A DNA stretch of 64,000 nucleotides, from positions 1-64,000 of IMG/VR virus record IMGVR_UViG_3300021959_000011. The stretch is one strand, 5' to 3'. Under the pieces are notes generated by a model. The model did no database searches. It saw only the letters and a list, made by a program, of their open reading frames with translations, and had not been told where the DNA came from. How positions within the stretch are numbered: the first letter of the stretch is position 1; each line of letters begins with the position of its first letter. Of the stretch, positions 1 to 64,000 are shown one piece after another. The translations under genes were made by a program, and so were the position numbers. This DNA comes from a virus.

Positions 1-2828
1 GAATCTACAAGGTTTGCAATTTCTGTATCCACATAATTCTCAGTTGCATATCCAGTAAGAGATGGAACTTGTGATGCAACATATGATTTTGTTGCATATG
101 TTGCCAAATCCGCACTTACAAGTTCATCAGTAAAATCTAGTGCAAGTGAGGTGGCATTGATAGCAGTACCAAGTTTTGAACCACCACCGGTCGTAGTAGA
201 TATTACACCTTCATCGCTGGTATAATATACACTGCCTGTAGTAAGTCCAGAGAGACCTGTATGAATTCCGTGTTCAAGAGTTACATCAATAGTCGTTCCC
301 GCTGATGCTGCGACACCATGCAGTTTGTTAGAATCAAAGTTGCTTGCAGTAAATCCTGCTCGAATAAATCTTAGTGCTGCATTTGATCCATTGGGGTAAT
401 ACAAAGAACCGTGTAAACTTGCAGATGTGTAATCAAATGATGCTCCCTCTAACGGCCAACTATTATCGATACTAGTTAATACACCGCTCTTTGTGGGTCC
501 GCTGGCATCAGTAGCAGCAATAGGTGCCTGAATAATCATTGAAGCGCGATTCGACGTGCCGCTGCGATAGTTCATTACCATATGATCACTATTCGGGAAA
601 AACTGAAGATATGATGTTCTGTAATTGGTTGACTGCCATGCAATATGCAAATAATTCGATCTTACTAGAGTAATAGAACTACCACTAATCGTGTATTGTG
701 CATAATTCGCTTTACCACCAACATCACTGTATAGTGAGAAAATTTGATCAGAAACTTTTGGATTCCAATCAGCGTGGTGTACATTAAGACTACTATCAAC
801 AGAATTATTTAAATATGTCGCTGTTGATGAACTTGTTCCATTTGCATAATCAGTGTCATAAACTCTAATATAACCATCATATCCAGAAACTAACCACCTT
901 CCCAAGTTATTTGGATCTAGTTTAATTCTACCACAATCACGATTATTAAATTTATTAGCAACACTAATTACTGAACCAAAGGTTGGGGCATTTACGCCAT
1001 CCCACTCAACTCTGATACAGTATATATCATCCTTTTCAAAGAAAATATTAAAGAAATAACTTCCAGTTGAGCTATGAGCATAGTCATATATAATTTTCAC
1101 ATCTCCACTAAGTGTAGTTGTAGAACCCCAAGTTTCGCCATCAGAATCTGTTATAGTTTCCATGTCTGGTTCTGCATCGTGAGTTGTAGTAGTAGATGTT
1201 ATATTTTTACTGGAGTCCACAGAAAATAGGTGTGCTGTGAATGTTAGAGCCCCCGCTGAGACTGTATCTCTACCAATCCAGAGAACTTTTGATTCGTCAA
1301 CTGGACTTACAAATGGATAACTTTGTTGTCCACTATCACCACCAGAAAAAGAATGCGTACTCCAATAGGTATTATCCTCTATAATTTGAGAATACCAGTT
1401 AGAACCTGCTCTATAAATATGAAAAACTTTCAAAGGATCTGATGGATAGTGTCCACTGAACCATTTATTAAAATTATTTCCAGCACCGCCGGCCGGATTC
1501 AATTCGGCAACATTAGTGTTGAGTGCGGTTGTTGTTACTTCTACTGGAGTCACAGTTCCATCAGTATTCAACATCATAACATCGTTTACAGACGCTGAAG
1601 CTGTTGATGTATATTCTACAACATTAGCGTTTGGCACATCTGCCACTGTGATAAATCCAGCACCATTTGTTAACTGATTGTTGTTTGTTGGAATAGTTGG
1701 TAGATTAGTTAAGTCATTATAAGAGCCAGATGTCGCAACAGATGCGAGAGATGATGTATCTGCCTTAGTCGCTAATGAGTTAGTGACTGTAGTAGAGAAG
1801 TTTGCATCATCACCTAGTGCAGCTGCGAGTTCATTAAGAGTGTCTAATGTGCCGGGCGCAGCATCTACTAGATTATTTATTTGAGTCGTGACATATGTTT
1901 CAGTTGCAAATGACTCCGTACTACCCCCACCAGTTGATGTGACTTCTAAAGCTCCACCATTGTCTGAAAGTTCTATAGTACCAAGTGTGATACTATTCCC
2001 ACTAAGATATAAATCTCTAAACTTATTAGTCGCACTACCTAAGTCATAAGTTTCAGTTGTGTCTGGTATGATATTTCCAGATATACTACTAAGTGACGAA
2101 TTATCAACCCATGTATAATCAGTTCCATTCCAAGAAAGAATTTGATTGTTGGTTGCACTAGTTTGATTTAAGTGTGAATCTACTTTTGTGTCATCATAAT
2201 ATAAATTATAAATTCCTTCATCTACATCATCTGTAGTAAGTAATACCGATCCCTGATAACCATTAACAGAATTTACAGTTACCACGGCCGTTACAAATAA
2301 ATCGTCTACATATTTTTTTCTTGCAGCATCAGTATCATTTATGGGTGCATCAAGACCTTTTATATTTGATGCATATACATCAACCCAAGTTTTTGAAGGA
2401 CTACCTAAGTCATAAGTTGCAGTTGTATCTGGTAATATATCAGTGTAAGAACCTGACGCAATATCATCTGGTTTCCATAATGCCGTAGAATTTTCCCACA
2501 CCAAGGCCTGGCCATCAGTTGGTGGGGTAGTGGTTGTATCTACATCAGTATGGTCACTTATAGAGGTCGTTGCAGTTGCCGCGCTGGCCGTGTCTGTTAA
2601 GTTATCAACAGCTCTTGCGAGTTTTTCTAATTCATCAGCTGTAGCAGTGGACGTTAATTGGTTGACGCGAGTATTTACCGCAATTTCGATTGCAGTGTTT
2701 TCTGTGTGTCCAATTGACTTTGCAGCTCTAGTTATAAGAAGTAATTCAGTTACAGACGCGGTTGCAATTTGATTCTGTAAATCACTTACTAGTGCAGAAA
2801 TAGAACTGTTTAAATTTGAATCTGCCAA
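1..2828 (-). CDS. Large tail fibre protein with MADSNL-type N-terminus (3' end outside window)
   Basis: Open reading frame of at least 942 codons that runs off the left edge, so the C-terminus is missing. I read the start as TTG at 2828..2826: it gives MADSNL, the same N-terminus as three neighbours, and a GAGGAAG ribosome site precedes it. Residues 1-75 are the shared helical module (TEN motif, STAT motif, RAV motif). Two segments of the form YDLGS...(F/W)xDxY follow near residues 139 and 261, a motif common in phage tail fibres. Residues about 440-700 contain repeated short beta-strand blocks with aromatic and Asp/Gly turns that could be a beta-propeller-like domain; that is inference. Expected role: a distal tail fibre or its adaptor, attached through the shared N-terminus. 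A TATAAATA octamer lies 27 bases upstream, so it probably has its own late promoter. Confidence 0.75.
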   Translation of the reverse strand, partial: MADSNLNSSISALVSDLQNQIATASVTELLLITRAAKSIGHTENTAIEIAVNTRVNQLTSTATADELEKLARAVDNLTDTASAATATTSISDHTDVDTTTTPPTDGQALVWENSTALWKPDDIASGSYTDILPDTTATYDLGSPSKTWVDVYASNIKGLDAPINDTDAARKKYVDDLFVTAVVTVNSVNGYQGSVLLTTDDVDEGIYNLYYDDTKVDSHLNQTSATNNQILSWNGTDYTWVDNSSLSSISGNIIPDTTETYDLGSATNKFRDLYLSGNSITLGTIELSDNGGALEVTSTGGGSTESFATETYVTTQINNLVDAAPGTLDTLNELAAALGDDANFSTTVTNSLATKADTSSLASVATSGSYNDLTNLPTIPTNNNQLTNGAGFITVADVPNANVVEYTSTASASVNDVMMLNTDGTVTPVEVTTTALNTNVAELNPAGGAGNNFNKWFSGHYPSDPLKVFHIYRAGSNWYSQIIEDNTYWSTHSFSGGDSGQQSYPFVSPVDESKVLWIGRDTVSAGALTFTAHLFSVDSSKNITSTTTTHDAEPDMETITDSDGETWGSTTTLSGDVKIIYDYAHSSTGSYFFNIFFEKDDIYCIRVEWDGVNAPTFGSVISVANKFNNRDCGRIKLDPNNLGRWLVSGYDGYIRVYDTDYANGTSSSTATYLNNSVDSSLNVHHADWNPKVSDQIFSLYSDVGGKANYAQYTISGSSITLVRSNYLHIAWQSTNYRTSYLQFFPNSDHMVMNYRSGTSNRASMIIQAPIAATDASGPTKSGVLTSIDNSWPLEGASFDYTSASLHGSLYYPNGSNAALRFIRAGFTASNFDSNKLHGVAASAGTTIDVTLEHGIHTGLSGLTTGSVYYTSDEGVISTTTGGGSKLGTAINATSLALDFTDELVSADLATYATKSYVASQVPSLTGYATENYVDTEIANLVD

Positions 2829-2854
2829 CTTATCTTCCTCTTAACTTTCTGTAT

Positions 2855-2862
2855 TATTTATA
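2855..2862 (-). promoter_or_regulatory. T4-type late promoter octamer TATAAATA
   Basis: Exact TATAAATA on the minus strand, 27 bases upstream of the TTG start of the left-edge fibre gene and just past the stop of the upstream gene. T4 late transcription uses this -10 octamer with the phage sigma factor gp55. No -35 is expected. Confidence 0.7.
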
Positions 2863-2864
2863 TT

Positions 2865-3830
2865 TTAATAAAGTGCATTTTTTATAGTTGCTTCTTTCAT
2901 ATTAAATATGGTAGGAATTTTTTGACTTCTATTAATATTAATGTCAAAATTTTCTACTTCTGTAATGGAATATGGAATTCTTGTGAAAATATATTTTCCG
3001 TTTTTTTCTACTCTACCAATTTTAGAGTTTATAGTCAAATAATTTTCATCGTCTACTAATATGATATTTTTATCATAAAATATATATTCCGGCAAACTTA
3101 TATTGGATTCCCAAGCATTGTGGCCAAGTATATAATAGTATGTATCTGAACTTGAATATATCTCATTACTATCATTTATTGTAATTGATTTTGAAGAATA
3201 ATAGTATTTAATTTTTTTAATAATATTCAACTTTTCGTCAAAATGTAGAAAATATGTATACTTATTTCCAGATACAACAATACCTAGTTTTGAAGTCTTT
3301 TCTCCGATTTCAATGTTTTTTATCTTGTCATCTATACTAATCTGTGTTATACTCTCCATGTTGTTGTTACAGAGAATAAAATAATCTTCAAATACAAATA
3401 AAAACCTATTACTACTTGCACCATCCGAAATGACTAAACCTTTTATAAATTTAGAACTATATTTCCCACAAACTTCAAATTGATTATCTTCAAAATTTGC
3501 TACAGAAATATGTCCATTGAATAGAATTGGAAATGAAGTACCAGAAAAATTTTTAGAATTATTATTTGACTTATAAGATTTATATACTATATTATCATTT
3601 GGGTTATTGTAGAATATTTTTGTTTTATCTTTTTGGTGTGCAATTTTCATGCCTGATTGATTTAGGGATAAAACATACCCCCCATCATACTTTACAGGTA
3701 AGTTAGTCACATAATTATTTTCCGAAACTCTATTGGTGTCTATTACATATTTTTTAGTAGTATTACCACTAGATGCATTAGTTGTCATATATGAGTAAGA
3801 AACACCATTATGATAATTAGTTTCTGACAT
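2865..3830 (-). CDS. Predicted beta-rich tail protein, possibly propeller-like
   Basis: Encodes 321 aa. I chose the ATG at 3830 over an in-frame ATG 15 bases upstream because it overlaps the stop of the preceding gene (TAATG), the usual coupled arrangement in this block. No known domain is recognised. The sequence is rich in Tyr, Asn, Ile and Lys, with many short strands broken by polar turns, and repeats of a hydrophobic strand followed by an aromatic strand (for example SNRFLFVFEDYFILC and KYTYFLHFDEKL). This pattern fits a beta-propeller or stacked-sheet receptor-binding domain. It follows three MADSNL proteins but lacks that module itself, so it may be a distal tip carried by the preceding short protein. 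Function is unassigned; a tail or receptor-binding role is inferred from position. Confidence 0.6.
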   Translation of the reverse strand: MSETNYHNGVSYSYMTTNASSGNTTKKYVIDTNRVSENNYVTNLPVKYDGGYVLSLNQSGMKIAHQKDKTKIFYNNPNDNIVYKSYKSNNNSKNFSGTSFPILFNGHISVANFEDNQFEVCGKYSSKFIKGLVISDGASSNRFLFVFEDYFILCNNNMESITQISIDDKIKNIEIGEKTSKLGIVVSGNKYTYFLHFDEKLNIIKKIKYYYSSKSITINDSNEIYSSSDTYYYILGHNAWESNISLPEYIFYDKNIILVDDENYLTINSKIGRVEKNGKYIFTRIPYSITEVENFDININRSQKIPTIFNMKEATIKNALY

Positions 3831-4420
3831 TAGATAGAACCCCATTCATGCCACTGTCCATTTGCATATGCATATACTTTGTTAGTATCTTGTGCAATTG
3901 CAAATGTAGAATTTTTACCGTTTGCTGGGAAACTTGCATAATCTGTATAACTATTAATTTTTGTATTCGTAGGTGCGTTTGCAATACCTACAAATTTATT
4001 TGTAGAATTATTATATACTAAAACATCCCCTGTAGATAAACTACTATGGTCTATATCTCTAATATCTGCCTTTACAATTTCTGACCAAGACATATCAGTA
4101 CCATCAGTTTTTAAGAATTCTCCGGCCTGACCATCCTGTCTTGGTAATTCTGCACCACTGGATGTATTTGGTGTTACTAAGTCTAATACTTTACTAACTA
4201 CCAAAGATAATTTTGTAATCGTTGCAACATCGTTTGCACCAGATAATAAACTGTTTAATCTAGTATTTAATAACTGTTCTAAATCATCATTTTCTGTTTG
4301 TCTAATATTCTTAATTACTCTTGCATATTTAAGTAAATCATCGGCATTCGCTGTAGGAATACTGGTTTTTAAATCTGCAATAATAGAATTGATTGTAGAA
4401 TGAAATGTTGTATCTGCCAT
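3830..4420 (-). CDS. Short tail fibre/adaptor protein with MAD-type N-terminal module
   Basis: Encodes 196 aa, starting with ATG after a GGGGAT ribosome site. Residues 1-75 are the module shared with the two genes upstream and the left-edge fibre: a helical segment ending in IRQTEND, then RLNSLLSGA and LSLVVSKVLDL. It then has a short linker containing LPRQDGQAGEFLKTDGTDMSWSE, an AGxFLxTDGxxxxW segment of the kind seen as structural repeats in fibre proteins. The C-terminus (DTNKVYAYANGQWHEWGSI) resembles the end of the 184-aa neighbour (DDTFQIWNGTSWG). It has no large C-terminal domain, so it may be a connector or a chaperone-like partner of the downstream 321-aa protein, whose start codon it overlaps. 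Structural role is inferred. Confidence 0.65.
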   Translation of the reverse strand: MADTTFHSTINSIIADLKTSIPTANADDLLKYARVIKNIRQTENDDLEQLLNTRLNSLLSGANDVATITKLSLVVSKVLDLVTPNTSSGAELPRQDGQAGEFLKTDGTDMSWSEIVKADIRDIDHSSLSTGDVLVYNNSTNKFVGIANAPTNTKINSYTDYASFPANGKNSTFAIAQDTNKVYAYANGQWHEWGSI

Positions 4421-4424
4421 TTAA

Positions 4425-4979
4425 TTATCCCCAACTAGTTCCATTCCAAATCTGGAATGTATCGTCTGCTTGTATATGTACAACTTGACCGGTGACTGAA
4501 CCAGAAACTGGAATATCTCCCGAAGTTGCGACTGATTGAATTTGTGGTATATTCGAATCAAATTTAGATGTTCCGTCATATAACAATATATCATTGTCAT
4601 TTGGAACTTCGTCTCCAATTTCTGTTATATTTCTTGTTACTACACCATTCCATTCATCTTGATTTCCGTCTGTCGATAAAAATGTATTTGCAGAACCTGT
4701 TTGACTTGGAATAATTTCACCAACTGTCGCAGTATATACTGGATCTAACATTAAACCAACTGCCCTACCAAGTTTAGAAAGATCTGATGCTGTTGCAGTA
4801 GATGTTAAGGAAGAAACGCGAGAGTCTACTGCAACTTCTAATGTTGCATTTTCTGTTTGATCTAAAAAAACATTTGTCCTACATAACTTTAATAATTCTT
4901 CTGCAGATGCACTACTAATTAGTGTTCCGACTCTAGATATAACTGCCGATGTTGATGTATTTAAATTTGAATCTGCCAT
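4425..4979 (-). CDS. Short tail fibre/adaptor protein with MADSNL N-terminal module
   Basis: Encodes 184 aa. An AGGA ribosome site sits upstream of the ATG. The N-terminal 75 residues match the shared module closely: MADSNL, DQTENATLEVAVDSRV, LTSTATASDLSKLGRAV. This is followed by the QTGSANTFLSTDGNQDEWN linker segment and a small C-terminal part ending in DTFQIWNGTSWG. The last element (x-W-N-G-x-x-W) also occurs inside the 395-aa neighbour (YHYWNGSAWQE), which suggests this protein is a truncated or minimal version of the same architecture. It is separated from the next gene by four bases and probably translationally coupled. Probably one of several stacked or alternative fibre components; no enzymatic motif is visible. 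Confidence 0.65.
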   Translation of the reverse strand: MADSNLNTSTSAVISRVGTLISSASAEELLKLCRTNVFLDQTENATLEVAVDSRVSSLTSTATASDLSKLGRAVGLMLDPVYTATVGEIIPSQTGSANTFLSTDGNQDEWNGVVTRNITEIGDEVPNDNDILLYDGTSKFDSNIPQIQSVATSGDIPVSGSVTGQVVHIQADDTFQIWNGTSWG

Positions 4980-4989
4980 CTTTTAATTC

Positions 4990-6177
4990 CTATTCTATCG
5001 CCGGTGGTGTAAAGTTTGTGGTATATCTTACGGCATTACTAATTCTAAAATGTTTTATGTACGCAGAATCGATACCATTATTTGAGGTTTCGTGTAAATA
5101 TAATTTTACTCTACTAATATTAGGTGTTCCTGCATTTGGATTTAAATACGCGACTTGACTACCATTGTGGTAAACTTTACACCCACCAGAATTATATCCA
5201 GAAAATACAATTGCATGATGAACCCACTGCCCAGTTACACTCGATGTTGAGGCGGTTATTGATGCATTTGTACTACTTCCACCAGCTCCATCAAAATTGA
5301 TCATGTCTGTTTTATATTCAACCATTCCTGTGTCAAACCAGTATGCTGGAGTACTTCCGAGAGTATCGATATATCCCCAGAATTCTATTGTAAAATTTGA
5401 CCCCATCGAAAATGATGAGAAGTCATATTGCACTCCACCCGAATTGATATTTTTTAGTGCATTTCCTGATATACCAGTACTAGTTGCACTGACTACAGCA
5501 GTATTTGCATTTACCTGATTGACTCCACCATTACCGTAATTTGATATTTGTTCATTTCTATTTGTGTCAAATGATGCATACCAAATAGTATTTGCATCTA
5601 TCCAATTATATGCTGCGGCCTTAGTTATTTCCTGCCATGCACTACCATTCCAATAATGATATGTGTCTTCTGCAATTGCATAAATAAATTGTCCAGATGT
5701 GCCAGATACTAAATTTGCAGATGATGCAATTGTTTCTATACTTGAGAATGGAGAATCAACTGCAGAAATATTTGTACCATCAAATCCTAGTGCTTTGCCA
5801 TCAGCAGCTGCCGTAAAATCTAAACCAGTTACATCCGTAGAATCTACTTTACTCCAACTTGTTGATATACCATTTGTTTCTAATAATTTATTTGTGTGTC
5901 CAGTTTTAGTAGGTAAATCTACACCTACTACTACATTTGTTTCCAACAGATTATAAACTGCCCTAGAAAGATAGTGTTTTTCTAATGGAGTTGCAGTAGA
6001 TAATAAATTACCTACTCTAGTAGAAATTAAATTTTCTACTGTGTTGTTTTCTGTTCGATTAATAGATTTTAAACATAAAGATATATCAAAAAGTTCTTTT
6101 GCTGTTGAAGTAGGAATTAATGATGTACATCTTGCAACTAAATCGTTAATAGAACCTGTTAAATTTGAATCTGCCAT
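4990..6177 (-). CDS. Tail fibre protein with MADSNL module and C-terminal concanavalin/LamG-like domain
   Basis: Encodes 395 aa. Residues 1-75 carry the shared N-terminal module (NRTENNTVENLISTRV, LLSTAT, LSRAVYNLL). Residues 90-110 contain the TGHTNKLLETNGxxxSWS linker and residues 170-182 the DTYHYWNGSAW element. Residues about 198-395 look like a LamG/concanavalin-A-like jelly-roll: FTIEFWGYID, WVHHAIVFSG, CKVYHNGSQVAYL and a closing RISNAVRYTTNFTPP strand are typical of LamG_3-type domains, which often bind glycans. This makes it a good candidate for a carbohydrate-binding receptor protein at a fibre tip. The arrangement of a common base and variable tip is seen across this four-gene cluster. 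Domain assignment is from motif reading only. Confidence 0.72.
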   Translation of the reverse strand: MADSNLTGSINDLVARCTSLIPTSTAKELFDISLCLKSINRTENNTVENLISTRVGNLLSTATPLEKHYLSRAVYNLLETNVVVGVDLPTKTGHTNKLLETNGISTSWSKVDSTDVTGLDFTAAADGKALGFDGTNISAVDSPFSSIETIASSANLVSGTSGQFIYAIAEDTYHYWNGSAWQEITKAAAYNWIDANTIWYASFDTNRNEQISNYGNGGVNQVNANTAVVSATSTGISGNALKNINSGGVQYDFSSFSMGSNFTIEFWGYIDTLGSTPAYWFDTGMVEYKTDMINFDGAGGSSTNASITASTSSVTGQWVHHAIVFSGYNSGGCKVYHNGSQVAYLNPNAGTPNISRVKLYLHETSNNGIDSAYIKHFRISNAVRYTTNFTPPAIE

Positions 6178-6186
6178 ATCTCTACC

Positions 6187-7173
6187 TTAACCAATTGTAA
6201 CGATTTGGATTTCAGAATTCAATTCCTGTCCATTCGTAAATTGTAATTCGTATTCATTTAATAATGTATATTTTGTTGGACATAAAATTTTACCATCAAC
6301 AAATACCTGTATCCATGAACTATTTATAAATAAATTTTTTCCCTCATTATCAACAAATGTATACTTCAACCTACTTTGAGTTTCAACCTTTTGTATTCTG
6401 GAATATATCAGTTTTGGAGTATTTGATAATTCTTTGTAATCTTTAGTACCCAATTCTGGTTTATTCTTTAGATATTTCCAATCAATTTTTAGGGTTGTCA
6501 AGTCTGGTTTATTTTGGATATTTTTATAGTCTATTGAGTTAAATAAAGGCCTAATTTGATCGACAATATTAGATTTTAACTCGTTTGTATTAGATTCTGT
6601 TATAACTTTATTCCATTTTCTACCATCAGAATAATATAACAATCCTGTATCTTTTGCAATAGTAACCATACCATTGTGTAAATATGGATGTGGAAATTTT
6701 GTAATACTTGAAAATCCTGTAGACCATTTAAAACTTTTCTTTACATGTGCGGTATCTGCAGTTATGTCCAATGTGTTAATTTCTGGATATTTGAATACTG
6801 TAACGCTACCTTTGGCCAGTTCTCTAAATGTCAATTCAATTCTATTATCATCTTTATATGTTACATCATAATTAGTTGTCAAACTATCTTCAATATATAC
6901 AAAAAATGAATTTGCATCAGTACCAAAATTATGATTGATAATCCATTTTCTTTCATTATTATTTTGAATGTGAAAGTAAGTATCTCTTTTTTCTGTAAGT
7001 TGATACCATGTTTTAATTCCATCTAGTTTTGTATAGATGTATAACGCACCACGTACTAGTGCAGTTTCCCCAACTTCTGGATACATTGGAAAATTTAAAT
7101 GATTTGTTGCAAAAGTCAAAGTACCCTTGACTCTTACGTTTTGCATATTTAATGTTCTAGTTTTCTGTGTCAT
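6187..7173 (-). CDS. Tail fibre-like structural protein
   Basis: Encodes 328 aa. Two close ATGs exist (7179 and 7173). I prefer 7173 because the AGAGAAG element then lies six bases upstream, while it directly abuts the first ATG. The start overlaps the end of the 78-aa gene. The N-terminal region (NVRVKGTLTFATNHLNFPMYPEVGE, then GALYIYTKLDGIKTWYQL) has the look of a fibre head-domain block in which an imaging-like segment is followed by a W-containing strand. A second copy-like element is LLYYSDGRKWNKVI. Residues about 220-260 contain three short x-x-L-x-N-x-P/K-P elements (NIQNKPDL, YLKNKPEL, ELSNTPKL), a repeat of 13-16 residues typical of trimeric fibre shafts. The C-terminal strand block may be a tip domain. 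No enzymatic motif is seen. Confidence 0.65.
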   Translation of the reverse strand: MTQKTRTLNMQNVRVKGTLTFATNHLNFPMYPEVGETALVRGALYIYTKLDGIKTWYQLTEKRDTYFHIQNNNERKWIINHNFGTDANSFFVYIEDSLTTNYDVTYKDDNRIELTFRELAKGSVTVFKYPEINTLDITADTAHVKKSFKWSTGFSSITKFPHPYLHNGMVTIAKDTGLLYYSDGRKWNKVITESNTNELKSNIVDQIRPLFNSIDYKNIQNKPDLTTLKIDWKYLKNKPELGTKDYKELSNTPKLIYSRIQKVETQSRLKYTFVDNEGKNLFINSSWIQVFVDGKILCPTKYTLLNEYELQFTNGQELNSEIQIVTIG

Positions 7174-7393
7174 CGTCATCTTCTCTAAATCTAATGTCTT
7201 GTGCAGTACCTACAAAATATACTTTACCAGACAAGGCCATTTTTATAATTTCAAATAAATGTCTTTGATATCTAATATATTCTAATTTTTCTTCTTTAGA
7301 TGCGGATTTATTATCGAAATTAAAATTATCAAGATTTTTTTCAATTTTTTGTATCCATGCAACTATTTGAGTTGGGTGTATAGTTCTACTCAT
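7157..7393 (-). CDS. Small conserved-looking protein of unknown function
   Basis: Encodes 78 aa (MSRTIHPTQIVAW...), overlapping the previous gene by 8 bases and the next by about 17. It is mostly helical and charged, with an acidic tail (REDDDDTEN). The central segment (EEKLEYIRYQRHLFEIIKMALSGKVYFVG) could form an amphipathic helix. Its position between a 68-aa helical protein and fibre genes suggests a small tail assembly or fibre accessory protein. I do not recognise the family. Confidence 0.55.
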   Translation of the reverse strand: MSRTIHPTQIVAWIQKIEKNLDNFNFDNKSASKEEKLEYIRYQRHLFEIIKMALSGKVYFVGTAQDIRFREDDDDTEN

Positions 7394-7592
7394 GTTCTAA
7401 CTTAATCTCCATTTGTGTGAGATAGTTTTGAACTACAGAAACTTGCTCTGCATATTTTTCTCTTAAATCATCTTTATGGAAGTTTGTTACTAATGCATTT
7501 TGTTTTAGCATGCCAATAGATTCTCTCATAACACTTTTCATTTCTGTCGGATCATCAATGAGAGATAGATCATAATATTTTAACTCTTGCAT
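7386..7592 (-). CDS. Small helical protein of unknown function
   Basis: Encodes 68 aa (MQELKYYDLSLIDD...), the first gene after a terminator and a TATAAATA promoter, so it opens a new transcription unit that runs to the left edge. It has an AAGGAG-like ribosome site (GAAAGGAGTTT) upstream. Predicted mostly helical, with heptad-like spacing at the C-terminus (YAEQVSVVQNYLTQMEIKLEHE). Could be a small coiled-coil chaperone or fibre-assembly factor; the family is not recognised. Confidence 0.55.
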   Translation of the reverse strand: MQELKYYDLSLIDDPTEMKSVMRESIGMLKQNALVTNFHKDDLREKYAEQVSVVQNYLTQMEIKLEHE

Positions 7593-7611
7593 TTTTAAAA
7601 CTCCTTTCTTC

Positions 7612-7619
7612 TATTTATA
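7612..7619 (-). promoter_or_regulatory. T4-type late promoter octamer TATAAATA
   Basis: Exact TATAAATA on the minus strand, 20 bases upstream of the 68-aa gene and immediately past the U-tract of the terminator at 7.62-7.65 kb. The terminator-promoter pairing marks the start of the last fibre operon (68 aa, 78 aa, 328 aa, 395 aa and onwards). Confidence 0.75.
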
Positions 7620-7649
7620 TAAAAAAATAGGGGGCCTGGCCCCCTATTT
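7617..7649 (-). terminator. Rho-independent terminator after the 858-aa fibre gene
   Basis: Perfect 10-bp stem AAATAGGGGG / CCCCCTATTT (7625-7634 with 7640-7649) and a five-base loop. On the minus strand it is followed by a run of T (7627 down to 7621). It lies about 25 bases past the stop of the fibre gene. The A-rich other flank could also terminate plus-strand readthrough. Confidence 0.88.
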
Positions 7650-7673
7650 CATAAAGAATTAAATTAATGAGTT

Positions 7674-10250
7674 TTAAATATCAGTCATTGCCATTACTGA
7701 TACGCGCACATGTCTAGATTCTGTGAGATAAACAGTAAGAGTATTTGAATCAGTTTCCTCTATTGGTACAACATCGTTTGCATACAAGCCGTCATCTCCC
7801 AATACCATACATTGGATTATAAGAAAGTTTGTATTCAAGTTATGCGAAACTGTATGTGTTGTTGCAGTTGCAGTTGATTGATATGTAAATCTTAAATCAT
7901 TAACATCTGTTCTAATTGAACTATCGGAAGAAATTCTCTGTGCCTGTTCTGTCGCTAAATCTGATTCCAAATCTAATACAAGAGATTCTAGAGTATCATA
8001 ACTATCTTTAACTGCAGAATCTAATAATACGTGTGCATTTGCAATACTAGTTGCTGTATCAATATAATTTGTACCAGATGGTGCAGCGTAAGTACCATCG
8101 GTATTTAATCCAGATGCAGTTTCAACTGCGTCTACTTCGGTTTGTAAGGTTGCAATTGCAGTTGTGTTATCACTAATACTAGTAGTGATAGATGAATCAA
8201 GTTTTAAACCATTTGATGATGTTGAAAGTGAACTACCATCTATTCTGATTGCTAGATTTGCACCAGTGGCGACCGAATCTGTCGAACCATCTGCAGTCAA
8301 CATCAAACCACCATCTGCACGTACATCGATACCAATTTCGTCTGAAGGTAATTCTGAAACACCAGCACCAAAGTTTAGAAATAATTCGTTACCACTTTTT
8401 TGAATACCGGCCCCAGCAATAATTTGTCCAGCACCAGAGAATTGTTCAAATGATATTGATGTTGTACCAACTGTAATAGAACCGTCTGTTACAAGTACAT
8501 AACCATTATCTGCATTTAGTGTACCTTCTTCCACAAATGTAAATGTACCAGAAGTTAATACAGAACCAGTATCTGCGTCATCAGATCGGGCCAGAGTTGT
8601 AGTAGATAGTGTATAAGTGTAAATACCATTTTCAGAACCAGTACTTTGGTCTTTAACAAGTACTCTATCACCATCGACTAATGTTACACCATCAATTGAT
8701 GTTACACTTGATAAACTTGTAATATTCGAAGTAGTTGCAACTCTAACAGATTCTTTTACATCTAAACCAGTTGCAACACTATCGACGTATTCTTTGTTCG
8801 CCGCATCTGTCGGGTCGGTAGGATTTGCAACACTAATAATTCTATTGTTGCCCATGTCCAAATTGCCAGACATAGTATCACCAGATTTACTAACTTTAGT
8901 AGTAATACTATCTGTAGTAGTTTTAATTTGAGCATCCAATAAATCGTCTGCATCAGTTAAATCTGTTGCACCAGTAATATAGTTAGAAGATGAATTTGCA
9001 GTATATGCACCATTAGTACCTAATCCGGCGCCAGTCTGTGTTGCGTTAACTTCTGATTGTAAAGAATTTAATGCAGTATCAAGTCTTTCATCTGCATCCT
9101 TTAATGAAGTCGCTGCAGTAAGATAATTTGTACTAGAGTTTGCACTGAAAGTGCCGTCCGTGGCAAGACCTGATCCAGTTTGTGTGACATCTAATTCAGA
9201 TTGTAAATTTGTAATTGCAGTATTGATTGTAACATCTGCATTTGTTCTTGCTGTAATCTCTGCGGATAAATTATCGTTTGTGGTTTTTAATTGTCCGTCC
9301 AAAGTTGCATCTGCGTTTTTTAAAGATGTTGCAGTAGTTAAATAGTTTGTACCAGAATCTGCACTGTAAGTACCACTCGAACCAAGTCCTGCCCCGTTCT
9401 GAGTACTGTCTAATTCATTTTGTACACCTTGTACCGCACTATCTAATAGAAAGTCAGCATTTTTTAAAGATGTTGCAGCAGTAAGATAATTTGTTGTATT
9501 ATCGGCAAGATAAGATCCATCTGTTTCTAGTCCAGCTCCAGTTTCAATATCATCAATTTCTACTTGGACTTCTGCTGGGAATGATGTTGTCTTTAGAGTA
9601 CCAACCATTGTACTTGGATGATTGTCACATACATAATACAAATAATCTGGTGAATCCATCGGCACTTTAAAAATTAATGTACCACTCTCTTTGCCCTGTG
9701 CATTAGTTCCTGTGACAACTGTACCAGCACCGTCATCGTGACTTACACCATCATTGTATTCCGTTGCAGGGTTTGATGCATCCGTAAGAATTCTAAAGGG
9801 ATGTCCAGATGCATTTAAATCTAATTTATATGTAATTCCTGGCTGTAATTTGAGTGTAGGATTATTATCACCGTCTATAACATATGCGCCAGATGTAGTA
9901 GAAACTGCAAAGGTAATGGATGCCTCTACGTTATCTAGTGCGGTTTCTAATGTATCAATCTGGGTTTGCAGAGCCGAGTCTGCATTTGTTCTGTCTGTTA
10001 CTTCTGTGGTAATTGTAGAATTTAAAGTTGCAACTTCTGCTGTTAGTTCATCTAATGAAACGGCCTGATGAACTATAATTGCCCCACCAGAATCGAGAGA
10101 AGAAAATTTGAATACTTTATCCGTAGTATTGTACCACAGTCTGCCAGGTTCAGACGGCGTTGGGTCAGAGGTAAGTTTCTCAATTCGTAAGTTCTCAATA
10201 AACGAATTATCTGCTAACTCTAAACCATGAAATTTTACATATCTAGGCAT
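7674..10250 (-). CDS. Tail fibre protein with cupredoxin-like domain and NYLTxATSLKxAD repeats
   Basis: Encodes 858 aa. The N-terminus (LRIEKLTSDPTPSEPGRLWYNTTDKVFKF, residues 21-50) is the GRLWYNTTD block seen at the base of many phage fibres. Residues 62-112 are a predicted coiled coil. Residues about 112-222 resemble a cupredoxin fold: a GITYKLDLNASGHPFRI strand, a KVPMDSPDYLYYVCDNHPS strand and a closing MVGTL. His150, Cys208, His211 and Met215 match the order of type-1 copper ligands. Residues 237-445 hold four roughly 40-60-residue repeats (GAGLxxxGxY, NYLTxATSLKxAD, LLD) and a fifth near 720-760. Residues 460-600 include a DxANKEYVDS segment, a common joint in phage fibres. The C-terminal 60 residues form a beta-rich HNLNT-type tip. 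Last gene before the strong terminator. Structural role is well supported; copper binding is speculative. Confidence 0.8.
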   Translation of the reverse strand: MPRYVKFHGLELADNSFIENLRIEKLTSDPTPSEPGRLWYNTTDKVFKFSSLDSGGAIIVHQAVSLDELTAEVATLNSTITTEVTDRTNADSALQTQIDTLETALDNVEASITFAVSTTSGAYVIDGDNNPTLKLQPGITYKLDLNASGHPFRILTDASNPATEYNDGVSHDDGAGTVVTGTNAQGKESGTLIFKVPMDSPDYLYYVCDNHPSTMVGTLKTTSFPAEVQVEIDDIETGAGLETDGSYLADNTTNYLTAATSLKNADFLLDSAVQGVQNELDSTQNGAGLGSSGTYSADSGTNYLTTATSLKNADATLDGQLKTTNDNLSAEITARTNADVTINTAITNLQSELDVTQTGSGLATDGTFSANSSTNYLTAATSLKDADERLDTALNSLQSEVNATQTGAGLGTNGAYTANSSSNYITGATDLTDADDLLDAQIKTTTDSITTKVSKSGDTMSGNLDMGNNRIISVANPTDPTDAANKEYVDSVATGLDVKESVRVATTSNITSLSSVTSIDGVTLVDGDRVLVKDQSTGSENGIYTYTLSTTTLARSDDADTGSVLTSGTFTFVEEGTLNADNGYVLVTDGSITVGTTSISFEQFSGAGQIIAGAGIQKSGNELFLNFGAGVSELPSDEIGIDVRADGGLMLTADGSTDSVATGANLAIRIDGSSLSTSSNGLKLDSSITTSISDNTTAIATLQTEVDAVETASGLNTDGTYAAPSGTNYIDTATSIANAHVLLDSAVKDSYDTLESLVLDLESDLATEQAQRISSDSSIRTDVNDLRFTYQSTATATTHTVSHNLNTNFLIIQCMVLGDDGLYANDVVPIEETDSNTLTVYLTESRHVRVSVMAMTDI
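8915..9542 (-). repeat. Coding repeats of the fibre shaft (GAGL...NYL...ATSLKxADxxLD)
   Basis: Four imperfect protein-level repeats inside the 858-aa fibre. Each contains GxGLxxxGxYxAxxxxNYLTxATSLKxADxxLD followed by a helical linker. A diverged fifth copy lies near 8.0-8.12 kb, and a related motif occurs in the 376-aa fibre at 37.5-38.7 kb. Unit lengths vary because linkers differ. Confidence 0.7.
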
Positions 10251-10288
10251 CGTGTCTTACTCCAAGGTTTTTATTTTTTATATACTGA

Positions 10289-10296
10289 TATTTATA
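10289..10296 (-). promoter_or_regulatory. T4-type late promoter octamer TATAAATA
   Basis: Exact TATAAATA on the minus strand in the 63-base gap before the 858-aa fibre gene, 39 bases upstream of its ATG. Confidence 0.72.
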
Positions 10297-10313
10297 ATAT
10301 TTAGTTTCTATGT

Positions 10314-10697
10314 TTAAGTTACTAATGAAGTTCCGTCAAAAAATACGTCCACATAACCACTTATACTTTCTGACAGGTGTACCTTGAAAGAATTTGCATC
10401 TAATGTTTCTACATATGCGTAAAATTGGTCTCCATTGGAATCGAAAAGTTTTTCACTGAATTGTGTTGTGTTTTTATTATGAGTAATTACCCAACTCACC
10501 GAAGGAGTTGAAATATTATATCTTTCAAATTCTATAGTTAAATTTGTCAGACCCAAATTCACACGAGCTGTTGCTGCATCAGTGGCACCTGTACCACCAT
10601 GTGCCAAACCAACCGCTTCACTTGCAGTAAACTCGCCGAGGGCGTAAGAGTCACCCCCAGCGTCTGTAATTACTTTTAATGGTATAACATCAGTCAT
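10314..10697 (-). CDS. Short tail fibre protein with GGTGATDAATAR motif
   Basis: Encodes 127 aa. Residues 20-51 (ALGEFTASEAVGLAHGGTGAT, then ATARVNLGL) contain the GGTGAxxAxxARxNLGL segment widespread at the end of phage tail-fibre shafts. The same block opens the 1062-aa PKD fibre in this window (LGEFTDQDLIGIDMGGTGAS, ATARSNLQL). The C-terminal 75 residues are beta-rich (VSWVITHNKNTTQFSEKLFDSNG, GYVDVFFDG) and resemble the HNLNT-type ends of the 858-aa and 328-aa fibres, so this could be a compact fibre tip or shaft cap. It is transcribed after the 1346-aa gene with an 18-base gap. No enzymatic features. Confidence 0.7.
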   Translation of the reverse strand: MTDVIPLKVITDAGGDSYALGEFTASEAVGLAHGGTGATDAATARVNLGLTNLTIEFERYNISTPSVSWVITHNKNTTQFSEKLFDSNGDQFYAYVETLDANSFKVHLSESISGYVDVFFDGTSLVT

Positions 10698-10715
10698 TAA
10701 CTAATGTCTCTCTTA

Positions 10716-13700
10716 TTATGATGAAAGGTAGGAATTATCAACACCCCACCCGTCAGTTAATAGTAGTACACGCATTCCATTTCCATAACTTTTTGTACTC
10801 ATCATACCTTTGTAAGTTCTAGTCTTATTGGTTAGTCCACTATCACTAAATCTATCACTAGATACTAGTGTATCTTGTCCTACAGAACCACCATCACAGA
10901 ATGCAATCAAATCAATCTCTTTTCCAGTGAATAGATATCTTTGCGAACCAATTCTGTTAGGAAATTGGATAACCAACTGACCATCATCATTCAAGGATAA
11001 TTGTTCTAATGGATTGATTACAGAGTGTGAATCGGTTTCATTAAGACCTGCAAAAACATGTCTATCCCATGGTTTTAATGTATCTTTTTCTCGTACAACA
11101 AACCTACGGAATCTACCCTGTCCTTCCATATCAAATGCAGCAAGTTCCTCTGCAATAACTGGATTAACATAAAAATCCGTAACATAATTTCCTGCTCGGT
11201 CATATAATCCTTGATATGCAACAGAACTTTGTCTCTTATCGATTTCTCTATCTGTAAAGTAAATACCATAATCTGACCAAAGAACTGGTGGTTCGGATGT
11301 TTGATATATGCAATGAACTGGTTGCGTATTAGATGTGAAATCAGGCTCTCCTGTAACAGAATCGACATGTCTTTGAACAACAACCCATGCATTATCATCT
11401 GATTCTGATGATGACGCCTGATCCCTCACTGCAAATGCTATTCCATGATCTGCAATAGTTAAGAAATAACTCATAGGATATGATGGTGCGACATCCGAAA
11501 ATTGTTTTCCACTTCTTCTAAAAAATCCTTTTTGAATACGCATATTACCAGTATTATATGGTGTATCATATATTAATTCTGTACTAGAACCAGTTAAATA
11601 TTGTTCTTCGTATCGATATTCTCCATCTTCAAGTAATCCTTTTGTAACAACCACAGGAGCGGCAGTAGTACCTCTAGTTTCATATGTGATATTTTTAACA
11701 CCTGAACCACTAGTATTATTGGCGAAAATATCCGCAAGTCCAGACGTATCAACCCCTTCTACCTGATCCATTGCAATACCAACCCTACCGGCACTAATAT
11801 TAATTTCTGATTCTACTGCATCATCCAATTGGGCCCTTAGTGTATATGGGTTTATTAAATGTACATTTGATTGTACATATCCACTATATTGTGGTCTTAA
11901 TGCACCAAGAAACCCTGGCTCTCTTATTCTTGCCGGTTTAGTTACATCTACACCTTGTGTTTCGGTAACATCACCATTACTTAGTAATTGATACTTTGTT
12001 GCAATATGTAATTGTAAATATTCAAATTGTCTATCAGATACTAAACGTGGGTCTACAGAATTATTTCCTAATTCGATATGAACCTCGTTAATATATGGTG
12101 ACGCATCTTTGATTTCATACCCTCTAGAAACATTAAGTCTAATTCTCCAAGCCTGATCTCCATCAGTTCCCGATAGTGGTGAACTATTAGATGTTTCTAA
12201 TACAATTGGACCCATTGAATAATCTCTTACGTATTCAAAAGAATCGATATCTAAATTAGAAGTGTTGTACTGGAAATCCGATGCCTTAGTTAATCCCAAA
12301 TCTAAACTACCATGTGTTTGATTTGGATGTCTATATCTCTTATCATAATCAAATGATATTTCTGGACCTGTTGGTCTTTCTGTTTTCACATCCGCCGAGG
12401 TATCACTCAATATTTGTTGATAATATGAGTATGTATAATTTGATGCTGAGCTGTTACCTTGAATTGCAGGGAAAACTTCCCAACCAATATTATTAACTGG
12501 ATTTGCAAAAGTGCCCATATCTCTTGATAATGGGAACGATAACCTAATATTACCAACATTAGATACTGCTGGTTCTTTTGTTGTTTGGAAATTAAAAGTT
12601 AATGGGTCACTTGTGACTAAAGTATTCTCAGTATAAGTCACCGAAGAACCGAACTTTGCCAAATCTGGAACATCTTCTGCAAACAACCCATCGGTTAGAA
12701 CAGTTGGACCATAATGTGCGTAAGGATTAACAAATTTAATACTACCTTGTTCGGTATTTGCGTCCATAGTGCCAGTGGATGGAAATAATCCACCAGTACC
12801 AAACCTAGTCGCGTCAGTTGCAAAAGTGGTTGAAATATTTGCCGCAACGGAATTTTCTATCCATGCAAAGAAGTTTTTACGTGTGGATAGATTGCTGCTA
12901 GTTAGGTTTGCCATAGTCCACCAATCGTGGTTAAATGTAGCAAAAGTGCCAGCGGTGAATCTACCAGCGGTGACCGCAGTTTGATATGCGACAGACTTAG
13001 CATTAAATAACCCCCACCCCTTATCATCGGTGGCAGTACGTTTTTTTGATCTTCTTAAATATGCACTAGAATCTTCTGCATATTCTACGTCGATATAATT
13101 TGTACCAGTTTTTACAAACATATATTGCGAAATATATGGATCTAGTTTCATCTCATTAGCCATAGCAGTTGTTAATGCTAATGCAGTCATAGGAACCTTT
13201 GCTGTGAAAGTTATTGAAAGTTCAATTGGATCAGCAGTCCAAGGTTTTTCGGCAGATTCATCAACCAAATTGGTTAACTTAACCTCGAATGTATCGCCAG
13301 GGTCTGCACCATCAAACCCACTAATAGTATGTTTGTGTACATAACCCTCCATATAGTGGGTTTTGCCACCAACACTGACAGGAGATCTGAACTGGCTCGA
13401 TTGCCCGAAATCTTCATACCACCTCCAGCCGGCGGTGTTAAGTCCAAGTTGATCGGTATTTAAATTTCTATAATTCATTTTAAATCCAGAATTATAGGTT
13501 ACAGTACCGTGTTGGGCGATTTTAGGCTCGGTGATGCCAGAGAAACTTTGGTTTGAACCAGATGGAAATCCAACAGTTGGTGTAGCTCCATACTGTTTTA
13601 CGTAAGGAATTCTGTTTACCGTCATAGTTTGTTCGACAGAATTCTGGTTTGCATAACCTTCCATAATACCAATTCTTGATGGGTCTACACTAAGAGTCAA

Positions 13701-14756
13701 ATAACCAGATAATGGATTTGCAATTGCAGAATTAACAAAACTATTATAAACCTTTTCTAGAAAAGGTTCGACTTCATCACTATCAACCGTAACCGAATCT
13801 AGTGTTGTAATTGAAGCAGAAGTTTTTTGACTTGTACTTGTCAATGTAAACTCGTAAGTGTCTCCATACTGTAATATGCCAGGCTCAGAACTTAACCCAA
13901 TAAAACCTTCCCATTTTGCAGGTTCGGTAACATCGGCTGGGAAAAATTGTTCATCTTTGTATGTTGTAAACCAAAAATGGTGATTAATAACACCACTAGG
14001 TTCTAGTTCTTCTACATAATTTCTTAAATTTCCTTTTGAATCAATGCCACTTGCAACGTCTGGATAAGCAACGACATATCTTGCACTAGTAGTAATAAGT
14101 CTTTTAATTTTTGCAAATTCGTTTCTATAAACTCTTTCTGATATAAAACTTAATCCAAAATAACCTGTCTGTTCATCGGCCTTCTTCTTTCTAGTAGGTA
14201 CATTTGGTAATACTTTCAACCAATTACCGTCTGCATCCTGATTCTGTGGGTTTGGGTTTAAATATGCAAATAACTCGGCGTTTGGTCCTAAGAACTTATC
14301 AAAATATGTTGCATCTTCGCCAGGATACTGTGTTTTAAAAGTGGCGGATTTGGAGCCAGGCAACGATGTTGAAAGATAATCTGCCCAGTGATCGTTGCCA
14401 AATCCAGTATAAGGATCGTCTTGGATTTGTTTAATTTTTAAATCATTATTATCCATTTTCCATTCTGTAAAAGTTCCGTCATATCCTTCTGACGTAACAT
14501 TTCTTAATCCGTGAGCCCCTTCATTAATAATATTTGTATTGGAATCATAATAGTACACAATAATATTATCAATATATCTGGTTAGAGCTGCATCACTAAC
14601 TGTAATTTTTACGACTTCTGGGCCAACATCTATAAAACCATTGTCCATTAAATCTTCTGCTAATTGTGTAATTAATGGTTTATCTGGTTCTCTTCTTCGG
14701 TTCCAACGATACCCATCTAATTGAAAAATATCATTTCTTTGAATAGCTCTACTCAT
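10716..14756 (-). CDS. Large tail structural protein, member A of a four-paralogue family
   Basis: Encodes 1346 aa. The N-terminus (SRAIQRNDIFQLDGYRW) carries the QRN(D/E)I element also seen in the two largest paralogues. The C-terminal 470 residues hold the family motifs in order: a TKYQLLSNGDVT segment, FFRRSGKQFSDVAPSYPMSY, QRHVD (about residue 1129), PVHCIY, FVVREKDTLKPWDRH (about 1222), INPLEQL, GSQRYLF...EIDLIAF and YKGMMSTKSYGNGMR (about 1322). It departs from the others where they read DDYAW (here SDDNAW) and has a unique 800-residue N-terminal and central region rich in strands, including sets of aromatic-glycine turns. The family is not one I recognise. Its place among fibres points to a virion or tail component. 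It is separated from the other three copies by about 11 kb, so it is not a simple recent tandem duplicate. Confidence 0.7.
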   Translation of the reverse strand: MSRAIQRNDIFQLDGYRWNRRREPDKPLITQLAEDLMDNGFIDVGPEVVKITVSDAALTRYIDNIIVYYYDSNTNIINEGAHGLRNVTSEGYDGTFTEWKMDNNDLKIKQIQDDPYTGFGNDHWADYLSTSLPGSKSATFKTQYPGEDATYFDKFLGPNAELFAYLNPNPQNQDADGNWLKVLPNVPTRKKKADEQTGYFGLSFISERVYRNEFAKIKRLITTSARYVVAYPDVASGIDSKGNLRNYVEELEPSGVINHHFWFTTYKDEQFFPADVTEPAKWEGFIGLSSEPGILQYGDTYEFTLTSTSQKTSASITTLDSVTVDSDEVEPFLEKVYNSFVNSAIANPLSGYLTLSVDPSRIGIMEGYANQNSVEQTMTVNRIPYVKQYGATPTVGFPSGSNQSFSGITEPKIAQHGTVTYNSGFKMNYRNLNTDQLGLNTAGWRWYEDFGQSSQFRSPVSVGGKTHYMEGYVHKHTISGFDGADPGDTFEVKLTNLVDESAEKPWTADPIELSITFTAKVPMTALALTTAMANEMKLDPYISQYMFVKTGTNYIDVEYAEDSSAYLRRSKKRTATDDKGWGLFNAKSVAYQTAVTAGRFTAGTFATFNHDWWTMANLTSSNLSTRKNFFAWIENSVAANISTTFATDATRFGTGGLFPSTGTMDANTEQGSIKFVNPYAHYGPTVLTDGLFAEDVPDLAKFGSSVTYTENTLVTSDPLTFNFQTTKEPAVSNVGNIRLSFPLSRDMGTFANPVNNIGWEVFPAIQGNSSASNYTYSYYQQILSDTSADVKTERPTGPEISFDYDKRYRHPNQTHGSLDLGLTKASDFQYNTSNLDIDSFEYVRDYSMGPIVLETSNSSPLSGTDGDQAWRIRLNVSRGYEIKDASPYINEVHIELGNNSVDPRLVSDRQFEYLQLHIATKYQLLSNGDVTETQGVDVTKPARIREPGFLGALRPQYSGYVQSNVHLINPYTLRAQLDDAVESEINISAGRVGIAMDQVEGVDTSGLADIFANNTSGSGVKNITYETRGTTAAPVVVTKGLLEDGEYRYEEQYLTGSSTELIYDTPYNTGNMRIQKGFFRRSGKQFSDVAPSYPMSYFLTIADHGIAFAVRDQASSSESDDNAWVVVQRHVDSVTGEPDFTSNTQPVHCIYQTSEPPVLWSDYGIYFTDREIDKRQSSVAYQGLYDRAGNYVTDFYVNPVIAEELAAFDMEGQGRFRRFVVREKDTLKPWDRHVFAGLNETDSHSVINPLEQLSLNDDGQLVIQFPNRIGSQRYLFTGKEIDLIAFCDGGSVGQDTLVSSDRFSDSGLTNKTRTYKGMMSTKSYGNGMRVLLLTDGWGVDNSYLSS

Positions 14757-14809
14757 TCGTGAACTCCTTAATGCATAAAGTTTTATTAACTAACTTGTTT
14801 TGTTTCTAT

Positions 14810-14817
14810 TATTTATA
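14810..14817 (-). promoter_or_regulatory. T4-type late promoter octamer TATAAATA
   Basis: Exact TATAAATA on the minus strand in the 77-base gap before the 1346-aa gene, 54 bases upstream of its ATG. An AAGGAG ribosome site (TTAAGGAGTTC) follows. Confidence 0.75.
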
Positions 14818-14833
14818 AAAATAAAAATCCTTA

Positions 14834-15778
14834 TTATGTAACCATATCTATATTATCTTGTGTACCATCTGAAAAGAAAAATCTAACATAGGAAGATAAT
14901 ACTTCTGAACCGTCAAATGTTGCAATCAAGTTTAAATCATCTCTTGTACCATCTGAATATTGAAAATGTAAAAATGCGCCGGATGTGCCTGATGCTATTT
15001 GTTGAGGTTCGAATCTTTCTGTTACACTATTATATACAATACCAACTTGTTGTTGACTTTGTACCAAACTATTTATTTGCGATTCAGTATGTCCACCATA
15101 ACTAAAATTTGCCAAGGAATATTGCACACTATTTATAGTTGCTCTATTTCTGTCTACGTCTTGTATTAAATCATCTAAATCTGTGTTTACTCTATCTTCT
15201 AATTCTAATAACTGATTTGAAAGAGAATCAAGTTCAATTTGTGTCTGTCCACCAGACGTACCAAATGTTCCTATATATCTTGCACCAGAAATATAAATTT
15301 TATTTCCAGAAATTCCAGATGGTAGATTATTACCAATAAAATGTAAAATGCCAGATTGATAATCAAAAAACCATTCATCATCATTTCCAGAACCTGCTGC
15401 AAATATTTGATTGCCGGATGTTGGATTTGTAGAACTTGCAGAATCTATATAAACTTTTACTTGATATGTACTACCAAATTCTGGTGGTATCCAATCTGTT
15501 AAATTTGTTTTCCAAGTACGATTTGATGTAGACGTTAAATCCATATCACACTCAACCGTATTTGAATTTAAATATAATTCAACATATGTACTATTTACGG
15601 TTGGAATAATTGCAGGAATTTCTTGAGATTCTGACCAAAGTCTATCTCCACGTAATAATAATGGACTTGGGATAGCTTCGTTAGTTGCGCCCTTTATAGA
15701 ATTTAAGTCTGTCTTGGATGCACCATAACCTAATTTTTTCCAAAGAAAGTCTAATTTTTGATTATCGGGTATTGACAT
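14834..15778 (-). CDS. Virion/tail fibre-associated structural protein
   Basis: Encodes 314 aa. The N-terminus (MSIPDNQKLDFLWKKLGYGASKTD, ending in a RGDRLWSESQEIP block) is of a type I associate with T4-like marine phage structural proteins that sit beside fibre genes; that is recollection, not a search. Residues 55-175 are a beta-sandwich-like stretch containing DEWFFDYQSGILHFIGNN. Residues 183-215 form a predicted coiled coil (LSNQLLELEDRVNTDLDDLIQD). The last 60 residues hold two copies of an FxFSDGTxDxxxxxATxDGSxxxS-type strand (LHFQYSDGTRDDLNL, VRFFFSDGTQDNIDM). The coiled-coil and duplicated tip suggest a trimeric short fibre. It follows the PKD fibre by nine bases. Confidence 0.68.
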   Translation of the reverse strand: MSIPDNQKLDFLWKKLGYGASKTDLNSIKGATNEAIPSPLLLRGDRLWSESQEIPAIIPTVNSTYVELYLNSNTVECDMDLTSTSNRTWKTNLTDWIPPEFGSTYQVKVYIDSASSTNPTSGNQIFAAGSGNDDEWFFDYQSGILHFIGNNLPSGISGNKIYISGARYIGTFGTSGGQTQIELDSLSNQLLELEDRVNTDLDDLIQDVDRNRATINSVQYSLANFSYGGHTESQINSLVQSQQQVGIVYNSVTERFEPQQIASGTSGAFLHFQYSDGTRDDLNLIATFDGSEVLSSYVRFFFSDGTQDNIDMVT

Positions 15779-15787
15779 TTACTTATC

Positions 15788-18700
15788 CTATGTTATACTA
15801 ATAGAGTTAACTGATTGTCCAGAGTTTAATGCAATTCTAACCAATGCAACATTATTAGTTGCGTTAGTCAAATTTTCTGTACCTAAAGTCATAGTATAAG
15901 AACCACTCAATGAAGTATTCGATTGTATTCTATCTCCACCAGTTGACGCACAACCATTACTACCATTACCACCACCTGATGTACTTTCGCCTGGCACACC
16001 AGCGCCAGCATATTGTACACTACAATCCAACCAACCATTTAAACTACTTGCAGTGTCAATTGTAGTGCCCGGCGCTGCAATCCAAACACCAGAAACACCA
16101 CTACTACTTATATTAATATTAAAGTTTGCAGTGATAGTTCTCCTAAACGCAAAAGTAAAATATTGAACACCCGAATCACCACTTCGATCTGGGCCAACTG
16201 GTAAAAATCCACTATAATCATCCAGACTATGTTTCAATACACCAAGTCGAACTGTTGCCTCTTGTGTACCAGATACGCCTGGGTCTGAACTTTCAGAGTA
16301 AAGATTGTTTGTATAAAAATTGATCGTATTATTATATGTAGGAGTATCAGTAATCTCTGATGCAAAATCAAAAATTCTTTTTCCACTATCGTTATAACCA
16401 GACCCTAAACTTGAACTTACAGGAATAGAAAGCTCACTAATACCAGATTGTGATGATGTGTGGACTGCAATTTTTTGATTATTATTTACATAACTACCTG
16501 TACCATTTACGTTGTATGCAACTGCACGTATAGATTCAATTGTTCTAACTCCAGAATTTGTTATATCAATTTCTAAATCCCCAATTGCATATGGAGTACC
16601 AACACCAGTATTTACTAATGGATATCCACTTTGCAACATGGTTGTTGTGCCATCTATTGCAGAATAATTAAAACTCTTGTTATTAATAGATTGACTTGAC
16701 GTGCCTTCATAATTGTTACTGCCAGTCACATATAGCACTTGTGATGTATTTCTGTATGTTTGACCGACCAAATTAGATACCGAAATATCACTCCAAGTTA
16801 ATTTAGAATTGTATGTATAATAAGGAATTCCACTTATATATTTGTAAAATCCAGTTTTTTCTGAAATAGTTCCAGCAGTCAGAGTTGGAGTAGACGTTAG
16901 ATTATCTTTAACAAACTCTATTGAGTTAGTGTTTCCTGTTCCACTGTGCGAAAGTTGATATCTATTTACTCCTACAGGCACTGCAGCTGCAGATTTTTGA
17001 ATTTTTGCCTTAAATCCTTTATATAAATTTGGATAATATATACTATTATTAAAATTACTGTAACTACCACTAGAGTTTAATCCATTATAATCACTTTCAC
17101 TATCAATTTTTAGACTAGTATATGTGCCACTATTATTATTAGAATCCAATACTTTATTTCCGTTGTCTACGCCGTTAACGAGTGCAGTTAATGTACCACT
17201 ATCCGCATTATATGCAAATGATGATATTGAAGTTGATGAAATATTTCCACTTGTAGATGTTGTTCTTTGTACAGAAGAACCTATACTATAAGTAGTACCT
17301 GTTGTATTGTCAGTGAAACCACTCGCAAGTAGTGGGGAAGATCCAGTATTACCACTAAATGAAATACTTTTAGAACTTAGTCCTTGCGGCGCAGATGGAT
17401 TAATATCATATACCTTTAATGACTTTGTTGTTTGTTTTGGAATTACATTAGGGTTTGCTGTACTGTGACTTGAAAGAGTTAATCTTAAAGTGTCTCGCCC
17501 AGAGCCAGTGTGTGTACCAAATCCCCAAGTATGTTGTAATCTATTACCAGTTACCCCACCATCTGCATTATCTGAAGTGATATTTTCAACTGCAGTACCA
17601 TCGCCCCAATCCATTGTATATTCTACATCTGCCATAGTAGTCTGGGTTGATATATTTTCTAAGTATAAACTGTCGCCTTCGATTACATATAAATTATTAC
17701 CAGACAGTTCAGACCCCCCTGTTGCATTTCTATAAAGTCTAAACGCGGCCGCTGGATCTGTTGTATAGATAATAATATAATCTTCTATTGTTGATGAAGC
17801 TTCACTACCAGCACCAGAACCACTTGAATTATATGCACGAACAGTTACTGTATATGGACTATTTGCATTTGATGTATATGTGTGACTTGGAGTAGAGTCT
17901 GTGGTGTTATTTGTATTAGACCCATCCCCCCAATCAATATCATATCTATTTGCAGTACCATCAACTGTCAAATTTAATGTGACATATGTACCTTGTCCAC
18001 CGAAAGTGGGATTTGCAGAAAATGAAACTGACTTAACATATACACCTTTTCTTATGTTGTCAAGAGCTTCATTTAAATCATCAATCACATCCGCAGTTTT
18101 TCTATCAGATTCGATTACCAATGCACCATCACTAAAACTGCCATCAGATGCATTTCCAACGTCTAAATCTGCTGCCGTTTTGGTCTGAAATGCCGCTTCA
18201 AAATCCGAACTATTAAATGATGCGCCAGGAATCCATTTTGAAGTTGTTGGATCCCAAATAATTGCATCACCTTGTATTGGTGCATTAGTTGTTAAATCCA
18301 CATTATCAAAATTAGTTATATCTTGTTTGAATGTTGTAAAATCTGTATCTAATTGATTAAAGTCTAAAACATGATTATCAAAATCATTTCTAAAATCTAA
18401 AGTGTCTCCTAAAGAATCTGCAATCTCTTTCAGTGTGTCAAGTTCTGGAATTACTCCATCAAGTAATTGATCAAATCTTTGTTTGATTAAATATCTAACA
18501 GAACCACTTGTTTGATCGTCATCTTCGAGAATATCTAATCTATCTTCAATATCATCTACATCTACTGTAAGAGTTGCAGTTTTTGTAGGCCCATCATATG
18601 AATATACAATTCTTCCAGTAAATATAAATTTTTCTACTTCGGTTTCATCTACAAATACTCCAGAATTATCAGTACCAGAAACTAATTGAGATTGTCCAAT

Positions 18701-18976
18701 CTGTAACCAAGCATTTTGATGTGAGTAGTATAACTTTCCATCTGCACTGTTTTTTGCAAGTTTTCCAGATTCTGGTAAAGTATCAAAATCACTAAAAGTG
18801 GGAAATTCTCTATAATGTATTAATTGTAAATTACTACGTGCTGTCGCAGAATTGGATGCGCCAGTACCACCCATATCAATGCCAATAAGATCTTGATCAG
18901 TAAATTCACCAAGAATTACTTCTCCATCATTTTGGAATATTGCCTTGATAGGTCTTACTGTATCGAATGCCACCAT
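15788..18976 (-). CDS. Tail fibre/adhesin with GGTG motif and two PKD-like domains
   Basis: Encodes 1062 aa. Residues 19-52 repeat the LGEFT...GGTGAS...ATARSNL block shared with the 127-aa protein. Residues 60-95 contain GKLAKNSADGKLYYSHQNAWLQI, a fibre-type segment. Residues about 135-230 are coiled-coil prone. Two Ig-like PKD domains follow: one near 316-400 with DWGDG at 348-352 and HTYTS, the second near 430-520 with DWGDG at 456-460 and QHTWGFG. The remaining 540 residues are Ser/Thr/Asn/Gly-rich beta structure with no recognised domain. PKD domains commonly act as spacers in surface adhesins and are reported in phage virion proteins. The C-terminal AGAGVPGESTSGGGNGS stretch is glycine-rich and may be flexible. 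Likely a long receptor-binding fibre. Confidence 0.78.
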   Translation of the reverse strand: MVAFDTVRPIKAIFQNDGEVILGEFTDQDLIGIDMGGTGASNSATARSNLQLIHYREFPTFSDFDTLPESGKLAKNSADGKLYYSHQNAWLQIGQSQLVSGTDNSGVFVDETEVEKFIFTGRIVYSYDGPTKTATLTVDVDDIEDRLDILEDDDQTSGSVRYLIKQRFDQLLDGVIPELDTLKEIADSLGDTLDFRNDFDNHVLDFNQLDTDFTTFKQDITNFDNVDLTTNAPIQGDAIIWDPTTSKWIPGASFNSSDFEAAFQTKTAADLDVGNASDGSFSDGALVIESDRKTADVIDDLNEALDNIRKGVYVKSVSFSANPTFGGQGTYVTLNLTVDGTANRYDIDWGDGSNTNNTTDSTPSHTYTSNANSPYTVTVRAYNSSGSGAGSEASSTIEDYIIIYTTDPAAAFRLYRNATGGSELSGNNLYVIEGDSLYLENISTQTTMADVEYTMDWGDGTAVENITSDNADGGVTGNRLQHTWGFGTHTGSGRDTLRLTLSSHSTANPNVIPKQTTKSLKVYDINPSAPQGLSSKSISFSGNTGSSPLLASGFTDNTTGTTYSIGSSVQRTTSTSGNISSTSISSFAYNADSGTLTALVNGVDNGNKVLDSNNNSGTYTSLKIDSESDYNGLNSSGSYSNFNNSIYYPNLYKGFKAKIQKSAAAVPVGVNRYQLSHSGTGNTNSIEFVKDNLTSTPTLTAGTISEKTGFYKYISGIPYYTYNSKLTWSDISVSNLVGQTYRNTSQVLYVTGSNNYEGTSSQSINNKSFNYSAIDGTTTMLQSGYPLVNTGVGTPYAIGDLEIDITNSGVRTIESIRAVAYNVNGTGSYVNNNQKIAVHTSSQSGISELSIPVSSSLGSGYNDSGKRIFDFASEITDTPTYNNTINFYTNNLYSESSDPGVSGTQEATVRLGVLKHSLDDYSGFLPVGPDRSGDSGVQYFTFAFRRTITANFNINISSSGVSGVWIAAPGTTIDTASSLNGWLDCSVQYAGAGVPGESTSGGGNGSNGCASTGGDRIQSNTSLSGSYTMTLGTENLTNATNNVALVRIALNSGQSVNSISIT

Positions 18977-18991
18977 GCGCTCCTTTATAAC

Positions 18992-18999
18992 TATTTATG
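18992..18999 (-). promoter_or_regulatory. Possible late promoter, variant octamer CATAAATA
   Basis: Minus-strand CATAAATA overlapping the stop of the PAAR-CHAP gene, 16 bases upstream of the PKD fibre ATG, with AAGGAGCG between. One base off the T4 late consensus. Two further copies of the same variant precede genes in this window, which favours a real use. Confidence 0.4.
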
Positions 19000-20038
19000 T
19001 AACTTGACCACCAACCCCAGAGGACTTTGGTGCATTTACTTGTCCTACTTGCGGCGCAAGAGTTTTTCCATCTTCACAAGATACTGCACGTCGAATGGTT
19101 AACACACCTCTAGACCCACTATTTCTCTTATATGTTCTTACAGATAAAGTGTTACCCTGATTTCCACCTATCATATCAACTGTATTATTTGTATAATTTC
19201 CTGTCGCAAACCCAACATGTCCACTACCAGAACTCCTACCATTTCTAAACATTACAACTATATCGCCAGGCTGCATTTCATTCCATGGTATTTCTTTACC
19301 ATATGATTCGTAACCACGGGCCATTGCAGTTTTATGATATTTGTTACCACTTCTTTTAAGGGTTGCTCCTACAAAGACCGCACACCAAGCAGTTTCATCT
19401 GCATATTGATTTCCTTGATATCCAATTTCATCCCATAATGCAGTAATGTTTGGGTTATTGCCAGTTTCTTTCCATGCACTATTTCCCATAGATAATGCCT
19501 TTTGTGCGACCTCATAGGGGTTTCTTTGGGGCATTTCCCCACACATTCCACTAGACAATTCTTCATATTCTGGTTTCTCGCCATTTGTAGATTCTATTTG
19601 TTCTGAGTTGTTAATAGGATTTGCATTTGCAGAATCATCCACTGTTTGTATATTACTAGGATATAATGCTGGCGCATCTCTTAATTTAGGGGCAGGGAAT
19701 GGTGTAAATTCTGGAAATGTGAACTCTGGGGGGGTGAAAGATTCTCCACTATCTCCAGCAAATACATTACCACTCCCTTGGGCAATAGCAGAACCACACG
19801 CAACAGGGTCACCTATTCGCGCAACTGCCTTGCCGTTTGCATATACGGTTGCAGACCCAGCTGCAGTAGACGAACCATGTGGTGGTACATTTGGGCATCC
19901 ATGTGGTGTCCAACCATCACCTTTTCTATGGGTGGGTTTACTATTTGTTTTTACATTACCACTGCCACCATTATTCGCTCTTGGTGGGAAACATCCATGT
20001 CCTGTGCAGTTGTCATCTTTTCTAGTTACAGCTGGCAT
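18995..20038 (-). CDS. PAAR-domain spike tip fused to a CHAP/NlpC-type peptidoglycan hydrolase
   Basis: Encodes 347 aa. Residues 1-95 form a PAAR domain: conserved Cys/His residues at CTGHGC (11-16), THRKGDGWTPHGCPN (36-50) and the ATVYANGKAVARIGDPVACG strand-turn, as in the zinc-binding cone that caps contractile-tail spikes (T4 gp5.4 is the counterpart). Residues 96-165 are a Pro-rich, low-complexity linker. Residues 170-320 match a CHAP/NlpC-P60-type cysteine peptidase fold: catalytic Cys219 in ETAWCAVFVGATL, MQPGDIVVMFR, and His274 in SGHVGFATG, followed by MIGGNQGNTLSVRTY. The pairing would place a murein-cutting amidase or endopeptidase at the spike tip. Starts 17 bases inside the preceding gene, with an AGGAT ribosome site. 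Domain calls are from motifs only. Confidence 0.85.
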   Translation of the reverse strand: MPAVTRKDDNCTGHGCFPPRANNGGSGNVKTNSKPTHRKGDGWTPHGCPNVPPHGSSTAAGSATVYANGKAVARIGDPVACGSAIAQGSGNVFAGDSGESFTPPEFTFPEFTPFPAPKLRDAPALYPSNIQTVDDSANANPINNSEQIESTNGEKPEYEELSSGMCGEMPQRNPYEVAQKALSMGNSAWKETGNNPNITALWDEIGYQGNQYADETAWCAVFVGATLKRSGNKYHKTAMARGYESYGKEIPWNEMQPGDIVVMFRNGRSSGSGHVGFATGNYTNNTVDMIGGNQGNTLSVRTYKRNSGSRGVLTIRRAVSCEDGKTLAPQVGQVNAPKSSGVGGQVT

Positions 20039-23000
20039 ATATTGGATATCCTCTCACTATTCTAACTTCTTGGGAATAATTATAAAAATCTTCTTCACTT
20101 ACATCAATTTCACAATTTAATTTAAATGGAGAAATATCTTCCAAATATTCCATGGCCTCTGGTAAGTCTCCTAACGATCTCATTTGTTCATATATTTTAA
20201 GTTGATTTTCATATTCTTCTTTTGAAATTGCAAGTTCACCTTTTTCATATTCTGATTTAAAATTATTAATCAGAGTTTCAACATCTATATTATTTTCAGA
20301 ATTATCAAATCTAAAATGTCCATCTTCTCTCATTTTATTTATCCATTCAATTCTGTCTAAATAATCTCCTTTATAATATAATTTTTCTGGTAATTCATCA
20401 CTGGTAAATAAAAATCTATCTCTGTCATATGACCAATTATTGTGTACAGGAAATTCTAAATCAATTATTTTTCTAAGACCACGAGCAGTATCAATCTCTT
20501 GTCTAAATAGAATATTTTCTACAACAACATTATCTCTCAATACACCAATTTTTTTCAAATCAAAAGATACATTAGACCCCGTTACTACCAAAATTGTATA
20601 GTCTCCAGTTAAAGATCTTTCTGCTTGCAATGATGCAATTTCATTTGTAAGTCTTTCTATTTCAGTTGGGTCTGTCTCATTTGCTAGTTCTGCCTGTCTA
20701 TCTGAAATTATAATATCAATTTCTTGCAATGAATTTAAATTATTATAAGAATATTGAATATTTTTTGTCATTTCTTCAAATTCACCAAAAACGTTTTGTA
20801 CCTCTAATCCTACGATAGTTCTTGGTTGTTCACCCAATCCATCTCCTAAGTCTATAGGATATAATTCTTCATATAATACATCGGTAATTATGCCATGAGT
20901 CGAACCTTGAAATACTTTCTCTCCAACATTAAATCGGTTTACATCACTCAAAGGATTTTCTAAAATATATGTTAATGTACCTTTTGTTGAGTTAATTCCT
21001 AGTACACCTGTTTTTAATATTCTAGGAGTTAATAATTCAAAATCAGTATAGTCATAATCTAAAGGATAATGACCATGTTCTTGTACCCAAGATTCATAAG
21101 AGTATTTTCTTAGAAATTCATCGACTTCTCCAATACGACCTCTAACATATCTTTGATCTACCATTTCCAAACATTCTGGCAATCTCCCAGAACCCTGTAT
21201 AATTTCATATGTAAAGTTATATTTACCATCTCCAATTCCCCCACTATCTTTATCCATATCATGATCGACATATTCAAATTCATATAGAGTGTTAGATGGA
21301 TTGTTTGCCCCTGTAACAGTTTGTTTTATCCTATATTCTTGATCAAATGATCTGCCGTGCCTACCAGAAGGTCTACCATCACTTTCTTTCAGAAAGCCTG
21401 GAAATGGAATAAATTTAGTAGATGGATCTAATCTTGGCACTGGAATAACATCGTGTCCATATGCATTAGACCCACCATTTCTAGGGTGTCCTGATTCGAT
21501 TTTAAAATGTGGTATTATAATTTGTTTTAATTGATTATAATGAGAAATTCCAATATAATTATTTGAATATACAAATTCATATGGAGACTCTACATACTCT
21601 TGATACATACCACCATACATTGCAGAATTATGATCGTAGAATATAACAGCCTGTGTATCCATGACAGAATACTTACCAGTATTTTTAATATTGACTGCAT
21701 CCAGAATTATCTGTCTACCACCTCTAAACTCAAATAGTCCAAATTGTTTTTTAAATAAACTTTTACCATTTGTATTGGTTGTTGCAGTAGTTTTTGCAAA
21801 ATTAGAATCTGGAATATATGATATATCTGTTGGTGGTGTAATTTGAGGCACCATTCCAAATGTAGTATCTGTGTCTATATCAATATAAAAATAATTATAT
21901 AGATAAGTCTTATCTGGTTGACTATAATATGGTTTTATAGGTACAATAATATCTTGAGAACTACGAATTTCAAATTCAGTTCTAAATACTAAATCAGATT
22001 GTTCTGCATAAAATTTACCTTTAGGTTCTTGAATAGATTTAAACTTTTTAAAGTAATTATTGATAGGAACATTTGTTATATCTGGAGAACCAAAATATAA
22101 ATTCTTTTGTATAACTACATCATCTGGACTTTGATAATATAGTAAATCATTGAATATTTTATCCTGTGGTTTTGTGATTAATAGACCACTTGGACTCTTT
22201 ATCCAATCTGGTTCTTGATTATATAAGTGCGCGTATGAATTGTGCAACTCTTTAGCTTTACTTAAATCATAAGATAAATTTAATTCAAAATCTTTATCTA
22301 AAGTTGTCGAAGAGTATGTTATCTTTGAAGTAACTTCGCCTGTATCTTTTGCGCCTAAAATAATCTTATTGTCTGGAACTATTTGTTGGAATAACAAATT
22401 AGTTTCTTTTACATTAGATTTTATCAGAGAACTTTCATCTCTGGTAAATAACTCTGCGTGTACTAAATCTACAAATTCACCATAACTATCTGCAATAGTT
22501 GCCATTTTTGTTACTTGGTCTAAGTTATACCTTGCAAATTCTGAATTTTCTCCATGCAGAATATGTTCACCGTCACCTGATAGTAGGTGTTGTGCAGATT
22601 TTACTTGATTTTGTATTCTTTGTATGATATTTTTACTGAATATTCCAATATCACCAAGTTTAGATACAATAATGTCATCTGTATCATAATTTGATATTGC
22701 ATTTTGAACAATATCTCTACTAATACCAAGATCAAATTGTTTTGAATCTGTTCCGATATTACTTGTCACTAATTCCATTAGTTTGGATTTATCAGTAATG
22801 ATACTATCGAGTCTAGATAAGTTATTCCATATACTACCAATAATACCTGTTTCTGAATATCTATCAAGTCCAACATCTGTTATTTCAATGATGTTATTGA
22901 AACTGACAACATCTGTAGAAATTATTTCTACCTTTGTGGAGAAAATTTCTGCTATATATTCCGATCCACCAGTTTCATATGCATTACTTGCATACTCTAA

Positions 23001-23141
23001 AGTTTGTCCATCATCTTGAGTATAACGAAATAAATTATAATATTCTATTGTTACAGATGAATCGCGCTCAAATACATAATTCCATCTTTTAGTGGTTTTA
23101 ATCTGTGTTTGTACACCGCCGGAGGTAAAAAATTGTGGCAT
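20022..23141 (-). CDS. Large virion structural protein of unknown function
   Basis: Encodes 1039 aa. No domain is recognised. The first 400 residues mix helical and strand segments (for example SRLDSIITDKSKLMELVTS) and contain a region that reads as repeated shaft elements. Residues about 750-850 include NPLSDVNRFNVGEKVFQGSTHGIITDVLY, similar in style to segments of the gp7-like protein, followed by a short helical part (TDPTEIERLTNEIASLQAER). The C-terminus is charged and helical. It precedes the PAAR-CHAP gene with an overlap, so the two products may be made together and assemble near the spike or a tail appendage. The overlap and lack of any promoter between it and the 772-aa gene argue for a single unit (772 aa, 1039 aa, PAAR-CHAP). 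Confidence 0.6.
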   Translation of the reverse strand: MPQFFTSGGVQTQIKTTKRWNYVFERDSSVTIEYYNLFRYTQDDGQTLEYASNAYETGGSEYIAEIFSTKVEIISTDVVSFNNIIEITDVGLDRYSETGIIGSIWNNLSRLDSIITDKSKLMELVTSNIGTDSKQFDLGISRDIVQNAISNYDTDDIIVSKLGDIGIFSKNIIQRIQNQVKSAQHLLSGDGEHILHGENSEFARYNLDQVTKMATIADSYGEFVDLVHAELFTRDESSLIKSNVKETNLLFQQIVPDNKIILGAKDTGEVTSKITYSSTTLDKDFELNLSYDLSKAKELHNSYAHLYNQEPDWIKSPSGLLITKPQDKIFNDLLYYQSPDDVVIQKNLYFGSPDITNVPINNYFKKFKSIQEPKGKFYAEQSDLVFRTEFEIRSSQDIIVPIKPYYSQPDKTYLYNYFYIDIDTDTTFGMVPQITPPTDISYIPDSNFAKTTATTNTNGKSLFKKQFGLFEFRGGRQIILDAVNIKNTGKYSVMDTQAVIFYDHNSAMYGGMYQEYVESPYEFVYSNNYIGISHYNQLKQIIIPHFKIESGHPRNGGSNAYGHDVIPVPRLDPSTKFIPFPGFLKESDGRPSGRHGRSFDQEYRIKQTVTGANNPSNTLYEFEYVDHDMDKDSGGIGDGKYNFTYEIIQGSGRLPECLEMVDQRYVRGRIGEVDEFLRKYSYESWVQEHGHYPLDYDYTDFELLTPRILKTGVLGINSTKGTLTYILENPLSDVNRFNVGEKVFQGSTHGIITDVLYEELYPIDLGDGLGEQPRTIVGLEVQNVFGEFEEMTKNIQYSYNNLNSLQEIDIIISDRQAELANETDPTEIERLTNEIASLQAERSLTGDYTILVVTGSNVSFDLKKIGVLRDNVVVENILFRQEIDTARGLRKIIDLEFPVHNNWSYDRDRFLFTSDELPEKLYYKGDYLDRIEWINKMREDGHFRFDNSENNIDVETLINNFKSEYEKGELAISKEEYENQLKIYEQMRSLGDLPEAMEYLEDISPFKLNCEIDVSEEDFYNYSQEVRIVRGYPIYASCN

Positions 23142-23142
23142 A

Positions 23143-25461
23143 TTATAACCTTATCTGCCACATGGAATTGTCTCTTGCGACAAATGGGCCCACGAATGTA
23201 TTTAATTCAATAGTAGATGGTACTGGGTTTAACTTATAAAATGTCACAGTTCCATCTCTTAGTTGTATGATACCTTTTGATGCGGCACCATTATTTTCAT
23301 CTGGAGAAATTTCTGCGCCGATTTCGCCAAGTTGTTCTCCACTAGATGCACCTATACCAGTTTCATCTTCTCCAGTTTCACTGCCAGTATTTGTTGTTGT
23401 AGATTCATCTTCTCCAGTATCACTACCAGTATTTGTTGTTGTAGATTCATCTTCTCCAGTATCTGCACCAGTAACTAATGTTGTAGATTCATCTTCTCCA
23501 GTATCTGTGCCAGTGACTAATGTTGTAGATTCATCTTCTCCGTCATCTGTACCAGTATTTGTTGTTGTAGATTCATCTTCGCCAGTTTCACCACCAGTGA
23601 CTAATGTTGTAGATTCATCTTCGCCAGTTTCACCACCAGTGACTAATGTTGTAGATTCATCTTCGCCAGTTTCACCACCAGTAATTAACGTTGTAGATTC
23701 ATCTTCTCCAGTTTCACCACCAGTAATTAACGTTGTAGATTCATCTTCTACTTCATCTTGACCTGTATTTTTTTCTGAAACTTCGTCTTGTATTTGTTCA
23801 TCGCCAGTAATAACTGTACTAGATTCATCTACTACATCCTCAGAACCAGTTGTATTTGTTGATGCATCGTCAAGAATTTCTTCTCCCGATAAATTTAATA
23901 TACTAGTAGAATTTTCTACTACAAATTTTTCAAATTCTTCAAAAGTTTCAAATAAATTAAAGTTTAAGAAATCTTCATCTTCTGATAATGATGTGAATAT
24001 AATTGATAGTATATTTTCTATATCTTCTGGAGTTGCAAAATCTAAAGTTGCAAGTTGTATTTTTTCTACAAACCCTTGAATATCTAACTGATTGATTGCT
24101 TCTAATAGAGTAGTATCAGTTATATCTAGAGTAATTCCTTCGGATACTTCTATTTCATTGAATAAGAAATTTATAAAAAATTCTTCTATTTCGGACAAAT
24201 CTTCGAAGTTTACATTTGAAAGTTCTAATTTATCAGTATCTTCACTAAATACCTTATTCAATAATTCATTTAATGTTGTTTCTTCTAAAGTTTTTAACTG
24301 AGTAGATGCAACAGTTTCAATTAATTCACTAAATTGAGTATCTTTAGATTCTACTATATCATCTAAATTAGTTAAAACTTTTTGTGTTAATTCTTCTGTG
24401 ATCTTTTCGATAATTGTGGGTACAACCGTAGTTTCAATTACTTCTTGAACACCTTGAATTACACTCTTTTGCAATTCTTCGTTGTCAGTAGTATCACCAA
24501 TATTTAAATTACTAGATGCTTCTACTACAACTTCTTCTATGAAACTTTGGAGTGAAATTTGTTCTTTAATTGTTTCAACAATAAGTTTTTCGGAAAGAGA
24601 CTGCAATTCCTCCTTTGGTAAAGGTTCTATATACTCTCTACGAACTTCATCTGAAATATCTGAATCAGAAATTTCTTCTGGGGCCTCCCCTTGGGAAACA
24701 TTCGATATACCACTAGATGATAACGCTTCTGCGGCGGCGATAAGTGATGTTTTAGTTTCTTCTACTATTTGTTCAATTGCATTGGCCAATAAAGCTTTTG
24801 TTGATTCTTCTTTTGGCTGAGTTGAAGGTAATATTGTTAGAGCAGAATCATTTACTTCAGAATCAGTTACTGCAACAATAACAGTTTGTGGTATAATTTC
24901 ATCACTACTTTGAACTAAGTCAGAACCTTCGTCAATTTTTTCGAAAGACTTTTCTGTTGGTGAAACGGATACCGTTTCTACTTCATTTGTTGTTGTATTA
25001 CTCGATTCAGATTCAAATTCGGAAACTGGGCCCGTTGTTGTTGCAGATACAGATTCTGTTTCAATAGCAACGTCCGATACAGGACTAGTACTACTTTCTG
25101 GTATCGCAATATTTCCAGTAGAAGAAAAAGTACTAAAAGATTCTATTTGAGAATTATCAGTATTATATAATTCAACCCACCATTCAAGTGTTGTGCCGTC
25201 TACATCATAATAATACTTCGTGAGAGTATCTATAGTGGGAGTATATATTTTTAGTTGGAAAGTGTCACCATTGGATATGGTAGCAGAATTTCCTTGATTT
25301 GTACCATTGACAATAATATCACCAGTTGAAAATGTCACTGATGCGGGAGCAACTAGTCCAGATATTGTCAGTTCGACAGACGAAACCTCGGCAGGAGAGG
25401 TTAATCCTGTCTCGGCAAGAACGTAATCTTGCAAAAAGAATATTTCAGTAATAGTTGCCAT
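23143..25461 (-). CDS. Acidic virion protein with ten C-terminal 14-residue repeats
   Basis: Encodes 772 aa. Residues 1-125 are a beta-rich head (TFSTGDIIVNGTNQGN, YYYDVDGTTLEWWVELYN) possibly forming an Ig-like or attachment domain. Residues about 130-560 are strongly acidic and helical, rich in Glu, Ser, Val and Thr, with no recognised family. Residues about 570-700 comprise ten 14-residue units based on TGEDESTT(L/T)xTGxx, which are unusually repetitive. The last 60 residues end in FVGPFVARDNSMWQIRL. The block of Ser/Thr-rich acidic repeats resembles extended or disordered stalks in adhesins. It is the first gene after the terminator at 25.5 kb, so it starts a unit. I do not recognise a homologue. 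A shadow frame on the other strand of the repeats is not a gene. Confidence 0.65.
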   Translation of the reverse strand: MATITEIFFLQDYVLAETGLTSPAEVSSVELTISGLVAPASVTFSTGDIIVNGTNQGNSATISNGDTFQLKIYTPTIDTLTKYYYDVDGTTLEWWVELYNTDNSQIESFSTFSSTGNIAIPESSTSPVSDVAIETESVSATTTGPVSEFESESSNTTTNEVETVSVSPTEKSFEKIDEGSDLVQSSDEIIPQTVIVAVTDSEVNDSALTILPSTQPKEESTKALLANAIEQIVEETKTSLIAAAEALSSSGISNVSQGEAPEEISDSDISDEVRREYIEPLPKEELQSLSEKLIVETIKEQISLQSFIEEVVVEASSNLNIGDTTDNEELQKSVIQGVQEVIETTVVPTIIEKITEELTQKVLTNLDDIVESKDTQFSELIETVASTQLKTLEETTLNELLNKVFSEDTDKLELSNVNFEDLSEIEEFFINFLFNEIEVSEGITLDITDTTLLEAINQLDIQGFVEKIQLATLDFATPEDIENILSIIFTSLSEDEDFLNFNLFETFEEFEKFVVENSTSILNLSGEEILDDASTNTTGSEDVVDESSTVITGDEQIQDEVSEKNTGQDEVEDESTTLITGGETGEDESTTLITGGETGEDESTTLVTGGETGEDESTTLVTGGETGEDESTTTNTGTDDGEDESTTLVTGTDTGEDESTTLVTGADTGEDESTTTNTGSDTGEDESTTTNTGSETGEDETGIGASSGEQLGEIGAEISPDENNGAASKGIIQLRDGTVTFYKLNPVPSTIELNTFVGPFVARDNSMWQIRL
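23359..23755 (-). repeat. Ten tandem 42-bp in-frame repeats
   Basis: The element AGATTCATCTTC recurs on the plus strand every 42 bases from 23401 to 23737 (nine exact-phase copies), with a diverged tenth at about 23359. Each unit encodes 14 residues (TGEDESTT plus six variable positions). Two flavours alternate: DESTTLxTG (five to seven copies) and DESTTTNTG (three). Confidence 0.92.
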
Positions 25462-25468
25462 TTGTTAC

Positions 25469-25476
25469 TATTTATG
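25469..25476 (-). promoter_or_regulatory. Possible late promoter, variant octamer CATAAATA
   Basis: Minus-strand CATAAATA located between the terminator and the 772-aa gene, ending only seven bases before its ATG. If it is a promoter the mRNA would be nearly leaderless. The position just past a terminator is what a promoter would need. Confidence 0.35.
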
Positions 25477-25498
25477 AATTAAATTGCCGAGAACAAAT

Positions 25499-25525
25499 AA
25501 AAAGGGGGATAAATCCCCCTTTTTT
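25499..25525 (-). terminator. Rho-independent terminator after paralogue B
   Basis: Perfect 10-bp stem (AAAAAGGGGG paired with CCCCCTTTTT, 25499-25508 with 25515-25524) and a six-base loop. The minus-strand 3' side is a T-run. It lies 26 bases past the stop of the 1049-aa gene and separates it from the 772-aa gene. The flanking T-run on the plus strand could make it bidirectional. Confidence 0.9.
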
Positions 25526-25550
25526 CTACTTTATTTTTAAATTATAATTA

Positions 25551-28500
25551 CTATAGTCTTACTGTCCAATCAGAATATTCTGGTCTAATTGGTCCACCAC
25601 GTACTAGAGTGAAAATACGCATTCCATTACCATCTGACTTCGTTGATTGCATCCCTGCATATGTTCTATTTGCAGATGTTGTTGCTGTATCAGTACCTGT
25701 ATGCCATGTGTATGCTGCTCGGTAATCCAATGCATCTGATGGTTTAAGTGTAGATGTGCCGGCGGTTCCCCCACCAACACTACTATCTTGTTCTCCATCT
25801 AAATCATATTTTGGAGATGTGGCTGTACCAACATTGGTAATTCCACCTTCAGTTGATGAATCTGCACCTGAGAAACAAATTAAATCCATTTCTGAGTTTG
25901 GATATATATATCTTTGAGATGCCATTGGTGTTGGAAAATTAAACACAAAGGTTTTATCTTGAGTAATAGATAATTGTTCAACTGGATTGATAATAGCAGG
26001 ACTATCAACTTGTGGAATAACTGCAGAGACATGATAATCCCAAGGTTTTAATACATCATATTCTCTTACAACAAACCTATAAATTCCTTTTGCCTCTCTA
26101 TGCATATCTGTCCAGTGTTTTGGAAAATCTGGATCTTCTGGTACTTCTATTAAATATAAGTTTTGTGCTTCTGGGTCTTCTGCATAATTTTGTAGTTGCA
26201 TTTTCAAGACTTGACCTTCGGATAAAGATTCTCTAAGGAATACGGAATCTACTGGTAAACTATATACATATGTATTTAAACTAGTACCTTGAAATGATGC
26301 AGTATTTGCAGGCCACAATACATCACCAGTAGAATTTACTGTATATTCGTATGGATTCCTTGCATGATCTAATTCAACATTCTCGACAAATACATTCAAC
26401 CTTGCGGCATCTTCTAATTGTGCAGTTCCATCTCCTTGTCGGCCATATGGATTGATATATTTATTTAGATAACCAGCACCTTTCCATCTATATTTGACAC
26501 GTACTTTGGGGGTTGTATCTGTGCCCAATGTAGGATTAGTGTTGGTGGAGCTGATGGTGGTGTTGCGAAAGACGACCCCACCAATTTCCAAAGGATTGCC
26601 CGATGGATGAAGAAAACTCATTTTGTGCGAAACCATTTCTTGAGTTGTTAGTGTAGAACCAGTATATACTGCTGGGGTAACTGAGTCTATTTCAAATTTA
26701 TAATCAACTCCTTCAACTAATACTGCATGTACTGAATCGTTGTCAATCGTGTCAAGTAATACAACTTCTTCAATTTCTAATCCCAACATAGCTGGACCAA
26801 GTTTATCGTTATATGCTGCATCATATTGGTTTACTGTTATGTAATCGTATGAATTGACCGTTGTTATGTTCGTGGTTCTCTGCGCGGTGGCTTGATCATC
26901 TACATAACCACCACCAGAAACACTTTGCAAAGCCACTGTTTTGGTTGAAGCAGATGTACCAGTTGGAGTATTATAAATTTTCTGGGCATTTGGTCCACTA
27001 TAATTTATACCACTACCATATTCATTTGCTTGTATAGGTAAACTATCGGTTATAATAGAAATATCTATTTGGTTTCCTGGCTTCAATCTTCTGCCAGAAG
27101 CATCATATATATTTTGTAAATCTGTAGAGACTGTAGTTGTTTGAAATGGAGTTGTAGCAAAATCTAAATTCTTCTCAAAAGATGAGTAATATCCAGCATT
27201 TTGTTCTGAAGTCTCAAAAGGTCTTTTACTTGGGGAATATACACAATGCACAGGAGACTTACCATCTTCAAATTCGATTTTACCCGAAGAATTATCCACA
27301 TGTCTCTGTATAACAAACCATGCATAATCATCATCTTGATCTACAGATGCCTGATCAAACATAAATAGAGAAGTACCATGATCTGTACATGTCAATCTAT
27401 AAGTAATTGGATATGTATTATTTGTATCAGATGATGTTTTACCTTGTCTACGGAAAAATCCTGCTTTTGCCTTTGCTCCTTGTATGCCTGGCGCAAAATA
27501 AATTTCGGCCAACTCGCCCGGCAGTCTAAACACGGACTTCTTCGTACCATCTCTATCCTGCCCTCTAGTAGTATCACCATTATCTAGAAGTTGATATTTT
27601 GTACCAACGTTAACATGCACGTAATCATCTCTTTCGTCATAATAGAAACGAATTCTCCATTTTTGTGGAGAGCGTCTTTGTCTAACTGGCGATGGTAAAT
27701 TCAAATTTGTAGGTATGGCCTCTGAAACTGAATTAATATCTGATCTAGATGACAATAAGTCGGTTGCCTTTTCAGATTCTACTACTAGTAAATTACCAAC
27801 TCTACGAATTGCCTTCATAACAGCAGTATGATCTTGTTGTCCGTTTACATCAATTGAAATTGGTGTTGTTGAAGTTTCCGTTTCATATGGATAAATCAAA
27901 TTATAAGGTTGAACCTCAACTTCATCTGCCGGAATAATTAGAGACCACTCTCCTTTAGAATAAACTTTATCGCCCGCAGTAACTTGGGAAAACGGAACAT
28001 CTACAGTTGCAGTAATGGTAGTACCATCGGTAATAGATGCAATTGTTGCAATACCAGTACCAGAAACTTCTCTAATTCGTTTACCTACAAGTGTAGTAGA
28101 AGCAGACCCATCTACTAACCAACTACCTACTGGTGCATCACTAAATTCCGCAATCATAGTTGCACCAACTCCTGTTGCACCAGTTACTGTTAGTGGTGCA
28201 ACAGTTTGAGATTGATTTTCGAATGTTGATGTAAAGTTATTTTTATATGGATGTAAACATAAATCTAATGCAAGATTTCTCAAAACACCATCTTCATATT
28301 CAGTATAGTTTTCTGGATTTATAAAATATACTATTTTTATAGTTGCACCAGATGTAGGAATTTTTCCAGTATTAAACAAAATATAACCGTTTGGAGTTTG
28401 AATTACTCCACTGCCTGGATCATATGTTTGTTGGTCACTGAATAAAAAATCACCACTATCTGGATATGTATCGTCGCCGGTATAATTGTCTGCAATTAAT

Positions 28501-28700
28501 TCATTAAATTCATTTACAAAAATTCTTACTGAAGCAATATCGGCCAAACCAAGATCTGGCAATCTTTTGAGTGGTAAATGTCTAGTGACACCATCACTCA
28601 CAAAATATTCCGCATAGGTTGGTTGCATAACACTAGTAATTTCAGTTCTTTGTACTGAAAATCCAGCTGATGCGAATGGTTGCGTTAAAGTAGATGCCAT
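25551..28700 (-). CDS. Large tail structural protein, member B of a four-paralogue family
   Basis: Encodes 1049 aa. N-terminal element SVQRTEIT (residues 15-22) matches member C. Family motifs in order: PQKWRIRFYYDE (346-356), VNVGTKYQLLDNGDTTRGQDRDG, REPGEL-like RLPGELAEI (392-400), FFRRQGK (415-421), DQDDDYAWFVIQRHVD (454-469), KSPVHCVY (481-488), REYDVLKPWDYH (about 879-890), IINPVEQLSIT, ASQRYIYPNSEMDLI and YAGMQSTKSDGNGMR (near 1014-1030). Close to member C in the first 500 residues and last 180; the middle differs. The combined conservation suggests one folding unit whose two halves flank a variable insert. Ends just before a strong terminator. Virion location is inferred from context. 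Confidence 0.72.
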   Translation of the reverse strand: MASTLTQPFASAGFSVQRTEITSVMQPTYAEYFVSDGVTRHLPLKRLPDLGLADIASVRIFVNEFNELIADNYTGDDTYPDSGDFLFSDQQTYDPGSGVIQTPNGYILFNTGKIPTSGATIKIVYFINPENYTEYEDGVLRNLALDLCLHPYKNNFTSTFENQSQTVAPLTVTGATGVGATMIAEFSDAPVGSWLVDGSASTTLVGKRIREVSGTGIATIASITDGTTITATVDVPFSQVTAGDKVYSKGEWSLIIPADEVEVQPYNLIYPYETETSTTPISIDVNGQQDHTAVMKAIRRVGNLLVVESEKATDLLSSRSDINSVSEAIPTNLNLPSPVRQRRSPQKWRIRFYYDERDDYVHVNVGTKYQLLDNGDTTRGQDRDGTKKSVFRLPGELAEIYFAPGIQGAKAKAGFFRRQGKTSSDTNNTYPITYRLTCTDHGTSLFMFDQASVDQDDDYAWFVIQRHVDNSSGKIEFEDGKSPVHCVYSPSKRPFETSEQNAGYYSSFEKNLDFATTPFQTTTVSTDLQNIYDASGRRLKPGNQIDISIITDSLPIQANEYGSGINYSGPNAQKIYNTPTGTSASTKTVALQSVSGGGYVDDQATAQRTTNITTVNSYDYITVNQYDAAYNDKLGPAMLGLEIEEVVLLDTIDNDSVHAVLVEGVDYKFEIDSVTPAVYTGSTLTTQEMVSHKMSFLHPSGNPLEIGGVVFRNTTISSTNTNPTLGTDTTPKVRVKYRWKGAGYLNKYINPYGRQGDGTAQLEDAARLNVFVENVELDHARNPYEYTVNSTGDVLWPANTASFQGTSLNTYVYSLPVDSVFLRESLSEGQVLKMQLQNYAEDPEAQNLYLIEVPEDPDFPKHWTDMHREAKGIYRFVVREYDVLKPWDYHVSAVIPQVDSPAIINPVEQLSITQDKTFVFNFPTPMASQRYIYPNSEMDLICFSGADSSTEGGITNVGTATSPKYDLDGEQDSSVGGGTAGTSTLKPSDALDYRAAYTWHTGTDTATTSANRTYAGMQSTKSDGNGMRIFTLVRGGPIRPEYSDWTVRL

Positions 28701-28731
28701 CTTTTATTTACCCCATATGTTTGTTTATCTA

Positions 28732-28739
28732 TATTTATA
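28732..28739 (-). promoter_or_regulatory. T4-type late promoter octamer TATAAATA
   Basis: Exact TATAAATA on the minus strand in the 54-base gap before paralogue B, 32 bases upstream of its ATG. Confidence 0.75.
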
Positions 28740-28754
28740 ATCATCATTATAATA

Positions 28755-31700
28755 CTACGCTGGAGCGCCACCTTCATTGGTATCAGTAAATTTGATACTA
28801 CTACCGGCAGTTTGCATAAAGATCCTCATTCCATTTCCGTTTGGTAATGTACTCATCATACCTTCATATCTTCTTTTATTTTTCTTCCAGTAGTATTTCT
28901 GTCCATCTGGTCCTACATGTCCAGCGTATGGGTGTGCAGTACCAGCGGATGTTACATCAAAACCTTGTCCACCAACTGTAAACTGTGCATTCAAACCATC
29001 AGAATCTGTATATTTTTCAATTTCAATACTACCTGATTGAGTACTAAAGTCTGCAGAAGAAACTGTAATCAAATCAAGTTCACTTCTTGGATAATAAAAT
29101 CTTTGTGATGTAAGTTGAGTTGGGAATGAGAATACAAAGTCTCTATCCTGTGTAATTGACAACTGTTCTTGTGGATTAATAATTGCATTTGAATCAATTT
29201 CATGCATAGTTGCAGATACGTGGAAATCCCAAGGTTTTAATACATCCTGTTCTCTAACAACAAATCTATTAATTGTTTTTTGGAAATTTTGATTTCTCTC
29301 TGGAAAATCCCTATCTTCAGGTGTTTCGATATAATATGCGTTTCCTGCTGGGTCCGCAAATACGTAATTAATTAATTTAACAGTTAATGCTGCACTAGGT
29401 CTTGGTGCATCTCTAAACAATAATGTTTGGTTAAAGAAATCATAGATATATACATTTTTAGTTGGGTCTAATAATGACCAAATTGGATCGCCAGGCAATC
29501 TACCATTCACAGACGCACCAGTTAGATTTGTATATTTACTAATATTTAATCCAGTTGATGAATTTACAGGAGTCTTATATTTATCACCAAAGATTTCCCA
29601 CAATGCATAAATGAAGTGTATTTTATATGCCTCTTTTGTTGTTGGGTTTATAACACTACATGCCATACTCGCACCACCAGTGGGATCGGTTGGATTGTAT
29701 ACGGTCCAATCAAGGTCTACACCTTCCTTATATGTTGCAGCATTTTGTGATGTACCATCAAAAATTTCTTTAATATAATCTGGTACTGCTGCAGTAGATT
29801 CAACTGGTAGTTTAAAACTACTACCCAATTTAGTTACACCAGCGGCATCAAGTGATTGTATAAATCTATGACCTGTTGATGGATCTCCCATTCTTACCCA
29901 CTGGTCATAATTAAGAATATATGCATCTGTATCTCTAATCAATTCTTGTCCATCAATAGCAACAATCAAAGAATCTAAAACCTTCGTTTGGTTTGCTTGA
30001 TTTTCGTTGTATAGAATGTCCAACATTGCATATGAAGGGTCTGACCAATCTCCAGGCGCTGCGCCGGTTGCACCATCTGGAATACCATCGGTTGCATCAG
30101 TTGCGGCAGTTACAAAAGTAGAAACACGTTCAATTCTATTTTCTGGATAAATTACATTACCAGAAAAATGTGGAGCTAGTCTAGAATCCATAACCCAACT
30201 AGAGCCTTTGGATTTTGCAGTAGAAGATACACCATCTCTAGGCAACTCTGTAAACCCGACAATTTCTAAATCATTAACTCTCTCGTTTGAAGTTATCGTC
30301 GTAAAATCTGCTGGAAAATTGAATGCACTTGGATCAAAAGTAGCTGGATCTGTTACTTGCCACTGATAACCTTTCAACCAATAATCCGTTGTTTGAGTCA
30401 TTTTAGAACCAACGATACCAACATCTAATTCTTTTTTCTCTCCAGTACTGTCTCCAGACGCATCAGTACCTGTCAAATACCCTTTACCTGTAAAGTCTAG
30501 TGCGTTTACCGTACCATTAAACATTGTCTCTGTTGGGTCAAAATAAAGTGTTGGGCCTTCTGTTTCCAACATTTGTCCTAATGATGTATAAAGATTTGGT
30601 GTCTTTGTTAAATCATTAATATCAGATGCGGCATAGTATTGGTTTAAATCTGCAATATCTATTGGTCTTTTACATGGAGAATACACACAGTGGACAGGAG
30701 ACTTTCCAGTAAACTCTGGTTGTCCTGTTGTTTGGTCTACGTGTCTCTGTACAACAAACCACGCATAATCATCATCTTGATCTACAGATGCTTGTTCCCA
30801 CATAAAGAAACCCATACCATGGTCAGTAATAGTAATTCTATATGATAAAGGATATGTTCGTGCAGTATCGTCTATATCTTTTTGAGATCTTCTATAAAAA
30901 TCTGATTTAGACTTAATTAATTGATAAGTACTACCTCTACCAACATTAGGTTCTTTATAGATATCACACAGTTCTCCAGGCTCTCTAGATACTGGACCTT
31001 TGATACCATCTCTAGATTGTCCTTTTGTCACAGACATGTCATCAAGTAATTGGTATGAAGTTGCAACATTAACTCTTACAGATGCAAGTTTTCTATCCCA
31101 TTCAAAACGCAATCTCCATTTTTGGGGTTTACGATTTGAAGTAGGAGATGTATATTCTGGTGTCAATGTGTCATCAGACAACAAATCTACCCCTTTAGAT
31201 GATTCAACTAAAAATTTATCACTGATATCTCTTAGTGCATATTCAACATCTACTTTATTATTGGATAATGGTTTTGGATAAATCAAGTTAAATGCAGGTG
31301 CATATGTATCAACTTCTTCGTATTCAATCAAAAAGATGCTACCAGCATCAATATATGAATTTTGATCCGAAGTTGCCAGAACTTGACCACCACCGTCAGT
31401 ATTGACTGTAAATGTTTGATTTGCTGCATCCCAATTTAAATCTAATATTGCATATTGTTGTGAAGAAGTGGCGGGAATAAATACAATACCATCATTCGCA
31501 ACAAATGCATGGTTTACACCACTTATTGCAGTTTGAATTGGACCCAATCCAGCCTTTCCTACTAATGCACCATATGGAACATCTAAAGAATGTTTCCAAT
31601 GATATCCGATTGCAACATTAACATTATTGAGATCTGCTGAGTCTACCCATGTAATTTCTGAACCAGCAAGTAATGTAATAGTACTTCTTCTAGTCGCGTC

Positions 31701-32543
31701 ATCTGATTCGACTGTGTAAAAACTTTCTGGTAATAATTTTCCATTAATTGAAACTCTAAATTCTCCATCTCCCAAATCACCTCTAGTGAATGGTAACATT
31801 GCAGTACCAGATGCTGCAGTCAATACAACATTAGATGATCCAATGGTAGAGATATCCTTTTCAAAAGAAGTTCTCCATTCTCTAACAACTTTATAAAGAT
31901 GTTTAAAAGTTTTCTGTACACCCTCAATTCCTGTTGTGGTATAATCATCGTTATATTGTGTAGTTAAAGTATGTCTAAGTTTTGTAACACTTGCATCTGT
32001 ATATCCAGCCGCTACTGGATCGCCGTTAACGTCAAGAGGTGTTGCATGTGTTGCCTTTAACAATTCTGGTGTGTCATAAGGATGAACAGTCAAGTCTTTT
32101 GCAAGTTGGTATAATAAACCACCATCTGTACCTGTCCAAGAATCTTGCGCCTCTTGAAATCTAACCTCAACTGTATCACCAGATACTGGTCTATATTCTT
32201 CTGCAAAAATCAAAGAACCGAAAATTCCGGCACTTCTATCAAATTCTACAGAACCTAGGCCGGCAAGTTGTGAACCTTCTTTATATGTACCATCTTCCCA
32301 AGATGTTACATCGGGGTCTGTTGTAGTACCATCAACTGAATTTTTACCTTGTGTTCTGTCAATAGAATATCTTACTTCACCAACTTTAATTTCCCAATTC
32401 CAATCTTTATCTTCGTAATCGATTTTTGAACGTAATGGAAACACTCTTGTAGAACCGCCACCTGTATGGTATTCTACGTGTTGTCTGTGAGAGATATTAA
32501 TAATCTCATTTCTTTGAATACTATACCCACTTGAACTTGGCAT
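28755..32543 (-). CDS. Large tail structural protein, member C of a four-paralogue family
   Basis: Encodes 1262 aa, the largest of the three adjacent members. N-terminal SIQRNEIINIS (residues 8-18) aligns with member B and is followed by the VEYHTGGGSTRVFPL/AEYFVSDGVTRHLPL pair. Conserved items: PQKWRLRFEWD, ATSYQLLDDMSVTKGQSRDG, REPGELCDIY, DQDDDYAWFVVQRHVD (about residue 598), GKSPVHCVY, REQDVLKPWDFH (about 1101), INPQEQLSIT, TSQRFYYPRSELDLI and YEGMMSTLPNGNGMR (about 1228). The region of about residues 640-1080 is unique to C and includes strand-rich stretches with DATDG and ETPED turns. It may hold the receptor-binding part while the flanking conserved halves anchor it. No catalytic motif is evident. 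Neighbour spacing (55 and 66 bases) and own promoters suggest each member can be made independently. Confidence 0.72.
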   Translation of the reverse strand: MPSSSGYSIQRNEIINISHRQHVEYHTGGGSTRVFPLRSKIDYEDKDWNWEIKVGEVRYSIDRTQGKNSVDGTTTDPDVTSWEDGTYKEGSQLAGLGSVEFDRSAGIFGSLIFAEEYRPVSGDTVEVRFQEAQDSWTGTDGGLLYQLAKDLTVHPYDTPELLKATHATPLDVNGDPVAAGYTDASVTKLRHTLTTQYNDDYTTTGIEGVQKTFKHLYKVVREWRTSFEKDISTIGSSNVVLTAASGTAMLPFTRGDLGDGEFRVSINGKLLPESFYTVESDDATRRSTITLLAGSEITWVDSADLNNVNVAIGYHWKHSLDVPYGALVGKAGLGPIQTAISGVNHAFVANDGIVFIPATSSQQYAILDLNWDAANQTFTVNTDGGGQVLATSDQNSYIDAGSIFLIEYEEVDTYAPAFNLIYPKPLSNNKVDVEYALRDISDKFLVESSKGVDLLSDDTLTPEYTSPTSNRKPQKWRLRFEWDRKLASVRVNVATSYQLLDDMSVTKGQSRDGIKGPVSREPGELCDIYKEPNVGRGSTYQLIKSKSDFYRRSQKDIDDTARTYPLSYRITITDHGMGFFMWEQASVDQDDDYAWFVVQRHVDQTTGQPEFTGKSPVHCVYSPCKRPIDIADLNQYYAASDINDLTKTPNLYTSLGQMLETEGPTLYFDPTETMFNGTVNALDFTGKGYLTGTDASGDSTGEKKELDVGIVGSKMTQTTDYWLKGYQWQVTDPATFDPSAFNFPADFTTITSNERVNDLEIVGFTELPRDGVSSTAKSKGSSWVMDSRLAPHFSGNVIYPENRIERVSTFVTAATDATDGIPDGATGAAPGDWSDPSYAMLDILYNENQANQTKVLDSLIVAIDGQELIRDTDAYILNYDQWVRMGDPSTGHRFIQSLDAAGVTKLGSSFKLPVESTAAVPDYIKEIFDGTSQNAATYKEGVDLDWTVYNPTDPTGGASMACSVINPTTKEAYKIHFIYALWEIFGDKYKTPVNSSTGLNISKYTNLTGASVNGRLPGDPIWSLLDPTKNVYIYDFFNQTLLFRDAPRPSAALTVKLINYVFADPAGNAYYIETPEDRDFPERNQNFQKTINRFVVREQDVLKPWDFHVSATMHEIDSNAIINPQEQLSITQDRDFVFSFPTQLTSQRFYYPRSELDLITVSSADFSTQSGSIEIEKYTDSDGLNAQFTVGGQGFDVTSAGTAHPYAGHVGPDGQKYYWKKNKRRYEGMMSTLPNGNGMRIFMQTAGSSIKFTDTNEGGAPA

Positions 32544-32589
32544 TAATAATCTCCTTTAAAATTTTTAGGACTTTTTGTTTATCTGAATA

Positions 32590-32597
32590 TATTTATA
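32590..32597 (-). promoter_or_regulatory. T4-type late promoter octamer TATAAATA
   Basis: Exact TATAAATA on the minus strand in the 65-base gap before paralogue C, 47 bases upstream of its ATG. An AAGGAG ribosome site follows. Confidence 0.75.
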
Positions 32598-32608
32598 AAA
32601 CTTTTCTT

Positions 32609-34357
32609 CTAGTCTATGTTAACATCACTGTTGAAAATATAGTCTCCATTCACTAACATCAACACTCTCATTCCGTTTCCATTTGGTAGAGTTGATAACA
32701 TCCCCTGATATCTTCGGTTATCTGTATTTGTTCCATCTGGTTTGTATGTTTGCATAGGTACATTACTACTCTGTGCAACTACTTCTGAAGATGAGAATGC
32801 AATTAAATCAATTTCTTCTTTTGGATACATATATCTTTGAGTAGTGAGTCCTGTTGGGAAAGTGATAACAAACCTGTTATCATCTGTAATTGCAAGTTGT
32901 TCCATTGGGTTGATAATTGCATTACTATCTGTCTGGTGTCTAGTACAATCTTTGTGTACATCCCATGGTTTTACGATATCAAATTCTCTTGCAACAAATC
33001 TCCAAATATTTTTTGCCATAAATTCATCTGCGAGAGAATCTTCTCTGTCATACGGATTCAAAATATATAATGAATCTGAATTTAATTCGGATACCGAAAA
33101 TTCATTTCCAGATTCATCATACACACTACCAATAGCATTTGCTGCAGTCTGTAAATTTGCAGCCTGTTGAGTAAAGTATACACCAAAATCTCTAGGCGAA
33201 ACACTTTCCCTTGAACAAGAATACATACAATGTAATGGGAATCTAGATGATTCATCAGTTCTTGTAATACCTGTTTGATTATCTACAGTTCTTTGTGCAA
33301 GTACCCATGCATAATCATCGTTTTGGTCTGTTGAACTATCATCCATTATAAAGAAACAAAATCCACGTTCTGTGAATGTAATTCTATATTGCATAGGATA
33401 TGTACCGGCTACTGAACTATCCTGTTTGGGGAATCTTTTAAACCAACCTTTGCCGCGTCTTTTATTTCTCCAACGAGTACTTCTATTAATAGTACCACCA
33501 TCTTCAGGAATTACAATATCTTCGAAAAATAAATCAACACACTGGCCAGGATCTCGTAAGATAGAAGTAGAAACTGATGCACCATTTTCTAAAGTAATTA
33601 AACCATCACTAATACCTAATGGTGCAGTAATATCTCCGTTATCTAAAATTTGGTTTTTGGTTGCAATGTTAATTTTTAACCACGCATAAGAAGGATTTGG
33701 AATTCCTACTGTGGCCTCCCATCCCGCCGGCAAACTTGCATTTGTAACAGTACCATAGCCAGGATGTGAATTAACTAGGGTTTCTCCCCAAGTACTTACG
33801 AGAGTTTCATCAATTGCATTACCGTCACTATATGTGTCTAATCCCAAATTACGCATTTTTAAATTTAGTTGATATAACTCTGCAGAAAATTCTTTGTCAC
33901 TTTCAAATAACCTCGGACGTTCATCATATTCAAGACGCAATCTAAATTTTTGATCGATACCTCTAGAAACTTGACCTTGATTTGGTGACATTTGGTCTGT
34001 AGAATCGTATACAATTACATGTTGCAATTGTGGTTGTCCATCATCAGTAGTACCATAACTAGGTGTACCATCATATCCAGCAACAGGAAATACTGGGTCA
34101 AAAAATCTTTTTGTTACTAGGGTTGAACCATCTGCGGCGTCTACCACTTCATTACCAGATTGTGGGATTCCGTTGTATAATTGCCATTCTCGTTTTAAAT
34201 CTAAATCTAAAACTTTGAGCATTCCACCATATGGAGTACCGTCCAATCCACCATCACCAGTAAAACCACCATTACCAGTGAAGGCAGTGAACCCTGTTCT
34301 TACAGTAGAAACTCCATAGTTTTTAAATGCTGATAAGGTAACTTGTAATTGTGCCAT
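32609..34357 (-). CDS. Tail structural protein, member D (shortest) of a four-paralogue family
   Basis: Encodes 582 aa, less than half of member C. It lacks the QR(N/T)EI N-terminal element and the long insert, so it approximates the family core. Motifs: QKFRLRLEYDE (near 140), INIATKNQILDNGDIT, LRDPGQCVDLF, FKRFPKQ, TYPMQYRITFTERGF, DQNDDYAWVLAQRTVD (about 356), PLHCMYS, FVAREFDIVKPWDVH (about 461), INPMEQLAIT, TTQRYMYPKEEIDLIAF and YQGMLSTLPNGNGMR (about 559). The N-terminal 60 residues contain a Gly-rich run (GNGGFTGDGGLDG). As the minimal copy, it is the best guide to what is essential for the shared fold. It is adjacent to the PA14 adhesin and a small beta protein in transcription order. 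Confidence 0.72.
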   Translation of the reverse strand: MAQLQVTLSAFKNYGVSTVRTGFTAFTGNGGFTGDGGLDGTPYGGMLKVLDLDLKREWQLYNGIPQSGNEVVDAADGSTLVTKRFFDPVFPVAGYDGTPSYGTTDDGQPQLQHVIVYDSTDQMSPNQGQVSRGIDQKFRLRLEYDERPRLFESDKEFSAELYQLNLKMRNLGLDTYSDGNAIDETLVSTWGETLVNSHPGYGTVTNASLPAGWEATVGIPNPSYAWLKINIATKNQILDNGDITAPLGISDGLITLENGASVSTSILRDPGQCVDLFFEDIVIPEDGGTINRSTRWRNKRRGKGWFKRFPKQDSSVAGTYPMQYRITFTERGFCFFIMDDSSTDQNDDYAWVLAQRTVDNQTGITRTDESSRFPLHCMYSCSRESVSPRDFGVYFTQQAANLQTAANAIGSVYDESGNEFSVSELNSDSLYILNPYDREDSLADEFMAKNIWRFVAREFDIVKPWDVHKDCTRHQTDSNAIINPMEQLAITDDNRFVITFPTGLTTQRYMYPKEEIDLIAFSSSEVVAQSSNVPMQTYKPDGTNTDNRRYQGMLSTLPNGNGMRVLMLVNGDYIFNSDVNID

Positions 34358-34389
34358 ATTAGTTTACTCTTTCTAATTCGTTATATATC

Positions 34390-34397
34390 TATTTATG
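34390..34397 (-). promoter_or_regulatory. Possible late promoter, variant octamer CATAAATA
   Basis: Minus-strand CATAAATA at the end of the 198-aa gene (overlapping its stop codon region), 32 bases upstream of paralogue D. Third occurrence of this exact variant before a gene start, spaced like the consensus promoters. Confidence 0.45.
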
Positions 34398-34989
34398 CCG
34401 CAGAACCTGTATTACTTCCGCCGCCACCAGACAAATTTTGATAATGTATTGGTACAAATCCATTACAAGATACAGTTGCAGTTATATTGTTAATTCCAGA
34501 ATTGTCTCCATAAGAAAGTACGAAGATATCATCATTTTCTGGTTGTGGTAATATTAGACTATGGAACTTAGAAGTTCTATTGCCGGTGTTATCTTTTCCA
34601 GAAACACTTACAATTTTTTCACCAGTTGTCCAATCTTCTGTTTCACTTAATCTCCAAAAACCAATATCAAATTCATCTTGTATATCAAATCTAAACCAAA
34701 CCTCAATAATAGAATATGATAAAACTGTTTCTTCTGGGTCTATTCCAAGACTAACCAATCTTTCTTTTGTTACACTGGGCCCAACCAATACTATTTCAGT
34801 TTCACATGAATATGCATTACCATAATTATTTGAGGTAAATGACGAAATCATAGGGGCAAAGTCTACTGCAATATCACCATTCGGAGTTGTTACCACACCA
34901 TTACTAACATTATCAATACCAGTAGAATTTCCATCTATACCGATATTTATGATAAAATTACTTTGTTGACTGTTTTCTATATATGACAT
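34393..34989 (-). CDS. Small beta-rich virion protein of unknown function
   Basis: Encodes 198 aa. Mostly strand-like. Recognisable stretches: SIIEVWFRFDIQDEFDIGFWRLSETEDW and a Gly/Ser-rich C-terminus (SGGGGSNTGSAA) suggesting a flexible tail end. Residues about 45-150 may form one beta sandwich (VDFAPMISSF..., ETEIVLVGPSV..., VSVSGKDNTG). No family recognised. Starts three bases after the stop of the PA14 adhesin, so co-transcribed and probably coupled. It could be a partner or cap of that adhesin; no further evidence. Confidence 0.55.
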   Translation of the reverse strand: MSYIENSQQSNFIINIGIDGNSTGIDNVSNGVVTTPNGDIAVDFAPMISSFTSNNYGNAYSCETEIVLVGPSVTKERLVSLGIDPEETVLSYSIIEVWFRFDIQDEFDIGFWRLSETEDWTTGEKIVSVSGKDNTGNRTSKFHSLILPQPENDDIFVLSYGDNSGINNITATVSCNGFVPIHYQNLSGGGGSNTGSAA

Positions 34990-34992
34990 TTC

Positions 34993-37521
34993 TTATCCAT
35001 TAAAATATTTTGTACCAAATGAAAAATCTTCATTAGGGTCGTGCATCCATGAAAAATCAGAATTCTTTAATTGCCAATCATTACTATGGTTTGGAGATTT
35101 TACAAATACTCTCAAAACATCACTGCCGCGTCTTTCATACATGTTTGCAAATACAGGATATCTTTGTCCTGCTGTTAGATATTTAGAGTATTCCTGAGAT
35201 GCAAATCTTTTACCATGATCCCCACCATTGTCAACTTGTGCGTTTGCGCGAGTCCTAGTACTTTTAAATTTTGCATGGTCTCCTAACCAAAAATAACTAC
35301 CATCATCTGAATACGTATTAAATTTGTATGTACCAGAAACATGTGGTACAATATATCCATGATACATAGATACATAATAGTTACCAATATTTTCTGGAGT
35401 ATCCATTTGGCTTTCAATATACTTAACTGTTGCAGGTCTACCACCACGATAGTACCCATACCCACCTAATAATTTACTATCGCCCCACCAACCCCATACG
35501 TGATATCTGACAACGCCAGGTGACAGTGGTGGTAAAGTTCTTTTAGTATTTGCCAATGCATCAGCACTTGTAGAACCAGTTCTATTTAAATTCATTCCAG
35601 ACCATGCTAAAGTAAATGCATGTGGATTTGTAGATGATGTTTGTTGTTTAAATCCGGCCTTTGCAACAGTTTTAATAGGTATATTATTTGTATCTCTAAA
35701 TACGATAGTAAATATTTCTGATGAGTCATTTGCATGTTGTGGAAAGTTATATACTTTTCCTGAGTCCGCCTTTGATGCAATTTTTGTATAAACTACAAAA
35801 CCATTTTCACCACCAGAAAATGACTGTAAACTCCACCCTGCAGGCCTTGCTGAATTATATTCAGTTTCTGTACGTACAGAACTTGGATTAGAAAATCTTT
35901 GTATTGCAACTATTAAATCATTATCTTTTATTCCTGATTGTAAATTTGCACTAAATCCAACATCCTGTATACCAACTCCAACTTGGTTAAGATCATTTAT
36001 ATTTGGCCCATCAACTTCTAACGCCAACATAAATCCGTTATTATACGAACCTGTATCGTTTTGATCTAATTTCCATTTTGGTAATTTTTCACCTCGATTG
36101 TATAGAGAATATCCCCATTCAAAGTTTGTGCCCGTCAACTTACCAGATTCCAGTGGAGGTGTGATTAGGAAACTTGGAGCTGCATCGGAACTCACCCCAG
36201 CAATTAATATTACTGGATTTGGTAAAATACTGGATGCAGTAATAGTTGTCGTATTATCCACATAAACTGCACTTAAAGGAATATAATCTTTCTTTTGTTT
36301 TATTTGTATATCGGAAATACTAACAAAATTTTCTGAGTTAATAAACAATGGATATACTTTATTCCAATTATTGTTATTCTTTACATAAACTTCTCTGATT
36401 TCTTTCCATGCACCAGAATCTTTTGCATATATTTCTTTTGGAACCCACCATTTTGTCCTATCATTTCCTAATGGACTTAGTAAAGTACCTGTCGAATTGT
36501 TTGGTTTAACATCTCTTACTACATTATGACCATTTTTTGATATAACAGAAAATCTAAAAAATCTCTTATTCGCACCACGGCCAATATTATCACCAGAAAC
36601 GTATGGTCTACCATCACCTATAACTTCAACTCCCTGATACTCACCACCCTGATTAAAGTAGAAATTTGCAGTTGCATCACCATTTTTATAATGAGTTATA
36701 GTTGATGTGCCTTTGAAAAAACAAAATCCTGCTCCATCATATTTACCGCCAGAATGATGTGGTTGTACAATTTTAATATAACAGTTTCCACTTGCATTTC
36801 TCACGTTCATACTCATTAGTGCCCAAGAGTTTTGTCTAAAGTCAAAGTTTAGTGTCTGCATTACACGACCATCAGATTTTCTCACCAATGTCATGATATA
36901 TTTTTCTCTGGTCATATCTGTATATTCCAGACCATTACTATCATTACCAATGATATAATAAAATGAAAGAGTATCCATTCCAGTTGCATTAAATGTTGGG
37001 GATTGCCAAGAACGAGGATAATGTGTACCTATTTGTACATATCCTGTAATATCATTTCTGTTTGCAATGATACCATGTTTGGATGCACCACCAGTATCGC
37101 CAGAACCACTACCAAATCCACGGTTCTTTGCATCTAGTTTAAGACTCACTCTAGTCTCTGTCCAAGATAAGGGTTCGTTTGTTGCATCAATTCTTGCAAC
37201 TTCTGTCCAAGGGCCCTCTTCTGTTTCACATGCCTCTAATGATAAAATTCTATCACCTGTACCAATATTTGCAGGCCAAGTTAAATCATACGTGATATAT
37301 GGATTTTCTCCCTGTTTTCTAGGATGGTTATCATCGATAGTAAAAACAGGTGTATACATTCTATCTAAATTATTTTCACTGTAATTTTTAAGTGGCTCAT
37401 ATAATCTGGCATCGACTGCCTTCAACCCTCTACCCTTATTACCAGAGTGTTGGATTTGCAAATCTACTTTATACTCTACGTTCTGTTGATTAAGAGTATC
37501 ATCTTTGACATAGTATGCCAT
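34993..37521 (-). CDS. Tail adhesin with C-terminal PA14/GLEYA-like domain
   Basis: Encodes 842 aa. The N-terminal 60 residues (TLNQQNVEYKVDLQIQHSGN) form an attachment-like segment. Residues about 130-320 are beta-rich and include a lectin-like stretch (SFYYIIGNDSNGLEY, MTLVRKSDGRVMQTLNFDF, CYIKIVQPHHSGG). Residues 663-842 match the PA14/GLEYA jelly-roll: RYHVWGWWGDSK, VSMYHGYIVPHVSGTYKFNTYSDDGSYFWLGD and LRVFVKSP. The adjacent aspartates 739-740 in SDDGS are the DD pair that coordinates calcium in GLEYA/PA14 adhesins. These domains bind sugars in yeast flocculins and bacterial proteins. A glycan-binding role in host attachment is therefore plausible. Follows the 376-aa fibre by 12 bases. 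Confidence 0.78.
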   Translation of the reverse strand: MAYYVKDDTLNQQNVEYKVDLQIQHSGNKGRGLKAVDARLYEPLKNYSENNLDRMYTPVFTIDDNHPRKQGENPYITYDLTWPANIGTGDRILSLEACETEEGPWTEVARIDATNEPLSWTETRVSLKLDAKNRGFGSGSGDTGGASKHGIIANRNDITGYVQIGTHYPRSWQSPTFNATGMDTLSFYYIIGNDSNGLEYTDMTREKYIMTLVRKSDGRVMQTLNFDFRQNSWALMSMNVRNASGNCYIKIVQPHHSGGKYDGAGFCFFKGTSTITHYKNGDATANFYFNQGGEYQGVEVIGDGRPYVSGDNIGRGANKRFFRFSVISKNGHNVVRDVKPNNSTGTLLSPLGNDRTKWWVPKEIYAKDSGAWKEIREVYVKNNNNWNKVYPLFINSENFVSISDIQIKQKKDYIPLSAVYVDNTTTITASSILPNPVILIAGVSSDAAPSFLITPPLESGKLTGTNFEWGYSLYNRGEKLPKWKLDQNDTGSYNNGFMLALEVDGPNINDLNQVGVGIQDVGFSANLQSGIKDNDLIVAIQRFSNPSSVRTETEYNSARPAGWSLQSFSGGENGFVVYTKIASKADSGKVYNFPQHANDSSEIFTIVFRDTNNIPIKTVAKAGFKQQTSSTNPHAFTLAWSGMNLNRTGSTSADALANTKRTLPPLSPGVVRYHVWGWWGDSKLLGGYGYYRGGRPATVKYIESQMDTPENIGNYYVSMYHGYIVPHVSGTYKFNTYSDDGSYFWLGDHAKFKSTRTRANAQVDNGGDHGKRFASQEYSKYLTAGQRYPVFANMYERRGSDVLRVFVKSPNHSNDWQLKNSDFSWMHDPNEDFSFGTKYFNG

Positions 37522-37533
37522 TTATTGCCCTCT

Positions 37534-38664
37534 TTATACTCTATACCAAACATCACCATTAGAACCACCAGATGGTAGATTTGAACTAATTGTTTGGTTG
37601 TGTTGCGACTGATTACCTAAATTTCTTTTTGAAAAAGATTGTATGTGTCCTGATGAATCGACAATCACTTTATCAATCACTTCAGTACCATTGGTATTTA
37701 CAGATGATGGATTATGTGTTGCGTGTGAATATGTAAATGCTGCAGAATCATATACAATTAAAGTGTCACCAGATGTTGGTGGTGTTTCTAATTTAAGAGC
37801 AAGTTGATTATAGATATTTGTATCTTCGTTTATTAATGATTGTAAAGAAACATCTACTGCCTCTAATTTAACATCAACTGCATTAATATCGCCCTTAATA
37901 TTATCTGTTATTGCATATGTATTTCCACCATCTGATGTGTAAACGCCGGCAGAGTTCAATCCAATATTTGTTTGTGATTTAGTTAATCTATTGTCTAATC
38001 CAACAATAGATTGAATATTTTGATTAATTCTATTTTCATTTGTCGCAGACTGAGTATCTAATGCAACCAAAGATTCTTTAACAGTACCAGTAATATAATT
38101 ACCAACTAACGTAATATTACCACTAGAATCTGCACCAAGATTTGTTTGCGTATTATTTAATATATCAGCTTCTTCTTTAATCTTCGTGTCTAATAAATTG
38201 TCTGCATTTGCGAGAGAAACAGATGTTGACAAATAATTAGATGTTGTTGGTTGGATATATTGTCCAGCTGGTGTTAGACCTGCATTTAATTCAACTGCAT
38301 CAATACTTTGTTGCAATCCAACATCGGCATCAATCCTTGAATTCTTTTCAGTTAAAACTTCTGAATCAGTATATGCGACTAAAACATCATGTGCATTATT
38401 TAAACTCTCAACAAGGTTTGCACCAGCATATGCAACATCAATACTTCCAAGAGGACCAATATTCGAAATATTGGTATTAATTAATGTTTCGTGTTCGTTA
38501 AACGCTCCTACTACAGTCTTACTATCTGTAGATAGTCCGTTAAAATCTCCTACTAGTGCCTGTACATATAATGCATGGTCTCTAATTTCATTAGTTTTAG
38601 TGGCCCAAACGTCAAACGTATCAGTTCTAATAACTTGTGTTAGTGATGGATATGTAAATGCCAT
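37534..38664 (-). CDS. Tail fibre protein with NYLxxxxSLxxADxLLD repeats
   Basis: Encodes 376 aa. The N-terminal MAFTYPSLTQVIRTDTFDVWATKTNEIRD is a compact opening block. Residues 60-300 contain helical, trimer-prone repeats: ADVGLQQSIDAVELNAGLTPAGQY, then NYLSTSVSLANADNLLDTKI, then TQTNLGADSSGNITLVGNYI, then SQTNIGLNSAGVYTSDGGN. The same NYL...ADxLLD unit builds the shaft of the 858-aa fibre, so both may come from a common shaft module. The C-terminus (IDSSGHIQSFSKRNLGNQSQHNQTI) resembles the end of short tail fibres. Its upstream partner is a 72-aa coiled-coil protein with a one-base gap. Confidence 0.75.
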   Translation of the reverse strand: MAFTYPSLTQVIRTDTFDVWATKTNEIRDHALYVQALVGDFNGLSTDSKTVVGAFNEHETLINTNISNIGPLGSIDVAYAGANLVESLNNAHDVLVAYTDSEVLTEKNSRIDADVGLQQSIDAVELNAGLTPAGQYIQPTTSNYLSTSVSLANADNLLDTKIKEEADILNNTQTNLGADSSGNITLVGNYITGTVKESLVALDTQSATNENRINQNIQSIVGLDNRLTKSQTNIGLNSAGVYTSDGGNTYAITDNIKGDINAVDVKLEAVDVSLQSLINEDTNIYNQLALKLETPPTSGDTLIVYDSAAFTYSHATHNPSSVNTNGTEVIDKVIVDSSGHIQSFSKRNLGNQSQHNQTISSNLPSGGSNGDVWYRV

Positions 38665-38665
38665 T

Positions 38666-38884
38666 TTAAGTTCTCTCTACTAGTATTTTTAATAATTCTT
38701 TTATTTCTTGCACTTCTGTTTTAAGGTTGTCTATTTCTCTTTCAGTTTTATCAAATCGATTTACTCTTTTCATATAGTTTCTATATGATTGTATATCTGT
38801 ATTAATAACCGCCTTTGAGTGCGGATCTCTGCGTAGATTTTTTTCTTCCTTAACTATCATAAAATCATTTATATCTCTACTCAT
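38666..38884 (-). CDS. Small coiled-coil protein of unknown function
   Basis: Encodes 72 aa. The N-terminus has MSRDINDFMIVKEEKNLRRDP, followed by a C-terminal amphipathic helix with heptads (IDNLKTEVQEIKELLKILVERT). No family recognised with certainty. One base separates its stop from the 376-aa fibre start. An exact TATAAATA directly abuts its ATG, so if that octamer is a promoter the true start may be the ATG at residue 9 (near 38860). A fibre assembly or trimerisation helper is a reasonable guess, not established. Confidence 0.55.
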   Translation of the reverse strand: MSRDINDFMIVKEEKNLRRDPHSKAVINTDIQSYRNYMKRVNRFDKTEREIDNLKTEVQEIKELLKILVERT

Positions 38885-38892
38885 TATTTATA
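38885..38892 (-). promoter_or_regulatory. TATAAATA octamer abutting the 72-aa gene start
   Basis: Exact late-promoter octamer on the minus strand ending at the base next to the ATG of the 72-aa gene and following the DUF4815-type gene by three bases. The transcript would begin inside the annotated ORF, so either translation begins at an internal ATG or the octamer serves mainly the fibre genes downstream. Confidence 0.5.
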
Positions 38893-38895
38893 ATC

Positions 38896-41800
38896 CTAAG
38901 TGGCGAGTGCAACAATTCTTAAATCTGAGACACGAGGCACTATAGAAGAATTTTTACTTCTCAATACAATTTTAACGCCAAACCCAATGAATTCTTCAAT
39001 ATCTCTTATATCATACTCAAATTCCCTAAAGTCACTTATTGAATTTGCAGGAATTCCATACCCATCTGGTCTTTCAATGAAAGTATATGGCAATTTTCTA
39101 TATTCAAGTGAATCACTACTTTTAGTTTTGTAATATAAGTCAATATCTGTATCTGCAGGTCTATTCGCAGTAATAACAATTTTCATAGATTTAGATGGCT
39201 GTGCAAGTTGGATTTCTCTAGTGATATATGTTGCATCAACAGAACCACCCGTCGATTCTAGTTCACTCACAAATCCTGTATAAACATGTCCAATATTACC
39301 AGATGCGAGGTTGGTATCCGTTTGAATACCATTCGCATCAACGTCACTAGTCCACTGTGGTGAGTTAGTTCTATTAGATACTAATATTGCACTACATCTT
39401 TGCGTATCAACCTGTGGAGACAAATTGTCTGATTCGGAGTACATATCGATTTCGTAAACCAAAGATTTTTTATTTATTGCATTACCACTATTAAACTGTT
39501 GTTCATTAAATCTACTAGAAATCATTCTTGGTGCATTGAATGTGATATTACTATTAGGCACCATTGTAGACCAGTTACTATCCTTTACTCCAGCGATTTG
39601 ATCTCCATCTTGTGATGCACCAGAGATAGATTTAAACTTATATTGAATATTTGTGCCAGGCAACTGTACGTTTTGTACAATAGGCATCATCAAATCATAT
39701 TTAATATTCGAATTTAAATATGGTAAAAATCCATCTACACCTACTGGAGAAAATCTTCCAGATGTTGCAGGCATAACATTTGTACCAGTTGCAGCTGAGT
39801 ATGTCTTATTATTAAAATCTATAGTAGTTTCATTATATTTAACATTTCTCATGTCAATAGAAAAACTATCAAGTGTAGTTGACAATACCTTATGAATCCC
39901 ATTTAACTGGGCACCACTAAGTGAATTTGTAGAATCTGTACCACCAAACAACGCATTATCTTTAAATCCAGTAATTTGTACATAATTATGATTTTCATGG
40001 AAATCTGTACCAATACAACCGTGATCTATAGCATGGAATGTTACAATATGTGAATTCGCAGTCAGTTCCATAGAATCCGTACCAAGTAAAATTCTATTTT
40101 CTTCACTACCCAATGAATCATAATCTTCGTTTGCAAAGTACAATGTTGACTTTTTAGAATTATCAAATTTTGCGCGATAAACTTTAAATTTTAAATCTTC
40201 CATTTGATCCGCAGTCCAAGTGGATGCGTTTTGTGATTTAAAGAAAACCCCTGCATATGGTTGTTCTGAAATAATACCAGAACCATCAAGTGCCTCTTCA
40301 CCCAATCTTGAAACATGACAGCGATATCCCTGTGTATCCGCAAGCACAACAATACAATACTCTGTACTATCCTGTACATACACTGGACAATCAAATCTAA
40401 AGTTTGTTGGTAAACTACCATCATCTGAAATTTGTACTTGATTTGGATATAAAGTTTTCTCACCAAAAGGTAGAATTTTCTGGCCAGGATAACCATTTAC
40501 TGTTTCTCTTAATTGCAGAGTTACAGGAATTCCTTCATCTTTTGTAGAGAAGAATAAATCTACACTAGTAATATATGCACCACCATCTTCCTCAATCAAA
40601 ATTGTTTCTGCAAGTGGGTCATACCAACCAGTGTCAGACTCAACAACTCTTCTGGTAGTTGTATTTTGTAAAGTTCTTGTATCAGAAATATTTCTCTGTA
40701 CAATTTCTGCAGTACGAGTTGATAAAATAGTTTGTTGTCTCGTTTCGATTGTACCTTTTGCGGTATAGTTTGTTTGTGCGTTTGTATCTGTGTCATCAGA
40801 GTTGTTTGGTTGGTCTGTTAATCTAAAGATACGATCACCAGTTCTAAATCTGATATTATCTGTATTTGGTAGGTTAAAGATACCACGTACCTGTCCTAAA
40901 TCATTTGTTTTTAGAACTTTATTATCTACTGAAACACCTTCTCCACTTTGATAATTACCAACACGAATTGAATTTCCACGAGCATCTCTTAGATACATTC
41001 TTTCTAATGTTGTGTAATTTTTGTTATCCATATTATCAACAACAAAAAATCTAACTGAATTTGTATCTACATACTCTAGTCCAAATACATTTGTTTGATG
41101 ACCACTAGTATCACCTGTTAGAGTCATTTCACCAGCTTCTGAAATCCATTTTTGTTCATTATCATTTATAAAATTGTTTGCACTTTGTGTCATTGAACCG
41201 ACAGTATGTGTCTGCGCTGCAACACAAAATTCACTCACATCAACATCATCAAAGAATGGATAAACCTTTGTGTTTGGTTTCATTCGTGTACCATGGAAGA
41301 AAATTGAACGTTCTCTAATAAATGGTACAATCTCTGTATTAACTACTCTATCACCCATGTTTTCTGTGGTTACGCGAGGTACTAATTCAGTTGTGATACC
41401 AGTTCTGGTTTGATTATTTGTAGTTTGAATGGTTTCATTTCTACCAGTAACCCTTCTAATGCCAGGGCCTCTCATAAAGTCGTTGAATTGAGTATTGCCA
41501 GTAACTTCAGTACCTGTCCAAGCGGTTTGCCAGTTATTCCATTCTGTACCCAATACTCCCATTTCGTTTGCAAGGAATTGAATATTATCAAATTGTCCTT
41601 CGCGGTTGATAGTCAAATCTGGTTGTCTATTGACATCTCTCCACTCATCACTCGCTGGAGTAAGTTTAATAGAGCCACGGAAGGTGAAAATTGCAAATGG
41701 ATTTACGTTTACAGTTTTAGATGATTTGTCTTGGTTGATTACCATCACATCTTCGTATGGTAACAATAAAACACCATCATGGTCAGAATAATGACTTGAA

Positions 41801-44800
41801 TCATTATATCTGAATTTCATATTAGTATTTTTTTCTGCAAATCTAGGTCTTAATTGTCCAGAAACACTATCGATAGAACAATTATATTCTGGGTCAAAAA
41901 CATCACCAATATTGTGTCCAGTAAATGGTTCTACTACAAATCCGTTCTTAAATCTGTCCATACCATTTTCGTCAGTAATTTGCATGTCTTTTGTTTCTTT
42001 TTCCAAAAGACTTAGTGATGTATAGTATTCTAAACTTTTGATTCTTGTTTCTAGAGCACCAATATCTCTCATAGTGTAACGTTTGTTGTCAACCATTTCC
42101 GCCTTTACATCTTGCACCGTTGCAGTGTAAGGACTTGCCTGTAATCTATACAATACCATACCATCATCAGGATCTTCGGGATATTCTGGTGTGAGACTAG
42201 AAGAACCATATTTAACCTTGAAATTACCAATTTTATCCACAAAAACTTTATCTTTTCTTGCGAGATATTGTCTATAATCACAAATAACATATGTGTTGTC
42301 TAATGGATATTCCCCACTTGTTGAAATTTTAGAATAACCACGCAACTTAGATTCTGTTGTACCATCGTTTGCCTCATATATTGTGGCAGGACGAAAATCT
42401 AGTACATCAGACAATCTACTACTATTAAATTCTCCAATTTCTCCATATGTTAAACCAGAGTTTGCATGTGTATATGAATCCACAGATGCATAGTCACCGG
42501 CACTATGTTCAAAGTATGAATATACAATAATTGGTCTACCGGCACAAATTGATTGTCCACGTTTAAGTGTTACGTTACCCAAATTTAAAACGCCAGGCCT
42601 CATACCATTATCAAAAGTGTATCTATTCGTAACATCTACAATTTTACTTGGAACACCACCAGACGCTGGTACTGGAGTACCACCTGATTCAATCAAGTCT
42701 AAAATATCCTGTCTGAATGGGGCATTTTCTGTTGTATCTGTAAATGGATCTGCACCAGTTTCTTCGTAATAATTCCATGCACTGAGTGCAAACAACAATT
42801 CTTCTGCAGTCATTTCAACAATAAGTTTAAATGTACCGTCAACATTAGTTTGATATGCAATTGTATTAACATTACATGTGTCATAAATCTTTTTCAATTC
42901 ATGAATATCTGAGTGTTGAAGTTGTAAATCTGCTAGAGATAAATCATAACCCTGAGCATCTTGGAAAGTTTCTGGAATATCACCACTTGCATTCAAACTA
43001 GTATAAAGAATATCTGCCTCAAATGTATCACTACTTGGAGATGACACAAAAGTTTTTCCGACTTCTGTGAAATTACCAACACCGTTTATAAGTGAGTAGG
43101 GAGTAATTACAACATCTTCGATTAATCTTTTTTGTTTTTCGACTGCTTCAGTTTTAATAATTGGAATGAATAATTTGACAGATTGTCCAACACTAGCAAC
43201 TGAAAGGTTTGTGATTGTTAAAGTTTTACCAGAAATACTAATTTGTACATCTTCTGATGCAATACTTTCGATACCACCCACATTTGCGTCATCTGTTGGG
43301 GGCTTTACTAGAAAATAATAATCAGAATTATATGTACCAAATGTTTCGGCCACATTTGGAGATAATTCAATCACTACTCTTGGTTGTCCGCCATCTGGAT
43401 TAATTACTTGTGCGTTGATCTCTCTTTGGACTGTGTATGAAGTATCAATAGTTTCATTGCCACTTACGTCATCAATGAATCTAACTGTTTTTACATAATC
43501 TGCGTAAGTATCTACAATACTAGAACCATCACCATCAAAAATAACTTGTTTATTTAAAATTCTTGCCCCGTTATCGATATAACGATAATTTGCAAGAGAA
43601 TTGAATAGGTTAGTTGTACCACCAGTAGATGTGAATGTAATTTCTTTTAAAATCTCATTTGGTTTGAATTGTCTAGGAGTCAATAGTGCTGCATCGTCAC
43701 TTGTAAAATTACCACTACCTAACATCTTGACAAGTGCAGAACTTCTAGTTGCATTAAAATCGTAAACAATTCCACGCACTTTTCTATCTTCATATTCAGA
43801 TACTAAAATATTTTTATTCGCAAAATCTTGATTTTGGTCTATAACTGAGTAATCAGACAAAACGTTAGAGGTAAATCTATATGTCTGTAATGCACCTGTA
43901 CCAACTTTTTCTTTAGATACCAAAGACCTAACATCATTGATTGTATAATCTTTTGTTGTTAATGGATTTTTTTGGAATTTAAAATCATATAGATATACTT
44001 TCCAAATACCAGTTTCTACTGAGGCATTTGTACCATTCCAATCACCTTGTAGAAAGTCATTTACTTGTGCATTTTTATAATGTTCAACATATTTTACTTT
44101 TGCAGTTGCAACTACATCATGTCCTAATGTATTATTTGCATCGGAAAAGTCTGCTTCTGGAGAATATGCATAAGTTGTTACTGTAAATGAATCATCAATA
44201 GTAACAAAATCTGGACCATTAGTATTTAAGTTTGTAAATAAAACTTCTTCATTAATAAATGGTAAAGTCATATTATCAGTGACATAAACATATGTACCAA
44301 GTTTTGCAGTTAAGTATTCATTATTCTTTTGAATATCATCTCTTGAACGTTTATAATCAACAAATGTAGTTGCAAGAGTTTCAATTTCATAACCACGAAC
44401 ATATGCCTTACCAGCCTCCAATCCTAGAGACAAGTTTTGTTGCAATGCATATACTAAATCTGCATGAGTACGGCCTGGATAGAATTTTTCACCAGTAGTA
44501 TCTAAATCTTGATCTGGGTATGCAGCCCTTTCAATTGGACCTACAGTATGTGCCAGTCCAACATCCAGTACACCATCAACCATTCCACTATATTCACTAA
44601 AACGATCATACGCTTGGTTTTTTGCATCTACCTCAGTATCAAATTCAAAATCTTTCATGGTGAATACACCGCGATTTGAGTTTTCATTAAATAGTGCTCT
44701 AATATCTAATTTAAATGGACTAACTGTATAGTCACCAGACTCATCAAATGTGCGTCTTGCGAGAGTTTCTTCTAAAACTGCATAATCGGTACTACGCACT

Positions 44801-45663
44801 TTTTGTTGAATTTTACCATTCTGAATAGAAATTAATTGAATAAAGTTTTTGGTATCAGAACCACCATACTCTCTTTTCTTAAACACAAGGGTCGTTTTAT
44901 ATCGATCTGCGCCTGGCGAATTATAGTTTTGTGTGCCTTGGGCGTTATCTAAAAGACTAGGATCGTCATTTGCACTAATCACTTGTTCTTGAATTTCTAA
45001 ACCAATTCTATATGATGGCGAATTTGTATACTTATCAAGAATAATTTTTTGATCTTGCACAACCACCATATGTTTTTGTACATAGTAAATACCACTTTCG
45101 ATAAACGCAATGGAACCCGTACCAATAGGTGTTTCTTCTACTGGTCTTACAATACAACTATAATCTGATTGATTTGTAGATGATATCGTTGTTAAAATTT
45201 CATTAGGTAAAAATGAAATACTATCTCCGTCCGCAAAACTGACTGATGACGGGTCTGATGGATTTGCACCAGTTGTATACTTTACATAAATTGTGTCGGG
45301 GTCATCTGTTGTTTCAGTGCCAGTTGCACCAACTGCGTGTACAATAATACCTTGTACACCAGAAATAGAACCAGTAACAGTTCTACCTATAAAATCTGTA
45401 GGACTGATATAGGAATTTGCACCATTTAAATCAATCTTTACATATGTTGCACTAATATCTACTGCAGATTGTCCAGGCACCACCATTGCACCTTCTTTGA
45501 AGAAATGGTCTGCCATGTTTGCAATTTGTTGTTGCAAAGTAGTTTGGATTTGAGTAAGTTCACGCGCCTGTACAGAATGGCCTGGCTTGAATAAAATTCT
45601 CAAATAGCCTGTATTTACATCATAATCATCGTAATACGGTGTTACATTAAAATTTGTAGCCAT
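38896..45663 (-). CDS. Giant baseplate/tail protein of the DUF4815 type
   Basis: Encodes 2255 aa. The N-terminus (NVTPYYDDYD, then RILFKPGHSVQARELTQIQT and LQQQIANMADHFFKEGAMVVPG) is the signature opening of the DUF4815 family found in T4-like marine phages. Also typical is GKAYVRGYEIETLATTFVDYKRSRDD near residue 430. The rest is a series of beta-rich domains. One segment near 1690-1850 (YITSVDLFFSTKDEG, GYPGQKILPFGEKTLYP, RFDCPVYVQDSTEYCIVV) is another domain I have seen described only as phage virion protein. In T4 the slot after gp8 holds gp9/gp10, so a distal wedge or fibre-adaptor role is inferred. Separated from gp8 by 31 bases. Confidence 0.8.
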   Translation of the reverse strand: MATNFNVTPYYDDYDVNTGYLRILFKPGHSVQARELTQIQTTLQQQIANMADHFFKEGAMVVPGQSAVDISATYVKIDLNGANSYISPTDFIGRTVTGSISGVQGIIVHAVGATGTETTDDPDTIYVKYTTGANPSDPSSVSFADGDSISFLPNEILTTISSTNQSDYSCIVRPVEETPIGTGSIAFIESGIYYVQKHMVVVQDQKIILDKYTNSPSYRIGLEIQEQVISANDDPSLLDNAQGTQNYNSPGADRYKTTLVFKKREYGGSDTKNFIQLISIQNGKIQQKVRSTDYAVLEETLARRTFDESGDYTVSPFKLDIRALFNENSNRGVFTMKDFEFDTEVDAKNQAYDRFSEYSGMVDGVLDVGLAHTVGPIERAAYPDQDLDTTGEKFYPGRTHADLVYALQQNLSLGLEAGKAYVRGYEIETLATTFVDYKRSRDDIQKNNEYLTAKLGTYVYVTDNMTLPFINEEVLFTNLNTNGPDFVTIDDSFTVTTYAYSPEADFSDANNTLGHDVVATAKVKYVEHYKNAQVNDFLQGDWNGTNASVETGIWKVYLYDFKFQKNPLTTKDYTINDVRSLVSKEKVGTGALQTYRFTSNVLSDYSVIDQNQDFANKNILVSEYEDRKVRGIVYDFNATRSSALVKMLGSGNFTSDDAALLTPRQFKPNEILKEITFTSTGGTTNLFNSLANYRYIDNGARILNKQVIFDGDGSSIVDTYADYVKTVRFIDDVSGNETIDTSYTVQREINAQVINPDGGQPRVVIELSPNVAETFGTYNSDYYFLVKPPTDDANVGGIESIASEDVQISISGKTLTITNLSVASVGQSVKLFIPIIKTEAVEKQKRLIEDVVITPYSLINGVGNFTEVGKTFVSSPSSDTFEADILYTSLNASGDIPETFQDAQGYDLSLADLQLQHSDIHELKKIYDTCNVNTIAYQTNVDGTFKLIVEMTAEELLFALSAWNYYEETGADPFTDTTENAPFRQDILDLIESGGTPVPASGGVPSKIVDVTNRYTFDNGMRPGVLNLGNVTLKRGQSICAGRPIIVYSYFEHSAGDYASVDSYTHANSGLTYGEIGEFNSSRLSDVLDFRPATIYEANDGTTESKLRGYSKISTSGEYPLDNTYVICDYRQYLARKDKVFVDKIGNFKVKYGSSSLTPEYPEDPDDGMVLYRLQASPYTATVQDVKAEMVDNKRYTMRDIGALETRIKSLEYYTSLSLLEKETKDMQITDENGMDRFKNGFVVEPFTGHNIGDVFDPEYNCSIDSVSGQLRPRFAEKNTNMKFRYNDSSHYSDHDGVLLLPYEDVMVINQDKSSKTVNVNPFAIFTFRGSIKLTPASDEWRDVNRQPDLTINREGQFDNIQFLANEMGVLGTEWNNWQTAWTGTEVTGNTQFNDFMRGPGIRRVTGRNETIQTTNNQTRTGITTELVPRVTTENMGDRVVNTEIVPFIRERSIFFHGTRMKPNTKVYPFFDDVDVSEFCVAAQTHTVGSMTQSANNFINDNEQKWISEAGEMTLTGDTSGHQTNVFGLEYVDTNSVRFFVVDNMDNKNYTTLERMYLRDARGNSIRVGNYQSGEGVSVDNKVLKTNDLGQVRGIFNLPNTDNIRFRTGDRIFRLTDQPNNSDDTDTNAQTNYTAKGTIETRQQTILSTRTAEIVQRNISDTRTLQNTTTRRVVESDTGWYDPLAETILIEEDGGAYITSVDLFFSTKDEGIPVTLQLRETVNGYPGQKILPFGEKTLYPNQVQISDDGSLPTNFRFDCPVYVQDSTEYCIVVLADTQGYRCHVSRLGEEALDGSGIISEQPYAGVFFKSQNASTWTADQMEDLKFKVYRAKFDNSKKSTLYFANEDYDSLGSEENRILLGTDSMELTANSHIVTFHAIDHGCIGTDFHENHNYVQITGFKDNALFGGTDSTNSLSGAQLNGIHKVLSTTLDSFSIDMRNVKYNETTIDFNNKTYSAATGTNVMPATSGRFSPVGVDGFLPYLNSNIKYDLMMPIVQNVQLPGTNIQYKFKSISGASQDGDQIAGVKDSNWSTMVPNSNITFNAPRMISSRFNEQQFNSGNAINKKSLVYEIDMYSESDNLSPQVDTQRCSAILVSNRTNSPQWTSDVDANGIQTDTNLASGNIGHVYTGFVSELESTGGSVDATYITREIQLAQPSKSMKIVITANRPADTDIDLYYKTKSSDSLEYRKLPYTFIERPDGYGIPANSISDFREFEYDIRDIEEFIGFGVKIVLRSKNSSIVPRVSDLRIVALAT

Positions 45664-45694
45664 GTTTTCTCTCTTGTTCTAGATACTACTTAAA

Positions 45695-47389
45695 TTAGAA
45701 TTCAAAGACAACTTTAATATCTTCGATTTGGTCGACAGCACGCGAAACTGGTTGTCTGTTTTCTATGTATAATACTTTTCCAGTACCAGTATCGATATCA
45801 AAAATTGTCTGTCCTGCAGTACCATAATTAGGATGTTTTGGGCCTCTATAAGAAGTACCGTATGCAAGTTTATCTGTATATTCATCAACTGGATCACTTA
45901 AAATAACAATTTGTCTGAATACTGATCTATCTCCAGTTACAGGGAATACAGATTCTGTAACATTTGTTACACCATCTTCTGATCTTGTATCTTGTTCATC
46001 ATATTCTAGTTTGAGTGCAACCATCGCATAATAACCACCCAATTCTTCAACTGCGTTAAATCCATGTCCAGTTGTAGGCGAAATGATTGGTTTTGCTTTA
46101 CATGCAGACACACTAGATGATGATACATTTCCTGCCGAGACAGTTGCGGTTGCGTTAGTGTATCCTGTACCTTTATTGGTAATCATTACTTTTTTAATTT
46201 GGTCGCCCTGAGTAATTCCATATGCAGTAAATCCTGTACCATCACCATTAATTTCAACATCTGGTGCAATAACAATACTACCAGAACCACCCTCTCCCTC
46301 TAGAAATGCATTTTCAATTGTGATTGTTGCAACATTGGTAGAAGTATTAAAATTCCAATTACTAATTTTTCTTTGTACTGGAGTAGTCGCACCAGTTTTT
46401 GTAAATACTACTGCATAACCAGTATAATCATTTGTTGCGAGTGCAGTTGCAGTTCCAGATAAGGTTACTGCAAAACTTAAAGTGCCCTCTGCAACTGTTG
46501 AATTGGATTGATTAATATTTTGATAATATCCAGAACCACCAGCATGGCCACTATTTACATTATCATCAGTAATTTTAACCCAATCAATTCCACCAGAATT
46601 TGCGATTGCATTTTGTTTAATTTGCCACTGTACATAATCAGCAGTCGCGGCATTTGGTTCTGCAGTCAAAAACTTAACAGGTACATAATCCTTTGTCAAG
46701 AATTTTAATGATGCATCTAAATCTACAGAATACATATATTTCCATGCATAACCATCACCAGTTTCAATAATTGCATTTGTTGGTGTACCAGTTGGTTTTA
46801 CTGTAGATTTACCAGGCTGCACACCAACTGCAGCATCTTTCCAACTAGTATTATTGATACATTTATAAACATTGAACTGGTTGTTGCCTTCTGTCAAGAT
46901 ATATCCATTAGGAATAATTTCTTCTACGTTGTCATGTTCATACATTGTGTATTGGGTATCAGTATTCCAATCAATTCTAGGAATTGCAAGAGAGATTGTG
47001 TCTGCAGAAACTTTCTTGAGTGCCAATAGATCAGATTTTGTTGTATTATGATATCCGACAGAATCTTCTGGAGTTGGTGGATTACTGTCATCATCCCAAG
47101 ATGAATACTTACCAATACCCATGTAAAGATTGTTGAAAAGTGACCTGTTGTAGAATGCCCAAGAGACACCCCCATCAGTTACAATACCTGACAAATGAGT
47201 TGGTGGCACTGTACCAGAAACCCCACCACCATCTGGTCCTACTGCAACATACAAATTTGAATTGTGCAAAACAACATCACCCTCATTGTAGGAATTACTT
47301 TCTTTCCACAATGGTGATTGTTCATTAATAGATTCAATGAACTGCTGTGCATTGAAAATTCTAAGTTTGTTGGTAATAATAGCAGACAT
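45695..47389 (-). CDS. gp8: Baseplate wedge protein gp8
   Basis: Encodes 564 aa, against about 334 in T4. Diagnostic elements: N-terminal ITNKLRIFNAQQFIESI, the SLFNNLYMGIGKYSSWDDDSNPP block with the PP turn, the following SVGYHNTTKSDLLALKKV, DGYAWKYMYSVDLDASLKFLTKDYVPV, and the C-terminal region with VFRQIVILSDPVDE. T4 gp8 forms a dimer in the wedge that contacts gp7 and gp10. The extra 230 residues are mostly between positions about 40-80 (WKESNSYNEGDVVLHNSNLYVAVG) and 290-400, the latter strand-rich and Gly/Ser/Thr-rich. The gene order gp25, gp6, gp7-like, gp8 matches T4 and supports the call. An exact late promoter octamer lies upstream. Confidence 0.85.
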   Translation of the reverse strand: MSAIITNKLRIFNAQQFIESINEQSPLWKESNSYNEGDVVLHNSNLYVAVGPDGGGVSGTVPPTHLSGIVTDGGVSWAFYNRSLFNNLYMGIGKYSSWDDDSNPPTPEDSVGYHNTTKSDLLALKKVSADTISLAIPRIDWNTDTQYTMYEHDNVEEIIPNGYILTEGNNQFNVYKCINNTSWKDAAVGVQPGKSTVKPTGTPTNAIIETGDGYAWKYMYSVDLDASLKFLTKDYVPVKFLTAEPNAATADYVQWQIKQNAIANSGGIDWVKITDDNVNSGHAGGSGYYQNINQSNSTVAEGTLSFAVTLSGTATALATNDYTGYAVVFTKTGATTPVQRKISNWNFNTSTNVATITIENAFLEGEGGSGSIVIAPDVEINGDGTGFTAYGITQGDQIKKVMITNKGTGYTNATATVSAGNVSSSSVSACKAKPIISPTTGHGFNAVEELGGYYAMVALKLEYDEQDTRSEDGVTNVTESVFPVTGDRSVFRQIVILSDPVDEYTDKLAYGTSYRGPKHPNYGTAGQTIFDIDTGTGKVLYIENRQPVSRAVDQIEDIKVVFEF

Positions 47390-47430
47390 TTTTATAATAC
47401 CCTTTATAGATTAATTTTTTTTGTTTCTTT

Positions 47431-47438
47431 TATTTATA
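47431..47438 (-). promoter_or_regulatory. T4-type late promoter octamer TATAAATA
   Basis: Exact TATAAATA on the minus strand in the 62-base gap before gp8, 42 bases upstream of its ATG, with an AAAGGGTATT ribosome site after it. Confidence 0.75.
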
Positions 47439-47451
47439 AGATTTTTTTGTG

Positions 47452-50400
47452 TCAAATCTGTTGCAACTCTTTTAATTCCGCAAAACTTGTAGGTTCAGTA
47501 GAATATTGTTGAATAATTGTTTCATGAGTGATGTTTGTGCGCGTATTATATTTGGTCATTACATCATCAATACTTTCTAAATATAGATTATTATCAACAC
47601 TTTGTGGTGTTTGATTAAATTTCATTCTTTCAATTGATGCGAAAGTCATACCAGATAATAAAGGTCCGTCGACTCCTGCAGTATCCTTAGATATAACTAA
47701 ATGTTTAGGCATCAGATTTACGTGTGCATCTAACACTGCGCGATAAGATTTGTCGTAACTTGCCATTATATTTTGTATTGTTTCTTGTTGCCAGTCATGA
47801 TCTGTACCATCAGTAACACCTAAATACTGATTATTTCCATATGTTGGAACCATTCCAAAGGTATTATCTCCATTTGGATTTTGCATAATAGTATGTTGAG
47901 TACCCTTCATATTAATATTATTGAATTCTCCATCAAATCCATAGTAGTCCAAATATGGAGAACCCTGTGCCTCTTCATACGGACTAAATCTATATCTAAC
48001 AAGATTATCAAATGGGAATATTGCAGAAAAATTAAATTTGAACCTTTCCAGTGATTTATAAGTACTACCACTATCTGGCAATTCCTTTGGTTGAATTTTC
48101 ACAATAAACTTTTCATCTCTTGGATTCGCGCCGTCTCTGATTGAACCAATCCAAGAACTATTTACTCTTTCAACATTACCCCTAGTTTTCTTATCCCATC
48201 TAAACTCTATATTATTTAGTGGACTTTCATTGGGTAAATTTAGATAACTATTTTCTAAAACAACTCCAAACATAATAGTATTGTTCACACTATCTTCCAC
48301 TGCACTAATAATTTTATATTTTGCCCAAGGCCTTGTAGATTTCCATTCATCATCTACAATATTTTTTTCAGATATATTGTAGATTGTAAATGTTCTTTCT
48401 AATATTTCACCACCATAAAAAAATGAATAATCCTTACCAGAACCATCTAACTGATTTAATCCAACATATTTAACTTCGTTCCAAGTGGTTGCGTTTGTAA
48501 ACCCATCTCCTAATAGGACATATCTGCCAGAACCAGTATCTACTGACTGTCCAGCTGGAGTATCATCACCTACTCCATATAATTCATTCATTGCAGATTG
48601 TCTATTGTTGTATACAATAGTATAACCATGTGACATGATATCATTAGAGTTTTGGGGATCTGTGTCTTGTCCTGTCCATACACCCAACCCATCCATGTTT
48701 TTAACTGTGACATCAACATTCTTGATAATCTCATAGAACAAGAATAGGTATGCATCTTTCAGTCTTTTACCTTCGACTTTGGATAGTAGTGTTAATTCAC
48801 CAAACATCATCATACCAGCTGGGTGGATAACTTTTTTAACAATATCTCTCCACTCATCAATAACTCTACCAACTTGAATTACATAGGAATAATCCTGCCA
48901 TAGATAACTATCATGTATTCTATTATTATCCGATAAGAAACCTTGGTCTGAAACAAAAGAACCATCACGCACACATAAAGGTCCAGTTATGGGAACAACA
49001 ACTGCAGTACCATCTCCTAATCCTGTTAAATCTAGTGTTGGTGGAGTGACATATCCAATTCCAAATCCATCATATGCATCATTTGGGTCATTTTGAGTAA
49101 TTTTAATATCTTTAATTCCACCAATAGTATCTCCTTTTGCAAGTAAAGTTGCACCAAGACCCTGAGAAACATAACTACCAGTTTGTTCTGAAACAAATGT
49201 TGATGGTGGAATGATATACCCAAATCCACCTGTCATTAAGTCAACTCTTTTTACACCACCCCTAGGCATCTCTGTCCAATTAATTGTAACACTATAATAA
49301 TCTGGAATTGGTACAGGACGCAAAGATTTTAAATCATCACCAGAACGTATGGTTAAATCGTCTACAAAACCAGTAGTATCACTCAAAAGTCCAGTGATAG
49401 AATCCCATGTTTCTGGTTTCCCGCCCGTATCATAAATTTCTTCCATAATAGTAAGTTTATTATTTGCAATTGCATAATAATATTTTGCATTACTATTTTT
49501 AGTATTCTCTGCATTAACTGCAATGTTTGATTTTTCGATGGGGTCAAGTTCCCATTCATATAAAGTTTCTACATTGGAGTTAGCGGCATCCAAGAAAGTT
49601 GTATATCTGTTTCCTTTAGTAATTCTAAATGAGTCAAAATATGCAGCGATATAATCCCCCATATCAAGTTCACCAAATACTCTAAATTCCGTATCTTCCC
49701 ATGCAGCGCCACCCTGACTATGGTTACAATATCCATAAGGAGATAAACCAGCAAAAACATTTCCCCAAGAATAATCAGAAAGTTTGAATGTATGTTCTGT
49801 TGTTGGGTCTAAATCTGCATCTGTATGCGTTGCATTTGTAGTAAATTGGGAGACACTTACAGTAAATACATCTCCAACATCCCTAGTAACTTTGATTCTT
49901 GATTTGTTGCCTTGCCAATCACCGGCAAGACCAGGCGCCAATGAGTTTCCATCAAATACTAATTCCGCATCTGATTGCAAATGGTTATACCAAATTTGAT
50001 AACCGCCACCCGACAACGTACCTTGCATCGATCTTAATACTGATAAACTATGTTCTTTTCCTGTATCTGGGTCTTTGTAAAATCCTATCAATGCACCAAT
50101 TGTGTCATTATCACCACCAGAGGCCGTAACGGTTACTCCAAAGTCATATTGCGAATAACCAGAAGGAGAGTAAAATCCTGTTAACCGCGCCAAGTTTGTT
50201 GTACACTCAATTCTATCTAAACTTGAATTATATGTGAATGCATTCAAATCACTTGCATCTGCTGGAAAATTATTTGAACTATCGTGAGAAAATCTCCCCC
50301 AAGTATCAAAAATTTGTTGTCTTGTTGGTGGTGGATCATCTGACCCTAAACCAGCATCACTGTCTGCAGCAATAAACAATCTGTCAGTAGATTCAATATC

Positions 50401-52419
50401 TGCACAATCCACAGAAAGTGCATTAAGGACAAGGGCCCCATTTAAATAAATTTTTGTGCCACTACCCACAACTGAATGTACTGCAATATGATTCCACGCA
50501 CTATAACTAATTGGTAAAACAACACTTGCCACCTCACTATCTTTATTCTGGATAATAATAGTGTTATCTGGTTTTTGCCACAATGTGAATGCATTATACG
50601 TACCATCTGATGCACCAATAGAGAATAATGCAGAACCCCTAGAATTATCAGTGTCTAAAGTAACTGGTAAATACCAAAAATCAACGATCAATTCATCTTC
50701 GCCTGCGATTTCAATCGCTGCGTCTTTAACTTCTACAAACCCATTTGTAAACAAGGTACTTTCATTACCAAAAAGTGGCCCTGCCAATGGAGTTTCTAGT
50801 TTTGCATTTGTTCTTAATGTCTGTAAACTATTTTTATATTCTTTATAGTTTCTACTATCAGTCATTGTTTCAAAGTCTAATAGAGTTGTTACATTATCAA
50901 AATAATTATCAATATTTCTAACATCTACAACTTCGTTTCTAGAAGATCCTGTAGTAAAAGTTTCTCCCCCATCTGAGAAATCCCAATAATAATTTGGATA
51001 AGTATCATTCGATTCGTGTTGTACCCAAGTGATATTTTTATCTTCTGTTACACCAGTTACTTTAGTAACAGTACCAATTGCACCACTACCAAAAGTTCCT
51101 TCGCCTTCAAAAATTACTTCTTCACCAGTAATATAATTATCACCTTCGTTTACAATTTCGATTGAGTCAACTTGTCCATCTGTGGTGTTTGTTATTCTTG
51201 CACCGAAACCTGTACCACTGCCGGCAGATGATATAAAAGAATTTAAGTACATATTTCTGGGATAATTTCTGCCTGGGTTTTGAATGTCAAAACCAGTAAC
51301 ACATGTCCACAATTTTTCTTTGAATGTTACACCATTTTCATTTTCAATGAATACATTTTCTTGATCTTGAAATTCACCAAAAATACTACTAATAAAATAT
51401 TCTCTCACCGCATTATTAGATAGAGAGTATTCTTGATATCTCTCTACTGTCGCAAAGGCTTTACTAGTTTCTCCAACAACTCTTATTGGATTTGTAAGTG
51501 CATTCGTGCTAGGTTGAGTTCTAATACTTGTTTCCGCCGTCCATTCATTATTACTTACCTTAAAAACATTTTCTTTTGGATAGTAGAATGAAATATCTTC
51601 GTTGAAAAAAGTTCTGAATAAAAATTCATATGATTTTTCTGAACCTTTTGCAAGATAAAACTCTTTCATAAGTTTCAGAAATTGTTTTTTGTTTGTAAAT
51701 TTAGTTTTCTTAATATCAGATTTATTATTGCCGGTGGATGCATTTGTGGTTTTAAGTCTATATAGAACTCTGATTGCAACTTGATCCGTAGGTGCAACAA
51801 TTTGACCTGTATTTTTATCGTAGAATATAATTCTATCTTCTGATACAATATAGTCTTCGTCTTTAACTAATTCTACAAAATCATCTGGAAAAGTTAGGTT
51901 TGCAAATACTTGCGAAGGAGTTTCACTACTTCTTGTAATTAATGATTCATCTGTGTATTGTCCAGTAGTTGGATTTACATAAACTTTAAAATCTACAACT
52001 CTGGTTGTTACAGTTTTTCCTTCGTAGAAAGAAGGCTCTCTATAAGAGATTGAAAATTCCGAACTAACACCATTACCCAAGAAATCATCAGATTCAAATC
52101 TTTCATTCTCCAACGGAGACACACCAAAAATTCCAGATAATTCTGAATTAATTTGATTTTTATTTTTGACCTGAACTGTATTTGGAAATGCTTCTGCAAG
52201 TAGGTGCTTAAATTCATCTACAAAAATATCTAGAGTGTTATCCAAATCCGAATAATCTAATATTTCTGCACCAACATCAAGAGTATTTGTTTCTTGAGAC
52301 ATCCATTCATAATACAACTCTAAAAATTTTACAAAATTATCATAATCATTCTGTTGTAAATAGAATGGTAGTTCAGAACGAACCTGAGATGCTAAATCTT
52401 TATAGTTACTATTATCCAT
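47452..52419 (-). CDS. Large baseplate wedge protein, gp7-like, with inserted lectin-type domains
   Basis: Encodes 1655 aa, longer than T4 gp7 (about 1032). Its slot between gp6 and gp8 is that of gp7, the wedge initiator. N-terminus (LPFYLQQNDYDNFVKFLELYYEWMSQ) followed by GAEILDYSDLDNTLDIFVDEFKHLL is of the type opening marine phage counterparts. Residues about 555-670 read as a LamG/concanavalin-like domain (ELIVDFWYLPVTL, SAWNHIAVHSVVGSGTKIYLNG). Residues about 715-875 form a second sandwich (YDFGVTVTASGGDNDTIGALIGFYKDP, RIKVTRDVGDVFTVSVSQF). The remaining parts hold GxGFGARITNTTDGQVDSIEIVNEG-type strands repeated several times (also GGIKDIKITQND). Two lectin-type inserts in a wedge protein are unusual. 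Homology to T4 gp7 is by position and style, not by alignment. Confidence 0.7.
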   Translation of the reverse strand: MDNSNYKDLASQVRSELPFYLQQNDYDNFVKFLELYYEWMSQETNTLDVGAEILDYSDLDNTLDIFVDEFKHLLAEAFPNTVQVKNKNQINSELSGIFGVSPLENERFESDDFLGNGVSSEFSISYREPSFYEGKTVTTRVVDFKVYVNPTTGQYTDESLITRSSETPSQVFANLTFPDDFVELVKDEDYIVSEDRIIFYDKNTGQIVAPTDQVAIRVLYRLKTTNASTGNNKSDIKKTKFTNKKQFLKLMKEFYLAKGSEKSYEFLFRTFFNEDISFYYPKENVFKVSNNEWTAETSIRTQPSTNALTNPIRVVGETSKAFATVERYQEYSLSNNAVREYFISSIFGEFQDQENVFIENENGVTFKEKLWTCVTGFDIQNPGRNYPRNMYLNSFISSAGSGTGFGARITNTTDGQVDSIEIVNEGDNYITGEEVIFEGEGTFGSGAIGTVTKVTGVTEDKNITWVQHESNDTYPNYYWDFSDGGETFTTGSSRNEVVDVRNIDNYFDNVTTLLDFETMTDSRNYKEYKNSLQTLRTNAKLETPLAGPLFGNESTLFTNGFVEVKDAAIEIAGEDELIVDFWYLPVTLDTDNSRGSALFSIGASDGTYNAFTLWQKPDNTIIIQNKDSEVASVVLPISYSAWNHIAVHSVVGSGTKIYLNGALVLNALSVDCADIESTDRLFIAADSDAGLGSDDPPPTRQQIFDTWGRFSHDSSNNFPADASDLNAFTYNSSLDRIECTTNLARLTGFYSPSGYSQYDFGVTVTASGGDNDTIGALIGFYKDPDTGKEHSLSVLRSMQGTLSGGGYQIWYNHLQSDAELVFDGNSLAPGLAGDWQGNKSRIKVTRDVGDVFTVSVSQFTTNATHTDADLDPTTEHTFKLSDYSWGNVFAGLSPYGYCNHSQGGAAWEDTEFRVFGELDMGDYIAAYFDSFRITKGNRYTTFLDAANSNVETLYEWELDPIEKSNIAVNAENTKNSNAKYYYAIANNKLTIMEEIYDTGGKPETWDSITGLLSDTTGFVDDLTIRSGDDLKSLRPVPIPDYYSVTINWTEMPRGGVKRVDLMTGGFGYIIPPSTFVSEQTGSYVSQGLGATLLAKGDTIGGIKDIKITQNDPNDAYDGFGIGYVTPPTLDLTGLGDGTAVVVPITGPLCVRDGSFVSDQGFLSDNNRIHDSYLWQDYSYVIQVGRVIDEWRDIVKKVIHPAGMMMFGELTLLSKVEGKRLKDAYLFLFYEIIKNVDVTVKNMDGLGVWTGQDTDPQNSNDIMSHGYTIVYNNRQSAMNELYGVGDDTPAGQSVDTGSGRYVLLGDGFTNATTWNEVKYVGLNQLDGSGKDYSFFYGGEILERTFTIYNISEKNIVDDEWKSTRPWAKYKIISAVEDSVNNTIMFGVVLENSYLNLPNESPLNNIEFRWDKKTRGNVERVNSSWIGSIRDGANPRDEKFIVKIQPKELPDSGSTYKSLERFKFNFSAIFPFDNLVRYRFSPYEEAQGSPYLDYYGFDGEFNNINMKGTQHTIMQNPNGDNTFGMVPTYGNNQYLGVTDGTDHDWQQETIQNIMASYDKSYRAVLDAHVNLMPKHLVISKDTAGVDGPLLSGMTFASIERMKFNQTPQSVDNNLYLESIDDVMTKYNTRTNITHETIIQQYSTEPTSFAELKELQQI

Positions 52420-52423
52420 GTAT

Positions 52424-54304
52424 CTATCTTCTTATAATTTGTACGTTTTGTGTAGTAATATCGTAATTATTATTATATTCGTCTGAATCTGCATCCATTG
52501 TAATAGTAACATCATTAGGATCGATTAATAGAATTTGATTTCTTTTTGGAAAAATGTCAAAAGACACTGGTTCGGCCTCCATTCGGAAGTTATTATTAGT
52601 GCCACTTTCAACATTTTCAATTATAATATCTTGTACCGTAACTAATCCTGTGTTATAATCGATAGTTCCTTTAATATTATTAGTATAAATCTTTTTATTA
52701 TTTAAATCAAATGAATAAAAATTAAGATTACCATCGTAAGTATCGGTTTCTTCTACATACCAATAATTTTGAGATCCAGAAACTTGTACCCCAATAGATT
52801 TTAAAGTACCTTTCTTGATTTGATTATTAAATCCGAATTGATACTGTGCGGCTCCGCCTAATAAAATTACTTTTTCATTAATCATATTTATCTTGGTGAC
52901 GTTGTTTGTAATCGAACGATCTGTCATGTCAATTTGATGAACTAAATTTGAATATCTAAAATAACTATCAAATTCATTTAAATTTTTTGCACTAAAGTCT
53001 TTAATAGTAGTTAATACTTTTTCTTTAAGTTCGTCTGCAGTAAATATTGTAGATTCATTATCCCATTTTATTTCTGTATTAATTCTAATTCTTGTGTATT
53101 CGGGATCAACAATATCTGGGAGAATAGATACGATAGAATATTCTTTTCTTAATGTACTTTTAATAGTTTCCTTCTCAAAATCCGATAAAAAATATCCATT
53201 GTTAGGCCTAATTGCCATGAAAACTCTGCCAAATATTTGTGGTACGTTATCTTCTCCACCCCAAACATTTACTGATGATGCGGATGGATATATTTGCGGT
53301 ATAATCGCCTTATAATCTCTAATAGTAACTGCACGACCTTGTCCTTCAAAATTTCTTGGTGCATTAAATTTTATTGAAGAAATATCTTCTCTGTTTGCCC
53401 CACCATTTGCAACACCTGTTACAGACAAATTACTTACTCTAAACAAATCTCTATCTGCATTTGCTCCAATAGTAAATTGTGCAATCCCATTTGCTTCCGG
53501 GCCTGTTGTAACTAAATATTTTACAATTAAGACATTTCCTGATAACAATTCACTCCCCAAGACACCATCACCAAAAAATAATTCCCAACCATTTTTTGAT
53601 TCTTGTATAAAATATACTTCGTCTGTACTTTGTAGTCTTAAATTATCTGTAGATTTTTTATATTCTATTAATGCATCATCTTCGGCATCGGGTTGTACAA
53701 ATACTTTTAACGTGTCAATATCTGCCATTTCGTTAGACAGATAGAATCTTTGGTTTGGATTTGTGTTATCTACTACAAATTCTTCTTGTACTTCGATGCC
53801 TTGGATTAATTCTAGATCGTCAATTTTATATACATTTGTGTAAGTACCATTATCGTTTTGAATGGAAGTACTCTTTTCAACAATTCTAGTGATTGTTGGT
53901 ACAAAACTATAGGATTTTCCGTTATAGTTTGTTGTAAACTGAAGTCCACGATTGATTTTAATTGTATCATATACATCTGCCGATGCATAAGAATTTTGAT
54001 CTAAAAGTTCTAAACTAACCTGTGCCTTGGCTGCCTTTGCACTTCTTGGTGTATAGTTTAAAAGTTTTGCCTTTGATACAACATTTTCTCTAATTCTTGC
54101 AGTATCCAAGAACATTTCATTTGTCAACATATTCATATAGAAAGAATTATGATGTGTGTTTACTGCGAGAATATCGATAAGTGTATTAAGTCCAGATGCC
54201 TCAAAATCGTAATCTTTGAAGGTTTCATCTTTTTTCATATATGAGATAATATTAGATTTAATATTTTTTAAATCTAATTCTGTAATTTCTATAGTCTTTG
54301 CCAT
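52424..54304 (-). CDS. gp6: Baseplate wedge protein gp6
   Basis: Encodes 626 aa (T4 gp6: 660). Recognisable opening: IKSNIISYMKKDETFKDYDFEASGLNTLIDILAVNTHHNSFYMNM, with the NEMFLDTA and AKLLNYTPRSA elements. The central part has the GQGRAVTIRDYKAIIPQIYPSA and NVWGGEDNVPQIFGRVFM block and the C-terminal FNNQIKKGTL segment. gp6 forms the ring linking neighbouring wedges and is of the baseplate-J type. It starts next to the gp25 stop (abutting, no gap). Length and motif order agree with the family; nothing odd is seen. Confidence 0.92.
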   Translation of the reverse strand: MAKTIEITELDLKNIKSNIISYMKKDETFKDYDFEASGLNTLIDILAVNTHHNSFYMNMLTNEMFLDTARIRENVVSKAKLLNYTPRSAKAAKAQVSLELLDQNSYASADVYDTIKINRGLQFTTNYNGKSYSFVPTITRIVEKSTSIQNDNGTYTNVYKIDDLELIQGIEVQEEFVVDNTNPNQRFYLSNEMADIDTLKVFVQPDAEDDALIEYKKSTDNLRLQSTDEVYFIQESKNGWELFFGDGVLGSELLSGNVLIVKYLVTTGPEANGIAQFTIGANADRDLFRVSNLSVTGVANGGANREDISSIKFNAPRNFEGQGRAVTIRDYKAIIPQIYPSASSVNVWGGEDNVPQIFGRVFMAIRPNNGYFLSDFEKETIKSTLRKEYSIVSILPDIVDPEYTRIRINTEIKWDNESTIFTADELKEKVLTTIKDFSAKNLNEFDSYFRYSNLVHQIDMTDRSITNNVTKINMINEKVILLGGAAQYQFGFNNQIKKGTLKSIGVQVSGSQNYWYVEETDTYDGNLNFYSFDLNNKKIYTNNIKGTIDYNTGLVTVQDIIIENVESGTNNNFRMEAEPVSFDIFPKRNQILLIDPNDVTITMDADSDEYNNNYDITTQNVQIIRR

Positions 54305-54757
54305 TTATCGAACTCTCTCTATTGCAAATTGGGTTGTGATTTCCCCGTCCATTGCCGGTAGTGTATATACAATTGTAATAATAATATTATTTTCATCATT
54401 AAAATCGGATTCAACATTCACATCCAAAACAATAATTCGTGTTTCACTGGATTTTAGTATATCTTCAATATCCTTACCCATATTTATCAAACTTATTGGG
54501 TCTGCTGGCTCAAATAAAGATTTGTAGAGATTTCCACCAAAGTTTGGTTTAAATGGTCTATCAAAAAAATTTGTTAATAGATTATTCTTCAAAGATTGAT
54601 TAATTGCCGAAATATCTTTTTTTACTGTAATATCCTTAGTAACAGGATTCAGTTGCATTTTTAAATCAATATCAACAAATTGATTTTTTTTGGAATCTAA
54701 TATTCCTAATCTATCTTCTTTTACATCCTCAAAACTGGTTGTTACAACTTCTGCCAT
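54305..54757 (-). CDS. gp25: Baseplate wedge protein gp25
   Basis: Encodes 150 aa (T4 gp25: 132). The gp25 fold is indicated by KDISAINQSLKNNLLTNFFDRPFKPNFGGNLYKSLFEPAD and the C-terminal VYTLPAMDGEITTQFAIERVR. gp25 stabilises wedge-hub contacts and nucleates the sheath. It lies between the lysozyme-type gp5 gene and gp6, as in T4-like relatives. The upstream gap is nine bases. The gene is full length. Confidence 0.92.
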   Translation of the reverse strand: MAEVVTTSFEDVKEDRLGILDSKKNQFVDIDLKMQLNPVTKDITVKKDISAINQSLKNNLLTNFFDRPFKPNFGGNLYKSLFEPADPISLINMGKDIEDILKSSETRIIVLDVNVESDFNDENNIIITIVYTLPAMDGEITTQFAIERVR

Positions 54758-54766
54758 TTTCTACCC

Positions 54767-56272
54767 CTATGGATTTAAATCTATTTTGGGTGCTTTTATT
54801 GTAGTGTTACCCCCACTTTTAGTATCGATAGTACTTCCTGCACCTATTAATGCAGTACCACCAACAACAACTTGCCAATAACCATCCACTACAATATTTA
54901 AATTTCCCTTTACGTGTATATTTTTGTCACCATGTACAATATCGAAATTACTACCAATAGTTCTTTCTACAATATCGCCGTTTGGATGATATTCTTCAAA
55001 CGAACCACTTCTATGATATGTGTGCAATCTTTCTGCGCCGGGCGTATCATCCATTTCAATCAAATGTCCTGAACGAGAATATGTTGCAGTATTATATGGA
55101 TACTGTGGCGCAGCTGGTGATTCTGGTTCTCCAAATAAATCATTTGATGTAACTGGAGTTTTATTCTCTACTGGTTCTGTTGTATCTAATTCTTGTTGAG
55201 TTGAATGTTGTGGTAAATCCGACAACTGGGCCCTAGACTGTCCAGTAGAACCTGATGTGCCACTACGAGAACTACCAGATGATGCAGCTTGACTAGTTGT
55301 GGTTGTAGATGCACGATTTCTTTCACTTGCGGTTTCTCTCTGTACTAATTGATCCGTTGATGTTTCTGGAGATAATGCAGCTGGTGGTACATTACCATCT
55401 GTACCACCAGAATTAAACATTGCAACTTCTTGTTGTCTACGTCTTGCAAGGCCAGGCAATACTTTACCAGATGCTTTATTGTATTGCAACATTTTATTTG
55501 CAATAGTCGCATTGTCTCGCGTACCATTTGCAGTCAATGTATCTATACTGCCGGGCCCAAGGTTGTATGCAAAAGAAGTAAGTGCATCTACTTGTCTATC
55601 ATTCCAATCATATCCATATTTATTTTTTCTTGCGATAACTCCAGCACGAAATTTTGCAATATTTACTTCTAGTCTACGGGTTGCTTCGGCTTCATCGATA
55701 ACTTCGCCTTTGAAGTTTGCCTTAGTGCCATACCCAATAGATTCTTGTTTATGATCCCAGAATGACTTTGCAGAAAATCCTTCTTGTTGTTTCAAAAAGT
55801 CAGTTAACTCTGCACTTCCTGCATTAGATAGTTGTTCTGGTGTTGCGGTTGTATCACCTTGTGCATATCCCGCTGTACCTTCTGAAACAGAATCTGGGGA
55901 TGCTGCACCACTAAGTACTTTAAGTGCGCCAGGCACCTGTGAACCCCTTCCAGAACGGTTTCCGTCTGGTGAAACTTGTTTGCCTGGAACTGTACCCCAA
56001 ATAATTGGGTCTTGTGCATATTCTCCATCTCTAAAAAATCCTAAACACCAAGAACCTTCAATTACACCAGTTGGTGAAATTCCAATACCCCCAGCAGACG
56101 CACTATTCATTGGCATTATTGGACTTGCCCATGGTAATTCTTCTGTTTGCACGAATTCTTCGTGATATCCAATAATACGAATTCTCACACGGCCCAATTT
56201 TTCTGGGTCGTTAACGTCCTCCACAACGCCAGTCCACCACACAAAATTGTCTTTGCCAGCAAAATTTAACAT
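54767..56272 (-). CDS. gp5: Baseplate hub spike gp5 with T4-type lysozyme domain
   Basis: Encodes 501 aa (T4 gp5: 575). Layout as in T4: N-terminal OB fold (residues 10-100; FVWWTGVVEDVNDPEKLGRVRIRIIG, LPWASPIMP, GSWCLGFFRDGEYAQDPIIWGTVPGK), lysozyme domain (about 150-290), a Ser/Thr/Pro-rich linker (295-375) and a C-terminal needle (from 380; SRSGHLIEMDDTPG, VVERTIG-like, HVKGNLNIVV, GGNTTIKAPKIDLNP). Lysozyme (GH24) motif: Glu164 in KQQEGF, Asp173 in FWD, and a Ser178 in ESIGYGT where T4 lysozyme has Thr26. NDRQVDALTSFAYNLG and LPGLARRRQQEVAMF complete it. It cuts peptidoglycan during tail contraction. Second of two gp5-like genes. Confidence 0.9.
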   Translation of the reverse strand: MLNFAGKDNFVWWTGVVEDVNDPEKLGRVRIRIIGYHEEFVQTEELPWASPIMPMNSASAGGIGISPTGVIEGSWCLGFFRDGEYAQDPIIWGTVPGKQVSPDGNRSGRGSQVPGALKVLSGAASPDSVSEGTAGYAQGDTTATPEQLSNAGSAELTDFLKQQEGFSAKSFWDHKQESIGYGTKANFKGEVIDEAEATRRLEVNIAKFRAGVIARKNKYGYDWNDRQVDALTSFAYNLGPGSIDTLTANGTRDNATIANKMLQYNKASGKVLPGLARRRQQEVAMFNSGGTDGNVPPAALSPETSTDQLVQRETASERNRASTTTTSQAASSGSSRSGTSGSTGQSRAQLSDLPQHSTQQELDTTEPVENKTPVTSNDLFGEPESPAAPQYPYNTATYSRSGHLIEMDDTPGAERLHTYHRSGSFEEYHPNGDIVERTIGSNFDIVHGDKNIHVKGNLNIVVDGYWQVVVGGTALIGAGSTIDTKSGGNTTIKAPKIDLNP

Positions 56273-56292
56273 TTAAACTCCATAGTTTATAT

Positions 56293-56300
56293 TATTTATA
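56293..56300 (-). promoter_or_regulatory. T4-type late promoter octamer TATAAATA
   Basis: Exact TATAAATA on the minus strand in the 28-base gap between the two gp5-like genes, 20 bases upstream of the lysozyme-type gp5. It implies separate late expression of the second copy. Confidence 0.75.
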
Positions 56301-57137
56301 TCATGGATTTTGATGTATAGTTGGTGCAAGTATAGTTACTGTACTACCACCTAATACTTCAAATGTTCCTGATATACTATATTCTATCTTATCCCCAACT
56401 TTAATATTGAGATTTCCCTCGACAATATAATTGCAATTACCACCTACATGCATATCATAATCTCCATGCACGACTTCAAAACTACTACCAACTGTTCTTT
56501 GTGTAACATCACCATTAGGTTGATACTCTTGTGACGAACCACTTCTATGGTAATTATGAATTCTTTCTGATCCTGCACTATCGTCAATTTCTTTGATGTG
56601 TCCAGACCTAGATGATTCAACCATATTTGATGGATATACTATTCCAATATCACTTTTTGGTTCATTACCTAGAGTACTATTCTTTTTTGTTTCGTGTATA
56701 GTTTCATCCAATTTATTAGTTGTTGCAAGTCTATTTAAATCAGATTCTTCAACAGTACTACCACCATAAAGAGAACCTTTTTCAGATGGATATATAGTGT
56801 CTGGGTCTTGAAATCCAACAGTTGCATCACTGTTAGACTTTTGTGGTTTGCCAGGCACAGTACCCCAAATCAAAGGTTCTTGAGCATATTCACCATCTCT
56901 GAAAAATCCTATAACCCATGAACCATTCGTAACACCAGTAGGAGATGTACCAATTCCATTCAAAGATGCACTGGTAACTGGCATAAGTGGACTTGCCCAC
57001 GGTAACTTGTCTGTAGGTAACAGTCCAGTATCTTCATTATGAATACCAAATATTCTAACCCTTACTCTACCAAGGCCTTCTGGGTCAAAAATATCTTCAA
57101 CCACACCTTGAAACCATACGAAATCATAAAGATTCAT
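56301..57137 (-). CDS. Second gp5-like spike protein lacking the lysozyme domain
   Basis: Encodes 278 aa. The N-terminal OB fold (residues 5-105) is nearly the same as in the 501-aa gp5: FVWFQGVVEDIFDPEGLGRVRVRIFG, LPWASPLMPVTSAS, GTSPTGVTNGSW and GFFRDGEYAQEPLIWGTVPGK. A short linker (110-175) replaces the lysozyme. The C-terminal 100 residues carry the same needle (SRSGHIKEIDDSAGSERIHNYHRSGS, NGDVTQRTVGSSFEVVHGD, HVGGNCNYIVEGNLNIKVG, ILAPTIHQNP). It is therefore a full spike minus the enzyme, not a truncated copy. It could mix with the lysozyme-bearing protein in a heterotrimer or form its own needle. No catalytic residues. It is directly downstream of the gp27-like gene. Confidence 0.85.
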   Translation of the reverse strand: MNLYDFVWFQGVVEDIFDPEGLGRVRVRIFGIHNEDTGLLPTDKLPWASPLMPVTSASLNGIGTSPTGVTNGSWVIGFFRDGEYAQEPLIWGTVPGKPQKSNSDATVGFQDPDTIYPSEKGSLYGGSTVEESDLNRLATTNKLDETIHETKKNSTLGNEPKSDIGIVYPSNMVESSRSGHIKEIDDSAGSERIHNYHRSGSSQEYQPNGDVTQRTVGSSFEVVHGDYDMHVGGNCNYIVEGNLNIKVGDKIEYSISGTFEVLGGSTVTILAPTIHQNP

Positions 57138-57144
57138 TCATCAC

Positions 57145-58359
57145 CTATTTTGTTGGTTGTGGTTGCGGTAATGGTTTATCTGTGGAATCTCTTACACATT
57201 CCATATCTATGTAATACGCTTCTTGTTCAAATCTATGCTTGACTGCAGATACTAACCAATTCCCAGATAAATAATTGTTTACCGCACCATCACCTAGTGG
57301 ACTAAATACAGGAAAAGTTAAATTTACCGTATCACCAGAACCCAATTCGGTATCTCCAAATACAGTCAAATCCATCTTTAAATTATTAAATAACTGTAAT
57401 TGCGCCCTACGTTTTAAATTAGTTTCTTTGTTGTTATATGTCAAAAATGGATTTTCTGGTAATACATATAAATTTGCAGGGTTGTATTGTGTACCTTGAC
57501 CACTGATATCAAATAATGGATTATTTGTTAAATGTGGAACATTTTGATACTCATCCCAAAAACTGTAAGAAATGTCTTTAAAACTTCTTGTAATAAGGTC
57601 TACAGTGATTGCTCTACTATTATACATACCTGATAAAATGTTTTGTACCACATCAAATGAAGATTTTAACCTATAATTTTGAATAATTTTATCTTCAAAG
57701 TTTGGATCTCCAACGACATTAGGTGGTTGTGCCTTATATTCAATTTTGGGAGATGCTTGAACTAACTCAGATAATGGTGAGAATACATAATTATCTTTAC
57801 TTTCATAGAAAACATAATTGGCTGCGTCACCTTTATATGCCTTTTCTGTCATCCAATTACAAGTTCTAAATGCAGTAAAATTTGGAATAACAATTTTTTG
57901 TTCGTCATCACTAGAAACTGCTGAAACTGGTTTACTTGCACCCATCAAACTCAATACCTGACTGGCAATATCAGATGATGGGCCCTCAAAGTATTGCGAT
58001 ATTTTTGTTTGGAAATTTAAGATATAATCTAATGTTACCAATTCTAATATGAATTTAGTTGACATATTATCTCGTTCAAAACCAACAATCTTATGCACAA
58101 CCATATGTAAATCTATTTGTTTTCTGCCGCCAGGATGGTCAACAGAAATTATAACTTCTTCTTGACCAATAATCGGCAAAATTGTAACTAAATCTTCTGT
58201 TGTTACAATACCCAAACGGGCAGTCATAGATGTGGAGTATATATCTTCATATATTTCTAAAGACGCCATAACTTGTCTCAAGTCCATAACAAACCCATTA
58301 TGTGACTTTATAGACAATGTAACTAATTCATATTGACCTGCTGCAACAATTCCTGTCAT
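57145..58359 (-). CDS. gp27: Baseplate hub protein gp27-like
   Basis: Encodes 404 aa (T4 gp27: 391). It precedes the gp5-like genes and follows gp53, the hub slot. Features: a GYxGEEVIISVDHPGG-like turn (IGQEEVIISVDHPGGRKQIDLHMVVHKIVGFE), the strand-rich domain around LELVTLDYILNFQTKIS, FRTCNWMTEKAYKGDAANYVFYESKDNYVFSPLS, and the tail QLFNNLKMDLTVFGDTELGSGDTVNLTFPVFSP. The last part resembles the tube-domain of gpD/gp27 proteins. gp27 trimers join the spike to the tube. A YYIDMECVRDSTDKP end followed by PQPQPTK is a proline-rich tail. Homology is by position and fold pattern; alignment to T4 gp27 is weak by eye. Confidence 0.78.
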   Translation of the reverse strand: MTGIVAAGQYELVTLSIKSHNGFVMDLRQVMASLEIYEDIYSTSMTARLGIVTTEDLVTILPIIGQEEVIISVDHPGGRKQIDLHMVVHKIVGFERDNMSTKFILELVTLDYILNFQTKISQYFEGPSSDIASQVLSLMGASKPVSAVSSDDEQKIVIPNFTAFRTCNWMTEKAYKGDAANYVFYESKDNYVFSPLSELVQASPKIEYKAQPPNVVGDPNFEDKIIQNYRLKSSFDVVQNILSGMYNSRAITVDLITRSFKDISYSFWDEYQNVPHLTNNPLFDISGQGTQYNPANLYVLPENPFLTYNNKETNLKRRAQLQLFNNLKMDLTVFGDTELGSGDTVNLTFPVFSPLGDGAVNNYLSGNWLVSAVKHRFEQEAYYIDMECVRDSTDKPLPQPQPTK

Positions 58360-58361
58360 AA

Positions 58362-58916
58362 TTAATCCTTCATCGACTCAGCAAACTTTTCAACAAAATC
58401 CACTAATACACTTTTTCTCAATAATCTAATAACTCTATTTTTTTCATTTTTTTCATTTTCCATCACATATGCACTATATGGTAAATATTTTTCTGCTGCA
58501 GGGTCTTTTTTTTCTACCATTCTTTCATATGTTTGTTTATTGATAATAGTGTTCCACTGTTTATCGTAATAATGAATGATAGTACTTTCTGCATTTTGAA
58601 TTGTTTTATACTTACTCTTTATCATTGCATCAAATCTGGCGGTTGAAAGTGGCCATTCATCCCTGTAATTAATAATATCATTCATCATCAATATAACCCA
58701 ATAATAATTTGAATCGTCATAGTAAAGCTCGGAAATAATCTGTGGGGTCTCACCATCTTTTATTGTATATTCATAGTGACTATCGGGGTTTTGTTTAAAT
58801 GCATCAACTACAATTGCTTTGTTAAATATGTTTTTTACTTTTTTGGGTTTGCCATTATAAAACATATCATAATGAATATTATTAATTTTTTCGAACATAT
58901 ACGGTGTAGTTGCCAT
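58362..58916 (-). CDS. gp53: Baseplate wedge protein gp53
   Basis: Encodes 184 aa (T4 gp53: 196). The LysM-like core is visible at about residues 48-85: HYEYTIKDGETPQIISELYYDDSNYYWVILMMNDI, with INYRDEWPLSTARFDAMI just after. N-terminal MFEKINNIHYDMFYNGKPKKVKNIF and a C-terminal helix (VRLLRK...VDFVEKF) agree with gp53. It links wedges around the hub. It is two bases away from gp48 and gp27-like genes and full length. Confidence 0.92.
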   Translation of the reverse strand: MATTPYMFEKINNIHYDMFYNGKPKKVKNIFNKAIVVDAFKQNPDSHYEYTIKDGETPQIISELYYDDSNYYWVILMMNDIINYRDEWPLSTARFDAMIKSKYKTIQNAESTIIHYYDKQWNTIINKQTYERMVEKKDPAAEKYLPYSAYVMENEKNEKNRVIRLLRKSVLVDFVEKFAESMKD

Positions 58917-58917
58917 C

Positions 58918-59751
58918 TTAATATCCCTCGTCTATATTTTTCTTGACTACCTGTTCCAATTCTAAAAATGTTAAATTCATAGAAACGTTAGTTGGTTTGC
59001 CATCAAAGAATAATCCAAATGATCCATCTCCCCCATAACTAATTTCACAAGAAGTTAATGCACAGGGTTTAAATTTGTGTAGAGTAGTCAGACTACCATT
59101 TGCAGAAGATAATATATATTCTATTTCAAATATATCTGGAATTGTATAAAACCCCACCTTACCTTCTGCAAAATCTGGTAACATGTGTTTTCTAAAAACT
59201 TTTGTTATCTTTTCAATTTCTTGACTTTCTTTTTCGTTTTTTGCGACAAATTTATATTGAAATTGAAATTGTCTAAATTCAATACCATTGAATAATTGAT
59301 AACGAGATGCATTGGATGCAACTCCTTTTTGAAATTGTGCTCTGGCTTCGCCCAAATTATTTAATAACATATTTGAAGCTTCTCTGGTAATTGTTTCTAT
59401 TCCCATACCAACCAATTCTCCAACAGATGCATCACCTTTTGCCATGATTGCACCAATACCAGAAGTCATTTCATAATTTGCAGTCTGATTCAGAGAAACA
59501 TTCTCTGGTACATAGAGACTCACATTTGCAATCGCCCTCTGATCTGCAGCCTGAGTTGCCTGTTGAGTATCAGTATGTACAACTTCTTTTTTGGTGACAG
59601 CACGATAATTGATAAAACTATGCAATTCCCCGTCCATTTGACCCAAATCTAAGGGATATTTAAATCCTGGCGCTCCAGTAGAGGCATATTTGTTATTAGA
59701 TTTTTGCTGCATAACTTTTGCAGGCCCATCATTAAAGTTTAGACTTACCAT
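58918..59751 (-). CDS. gp48: Baseplate tail-tube cap protein gp48
   Basis: Encodes 277 aa (T4 gp48: 364). Diagnostic C-terminal part: SLTTLHKFKPCALTSCEISYGGDGSFGLFFDGKPTNVSMNLTFLELEQV, matching the FGPCQI...LEITMREI end of T4 gp48. Residues 180-240 hold the EFRQFQFQYKFVAKNEKESQEIEKITKVFRKHMLPDF element. The N-terminus is shorter than T4. An AGGAG ribosome site is seven bases before the ATG. gp48 caps the hub and docks gp54 to start the tube. It is the first gene of the leftward block; its usual partner gp54 is on the other strand. Confidence 0.9.
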   Translation of the reverse strand: MVSLNFNDGPAKVMQQKSNNKYASTGAPGFKYPLDLGQMDGELHSFINYRAVTKKEVVHTDTQQATQAADQRAIANVSLYVPENVSLNQTANYEMTSGIGAIMAKGDASVGELVGMGIETITREASNMLLNNLGEARAQFQKGVASNASRYQLFNGIEFRQFQFQYKFVAKNEKESQEIEKITKVFRKHMLPDFAEGKVGFYTIPDIFEIEYILSSANGSLTTLHKFKPCALTSCEISYGGDGSFGLFFDGKPTNVSMNLTFLELEQVVKKNIDEGY

Positions 59752-59776
59752 CTTGAGCTCCTAAATAGTATAATTA

Positions 59777-59784
59777 TATTTATA
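59777..59784 (-). promoter_or_regulatory. T4-type late promoter octamer TATAAATA in the divergent junction
   Basis: Exact TATAAATA on the minus strand, 25 bases upstream of gp48. It drives the leftward baseplate block. The 56-base gap has no matching octamer for the rightward gp4 gene. Confidence 0.75.
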
Positions 59785-59807
59785 ATACATTATTAAGGAT
59801 TTGAATT

Positions 59808-60251
59808 TTGCACAAAAGATTCACATATAAAGGTAAGTTCAAACCAATAAATCCCCACAAATACGCTGGTGACGTAAAAAATATTGTATTTCGTTCACTA
59901 TGGGAACGTAGATTCATGAAATATTGTGACACAAATAGAAATGTTATTGCATGGAACAGTGAAGAAGTAGTAATACCATACAAATCGCCAATCGATGGAA
60001 AATATCATAGATATTATCCAGACTTTTTAATAAGAATAAAGTCATCAAATGACACAAAAAAGACGATATTGATAGAAGTCAAACCGAAAAAAGAAACAAG
60101 GCCTCCCAAAAAAAGAAAAAAGACTGTTAGATATCTACAAGAAGTAAAAACGTGGGGAGTAAATGAGGCAAAATGGAAAGCTGCAGAAGAATATTGTAAA
60201 GACCGTAAGTGGGAATTTAAGATTCTTACAGAAGATCATCTTTTGCCCTGA
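59808..60251 (+). CDS. gp4: Head completion protein gp4 (TnsA-like nuclease fold)
   Basis: Encodes 147 aa (T4 gp4: 150). Start is TTG, chosen because the product begins HKRFTYKGKFKP, the gp4 opening, with AAGGAT seven bases upstream; no in-frame ATG exists there. TnsA/PD-(D/E)xK-like residues: Glu33 in SLWERRFM, Asp72 in RYYPDF and Glu90-x-Lys92 in LIEVKPKKE. T4 gp4 (with gp50/65) completes the head before tail joining and has homing/TnsA-like endonuclease features. The C-terminal 60 residues (VNEAKWKAAEEYCKDRKWEFKILTEDHL) close the fold. First gene of the rightward unit. Confidence 0.9.
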   Translation: MHKRFTYKGKFKPINPHKYAGDVKNIVFRSLWERRFMKYCDTNRNVIAWNSEEVVIPYKSPIDGKYHRYYPDFLIRIKSSNDTKKTILIEVKPKKETRPPKKRKKTVRYLQEVKTWGVNEAKWKAAEEYCKDRKWEFKILTEDHLLP

Positions 60252-60260
60252 TATTTTAAT

Positions 60261-60268
60261 TATAAATA
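60261..60268 (+). promoter_or_regulatory. T4-type late promoter octamer TATAAATA, rightward
   Basis: Exact TATAAATA on the plus strand, 18 bases upstream of the 192-aa gene and between it and gp4. A CGAGG ribosome site follows. The only plus-strand exact match before a gene in the window. Confidence 0.75.
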
Positions 60269-60286
60269 GTCTAAAACGAGGTTTAT

Positions 60287-60865
60287 ATGGCGAATTTTGA
60301 TGTACTAATCAATCGAATGCTGCGTTCTGGTGTAAAACCAAATACAAATGCAGCAAGAGAATGGTTTAGAAAAAAAATTAGAGAGACTAGAGTGAATAGA
60401 CAAAAATTGTTGTCTGATTCTAATAGGAGTTCATCAACTCCTACTATTGGTCGCATGTATTGTTATTCTTATAATCCAAAACATGCAAAAACATTACCAT
60501 ATTATGATGAATTTCCTTTAATTTTTGTCGTAGAAAGGTTTAGTGGTGGATTCTTAGGTATTAATTTGCACTATGTACCACCAAGAACAAGAATTATACT
60601 TATGGAAGCACTTACTGATATTGCAAATAATAAAAAATATGATGAAACAACTAGACTTATGTTGTCATATAGAGCATTAAAACAACTTTCCAAATTTAAT
60701 GTTGTAAAACCATGCATCAAAAAGTATTTGTTTAGTCAAGTAAGAAGTAAATTTGTAAAAATAGATGCAAATGAATGGGATCTTGCAATATTTTTACCAG
60801 TACAGAAATTTAAAAAGGCTGCACCATCAACTGTATGGTCGCAATCCGCTTTAAAAAGTAGATAA
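60287..60865 (+). CDS. Conserved T4-like protein, possible DNA end protector/head-completion partner
   Basis: Encodes 192 aa. The block LPYYDEFPLIFVVERFSGGFLGINLHYVPPRTRIILMEAL (residues about 64-105) and the later YDETTRLMLSYRAL, KPCIKKYL and EWDLAIFLPVQKFKKA are features I remember from a conserved family in marine T4-like phages, in some annotations called DNA end protector; I am not certain of that name and the T4 gp2 protein is longer. Its place next to gp4 is compatible with a head/DNA-end role. It is basic throughout. No catalytic motif. Full length, ATG start, eleven bases from gp54. Confidence 0.65.
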   Translation: MANFDVLINRMLRSGVKPNTNAAREWFRKKIRETRVNRQKLLSDSNRSSSTPTIGRMYCYSYNPKHAKTLPYYDEFPLIFVVERFSGGFLGINLHYVPPRTRIILMEALTDIANNKKYDETTRLMLSYRALKQLSKFNVVKPCIKKYLFSQVRSKFVKIDANEWDLAIFLPVQKFKKAAPSTVWSQSALKSR

Positions 60866-60876
60866 GAGGAATTTAA

Positions 60877-61803
60877 ATGTATAAGCCTGGATTTAGTGTA
60901 GAAGATTTTCGTAATGGTATTGCGCGTACTGGATTATCCAGAGCAAATAAATATGTGTTGAAAATATCTCCCCCGCCCAAGTTGGTTGGTAAACTAGAAA
61001 GTAGAAATCTAGAAGAAATATTTCTTAGAATTGACACAGTAGAATTGCCCGGCAAATCTCTTGCAACTTCAGAGGTTAAGTACTATGGGCCCCCAAGAAA
61101 ATCTCCATATGGAATGACATATGAAGATTTAAATTGCACACTTATGTTGTCTGCAAATATACGTGAAAGATATATTTTCAGTCAATGGATGAATGCGATA
61201 TACGATTATGAAACTGCAAGACTAGAATATTTTGAGAACTATACGACAGACTTAGAATTTATAACTTACAGTGAAGATGGAAACCCGTTAGCTACTACAA
61301 AGTTTGAAGAGGCATACCCATTGTCTATTGGTGCGATTAATTTTGCATATTCAAACGAAGATGTTGCAAGGATGCCACTAACATTCGCATATAGAAAGTG
61401 GGTAGAAACCGCGCCAGTTAAATTGAGTGGTGCGGTATCTCCATACGGTAGTCTTGCAAACGCACAGCAGTATTTATCATCAGAAGAATATGGAAATTCT
61501 TTTGAAAGATTTATTAATCAAGCCGAATCAAGTAGTCCATTCGGACAGATAGCTTCGGGATTTGCAAAACTAGGTGGGGTGGATGCATCATTAAATTCCG
61601 TAGTAAATAACATGAGTAGTATACTAAACGAACCATTTAGTGCAGTACAAGACTTTGGTAACAAGATAACTGCATCATTAAACGAACCATTTAAAGAATT
61701 TGGTAATTTACAAAATAGAATTAGTCAATTTAATCCAGTTAGTAGATTACAAAGTCAGGCGAACAATTTTGTCAAGAAAAGATTTGGTGGACTTTTCGGA
61801 TAA
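60877..61803 (+). CDS. gp54: Baseplate tail-tube initiator gp54
   Basis: Encodes 308 aa (T4 gp54: 320). The opening YKPGFSVEDFRNGIARTGLSRANKYVLKI parallels the T4 MYSLEEFNNQ start. The core has the tube-fold strands ILRIDTVELPGKSLATS-like, YEDLNCTLMLSANIRERYIFSQWMNAIYD (near 85-115) and the later YPLSIGAINFAYSNEDVARMPLTFAYRKW (near 160-190), as in gp19/gp54 proteins. The C-terminal 100 residues are helical with two NEPF elements (SILNEPFSAVQDFGNKI, SLNEPFKEFGNL). gp54 starts the tail tube on gp48. GAGGAA ribosome site precedes. In T4 it lies beside gp48; here the two face opposite ways. Confidence 0.85.
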   Translation: MYKPGFSVEDFRNGIARTGLSRANKYVLKISPPPKLVGKLESRNLEEIFLRIDTVELPGKSLATSEVKYYGPPRKSPYGMTYEDLNCTLMLSANIRERYIFSQWMNAIYDYETARLEYFENYTTDLEFITYSEDGNPLATTKFEEAYPLSIGAINFAYSNEDVARMPLTFAYRKWVETAPVKLSGAVSPYGSLANAQQYLSSEEYGNSFERFINQAESSSPFGQIASGFAKLGGVDASLNSVVNNMSSILNEPFSAVQDFGNKITASLNEPFKEFGNLQNRISQFNPVSRLQSQANNFVKKRFGGLFG

Positions 61804-61831
61804 ATATAATTATTGAATTGAGGAGTATAGA

Positions 61832-62569
61832 ATGTCTTTACCTATTATTAACCAACCAACATATGAGTTGACTTTACCATCAACAAATAAAACATTAAGA
61901 TTTAGACCTTTTTTGGTAAAAGAAGAAAAAATTCTTTTAATGGCCCAAGAGGGGGGAGATATCGATGAACAGATTGAATCAGTAAAACAGATAGTAAGAA
62001 ATTGTATTGTTTCTGATACTAATGTAGATACTATGTCAACATTTGATATTGAATATCTTTTTATTAAAATTCGTAGTAAATCTGTCGGAAATATTATTAA
62101 TCTAAATTATAAATTTGATAACTGCACAGCAGAGTTAAATGATGATAGTACTGTACCAAGAATTTGCGAAGTACCATTTGAATTAGACTTAGATGAAGTA
62201 GTAGTTAAAACCGAAGGAGAGCACAATAACATTATCAACATAACCGACGATGTTGGTGTTGTGATGAAATATCCAGATTTTAAATTATTAAGTAAAATCG
62301 CATCAATGAATAATTATGATGAACTAATTGATGTTGTTGGTAATTGTGTAAAAATGATTTTTATGGGAGATGAAACATATGACCCCAGTGAATATAAATC
62401 AGAAGAATTGAGAAATTTCTTTGAGAGTTTGAGTCAGGAACAATTTCAAAAAGTTAGTAATTTTTTTGAAACAATGCCACAAACAATGGCAAATGTTCGT
62501 ATACAATGTAAAAAATGCGGAAAGATGGAAAATATTGAATTAAAAGGTATATCGGATTTTTTCGAATAA
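61832..62569 (+). CDS. gp26: Baseplate hub assembly protein gp26 (with -1 frameshift site at its end)
   Basis: Encodes 245 aa (T4 gp26: 208). Family features: NKTLRFRPFLVKEEKILLMAQ (residues 19-39), VRNCIVSD, STFDIEYLFIKIRSKSVGNIINLNYKFDNC (near 70-100), VMKYPDFKLLSKIAS (about 148-162) and the C-terminal CKKCGKMENIELKGISDFFE. The Cys pairs DNC...RIC and CKKC might form a small metal site. A GAGGAG ribosome site precedes the ATG. The last codons GAT TTT TTC GAA TAA contain T TTT TTC, so a fraction of ribosomes could continue in the -1 frame; see the extension entry. T4 gp26 acts in hub assembly and with gp51. Confidence 0.85.
   Translation: MSLPIINQPTYELTLPSTNKTLRFRPFLVKEEKILLMAQEGGDIDEQIESVKQIVRNCIVSDTNVDTMSTFDIEYLFIKIRSKSVGNIINLNYKFDNCTAELNDDSTVPRICEVPFELDLDEVVVKTEGEHNNIINITDDVGVVMKYPDFKLLSKIASMNNYDELIDVVGNCVKMIFMGDETYDPSEYKSEELRNFFESLSQEQFQKVSNFFETMPQTMANVRIQCKKCGKMENIELKGISDFFE
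62557..62563 (+). promoter_or_regulatory. -1 frameshift slippery heptamer T TTT TTC in gp26
   Basis: X XXY YYZ heptamer in the gp26 reading frame (GAT TTT TTC), six bases before its stop. A slip by one base moves reading into a frame that is open for 58 more codons. The heptamer type (U UUU UUC) is among those known to support -1 slippage. Confidence 0.65.
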
Positions 62570-62739
62570 CTTTATATCATGAAAGTTTGGGGTCTCTCTA
62601 CCAAACAAATTTTTCTCTTATGCAATATCATAAATATAGTTTAACAGAACTAGAAAATATGATTCCTTGGGAACGTGAAATATATGTATCGTTATTAGTT
62701 AACTATTTGCGTGAACAAGAACAGAAACAAAAAGGCTAG
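62563..62739 (+). CDS. 58-residue extension made by -1 frameshift from gp26 (gp51/gpGT-like)
   Basis: The -1 frame, open from 62539 past the gp26 stop, reads RITLYHESLG, SLYQTNFSLMQYHKYSL, TELENMIPWEREIYVSLL, VNYLREQEQKQKG and stops at 62737-62739. The fused product would be 302 aa (244 of gp26 plus 58). The PWEREIYVSLL motif and acidic-basic helix look like a conserved protein, not random translation. A free-standing ATG at 62620 would give only 39 aa and has no ribosome site, so frameshifting is the better explanation. By layout it corresponds to lambda gpG/gpGT, and by position may be what is annotated as gp51 in relatives. The role would be tail or hub assembly chaperone. Confidence 0.65.
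   Translation, partial: RITLYHESLGSLYQTNFSLMQYHKYSLTELENMIPWEREIYVSLLVNYLREQEQKQKG
62585..62606 (+). other. Hairpin downstream of the frameshift site
   Basis: Inverted repeat GTTTGG / CCAAAC with a ten-base loop, about 22 bases after the heptamer. Stimulatory elements usually sit 5-9 bases after the site, so this may or may not matter. It is short and of modest stability. Confidence 0.35.
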
Positions 62740-62747
62740 AGGATAAT

Positions 62748-62996
62748 ATGGAAATGACAGAAAACAGAGATAATAAATATCAAAATTGGATCGATTTGGC
62801 AAAGGCCGTCGATTCGTGGAGAATCTTTCCAAGACTTTTTATTACGACATACATTTATTTACTGTATGCAGTAGTAAATTGGTTCATGACATTAGACACA
62901 CCAAATTTAGAACAATCTGGTTTGGTTAGTATCGTTGTCGGTGCCGGTGCTGCATGGTTTGGATTATATTTGGGTTCAAGTAAAAAGGCTGAATAA
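62748..62996 (+). CDS. Small two-helix membrane protein, possibly holin-like
   Basis: Encodes 82 aa with a GAGGA ribosome site before the ATG. Two membrane segments are predicted: residues about 28-48 (LFITTYIYLLYAVVNWFM) and 58-76 (LVSIVVGAGAAWFGLYLG), with a positively charged, helical N-terminus (RDNKYQNWIDLAKAVDSWRIFPR) and a short Lys tail. Size and topology fit a class II holin or a small virion/tail membrane protein. It sits between the gp26 unit and a coiled-coil protein whose start overlaps its stop (TAATG), not beside a lysin, so holin is only one option. Confidence 0.55.
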   Translation: MEMTENRDNKYQNWIDLAKAVDSWRIFPRLFITTYIYLLYAVVNWFMTLDTPNLEQSGLVSIVVGAGAAWFGLYLGSSKKAE

Positions 62997-64000
62997 TGGC
63001 AACTTTAGATTCCGTAATAGAAAATATTAATAGTTTTAATAATACAGGACAACTATCACAGGCACTAGAAAGTGTCTCTGATAGTTTAGAAACTGGTACT
63101 GGTGTCACTGCACTTGGTGAAATTTCACAACTCATCAAAACACAAGGTGATATGTCTGTTAAGGAATTAAAACGTTCAAGAGAAGATTTAGCATCTCTTA
63201 AAGATAAAGTATTAACATCTGATAGAATTGCAGAAAAAGATAGAAGTAATATTCTAACTCTTATTCAAAATCAAGAAGATGTAATTAATCAAAATACTAC
63301 ATTATCAAAAAGAGCTGCAGAGTTTGTCCAAGAAAATATTAAAGAAAAAATACCAGACATTGCTGGTGTTGCAGCAGGGGTACTTTCGGAGAGTCCAGCG
63401 GCCGCTCTTGGTGTTAAGTTTATTGGTGATAAAATCCAAGAGAGTAGAGAAAGAAAAAGAAAAGAAAGAGAAGAAAGAGCTGCAAGATTGCAGAGAATTG
63501 CAGACGAAGAAGATAGGCATAATAGAGAATTAGAAGTACTACGTGGACAAATAACTAACGAAGAAACTCTTTCTAAAGTCAATATGACTCAACAGGAAGC
63601 TGCAGATATTGCAAAACAAAATGGGATGGATTATCAAGATTATATCAATGACTTAAAAAATCAATTGATTGAACAATCCAAACTACAGAAACAACAAAAA
63701 GATGTTCAAGAAGCAAAATTAAAAGAAACTGAAGAACTAAAAGATAAATTTGGTTTTGATCAAAGTGGGGCCCCAGTAACAGAAAGTCCTATTGGGCCTG
63801 GCAATCCATCTACCCCATCAGAACCACTAGAAACATTATCTGATGGTGGTGGCGAACCATACCTTGCAGAAATTAGAGACTTGTTAAAATTTATGTCAAG
63901 TCCAGATACAGTGACTCCATTTGACATAGAAAATAGTAGAGAAGAACGTAGATTTCAAAAAGATTTGGCCGCAAAAGAAGAGGCAGTAATTGAACAATTA
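62996..64000 (+). CDS. Coiled-coil virion protein, possible tape measure/hub protein (3' end outside window)
   Basis: At least 335 aa, starting with ATG overlapping the preceding stop and running off the right edge. It is strongly helical: residues about 35-110 and 140-260 are coiled-coil prone with highly charged stretches (SRERKRKEREERAARLQRIADEEDRHNRELEVLRG). A Pro/Gly/Ser-rich linker lies near 255-280 (APVTESPIGPGNPSTPSEP), and helices resume with LAEIRDLLKFMSS. In T4 gp29 (tail length determinator) follows the gp26/gp51/gp27 group, so a tape-measure or hub role is plausible from order and coiled-coil content. A hydrophobic segment near 120-140 (IAGVAAGVLSESPAAALGVKF) is unusual for a pure coiled coil and is typical of tape-measure proteins. 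Function stays unassigned. Confidence 0.6.
   Translation, partial: MATLDSVIENINSFNNTGQLSQALESVSDSLETGTGVTALGEISQLIKTQGDMSVKELKRSREDLASLKDKVLTSDRIAEKDRSNILTLIQNQEDVINQNTTLSKRAAEFVQENIKEKIPDIAGVAAGVLSESPAAALGVKFIGDKIQESRERKRKEREERAARLQRIADEEDRHNRELEVLRGQITNEETLSKVNMTQQEAADIAKQNGMDYQDYINDLKNQLIEQSKLQKQQKDVQEAKLKETEELKDKFGFDQSGAPVTESPIGPGNPSTPSEPLETLSDGGGEPYLAEIRDLLKFMSSPDTVTPFDIENSREERRFQKDLAAKEEAVIEQL

What the first reader, a model, noticed from the sequence alone, without database searches (positions are those of the whole stretch)
25551..34357. Three adjacent members (B, C, D) of a four-paralogue protein family I cannot match to any known one
Seen: genes of 1049, 1262 and 582 aa, plus a fourth of 1346 aa at 10.7-14.8 kb, share an ordered set of motifs: a (K)WR(I/L)R(F/L) strand, Y/NQxLxxGDxT, FxRRxxK or FKRF, QRxVD, P(V/L)HCxY, RExDxxKPWDxH, INPxEQL, xQRYxY/F...ExDLI and YxGMxSTxxxGNGMR. 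Two conserved halves (about 180-200 residues each) flank an insert that differs by member. D is close to the bare core. Inference: a repeated tail appendage or receptor-binding platform with exchangeable inserts.
Basis: partly seen in the sequence, partly recalled or inferred. Interest (0 to 1): 0.75.

Follow-up and report, generated by a model that had tools for sequence, protein, structure and literature searches.

The report
Mislabelled phage tail family with inserts
Four related genes in an uncultured marine T4-like phage belong to a virion-protein family of giant phages that databases call 'tail sheath', almost certainly wrongly; here each gene keeps the same conserved core but carries large, fast-changing inserts, which fits parts of the tail's host-recognition gear.

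Summary
Confirmed: four paralogous genes A, B, C and D share one ordered core at the stated coordinates. They are not unmatched: all four hit one PHROG, phrog_12249, at E 1e-34 to 1e-49. Its label 'tail sheath' is almost certainly wrong. Of 30 records that carry the family, 23 also encode a real sheath (PF04984) at another locus. Profile and fold comparisons with sheaths are negative. PaBG's sheaths are gp213 and gp76, while its family member, gp261, is a separate Coomassie-visible virion protein of unknown function. Bare members (320-430 aa, 1-5 copies, often in tandem) occur in jumbo myophages (PaBG, Lu11, Y3, NCTB, Atu_ph07). The window represents an uncultured marine T4-like clade (about 65 loci) with the order wedge gene, D, C, B, then A. 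There the core is conserved (55-72% identity), while inserts are 31-35% identical and vary greatly in length. The main insert of B and C falls where a model of the bare core has a two-residue hairpin turn. Best reading: a baseplate-proximal structural scaffold that displays variable domains. Its fold weakly resembles the pilus-binding arm proteins of phage JBD30. The virion role is supported by a relative; the receptor role is inferred.

The parts
32609..34357 (-). Gene D, 582 aa, shortest member, nearest to the bare core
   Evidence: phrog_12249 E 9.5e-49; profile of jumbo members aligns 15-575
33206..33742 (-). D core half 1 (residues 206-384)
   Evidence: 55% mean identity in 16 distinct orthologues
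32612..33019 (-). D core half 2 (residues 447-582)
   Evidence: 72% mean identity in orthologues, length 133-143
28755..32543 (-). Gene C, 1262 aa
   Evidence: phrog_12249 E 5.9e-47
30624..31148 (-). C core half 1 (residues 466-640)
   Evidence: 61% identity in orthologues, length 174-176
29349..30623 (-). C insert (residues 641-1065)
   Evidence: 35% identity, 386-741 aa in orthologues
28758..29348 (-). C core half 2 (residues 1066-1262)
   Evidence: 67% identity in orthologues
25551..28700 (-). Gene B, 1049 aa
   Evidence: phrog_12249 E 2.4e-34
28236..28700 (-). B N-terminal domain (residues 1-155), shared with C residues 3-156
   Evidence: BLASTP E 8e-10
27201..27680 (-). B core half 1 (residues 341-500)
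   Evidence: 62% identity in orthologues, length 159-160
26106..27200 (-). B insert (residues 501-865)
   Evidence: 31% identity, 380-640 aa in orthologues
25554..26105 (-). B core half 2 (residues 866-1049)
   Evidence: 64% identity in orthologues
10716..14756 (-). Gene A, 1346 aa, fourth member, apart from the other three
   Evidence: phrog_12249 E 1.7e-39
12162..14606 (-). A large extra stretch (residues 51-865) between the N-terminal helix motif and the WR strand
   Evidence: profile match 15-38 at A 27-50, then core from 868; region 33% identical in orthologues, 731-1565 aa
10719..12161 (-). A core (residues 866-1346)
45695..47389 (-). Baseplate wedge gene (phrog_438), conserved upstream neighbour in the clade
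   Evidence: same order in relatives

Best explanation
A, B, C and D are virion structural proteins of the distal tail. Each has the same mostly beta-strand core, which is the whole protein in jumbo phages. Shown: homology, presence of one relative in the PaBG virion, conserved gene order with the baseplate wedge gene, conserved core with variable inserts. Inferred: paralogous cores pack together as a hetero-oligomer into a baseplate-attached arm or fibre root; loops of the core (above all a hairpin turn between P(V/L)HCxY and RFVxRExD) and the N-terminal side carry extra domains that point outwards and touch the host surface or hold other adhesins. They are not tail sheath.
For: One PHROG for all four. 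PaBG_00261 from its second Met is 34,777.7 Da, equal to the 34,778.16 Da of Coomassie-visible band 10 of purified PaBG (PMC7412058). Clusters with baseplate and tail-fibre genes. Conserved order wedge, D, C, B, A in marine relatives. Core 55-72% identical against 31-35% and large length variation for the inserts. Domains in single orthologues: RCC1 propeller, T7-tail-fibre N-domain PF03906 E 1.2e-6, wedge-shared domain of phrog_438 in several B orthologues. Model of Lu11 gp247 (pLDDT 91) puts the main insert at a two-residue turn. Weak fold link to JBD30 arm proteins: D to 8rk3_G, prob 0.90, E 0.019; Lu11 gp247 to FoX4 gp30, a gp48 homologue, E 3e-4; JBD30 gp47/gp48 form pilus-binding arms (PMC11445458).
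Against: No sequence-profile similarity to JBD30 gp47/gp48. JBD30 is not among the 50 PDB matches listed for the better model and the D model is mediocre (pLDDT 67). No receptor, oligomer or location in the virion has been shown for any member. Variable inserts could serve contacts inside the virion.
Confidence: 0.6

Rival explanations
1. A purely structural baseplate component (an extra wedge or collar ring) whose inserts bind other baseplate proteins, not the host.
For: Order beside T4-type wedge genes; several B orthologues share a small domain with the wedge protein; the bare core in jumbo phages has no insert at all.
Against: Inserts diverge much faster than the core and vary in length by hundreds of residues, unusual for parts bound inside a conserved machine; a propeller occurs in one member.
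Confidence: 0.25
2. Whisker or decoration proteins on head or tail. Several jumbo carriers are discussed as 'hairy Myoviridae', and repeated copies would suit a repeated appendage.
For: 'Hairy Myoviridae' group (PMC6143709) and whiskers on Atu_ph07 (PMC6102473) overlap with the carriers; 1-5 copies per genome.
Against: Gene position is in baseplate/tail-fibre clusters; whiskers are not documented here for the marine T4-like carriers.
Confidence: 0.1
3. Tail sheath, as PHROGs and RefSeq label the family.
For: Only the label.
Against: A separate PF04984 sheath in 23 of 30 family-bearing records, never overlapping; Y3 and NCTB sheaths are phrog_23; no profile or fold relation; PaBG and Atu_ph07 authors name other genes as sheath.
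Confidence: 0.03

Closest known systems
phrog_12249: PaBG_00261, Lu11 gp246/gp247, Y3 gp151/gp152, NCTB tandem copies, Atu_ph07 gp321/gp323
   Same: Homologous over the core; multiple copies; near tail and baseplate genes; PaBG member found in the virion
   Different: Jumbo members are bare cores of 320-430 aa; the window members carry inserts of up to several hundred residues in a T4-like phage
JBD30 gp47/gp48 (phrog_687), lateral pilus-binding arms of a siphophage baseplate
   Same: Paired paralogous genes among tail genes, similar size of bare core, weak fold match; some gp47 homologues also carry about 200 extra residues
   Different: No sequence-profile relation; fold match borderline
Phage tail sheath (PF04984, phrog_23)
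   Same: Only the database label
   Different: Sequence, fold matches and gene differ; the real sheath is a separate gene in the same genomes
T7 tail-fibre N-terminal domain (PF03906)
   Same: A domain of this type in one B orthologue
   Different: Only a part of the N-terminal region, below or near cut-off elsewhere; not the core

Membership tests
phrog_12249 | Significant match to the family profile | tested here: met
   All four members, E 1.7e-39 to 9.5e-49; all 29 orthologues scanned
phrog_12249 | Virion protein | tested here: inconclusive
   Shown for the homologue PaBG_00261 only (with PMC7412058); no data for the window phage
Phage tail sheath | Match to a sheath profile (PF04984 or phrog_23) | tested here: not met
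   No such match for the family; sheath lies elsewhere in 23 of 30 records
Phage tail sheath | Sheath fold | tested here: not met
   No sheath among fold matches in the PDB; hhalign negative
JBD30 gp47/gp48 arm proteins (phrog_687) | Sequence-profile homology | tested here: not met
   hhalign probability 0.8 and 0.2 percent
JBD30 gp47/gp48 arm proteins (phrog_687) | Same fold | tested here: inconclusive
   D to 8rk3_G prob 0.90 E 0.019; Lu11 to FoX4 gp30 E 3e-4, TM 0.44-0.48; not in listed PDB matches of the better model
JBD30 gp47/gp48 arm proteins (phrog_687) | Heterodimers forming a lateral arm that binds a receptor | not testable with these tools
   Needs cryo-EM or multimer prediction

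The most novel reading that the evidence does not exclude
The family is a new class of modular adhesion scaffold: a beta core, without a confident match among solved structures, that accepts whole domains in one hairpin turn, whose paralogues assemble into a mixed appendage, shared between jumbo phages and an uncultured marine T4-like clade that carries it beside its T4-type baseplate genes.
Probability: 0.35. Interest if true: 0.65.

Novelty: new variant of a known kind. Interest (0 to 1): 0.45.

Why it matters
It corrects a spreading annotation error ('tail sheath' in PHROGs and RefSeq) for a family found in at least 68 sequenced phage records. It gives the family a high-confidence predicted fold and points to likely host-recognition modules in an uncultured marine T4-like clade. 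It makes a testable claim: where the inserts sit, and that they, not the core, should set host specificity.

Tried and rejected
Pfam, NCBIfam and PDB sequence searches with the window members gave nothing useful (weak sub-threshold hits such as EHN, CUB and MspA treated as chance). The tail-sheath label was rejected. Homology to JBD30 gp47/gp48 by profile was negative (the compare tool itself failed). Three consecutive BFVD matches A7KUT2-A7KUT4 (267-293 aa) may belong to Bacillus phage 0305phi8-36, known for curly fibres, but that record is not in the collection, so this is unverified and not used. Homology of window wedge and tail proteins to family members: none by phmmer. The sheath of the window's own virus could not be found; the record is partial. 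The GLEYA/PA14 neighbour was sought as a fixed partner and found in none of six relatives, although that search had no positive control.

Full report
Observation. The four ORFs and their lengths are exactly as reported. Pairwise BLASTP among A, B, C and D gives best E-values from 3e-60 to 5e-25, and most of the quoted motifs occur in each protein in the same order. B and C are closest and also share their N-terminal ~155 residues (E 8e-10). The virus record (140,926 bases, partial) holds four members and no more.

What family. All four match one PHROG, phrog_12249, at E 1.7e-39 (A), 2.4e-34 (B), 5.9e-47 (C) and 9.5e-49 (D). No Pfam, NCBIfam or PDB sequence match of note exists. TBLASTN finds relatives in 65 to 68 sequenced phage records, mostly jumbo myophages: PaBG, Lu11, HRDY3, NCTB, Yoloswag, Alexandra, Y3, Dickeya JA and AD1 phages, fHe-Yen9-02, Atu_ph07 and Phosso. 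In them the protein is a bare core of about 320-430 aa in 1-5 copies per locus, often in tandem.

The label is wrong. PHROGs and several RefSeq records call the family 'tail sheath'. PaBG's sheaths are gp213 and gp76; the family member is PaBG_00261, listed in the same table as 'Unknown' (PMC7412058). Atu_ph07's authors name gp132 and gp140 as sheath, while the family members are gp321 and gp323 (PMC6102473). Y3 and NCTB carry a genuine sheath of phrog_23 within about 10 kb. A search of 30 family-bearing records with PF04984 found a separate sheath in 23, including three long records of the window's own marine clade, never overlapping the family. The seven without a match include several short or partial records, but also one of 424 kb. 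Profile comparison with sheaths and the fold searches show no relation. The window's own record has no detectable sheath, most likely because it is partial.

A relative is a virion protein. The predicted mass of PaBG_00261 from its second Met, 34,777.7 Da, equals the 34,778.16 Da listed for Coomassie-visible band 10 of purified PaBG (with PMC7412058). This is shown for that homologue only.

The window's clade. By gp6 the phage is T4-like, nearest to Methylophilales phage Melnitz and Pelagibacter phage HTVC008M at 36-37% identity; those phages gave no match to D, C or A. A scan of IMG/VR with the window's own motif version found 65 loci. They keep the order wedge gene, D, C, B, with A further on. 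Some have an additional D-like copy, one of 2481 aa with an RCC1 beta-propeller at residues 559-779 and the core at the C-terminus.

Anatomy. In orthologues half 1 and half 2 are 55-72% identical and mostly constant in length (half 1 of D is the exception, 158-420 aa). The insert between them is 31% (B) and 35% (C) identical and 380-741 aa long; the region between N-terminal domain and core is 35-39% identical and 179-562 aa long; the shared N-terminal domain is 34-46% identical. The Lu11 gp247 model (pLDDT 91, pTM 0.92) places the insert at a two-residue turn between two adjacent strands (PVFCVYGANGKINRFVVRE). In D and A the same site holds about 60 extra residues. In A the big extra stretch sits elsewhere, between the helix motif LAEDLMDNGF and the WR strand. 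Near the N-terminus one B orthologue has a T7 tail-fibre-type domain (PF03906, E 1.2e-6) and several have a small domain shared with the baseplate wedge protein (phrog_438, E 8e-9 to 3e-5).

Mechanism. The best-supported reading is a baseplate-proximal scaffold of the host-recognition apparatus: conserved cores pack with each other and with the baseplate, variable inserts and N-terminal domains project. Packing and projection are inferred. The fold evidence points the same way but is weak: D's best PDB match is a 305-residue chain of the JBD30 baseplate, by length most likely gp47 or gp48, which form lateral arms as heterodimers and bind the type IV pilus (PMC11445458). Lu11 gp247 matches FoX4 gp30, a gp48 homologue. 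There is no profile-level homology, and JBD30 was not among the listed PDB matches of the better model. I therefore claim 'works like' at moderate strength and do not claim membership.

Novelty. The family was already clustered in PHROGs, so it is not new as a family. New here are the correction of its label, the inserted form in a marine T4-like clade, the mapped insertion site and a confident model of the bare core.

Noticed in passing
54767-56272 and 56301-57137: Two adjacent genes both match the hub/tail-lysozyme family phrog_430; the first also has endolysin-like matches, the second lacks them.
   Followed up: no
18995-20038: A PAAR-type spike domain fused to a lysozyme/endolysin-like domain, separate from the hub genes.
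   Followed up: no
34993-37521: 842-aa protein with a GLEYA/PA14 lectin-like domain next to D; not found in six relatives.
   Followed up: partly
7674-10250; L006:2498-4819; L007:10232-11938: Three proteins of this virus carry a stretch matching phrog_677, the baseplate wedge to tail-fibre connector.
   Followed up: no
L096:10445-17890: A 2481-aa extra member of the family with an RCC1 beta-propeller.
   Followed up: partly
L065:1461-2990, L066:861-2495, L067:921-2504, L069:957-2486, L070:1030-2493: Homologues of JBD30 gp47 in other siphophages are about 170-230 aa longer than gp47, with the extra part absent from JBD30.
   Followed up: partly
BFVD A7KUT2, A7KUT3, A7KUT4: Three consecutive accessions of 267-293 aa share the family's predicted fold (E 1e-4 to 5e-4); possibly Bacillus phage 0305phi8-36, identity not verified.
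   Followed up: partly

Follow-up and report, generated by a model that had tools for sequence, protein, structure and literature searches.

The gp26-type gene of this virus, an uncultivated marine T4-type phage, very probably gives two products, a short form ending at the gp26 stop codon and a 302-aa long form made by programmed −1 frameshifting, which would act as a chaperone pair. Most ribosomes would stop at the gp26 TAA and release a short tail-assembly chaperone, while some would slip back one base on a T TTT TTC heptamer, where the two Phe-tRNAs would pair anew with TTT TTT, and translate 58 more residues to yield the long form. Together, the products would represent a short/long pair (TAC-N/TAC-NC, like gpG/gpGT of phage lambda) serving in tail or hub assembly, and lineages such as T4 would carry the same two forms as separate paralogous genes, with gene 26 encoding the short form and gene 51 the long one. 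Slippage itself, the frequency at which it occurs, and how the two forms share the work are inferences; by analogy with known pairs, the short and long forms may act together. The features of the locus are collected in Table 1; the window is the whole stretch of DNA analysed, 64,000 nucleotides from the start of the viral record IMGVR_UViG_3300021959_000011.

Table 1. Features of the gp26/extension locus and its neighbours (window coordinates).
Feature	Coordinates	Strand	Basis or remark
Tail-tube-like gene, upstream	60877..61803	+	phrog_45 tail tube, E 7.8e-34
gp26-type ORF, short form, 245 aa	61832..62569	+	Pfam T4_baseplate PF12322, phrog_150
Weak SD-like stretch AAAAGGT, candidate upstream stimulator (inferred)	62542..62548	+	Ends 8 nt upstream of the heptamer
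Slippery heptamer T TTT TTC	62557..62563	+	Sequence; same place in relatives
−1 frame extension, 58 aa + stop; "gp51" of marine T4-like phages	62563..62739	+	phrog_634
Weak hairpin GTTTGG...CCAAAC, candidate downstream stimulator (doubtful)	62585..62606	+	Folding
82-aa ORF, downstream	62748..62996	+	phrog_10198, E 7.4e-21, unknown function; SD AGAGGA
Start of 847-aa ORF, candidate tape measure by position (inferred)	62996..64000 (record end 65539)	+	

The short form is assigned to the gp26 type by profile matches to PF12322 (E 8.7e-58, 196 bits versus a curated cut-off of 24.5) and to the baseplate hub family phrog_150 (E 2.6e-60), and its start is preceded by the ribosome site GAGGAG. The 3′ end of the gene reads GA-T TTT TTC-GAA-TAA, with the heptamer in the X XXY YYZ register and the stop codon at 62567–62569. 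The heptamer thus lies in the gp26 frame where the preliminary description had placed it, though three bases (GAA) and not six separate it from the stop. The −1 frame is open, as had been described, from 62539 to the TAG at 62737–62739, and the proposed product of 302 residues agrees with the anatomy of the reading frames (244 residues from gp26 plus 58 from the extension). A stop-free run of 58 codons has a chance probability of about 0.006. Taken alone, the heptamer is weak evidence because gp26 is AT-rich and bears two further in-register TTTTTTN sequences, at 61909 and 62461.

The 847-aa ORF downstream (62996–65539 of the record) has no confident family match; at the corresponding position, phage HTVC008M has an annotated putative tail tape measure gene. 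Beyond this ORF, gp32-like and gp59-like genes lie on the other strand. No T4-type single-frame gp51 beside a separate gp26 appears in the 140.9-kb record, which is possibly incomplete: PF12322 and phrog_634 match it at one place each, both at the gp26/extension locus, so that no separate long gp51 was found there.

Conservation of the locus was followed in 164 sequences retrieved by similarity to this same gp26–extension pair, comprising 80 viral loci from the gp26 search, 80 from the extension search, three reference loci, and the window. The extension is present in 162 of them; the two sequences lacking it came from the gp26 search, and in both the contig sequence ends at or soon after gp26. 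Each of the 162 extension-bearing loci encodes it in the −1 frame and has an in-register TTTTTTN at the 3′ end of its gp26 (TTTTTTC in 117, TTTTTTT in 43, and TTTTTTA in 2). After dereplication at ≤85% nucleotide identity, 95 loci remained, and all retain the heptamer, the three variants numbering 77, 16, and 2, respectively. Moreover, in 95/95 loci, T is the last base of the codon ahead of the Phe-Phe pair, regardless of whether this codon encodes Asp, Ser, Asn, Ala, or Gly. All 95 loci likewise use TTT for the first Phe, compared with 72% TTT among Phe codons elsewhere in gp26. The log10 probabilities of these two regularities, calculated from gp26 codon use, are about −21 and −13, respectively, values that are overstated since the loci were taken as independent. 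Of 95 Phe-Phe pairs located elsewhere in gp26, only 16 conform to T TTT TTN. As judged from these alignments, the codon preceding Phe-Phe and the first Phe codon are under synonymous constraint. Because the heptamer is kept at the same spot in all related loci, with or without near-duplicates, it is more than a chance occurrence; a chance heptamer is rejected by this conservation, though the motif by itself is not rare in gp26. The persistence of the heptamer in close relatives, which the preliminary description had named as a check on its proposal, thus turned out in its favour.

The extension itself matches phrog_634, the baseplate hub assembly catalyst family (E 1.4e-27), and aligns from its first residue with gp51 proteins named "baseplate hub assembly catalyst" in 611 phage records. 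The first residue after the slip is Arg in 73/95 loci and is followed by Ile, Leu, or Val, the sixth is His in 85/95, and N16, F17, P35, E37, and R38 are invariant across diverse loci. Conservation of the protein, anticipated in the preliminary description, begins with the first codon after the slip, ahead of most in-frame starts. The median dN/dS of the extension is 0.15 over 139 pairs, a value that places the extension under purifying selection. NCBIfam gave no match to gp26 or to the extension, and a sequence search of the PDB found no relative. One might take the extension for a decaying remnant and the frameshift reading for a product of chance in AT-rich sequence, as the window is indeed AT-rich and gp26 holds other in-register heptamers; the low dN/dS, the five invariant residues, and the occurrence in several hundred phage records refute this explanation, which retains practically no probability.

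Another explanation is that the extension is a separate small gp51 gene of about 45–60 aa, whose translation starts near the gp26 stop by reinitiation or coupling, and that the poly-T is incidental. Most marine phage records do annotate it as a CDS of its own. In the window, the in-frame starts are ATG 62620, ATG 62659 (inside the conserved core), and TTG 62587, none of which has a ribosome site; the next gene, starting at 62748, has the site AGAGGA. The preliminary description was thus right that ATG 62620 lacks a ribosome site but wrong in calling it the only ATG of the frame. Among the 95 nonredundant loci, 50 contain some ATG, GTG, or TTG within 48 nt of the slip, which could serve a separate gene; however, a start codon of any kind combined with an SD-like stretch within this distance was found in only two, a start overlapping the gp26 stop in only five, and in 62 the first in-frame ATG comes at least 18 residues into the extension. 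The positions of possible starts vary, yet the residues upstream of them are conserved. Hence, an ATG with its own ribosome site, sought in close relatives because it would have spoken against frameshifting, is not consistently present there. In more distant relatives, the outcome of the same comparison is mixed: KVP40-type phages, phiM9, and phiM19 possess an ATG that overlaps the end of gp26 at its stop codon, as do Cygsa01 and K362, which favours a separate gene, yet TTTTTTN is kept in the first three of these. Taking into account also the invariance of the heptamer, the fused form of T4 gp51 (see below), and the lack of an annotated gp51 in S-CAM1, a separate gp51 gene is rejected for close relatives, which have no consistent start or ribosome site, and is on the whole very improbable. 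The conserved heptamer, the conserved extension, and the want of a consistent start in close relatives together argue for the frameshift that the preliminary description had proposed.

Further signals surround the slip site. SD-like matches peak 8–10 nt upstream of the heptamer across the 95 loci, and a match of at least 5 nt occurs in 46% of loci, compared with 28% of synonymously recoded controls and 11% for segments elsewhere in gp26; the match before the heptamer in the window is only 4 nt long. The region downstream is more structured than recoded controls across the 95 loci (mean z −1.29, SE 0.20), and a strong downstream structure was sought in the window by folding and was not found there (z −0.3). 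Both signals are supporting tendencies across loci, not proof. In dnaX, an SD-like element stimulates the ribosomal −1 shift at a similar upstream spacing. The same data bear on the idea that the long form arises by transcriptional rather than ribosomal slippage on the T run. Long homopolymer runs can cause polymerase slippage, and in 16 of the 95 representatives the run has at least seven T, six being the usual number; however, most runs are just six T followed by C, the register is the one expected for tandem tRNA slippage, and the SD-like element is enriched at a spacing near that of the dnaX stimulator. We therefore give transcriptional slippage a chance slimmer still than that of the separate gene.

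The relationship with T4 clarifies the nature of the long form. In T4, gp26 and gp51 are both classed as hub assembly chaperones; the particle does not contain gp51, although its assembly depends on this protein (PMC3004832). Both share the PF12322 domain with the phage described here, the domain spanning residues 1–206 of T4 gp26 and 1–201 of T4 gp51, and the C-terminal remainder of gp51 past this domain matches the extension. In addition, both T4 proteins belong to phrog_150, to which gp26 aligns at profile positions 14–235 and gp51 at profile positions 13–280. When 137 fused proteins are combined into a profile, gp51 of T4, Thanatos-2, and IME13 aligns to it without a break at the junction, whereas T4 gp26 ends there. 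Homology is claimed on the strength of PF12322, of phrog_150, and of the alignment to the fused profile because the profile of gp26 alone matches gp51 proteins weakly, with 1 of 300 shuffled controls scoring comparably. By these comparisons, T4 gp51 is homologous to the complete gp26–extension fusion but is encoded in a single frame. The earlier guess that the extension may be what is separated as gp51 elsewhere thereby becomes more precise: the name gp51 in marine phage records refers to the extension itself, and in T4, the counterpart of gp51 is the entire fusion. The difference is in gene organization, since T4 has two genes on opposite strands and here there is one gene with an overlapping −1 frame. 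Given that the slip site is conserved, that T4 gp51 is homologous to the fusion, and that T4 gp26 reaches no further than the junction, −1 frameshifting seems to be how most of these lineages produce the short and long chaperones, and two paralogous genes how T4 does so.

The −1 extension together with TTTTTTN was also detected in Vibrio phages PG216 (Schizotequatrovirus) and D484, Aeromonas phage AS-zj (Ceceduovirus), Sinorhizobium phages phiM9 and phiM19, Acidovorax phage ACP17, Pseudomonas phage Astolliot, and Nitratidesulfovibrio phage SRB7757. Members of the Kyanoviridae, S-PM2, P-SSM2, and HTVC008M, have the same arrangement, slip site, and extension as the window, but their gp26 and gp51 are annotated as two genes. 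Annotation of the extension varies among other records as well. In cyanophage S-CAM1 (locus L162, 2001–2191), it is conserved and gp51 is unannotated, while other cyanophage records set the gp51 start at varying points. In AS-zj (L169, 2007–2174), an unannotated extension follows TTTTTTC in the −1 frame, and a similar omission may explain why gp51 was reported missing in Aeromonas phage Aeh1.

In the Vibrio loci (L166 and L170), phiM9 (L167), and phiM19 (L168), TTTTTTN is accompanied by an ATG overlapping the gp26 stop; therefore, frameshifting and reinitiation could both operate in them. Phages CBA120 (L175, 2810 onward), K362 (L177, 2723 onward), and Cygsa01 (L174, 1935 onward) carry a −1 extension behind gp26. 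The heptamer is absent from these three, with ATT TTC or CTT TTC in its place, and in K362 and Cygsa01, an ATG overlaps the gp26 stop. Tentatively, and with somewhat less than even confidence, frameshifting can be regarded as ancestral in the wider T4-type group and as replaced in certain lineages, by gene duplication and in-frame fusion in T4-type Straboviridae and through loss of the heptamer in the CBA120/K362/Cygsa01 group. If frameshifting is indeed ancestral, the extension in the latter group would need a non-canonical shift or stop/start reinitiation.

By its arrangement, the locus can be likened to lambda gpG/gpGT and P2 E/E+E′, in both of which a tail gene has a −1 slip close to its 3′ end and yields a short and a long form; the lambda slip heptamer is G GGA AAG, unlike T TTT TTC here. 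Tail-assembly-chaperone genes of T4-like phages had already been identified by Vladimirov et al. 2022, as cited in PMC10885494 and PMC12846349. According to the former, some T4-like phages have a short gene copy and a longer fusion copy, and according to the latter, poly-T −1 signals are known in their TAC-N genes. That work and the present case thus both concern a short and a long chaperone in T4-like phages, whereas the title of the former puts the emphasis on a mechanism different from frameshifting and the phage considered here is an uncultivated relative. A literature search for a gp26/gp51 frameshift found no paper on this pair directly. It is well supported that the frameshift in this phage adds a further case to the T4-like chaperone genes already in the literature.

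The proposed mechanism accounts for an old annotation puzzle, the gp51 of marine T4-like phages that looks truncated by about 200 residues. In the main text of Sullivan et al. 2010 (PMC3037559), cyanophage gp51 is described as having about 20% of the full length, with the first ~200 residues missing, and frameshifting is not mentioned for it. If the long form is made by frameshifting, nothing would be missing from marine gp51 because gp26 supplies the N-terminal part. If this is true, the gene model is wrong or absent in many phage records. The mechanism also offers for study a number of natural cases in which gene duplication would have taken the place of frameshifting.
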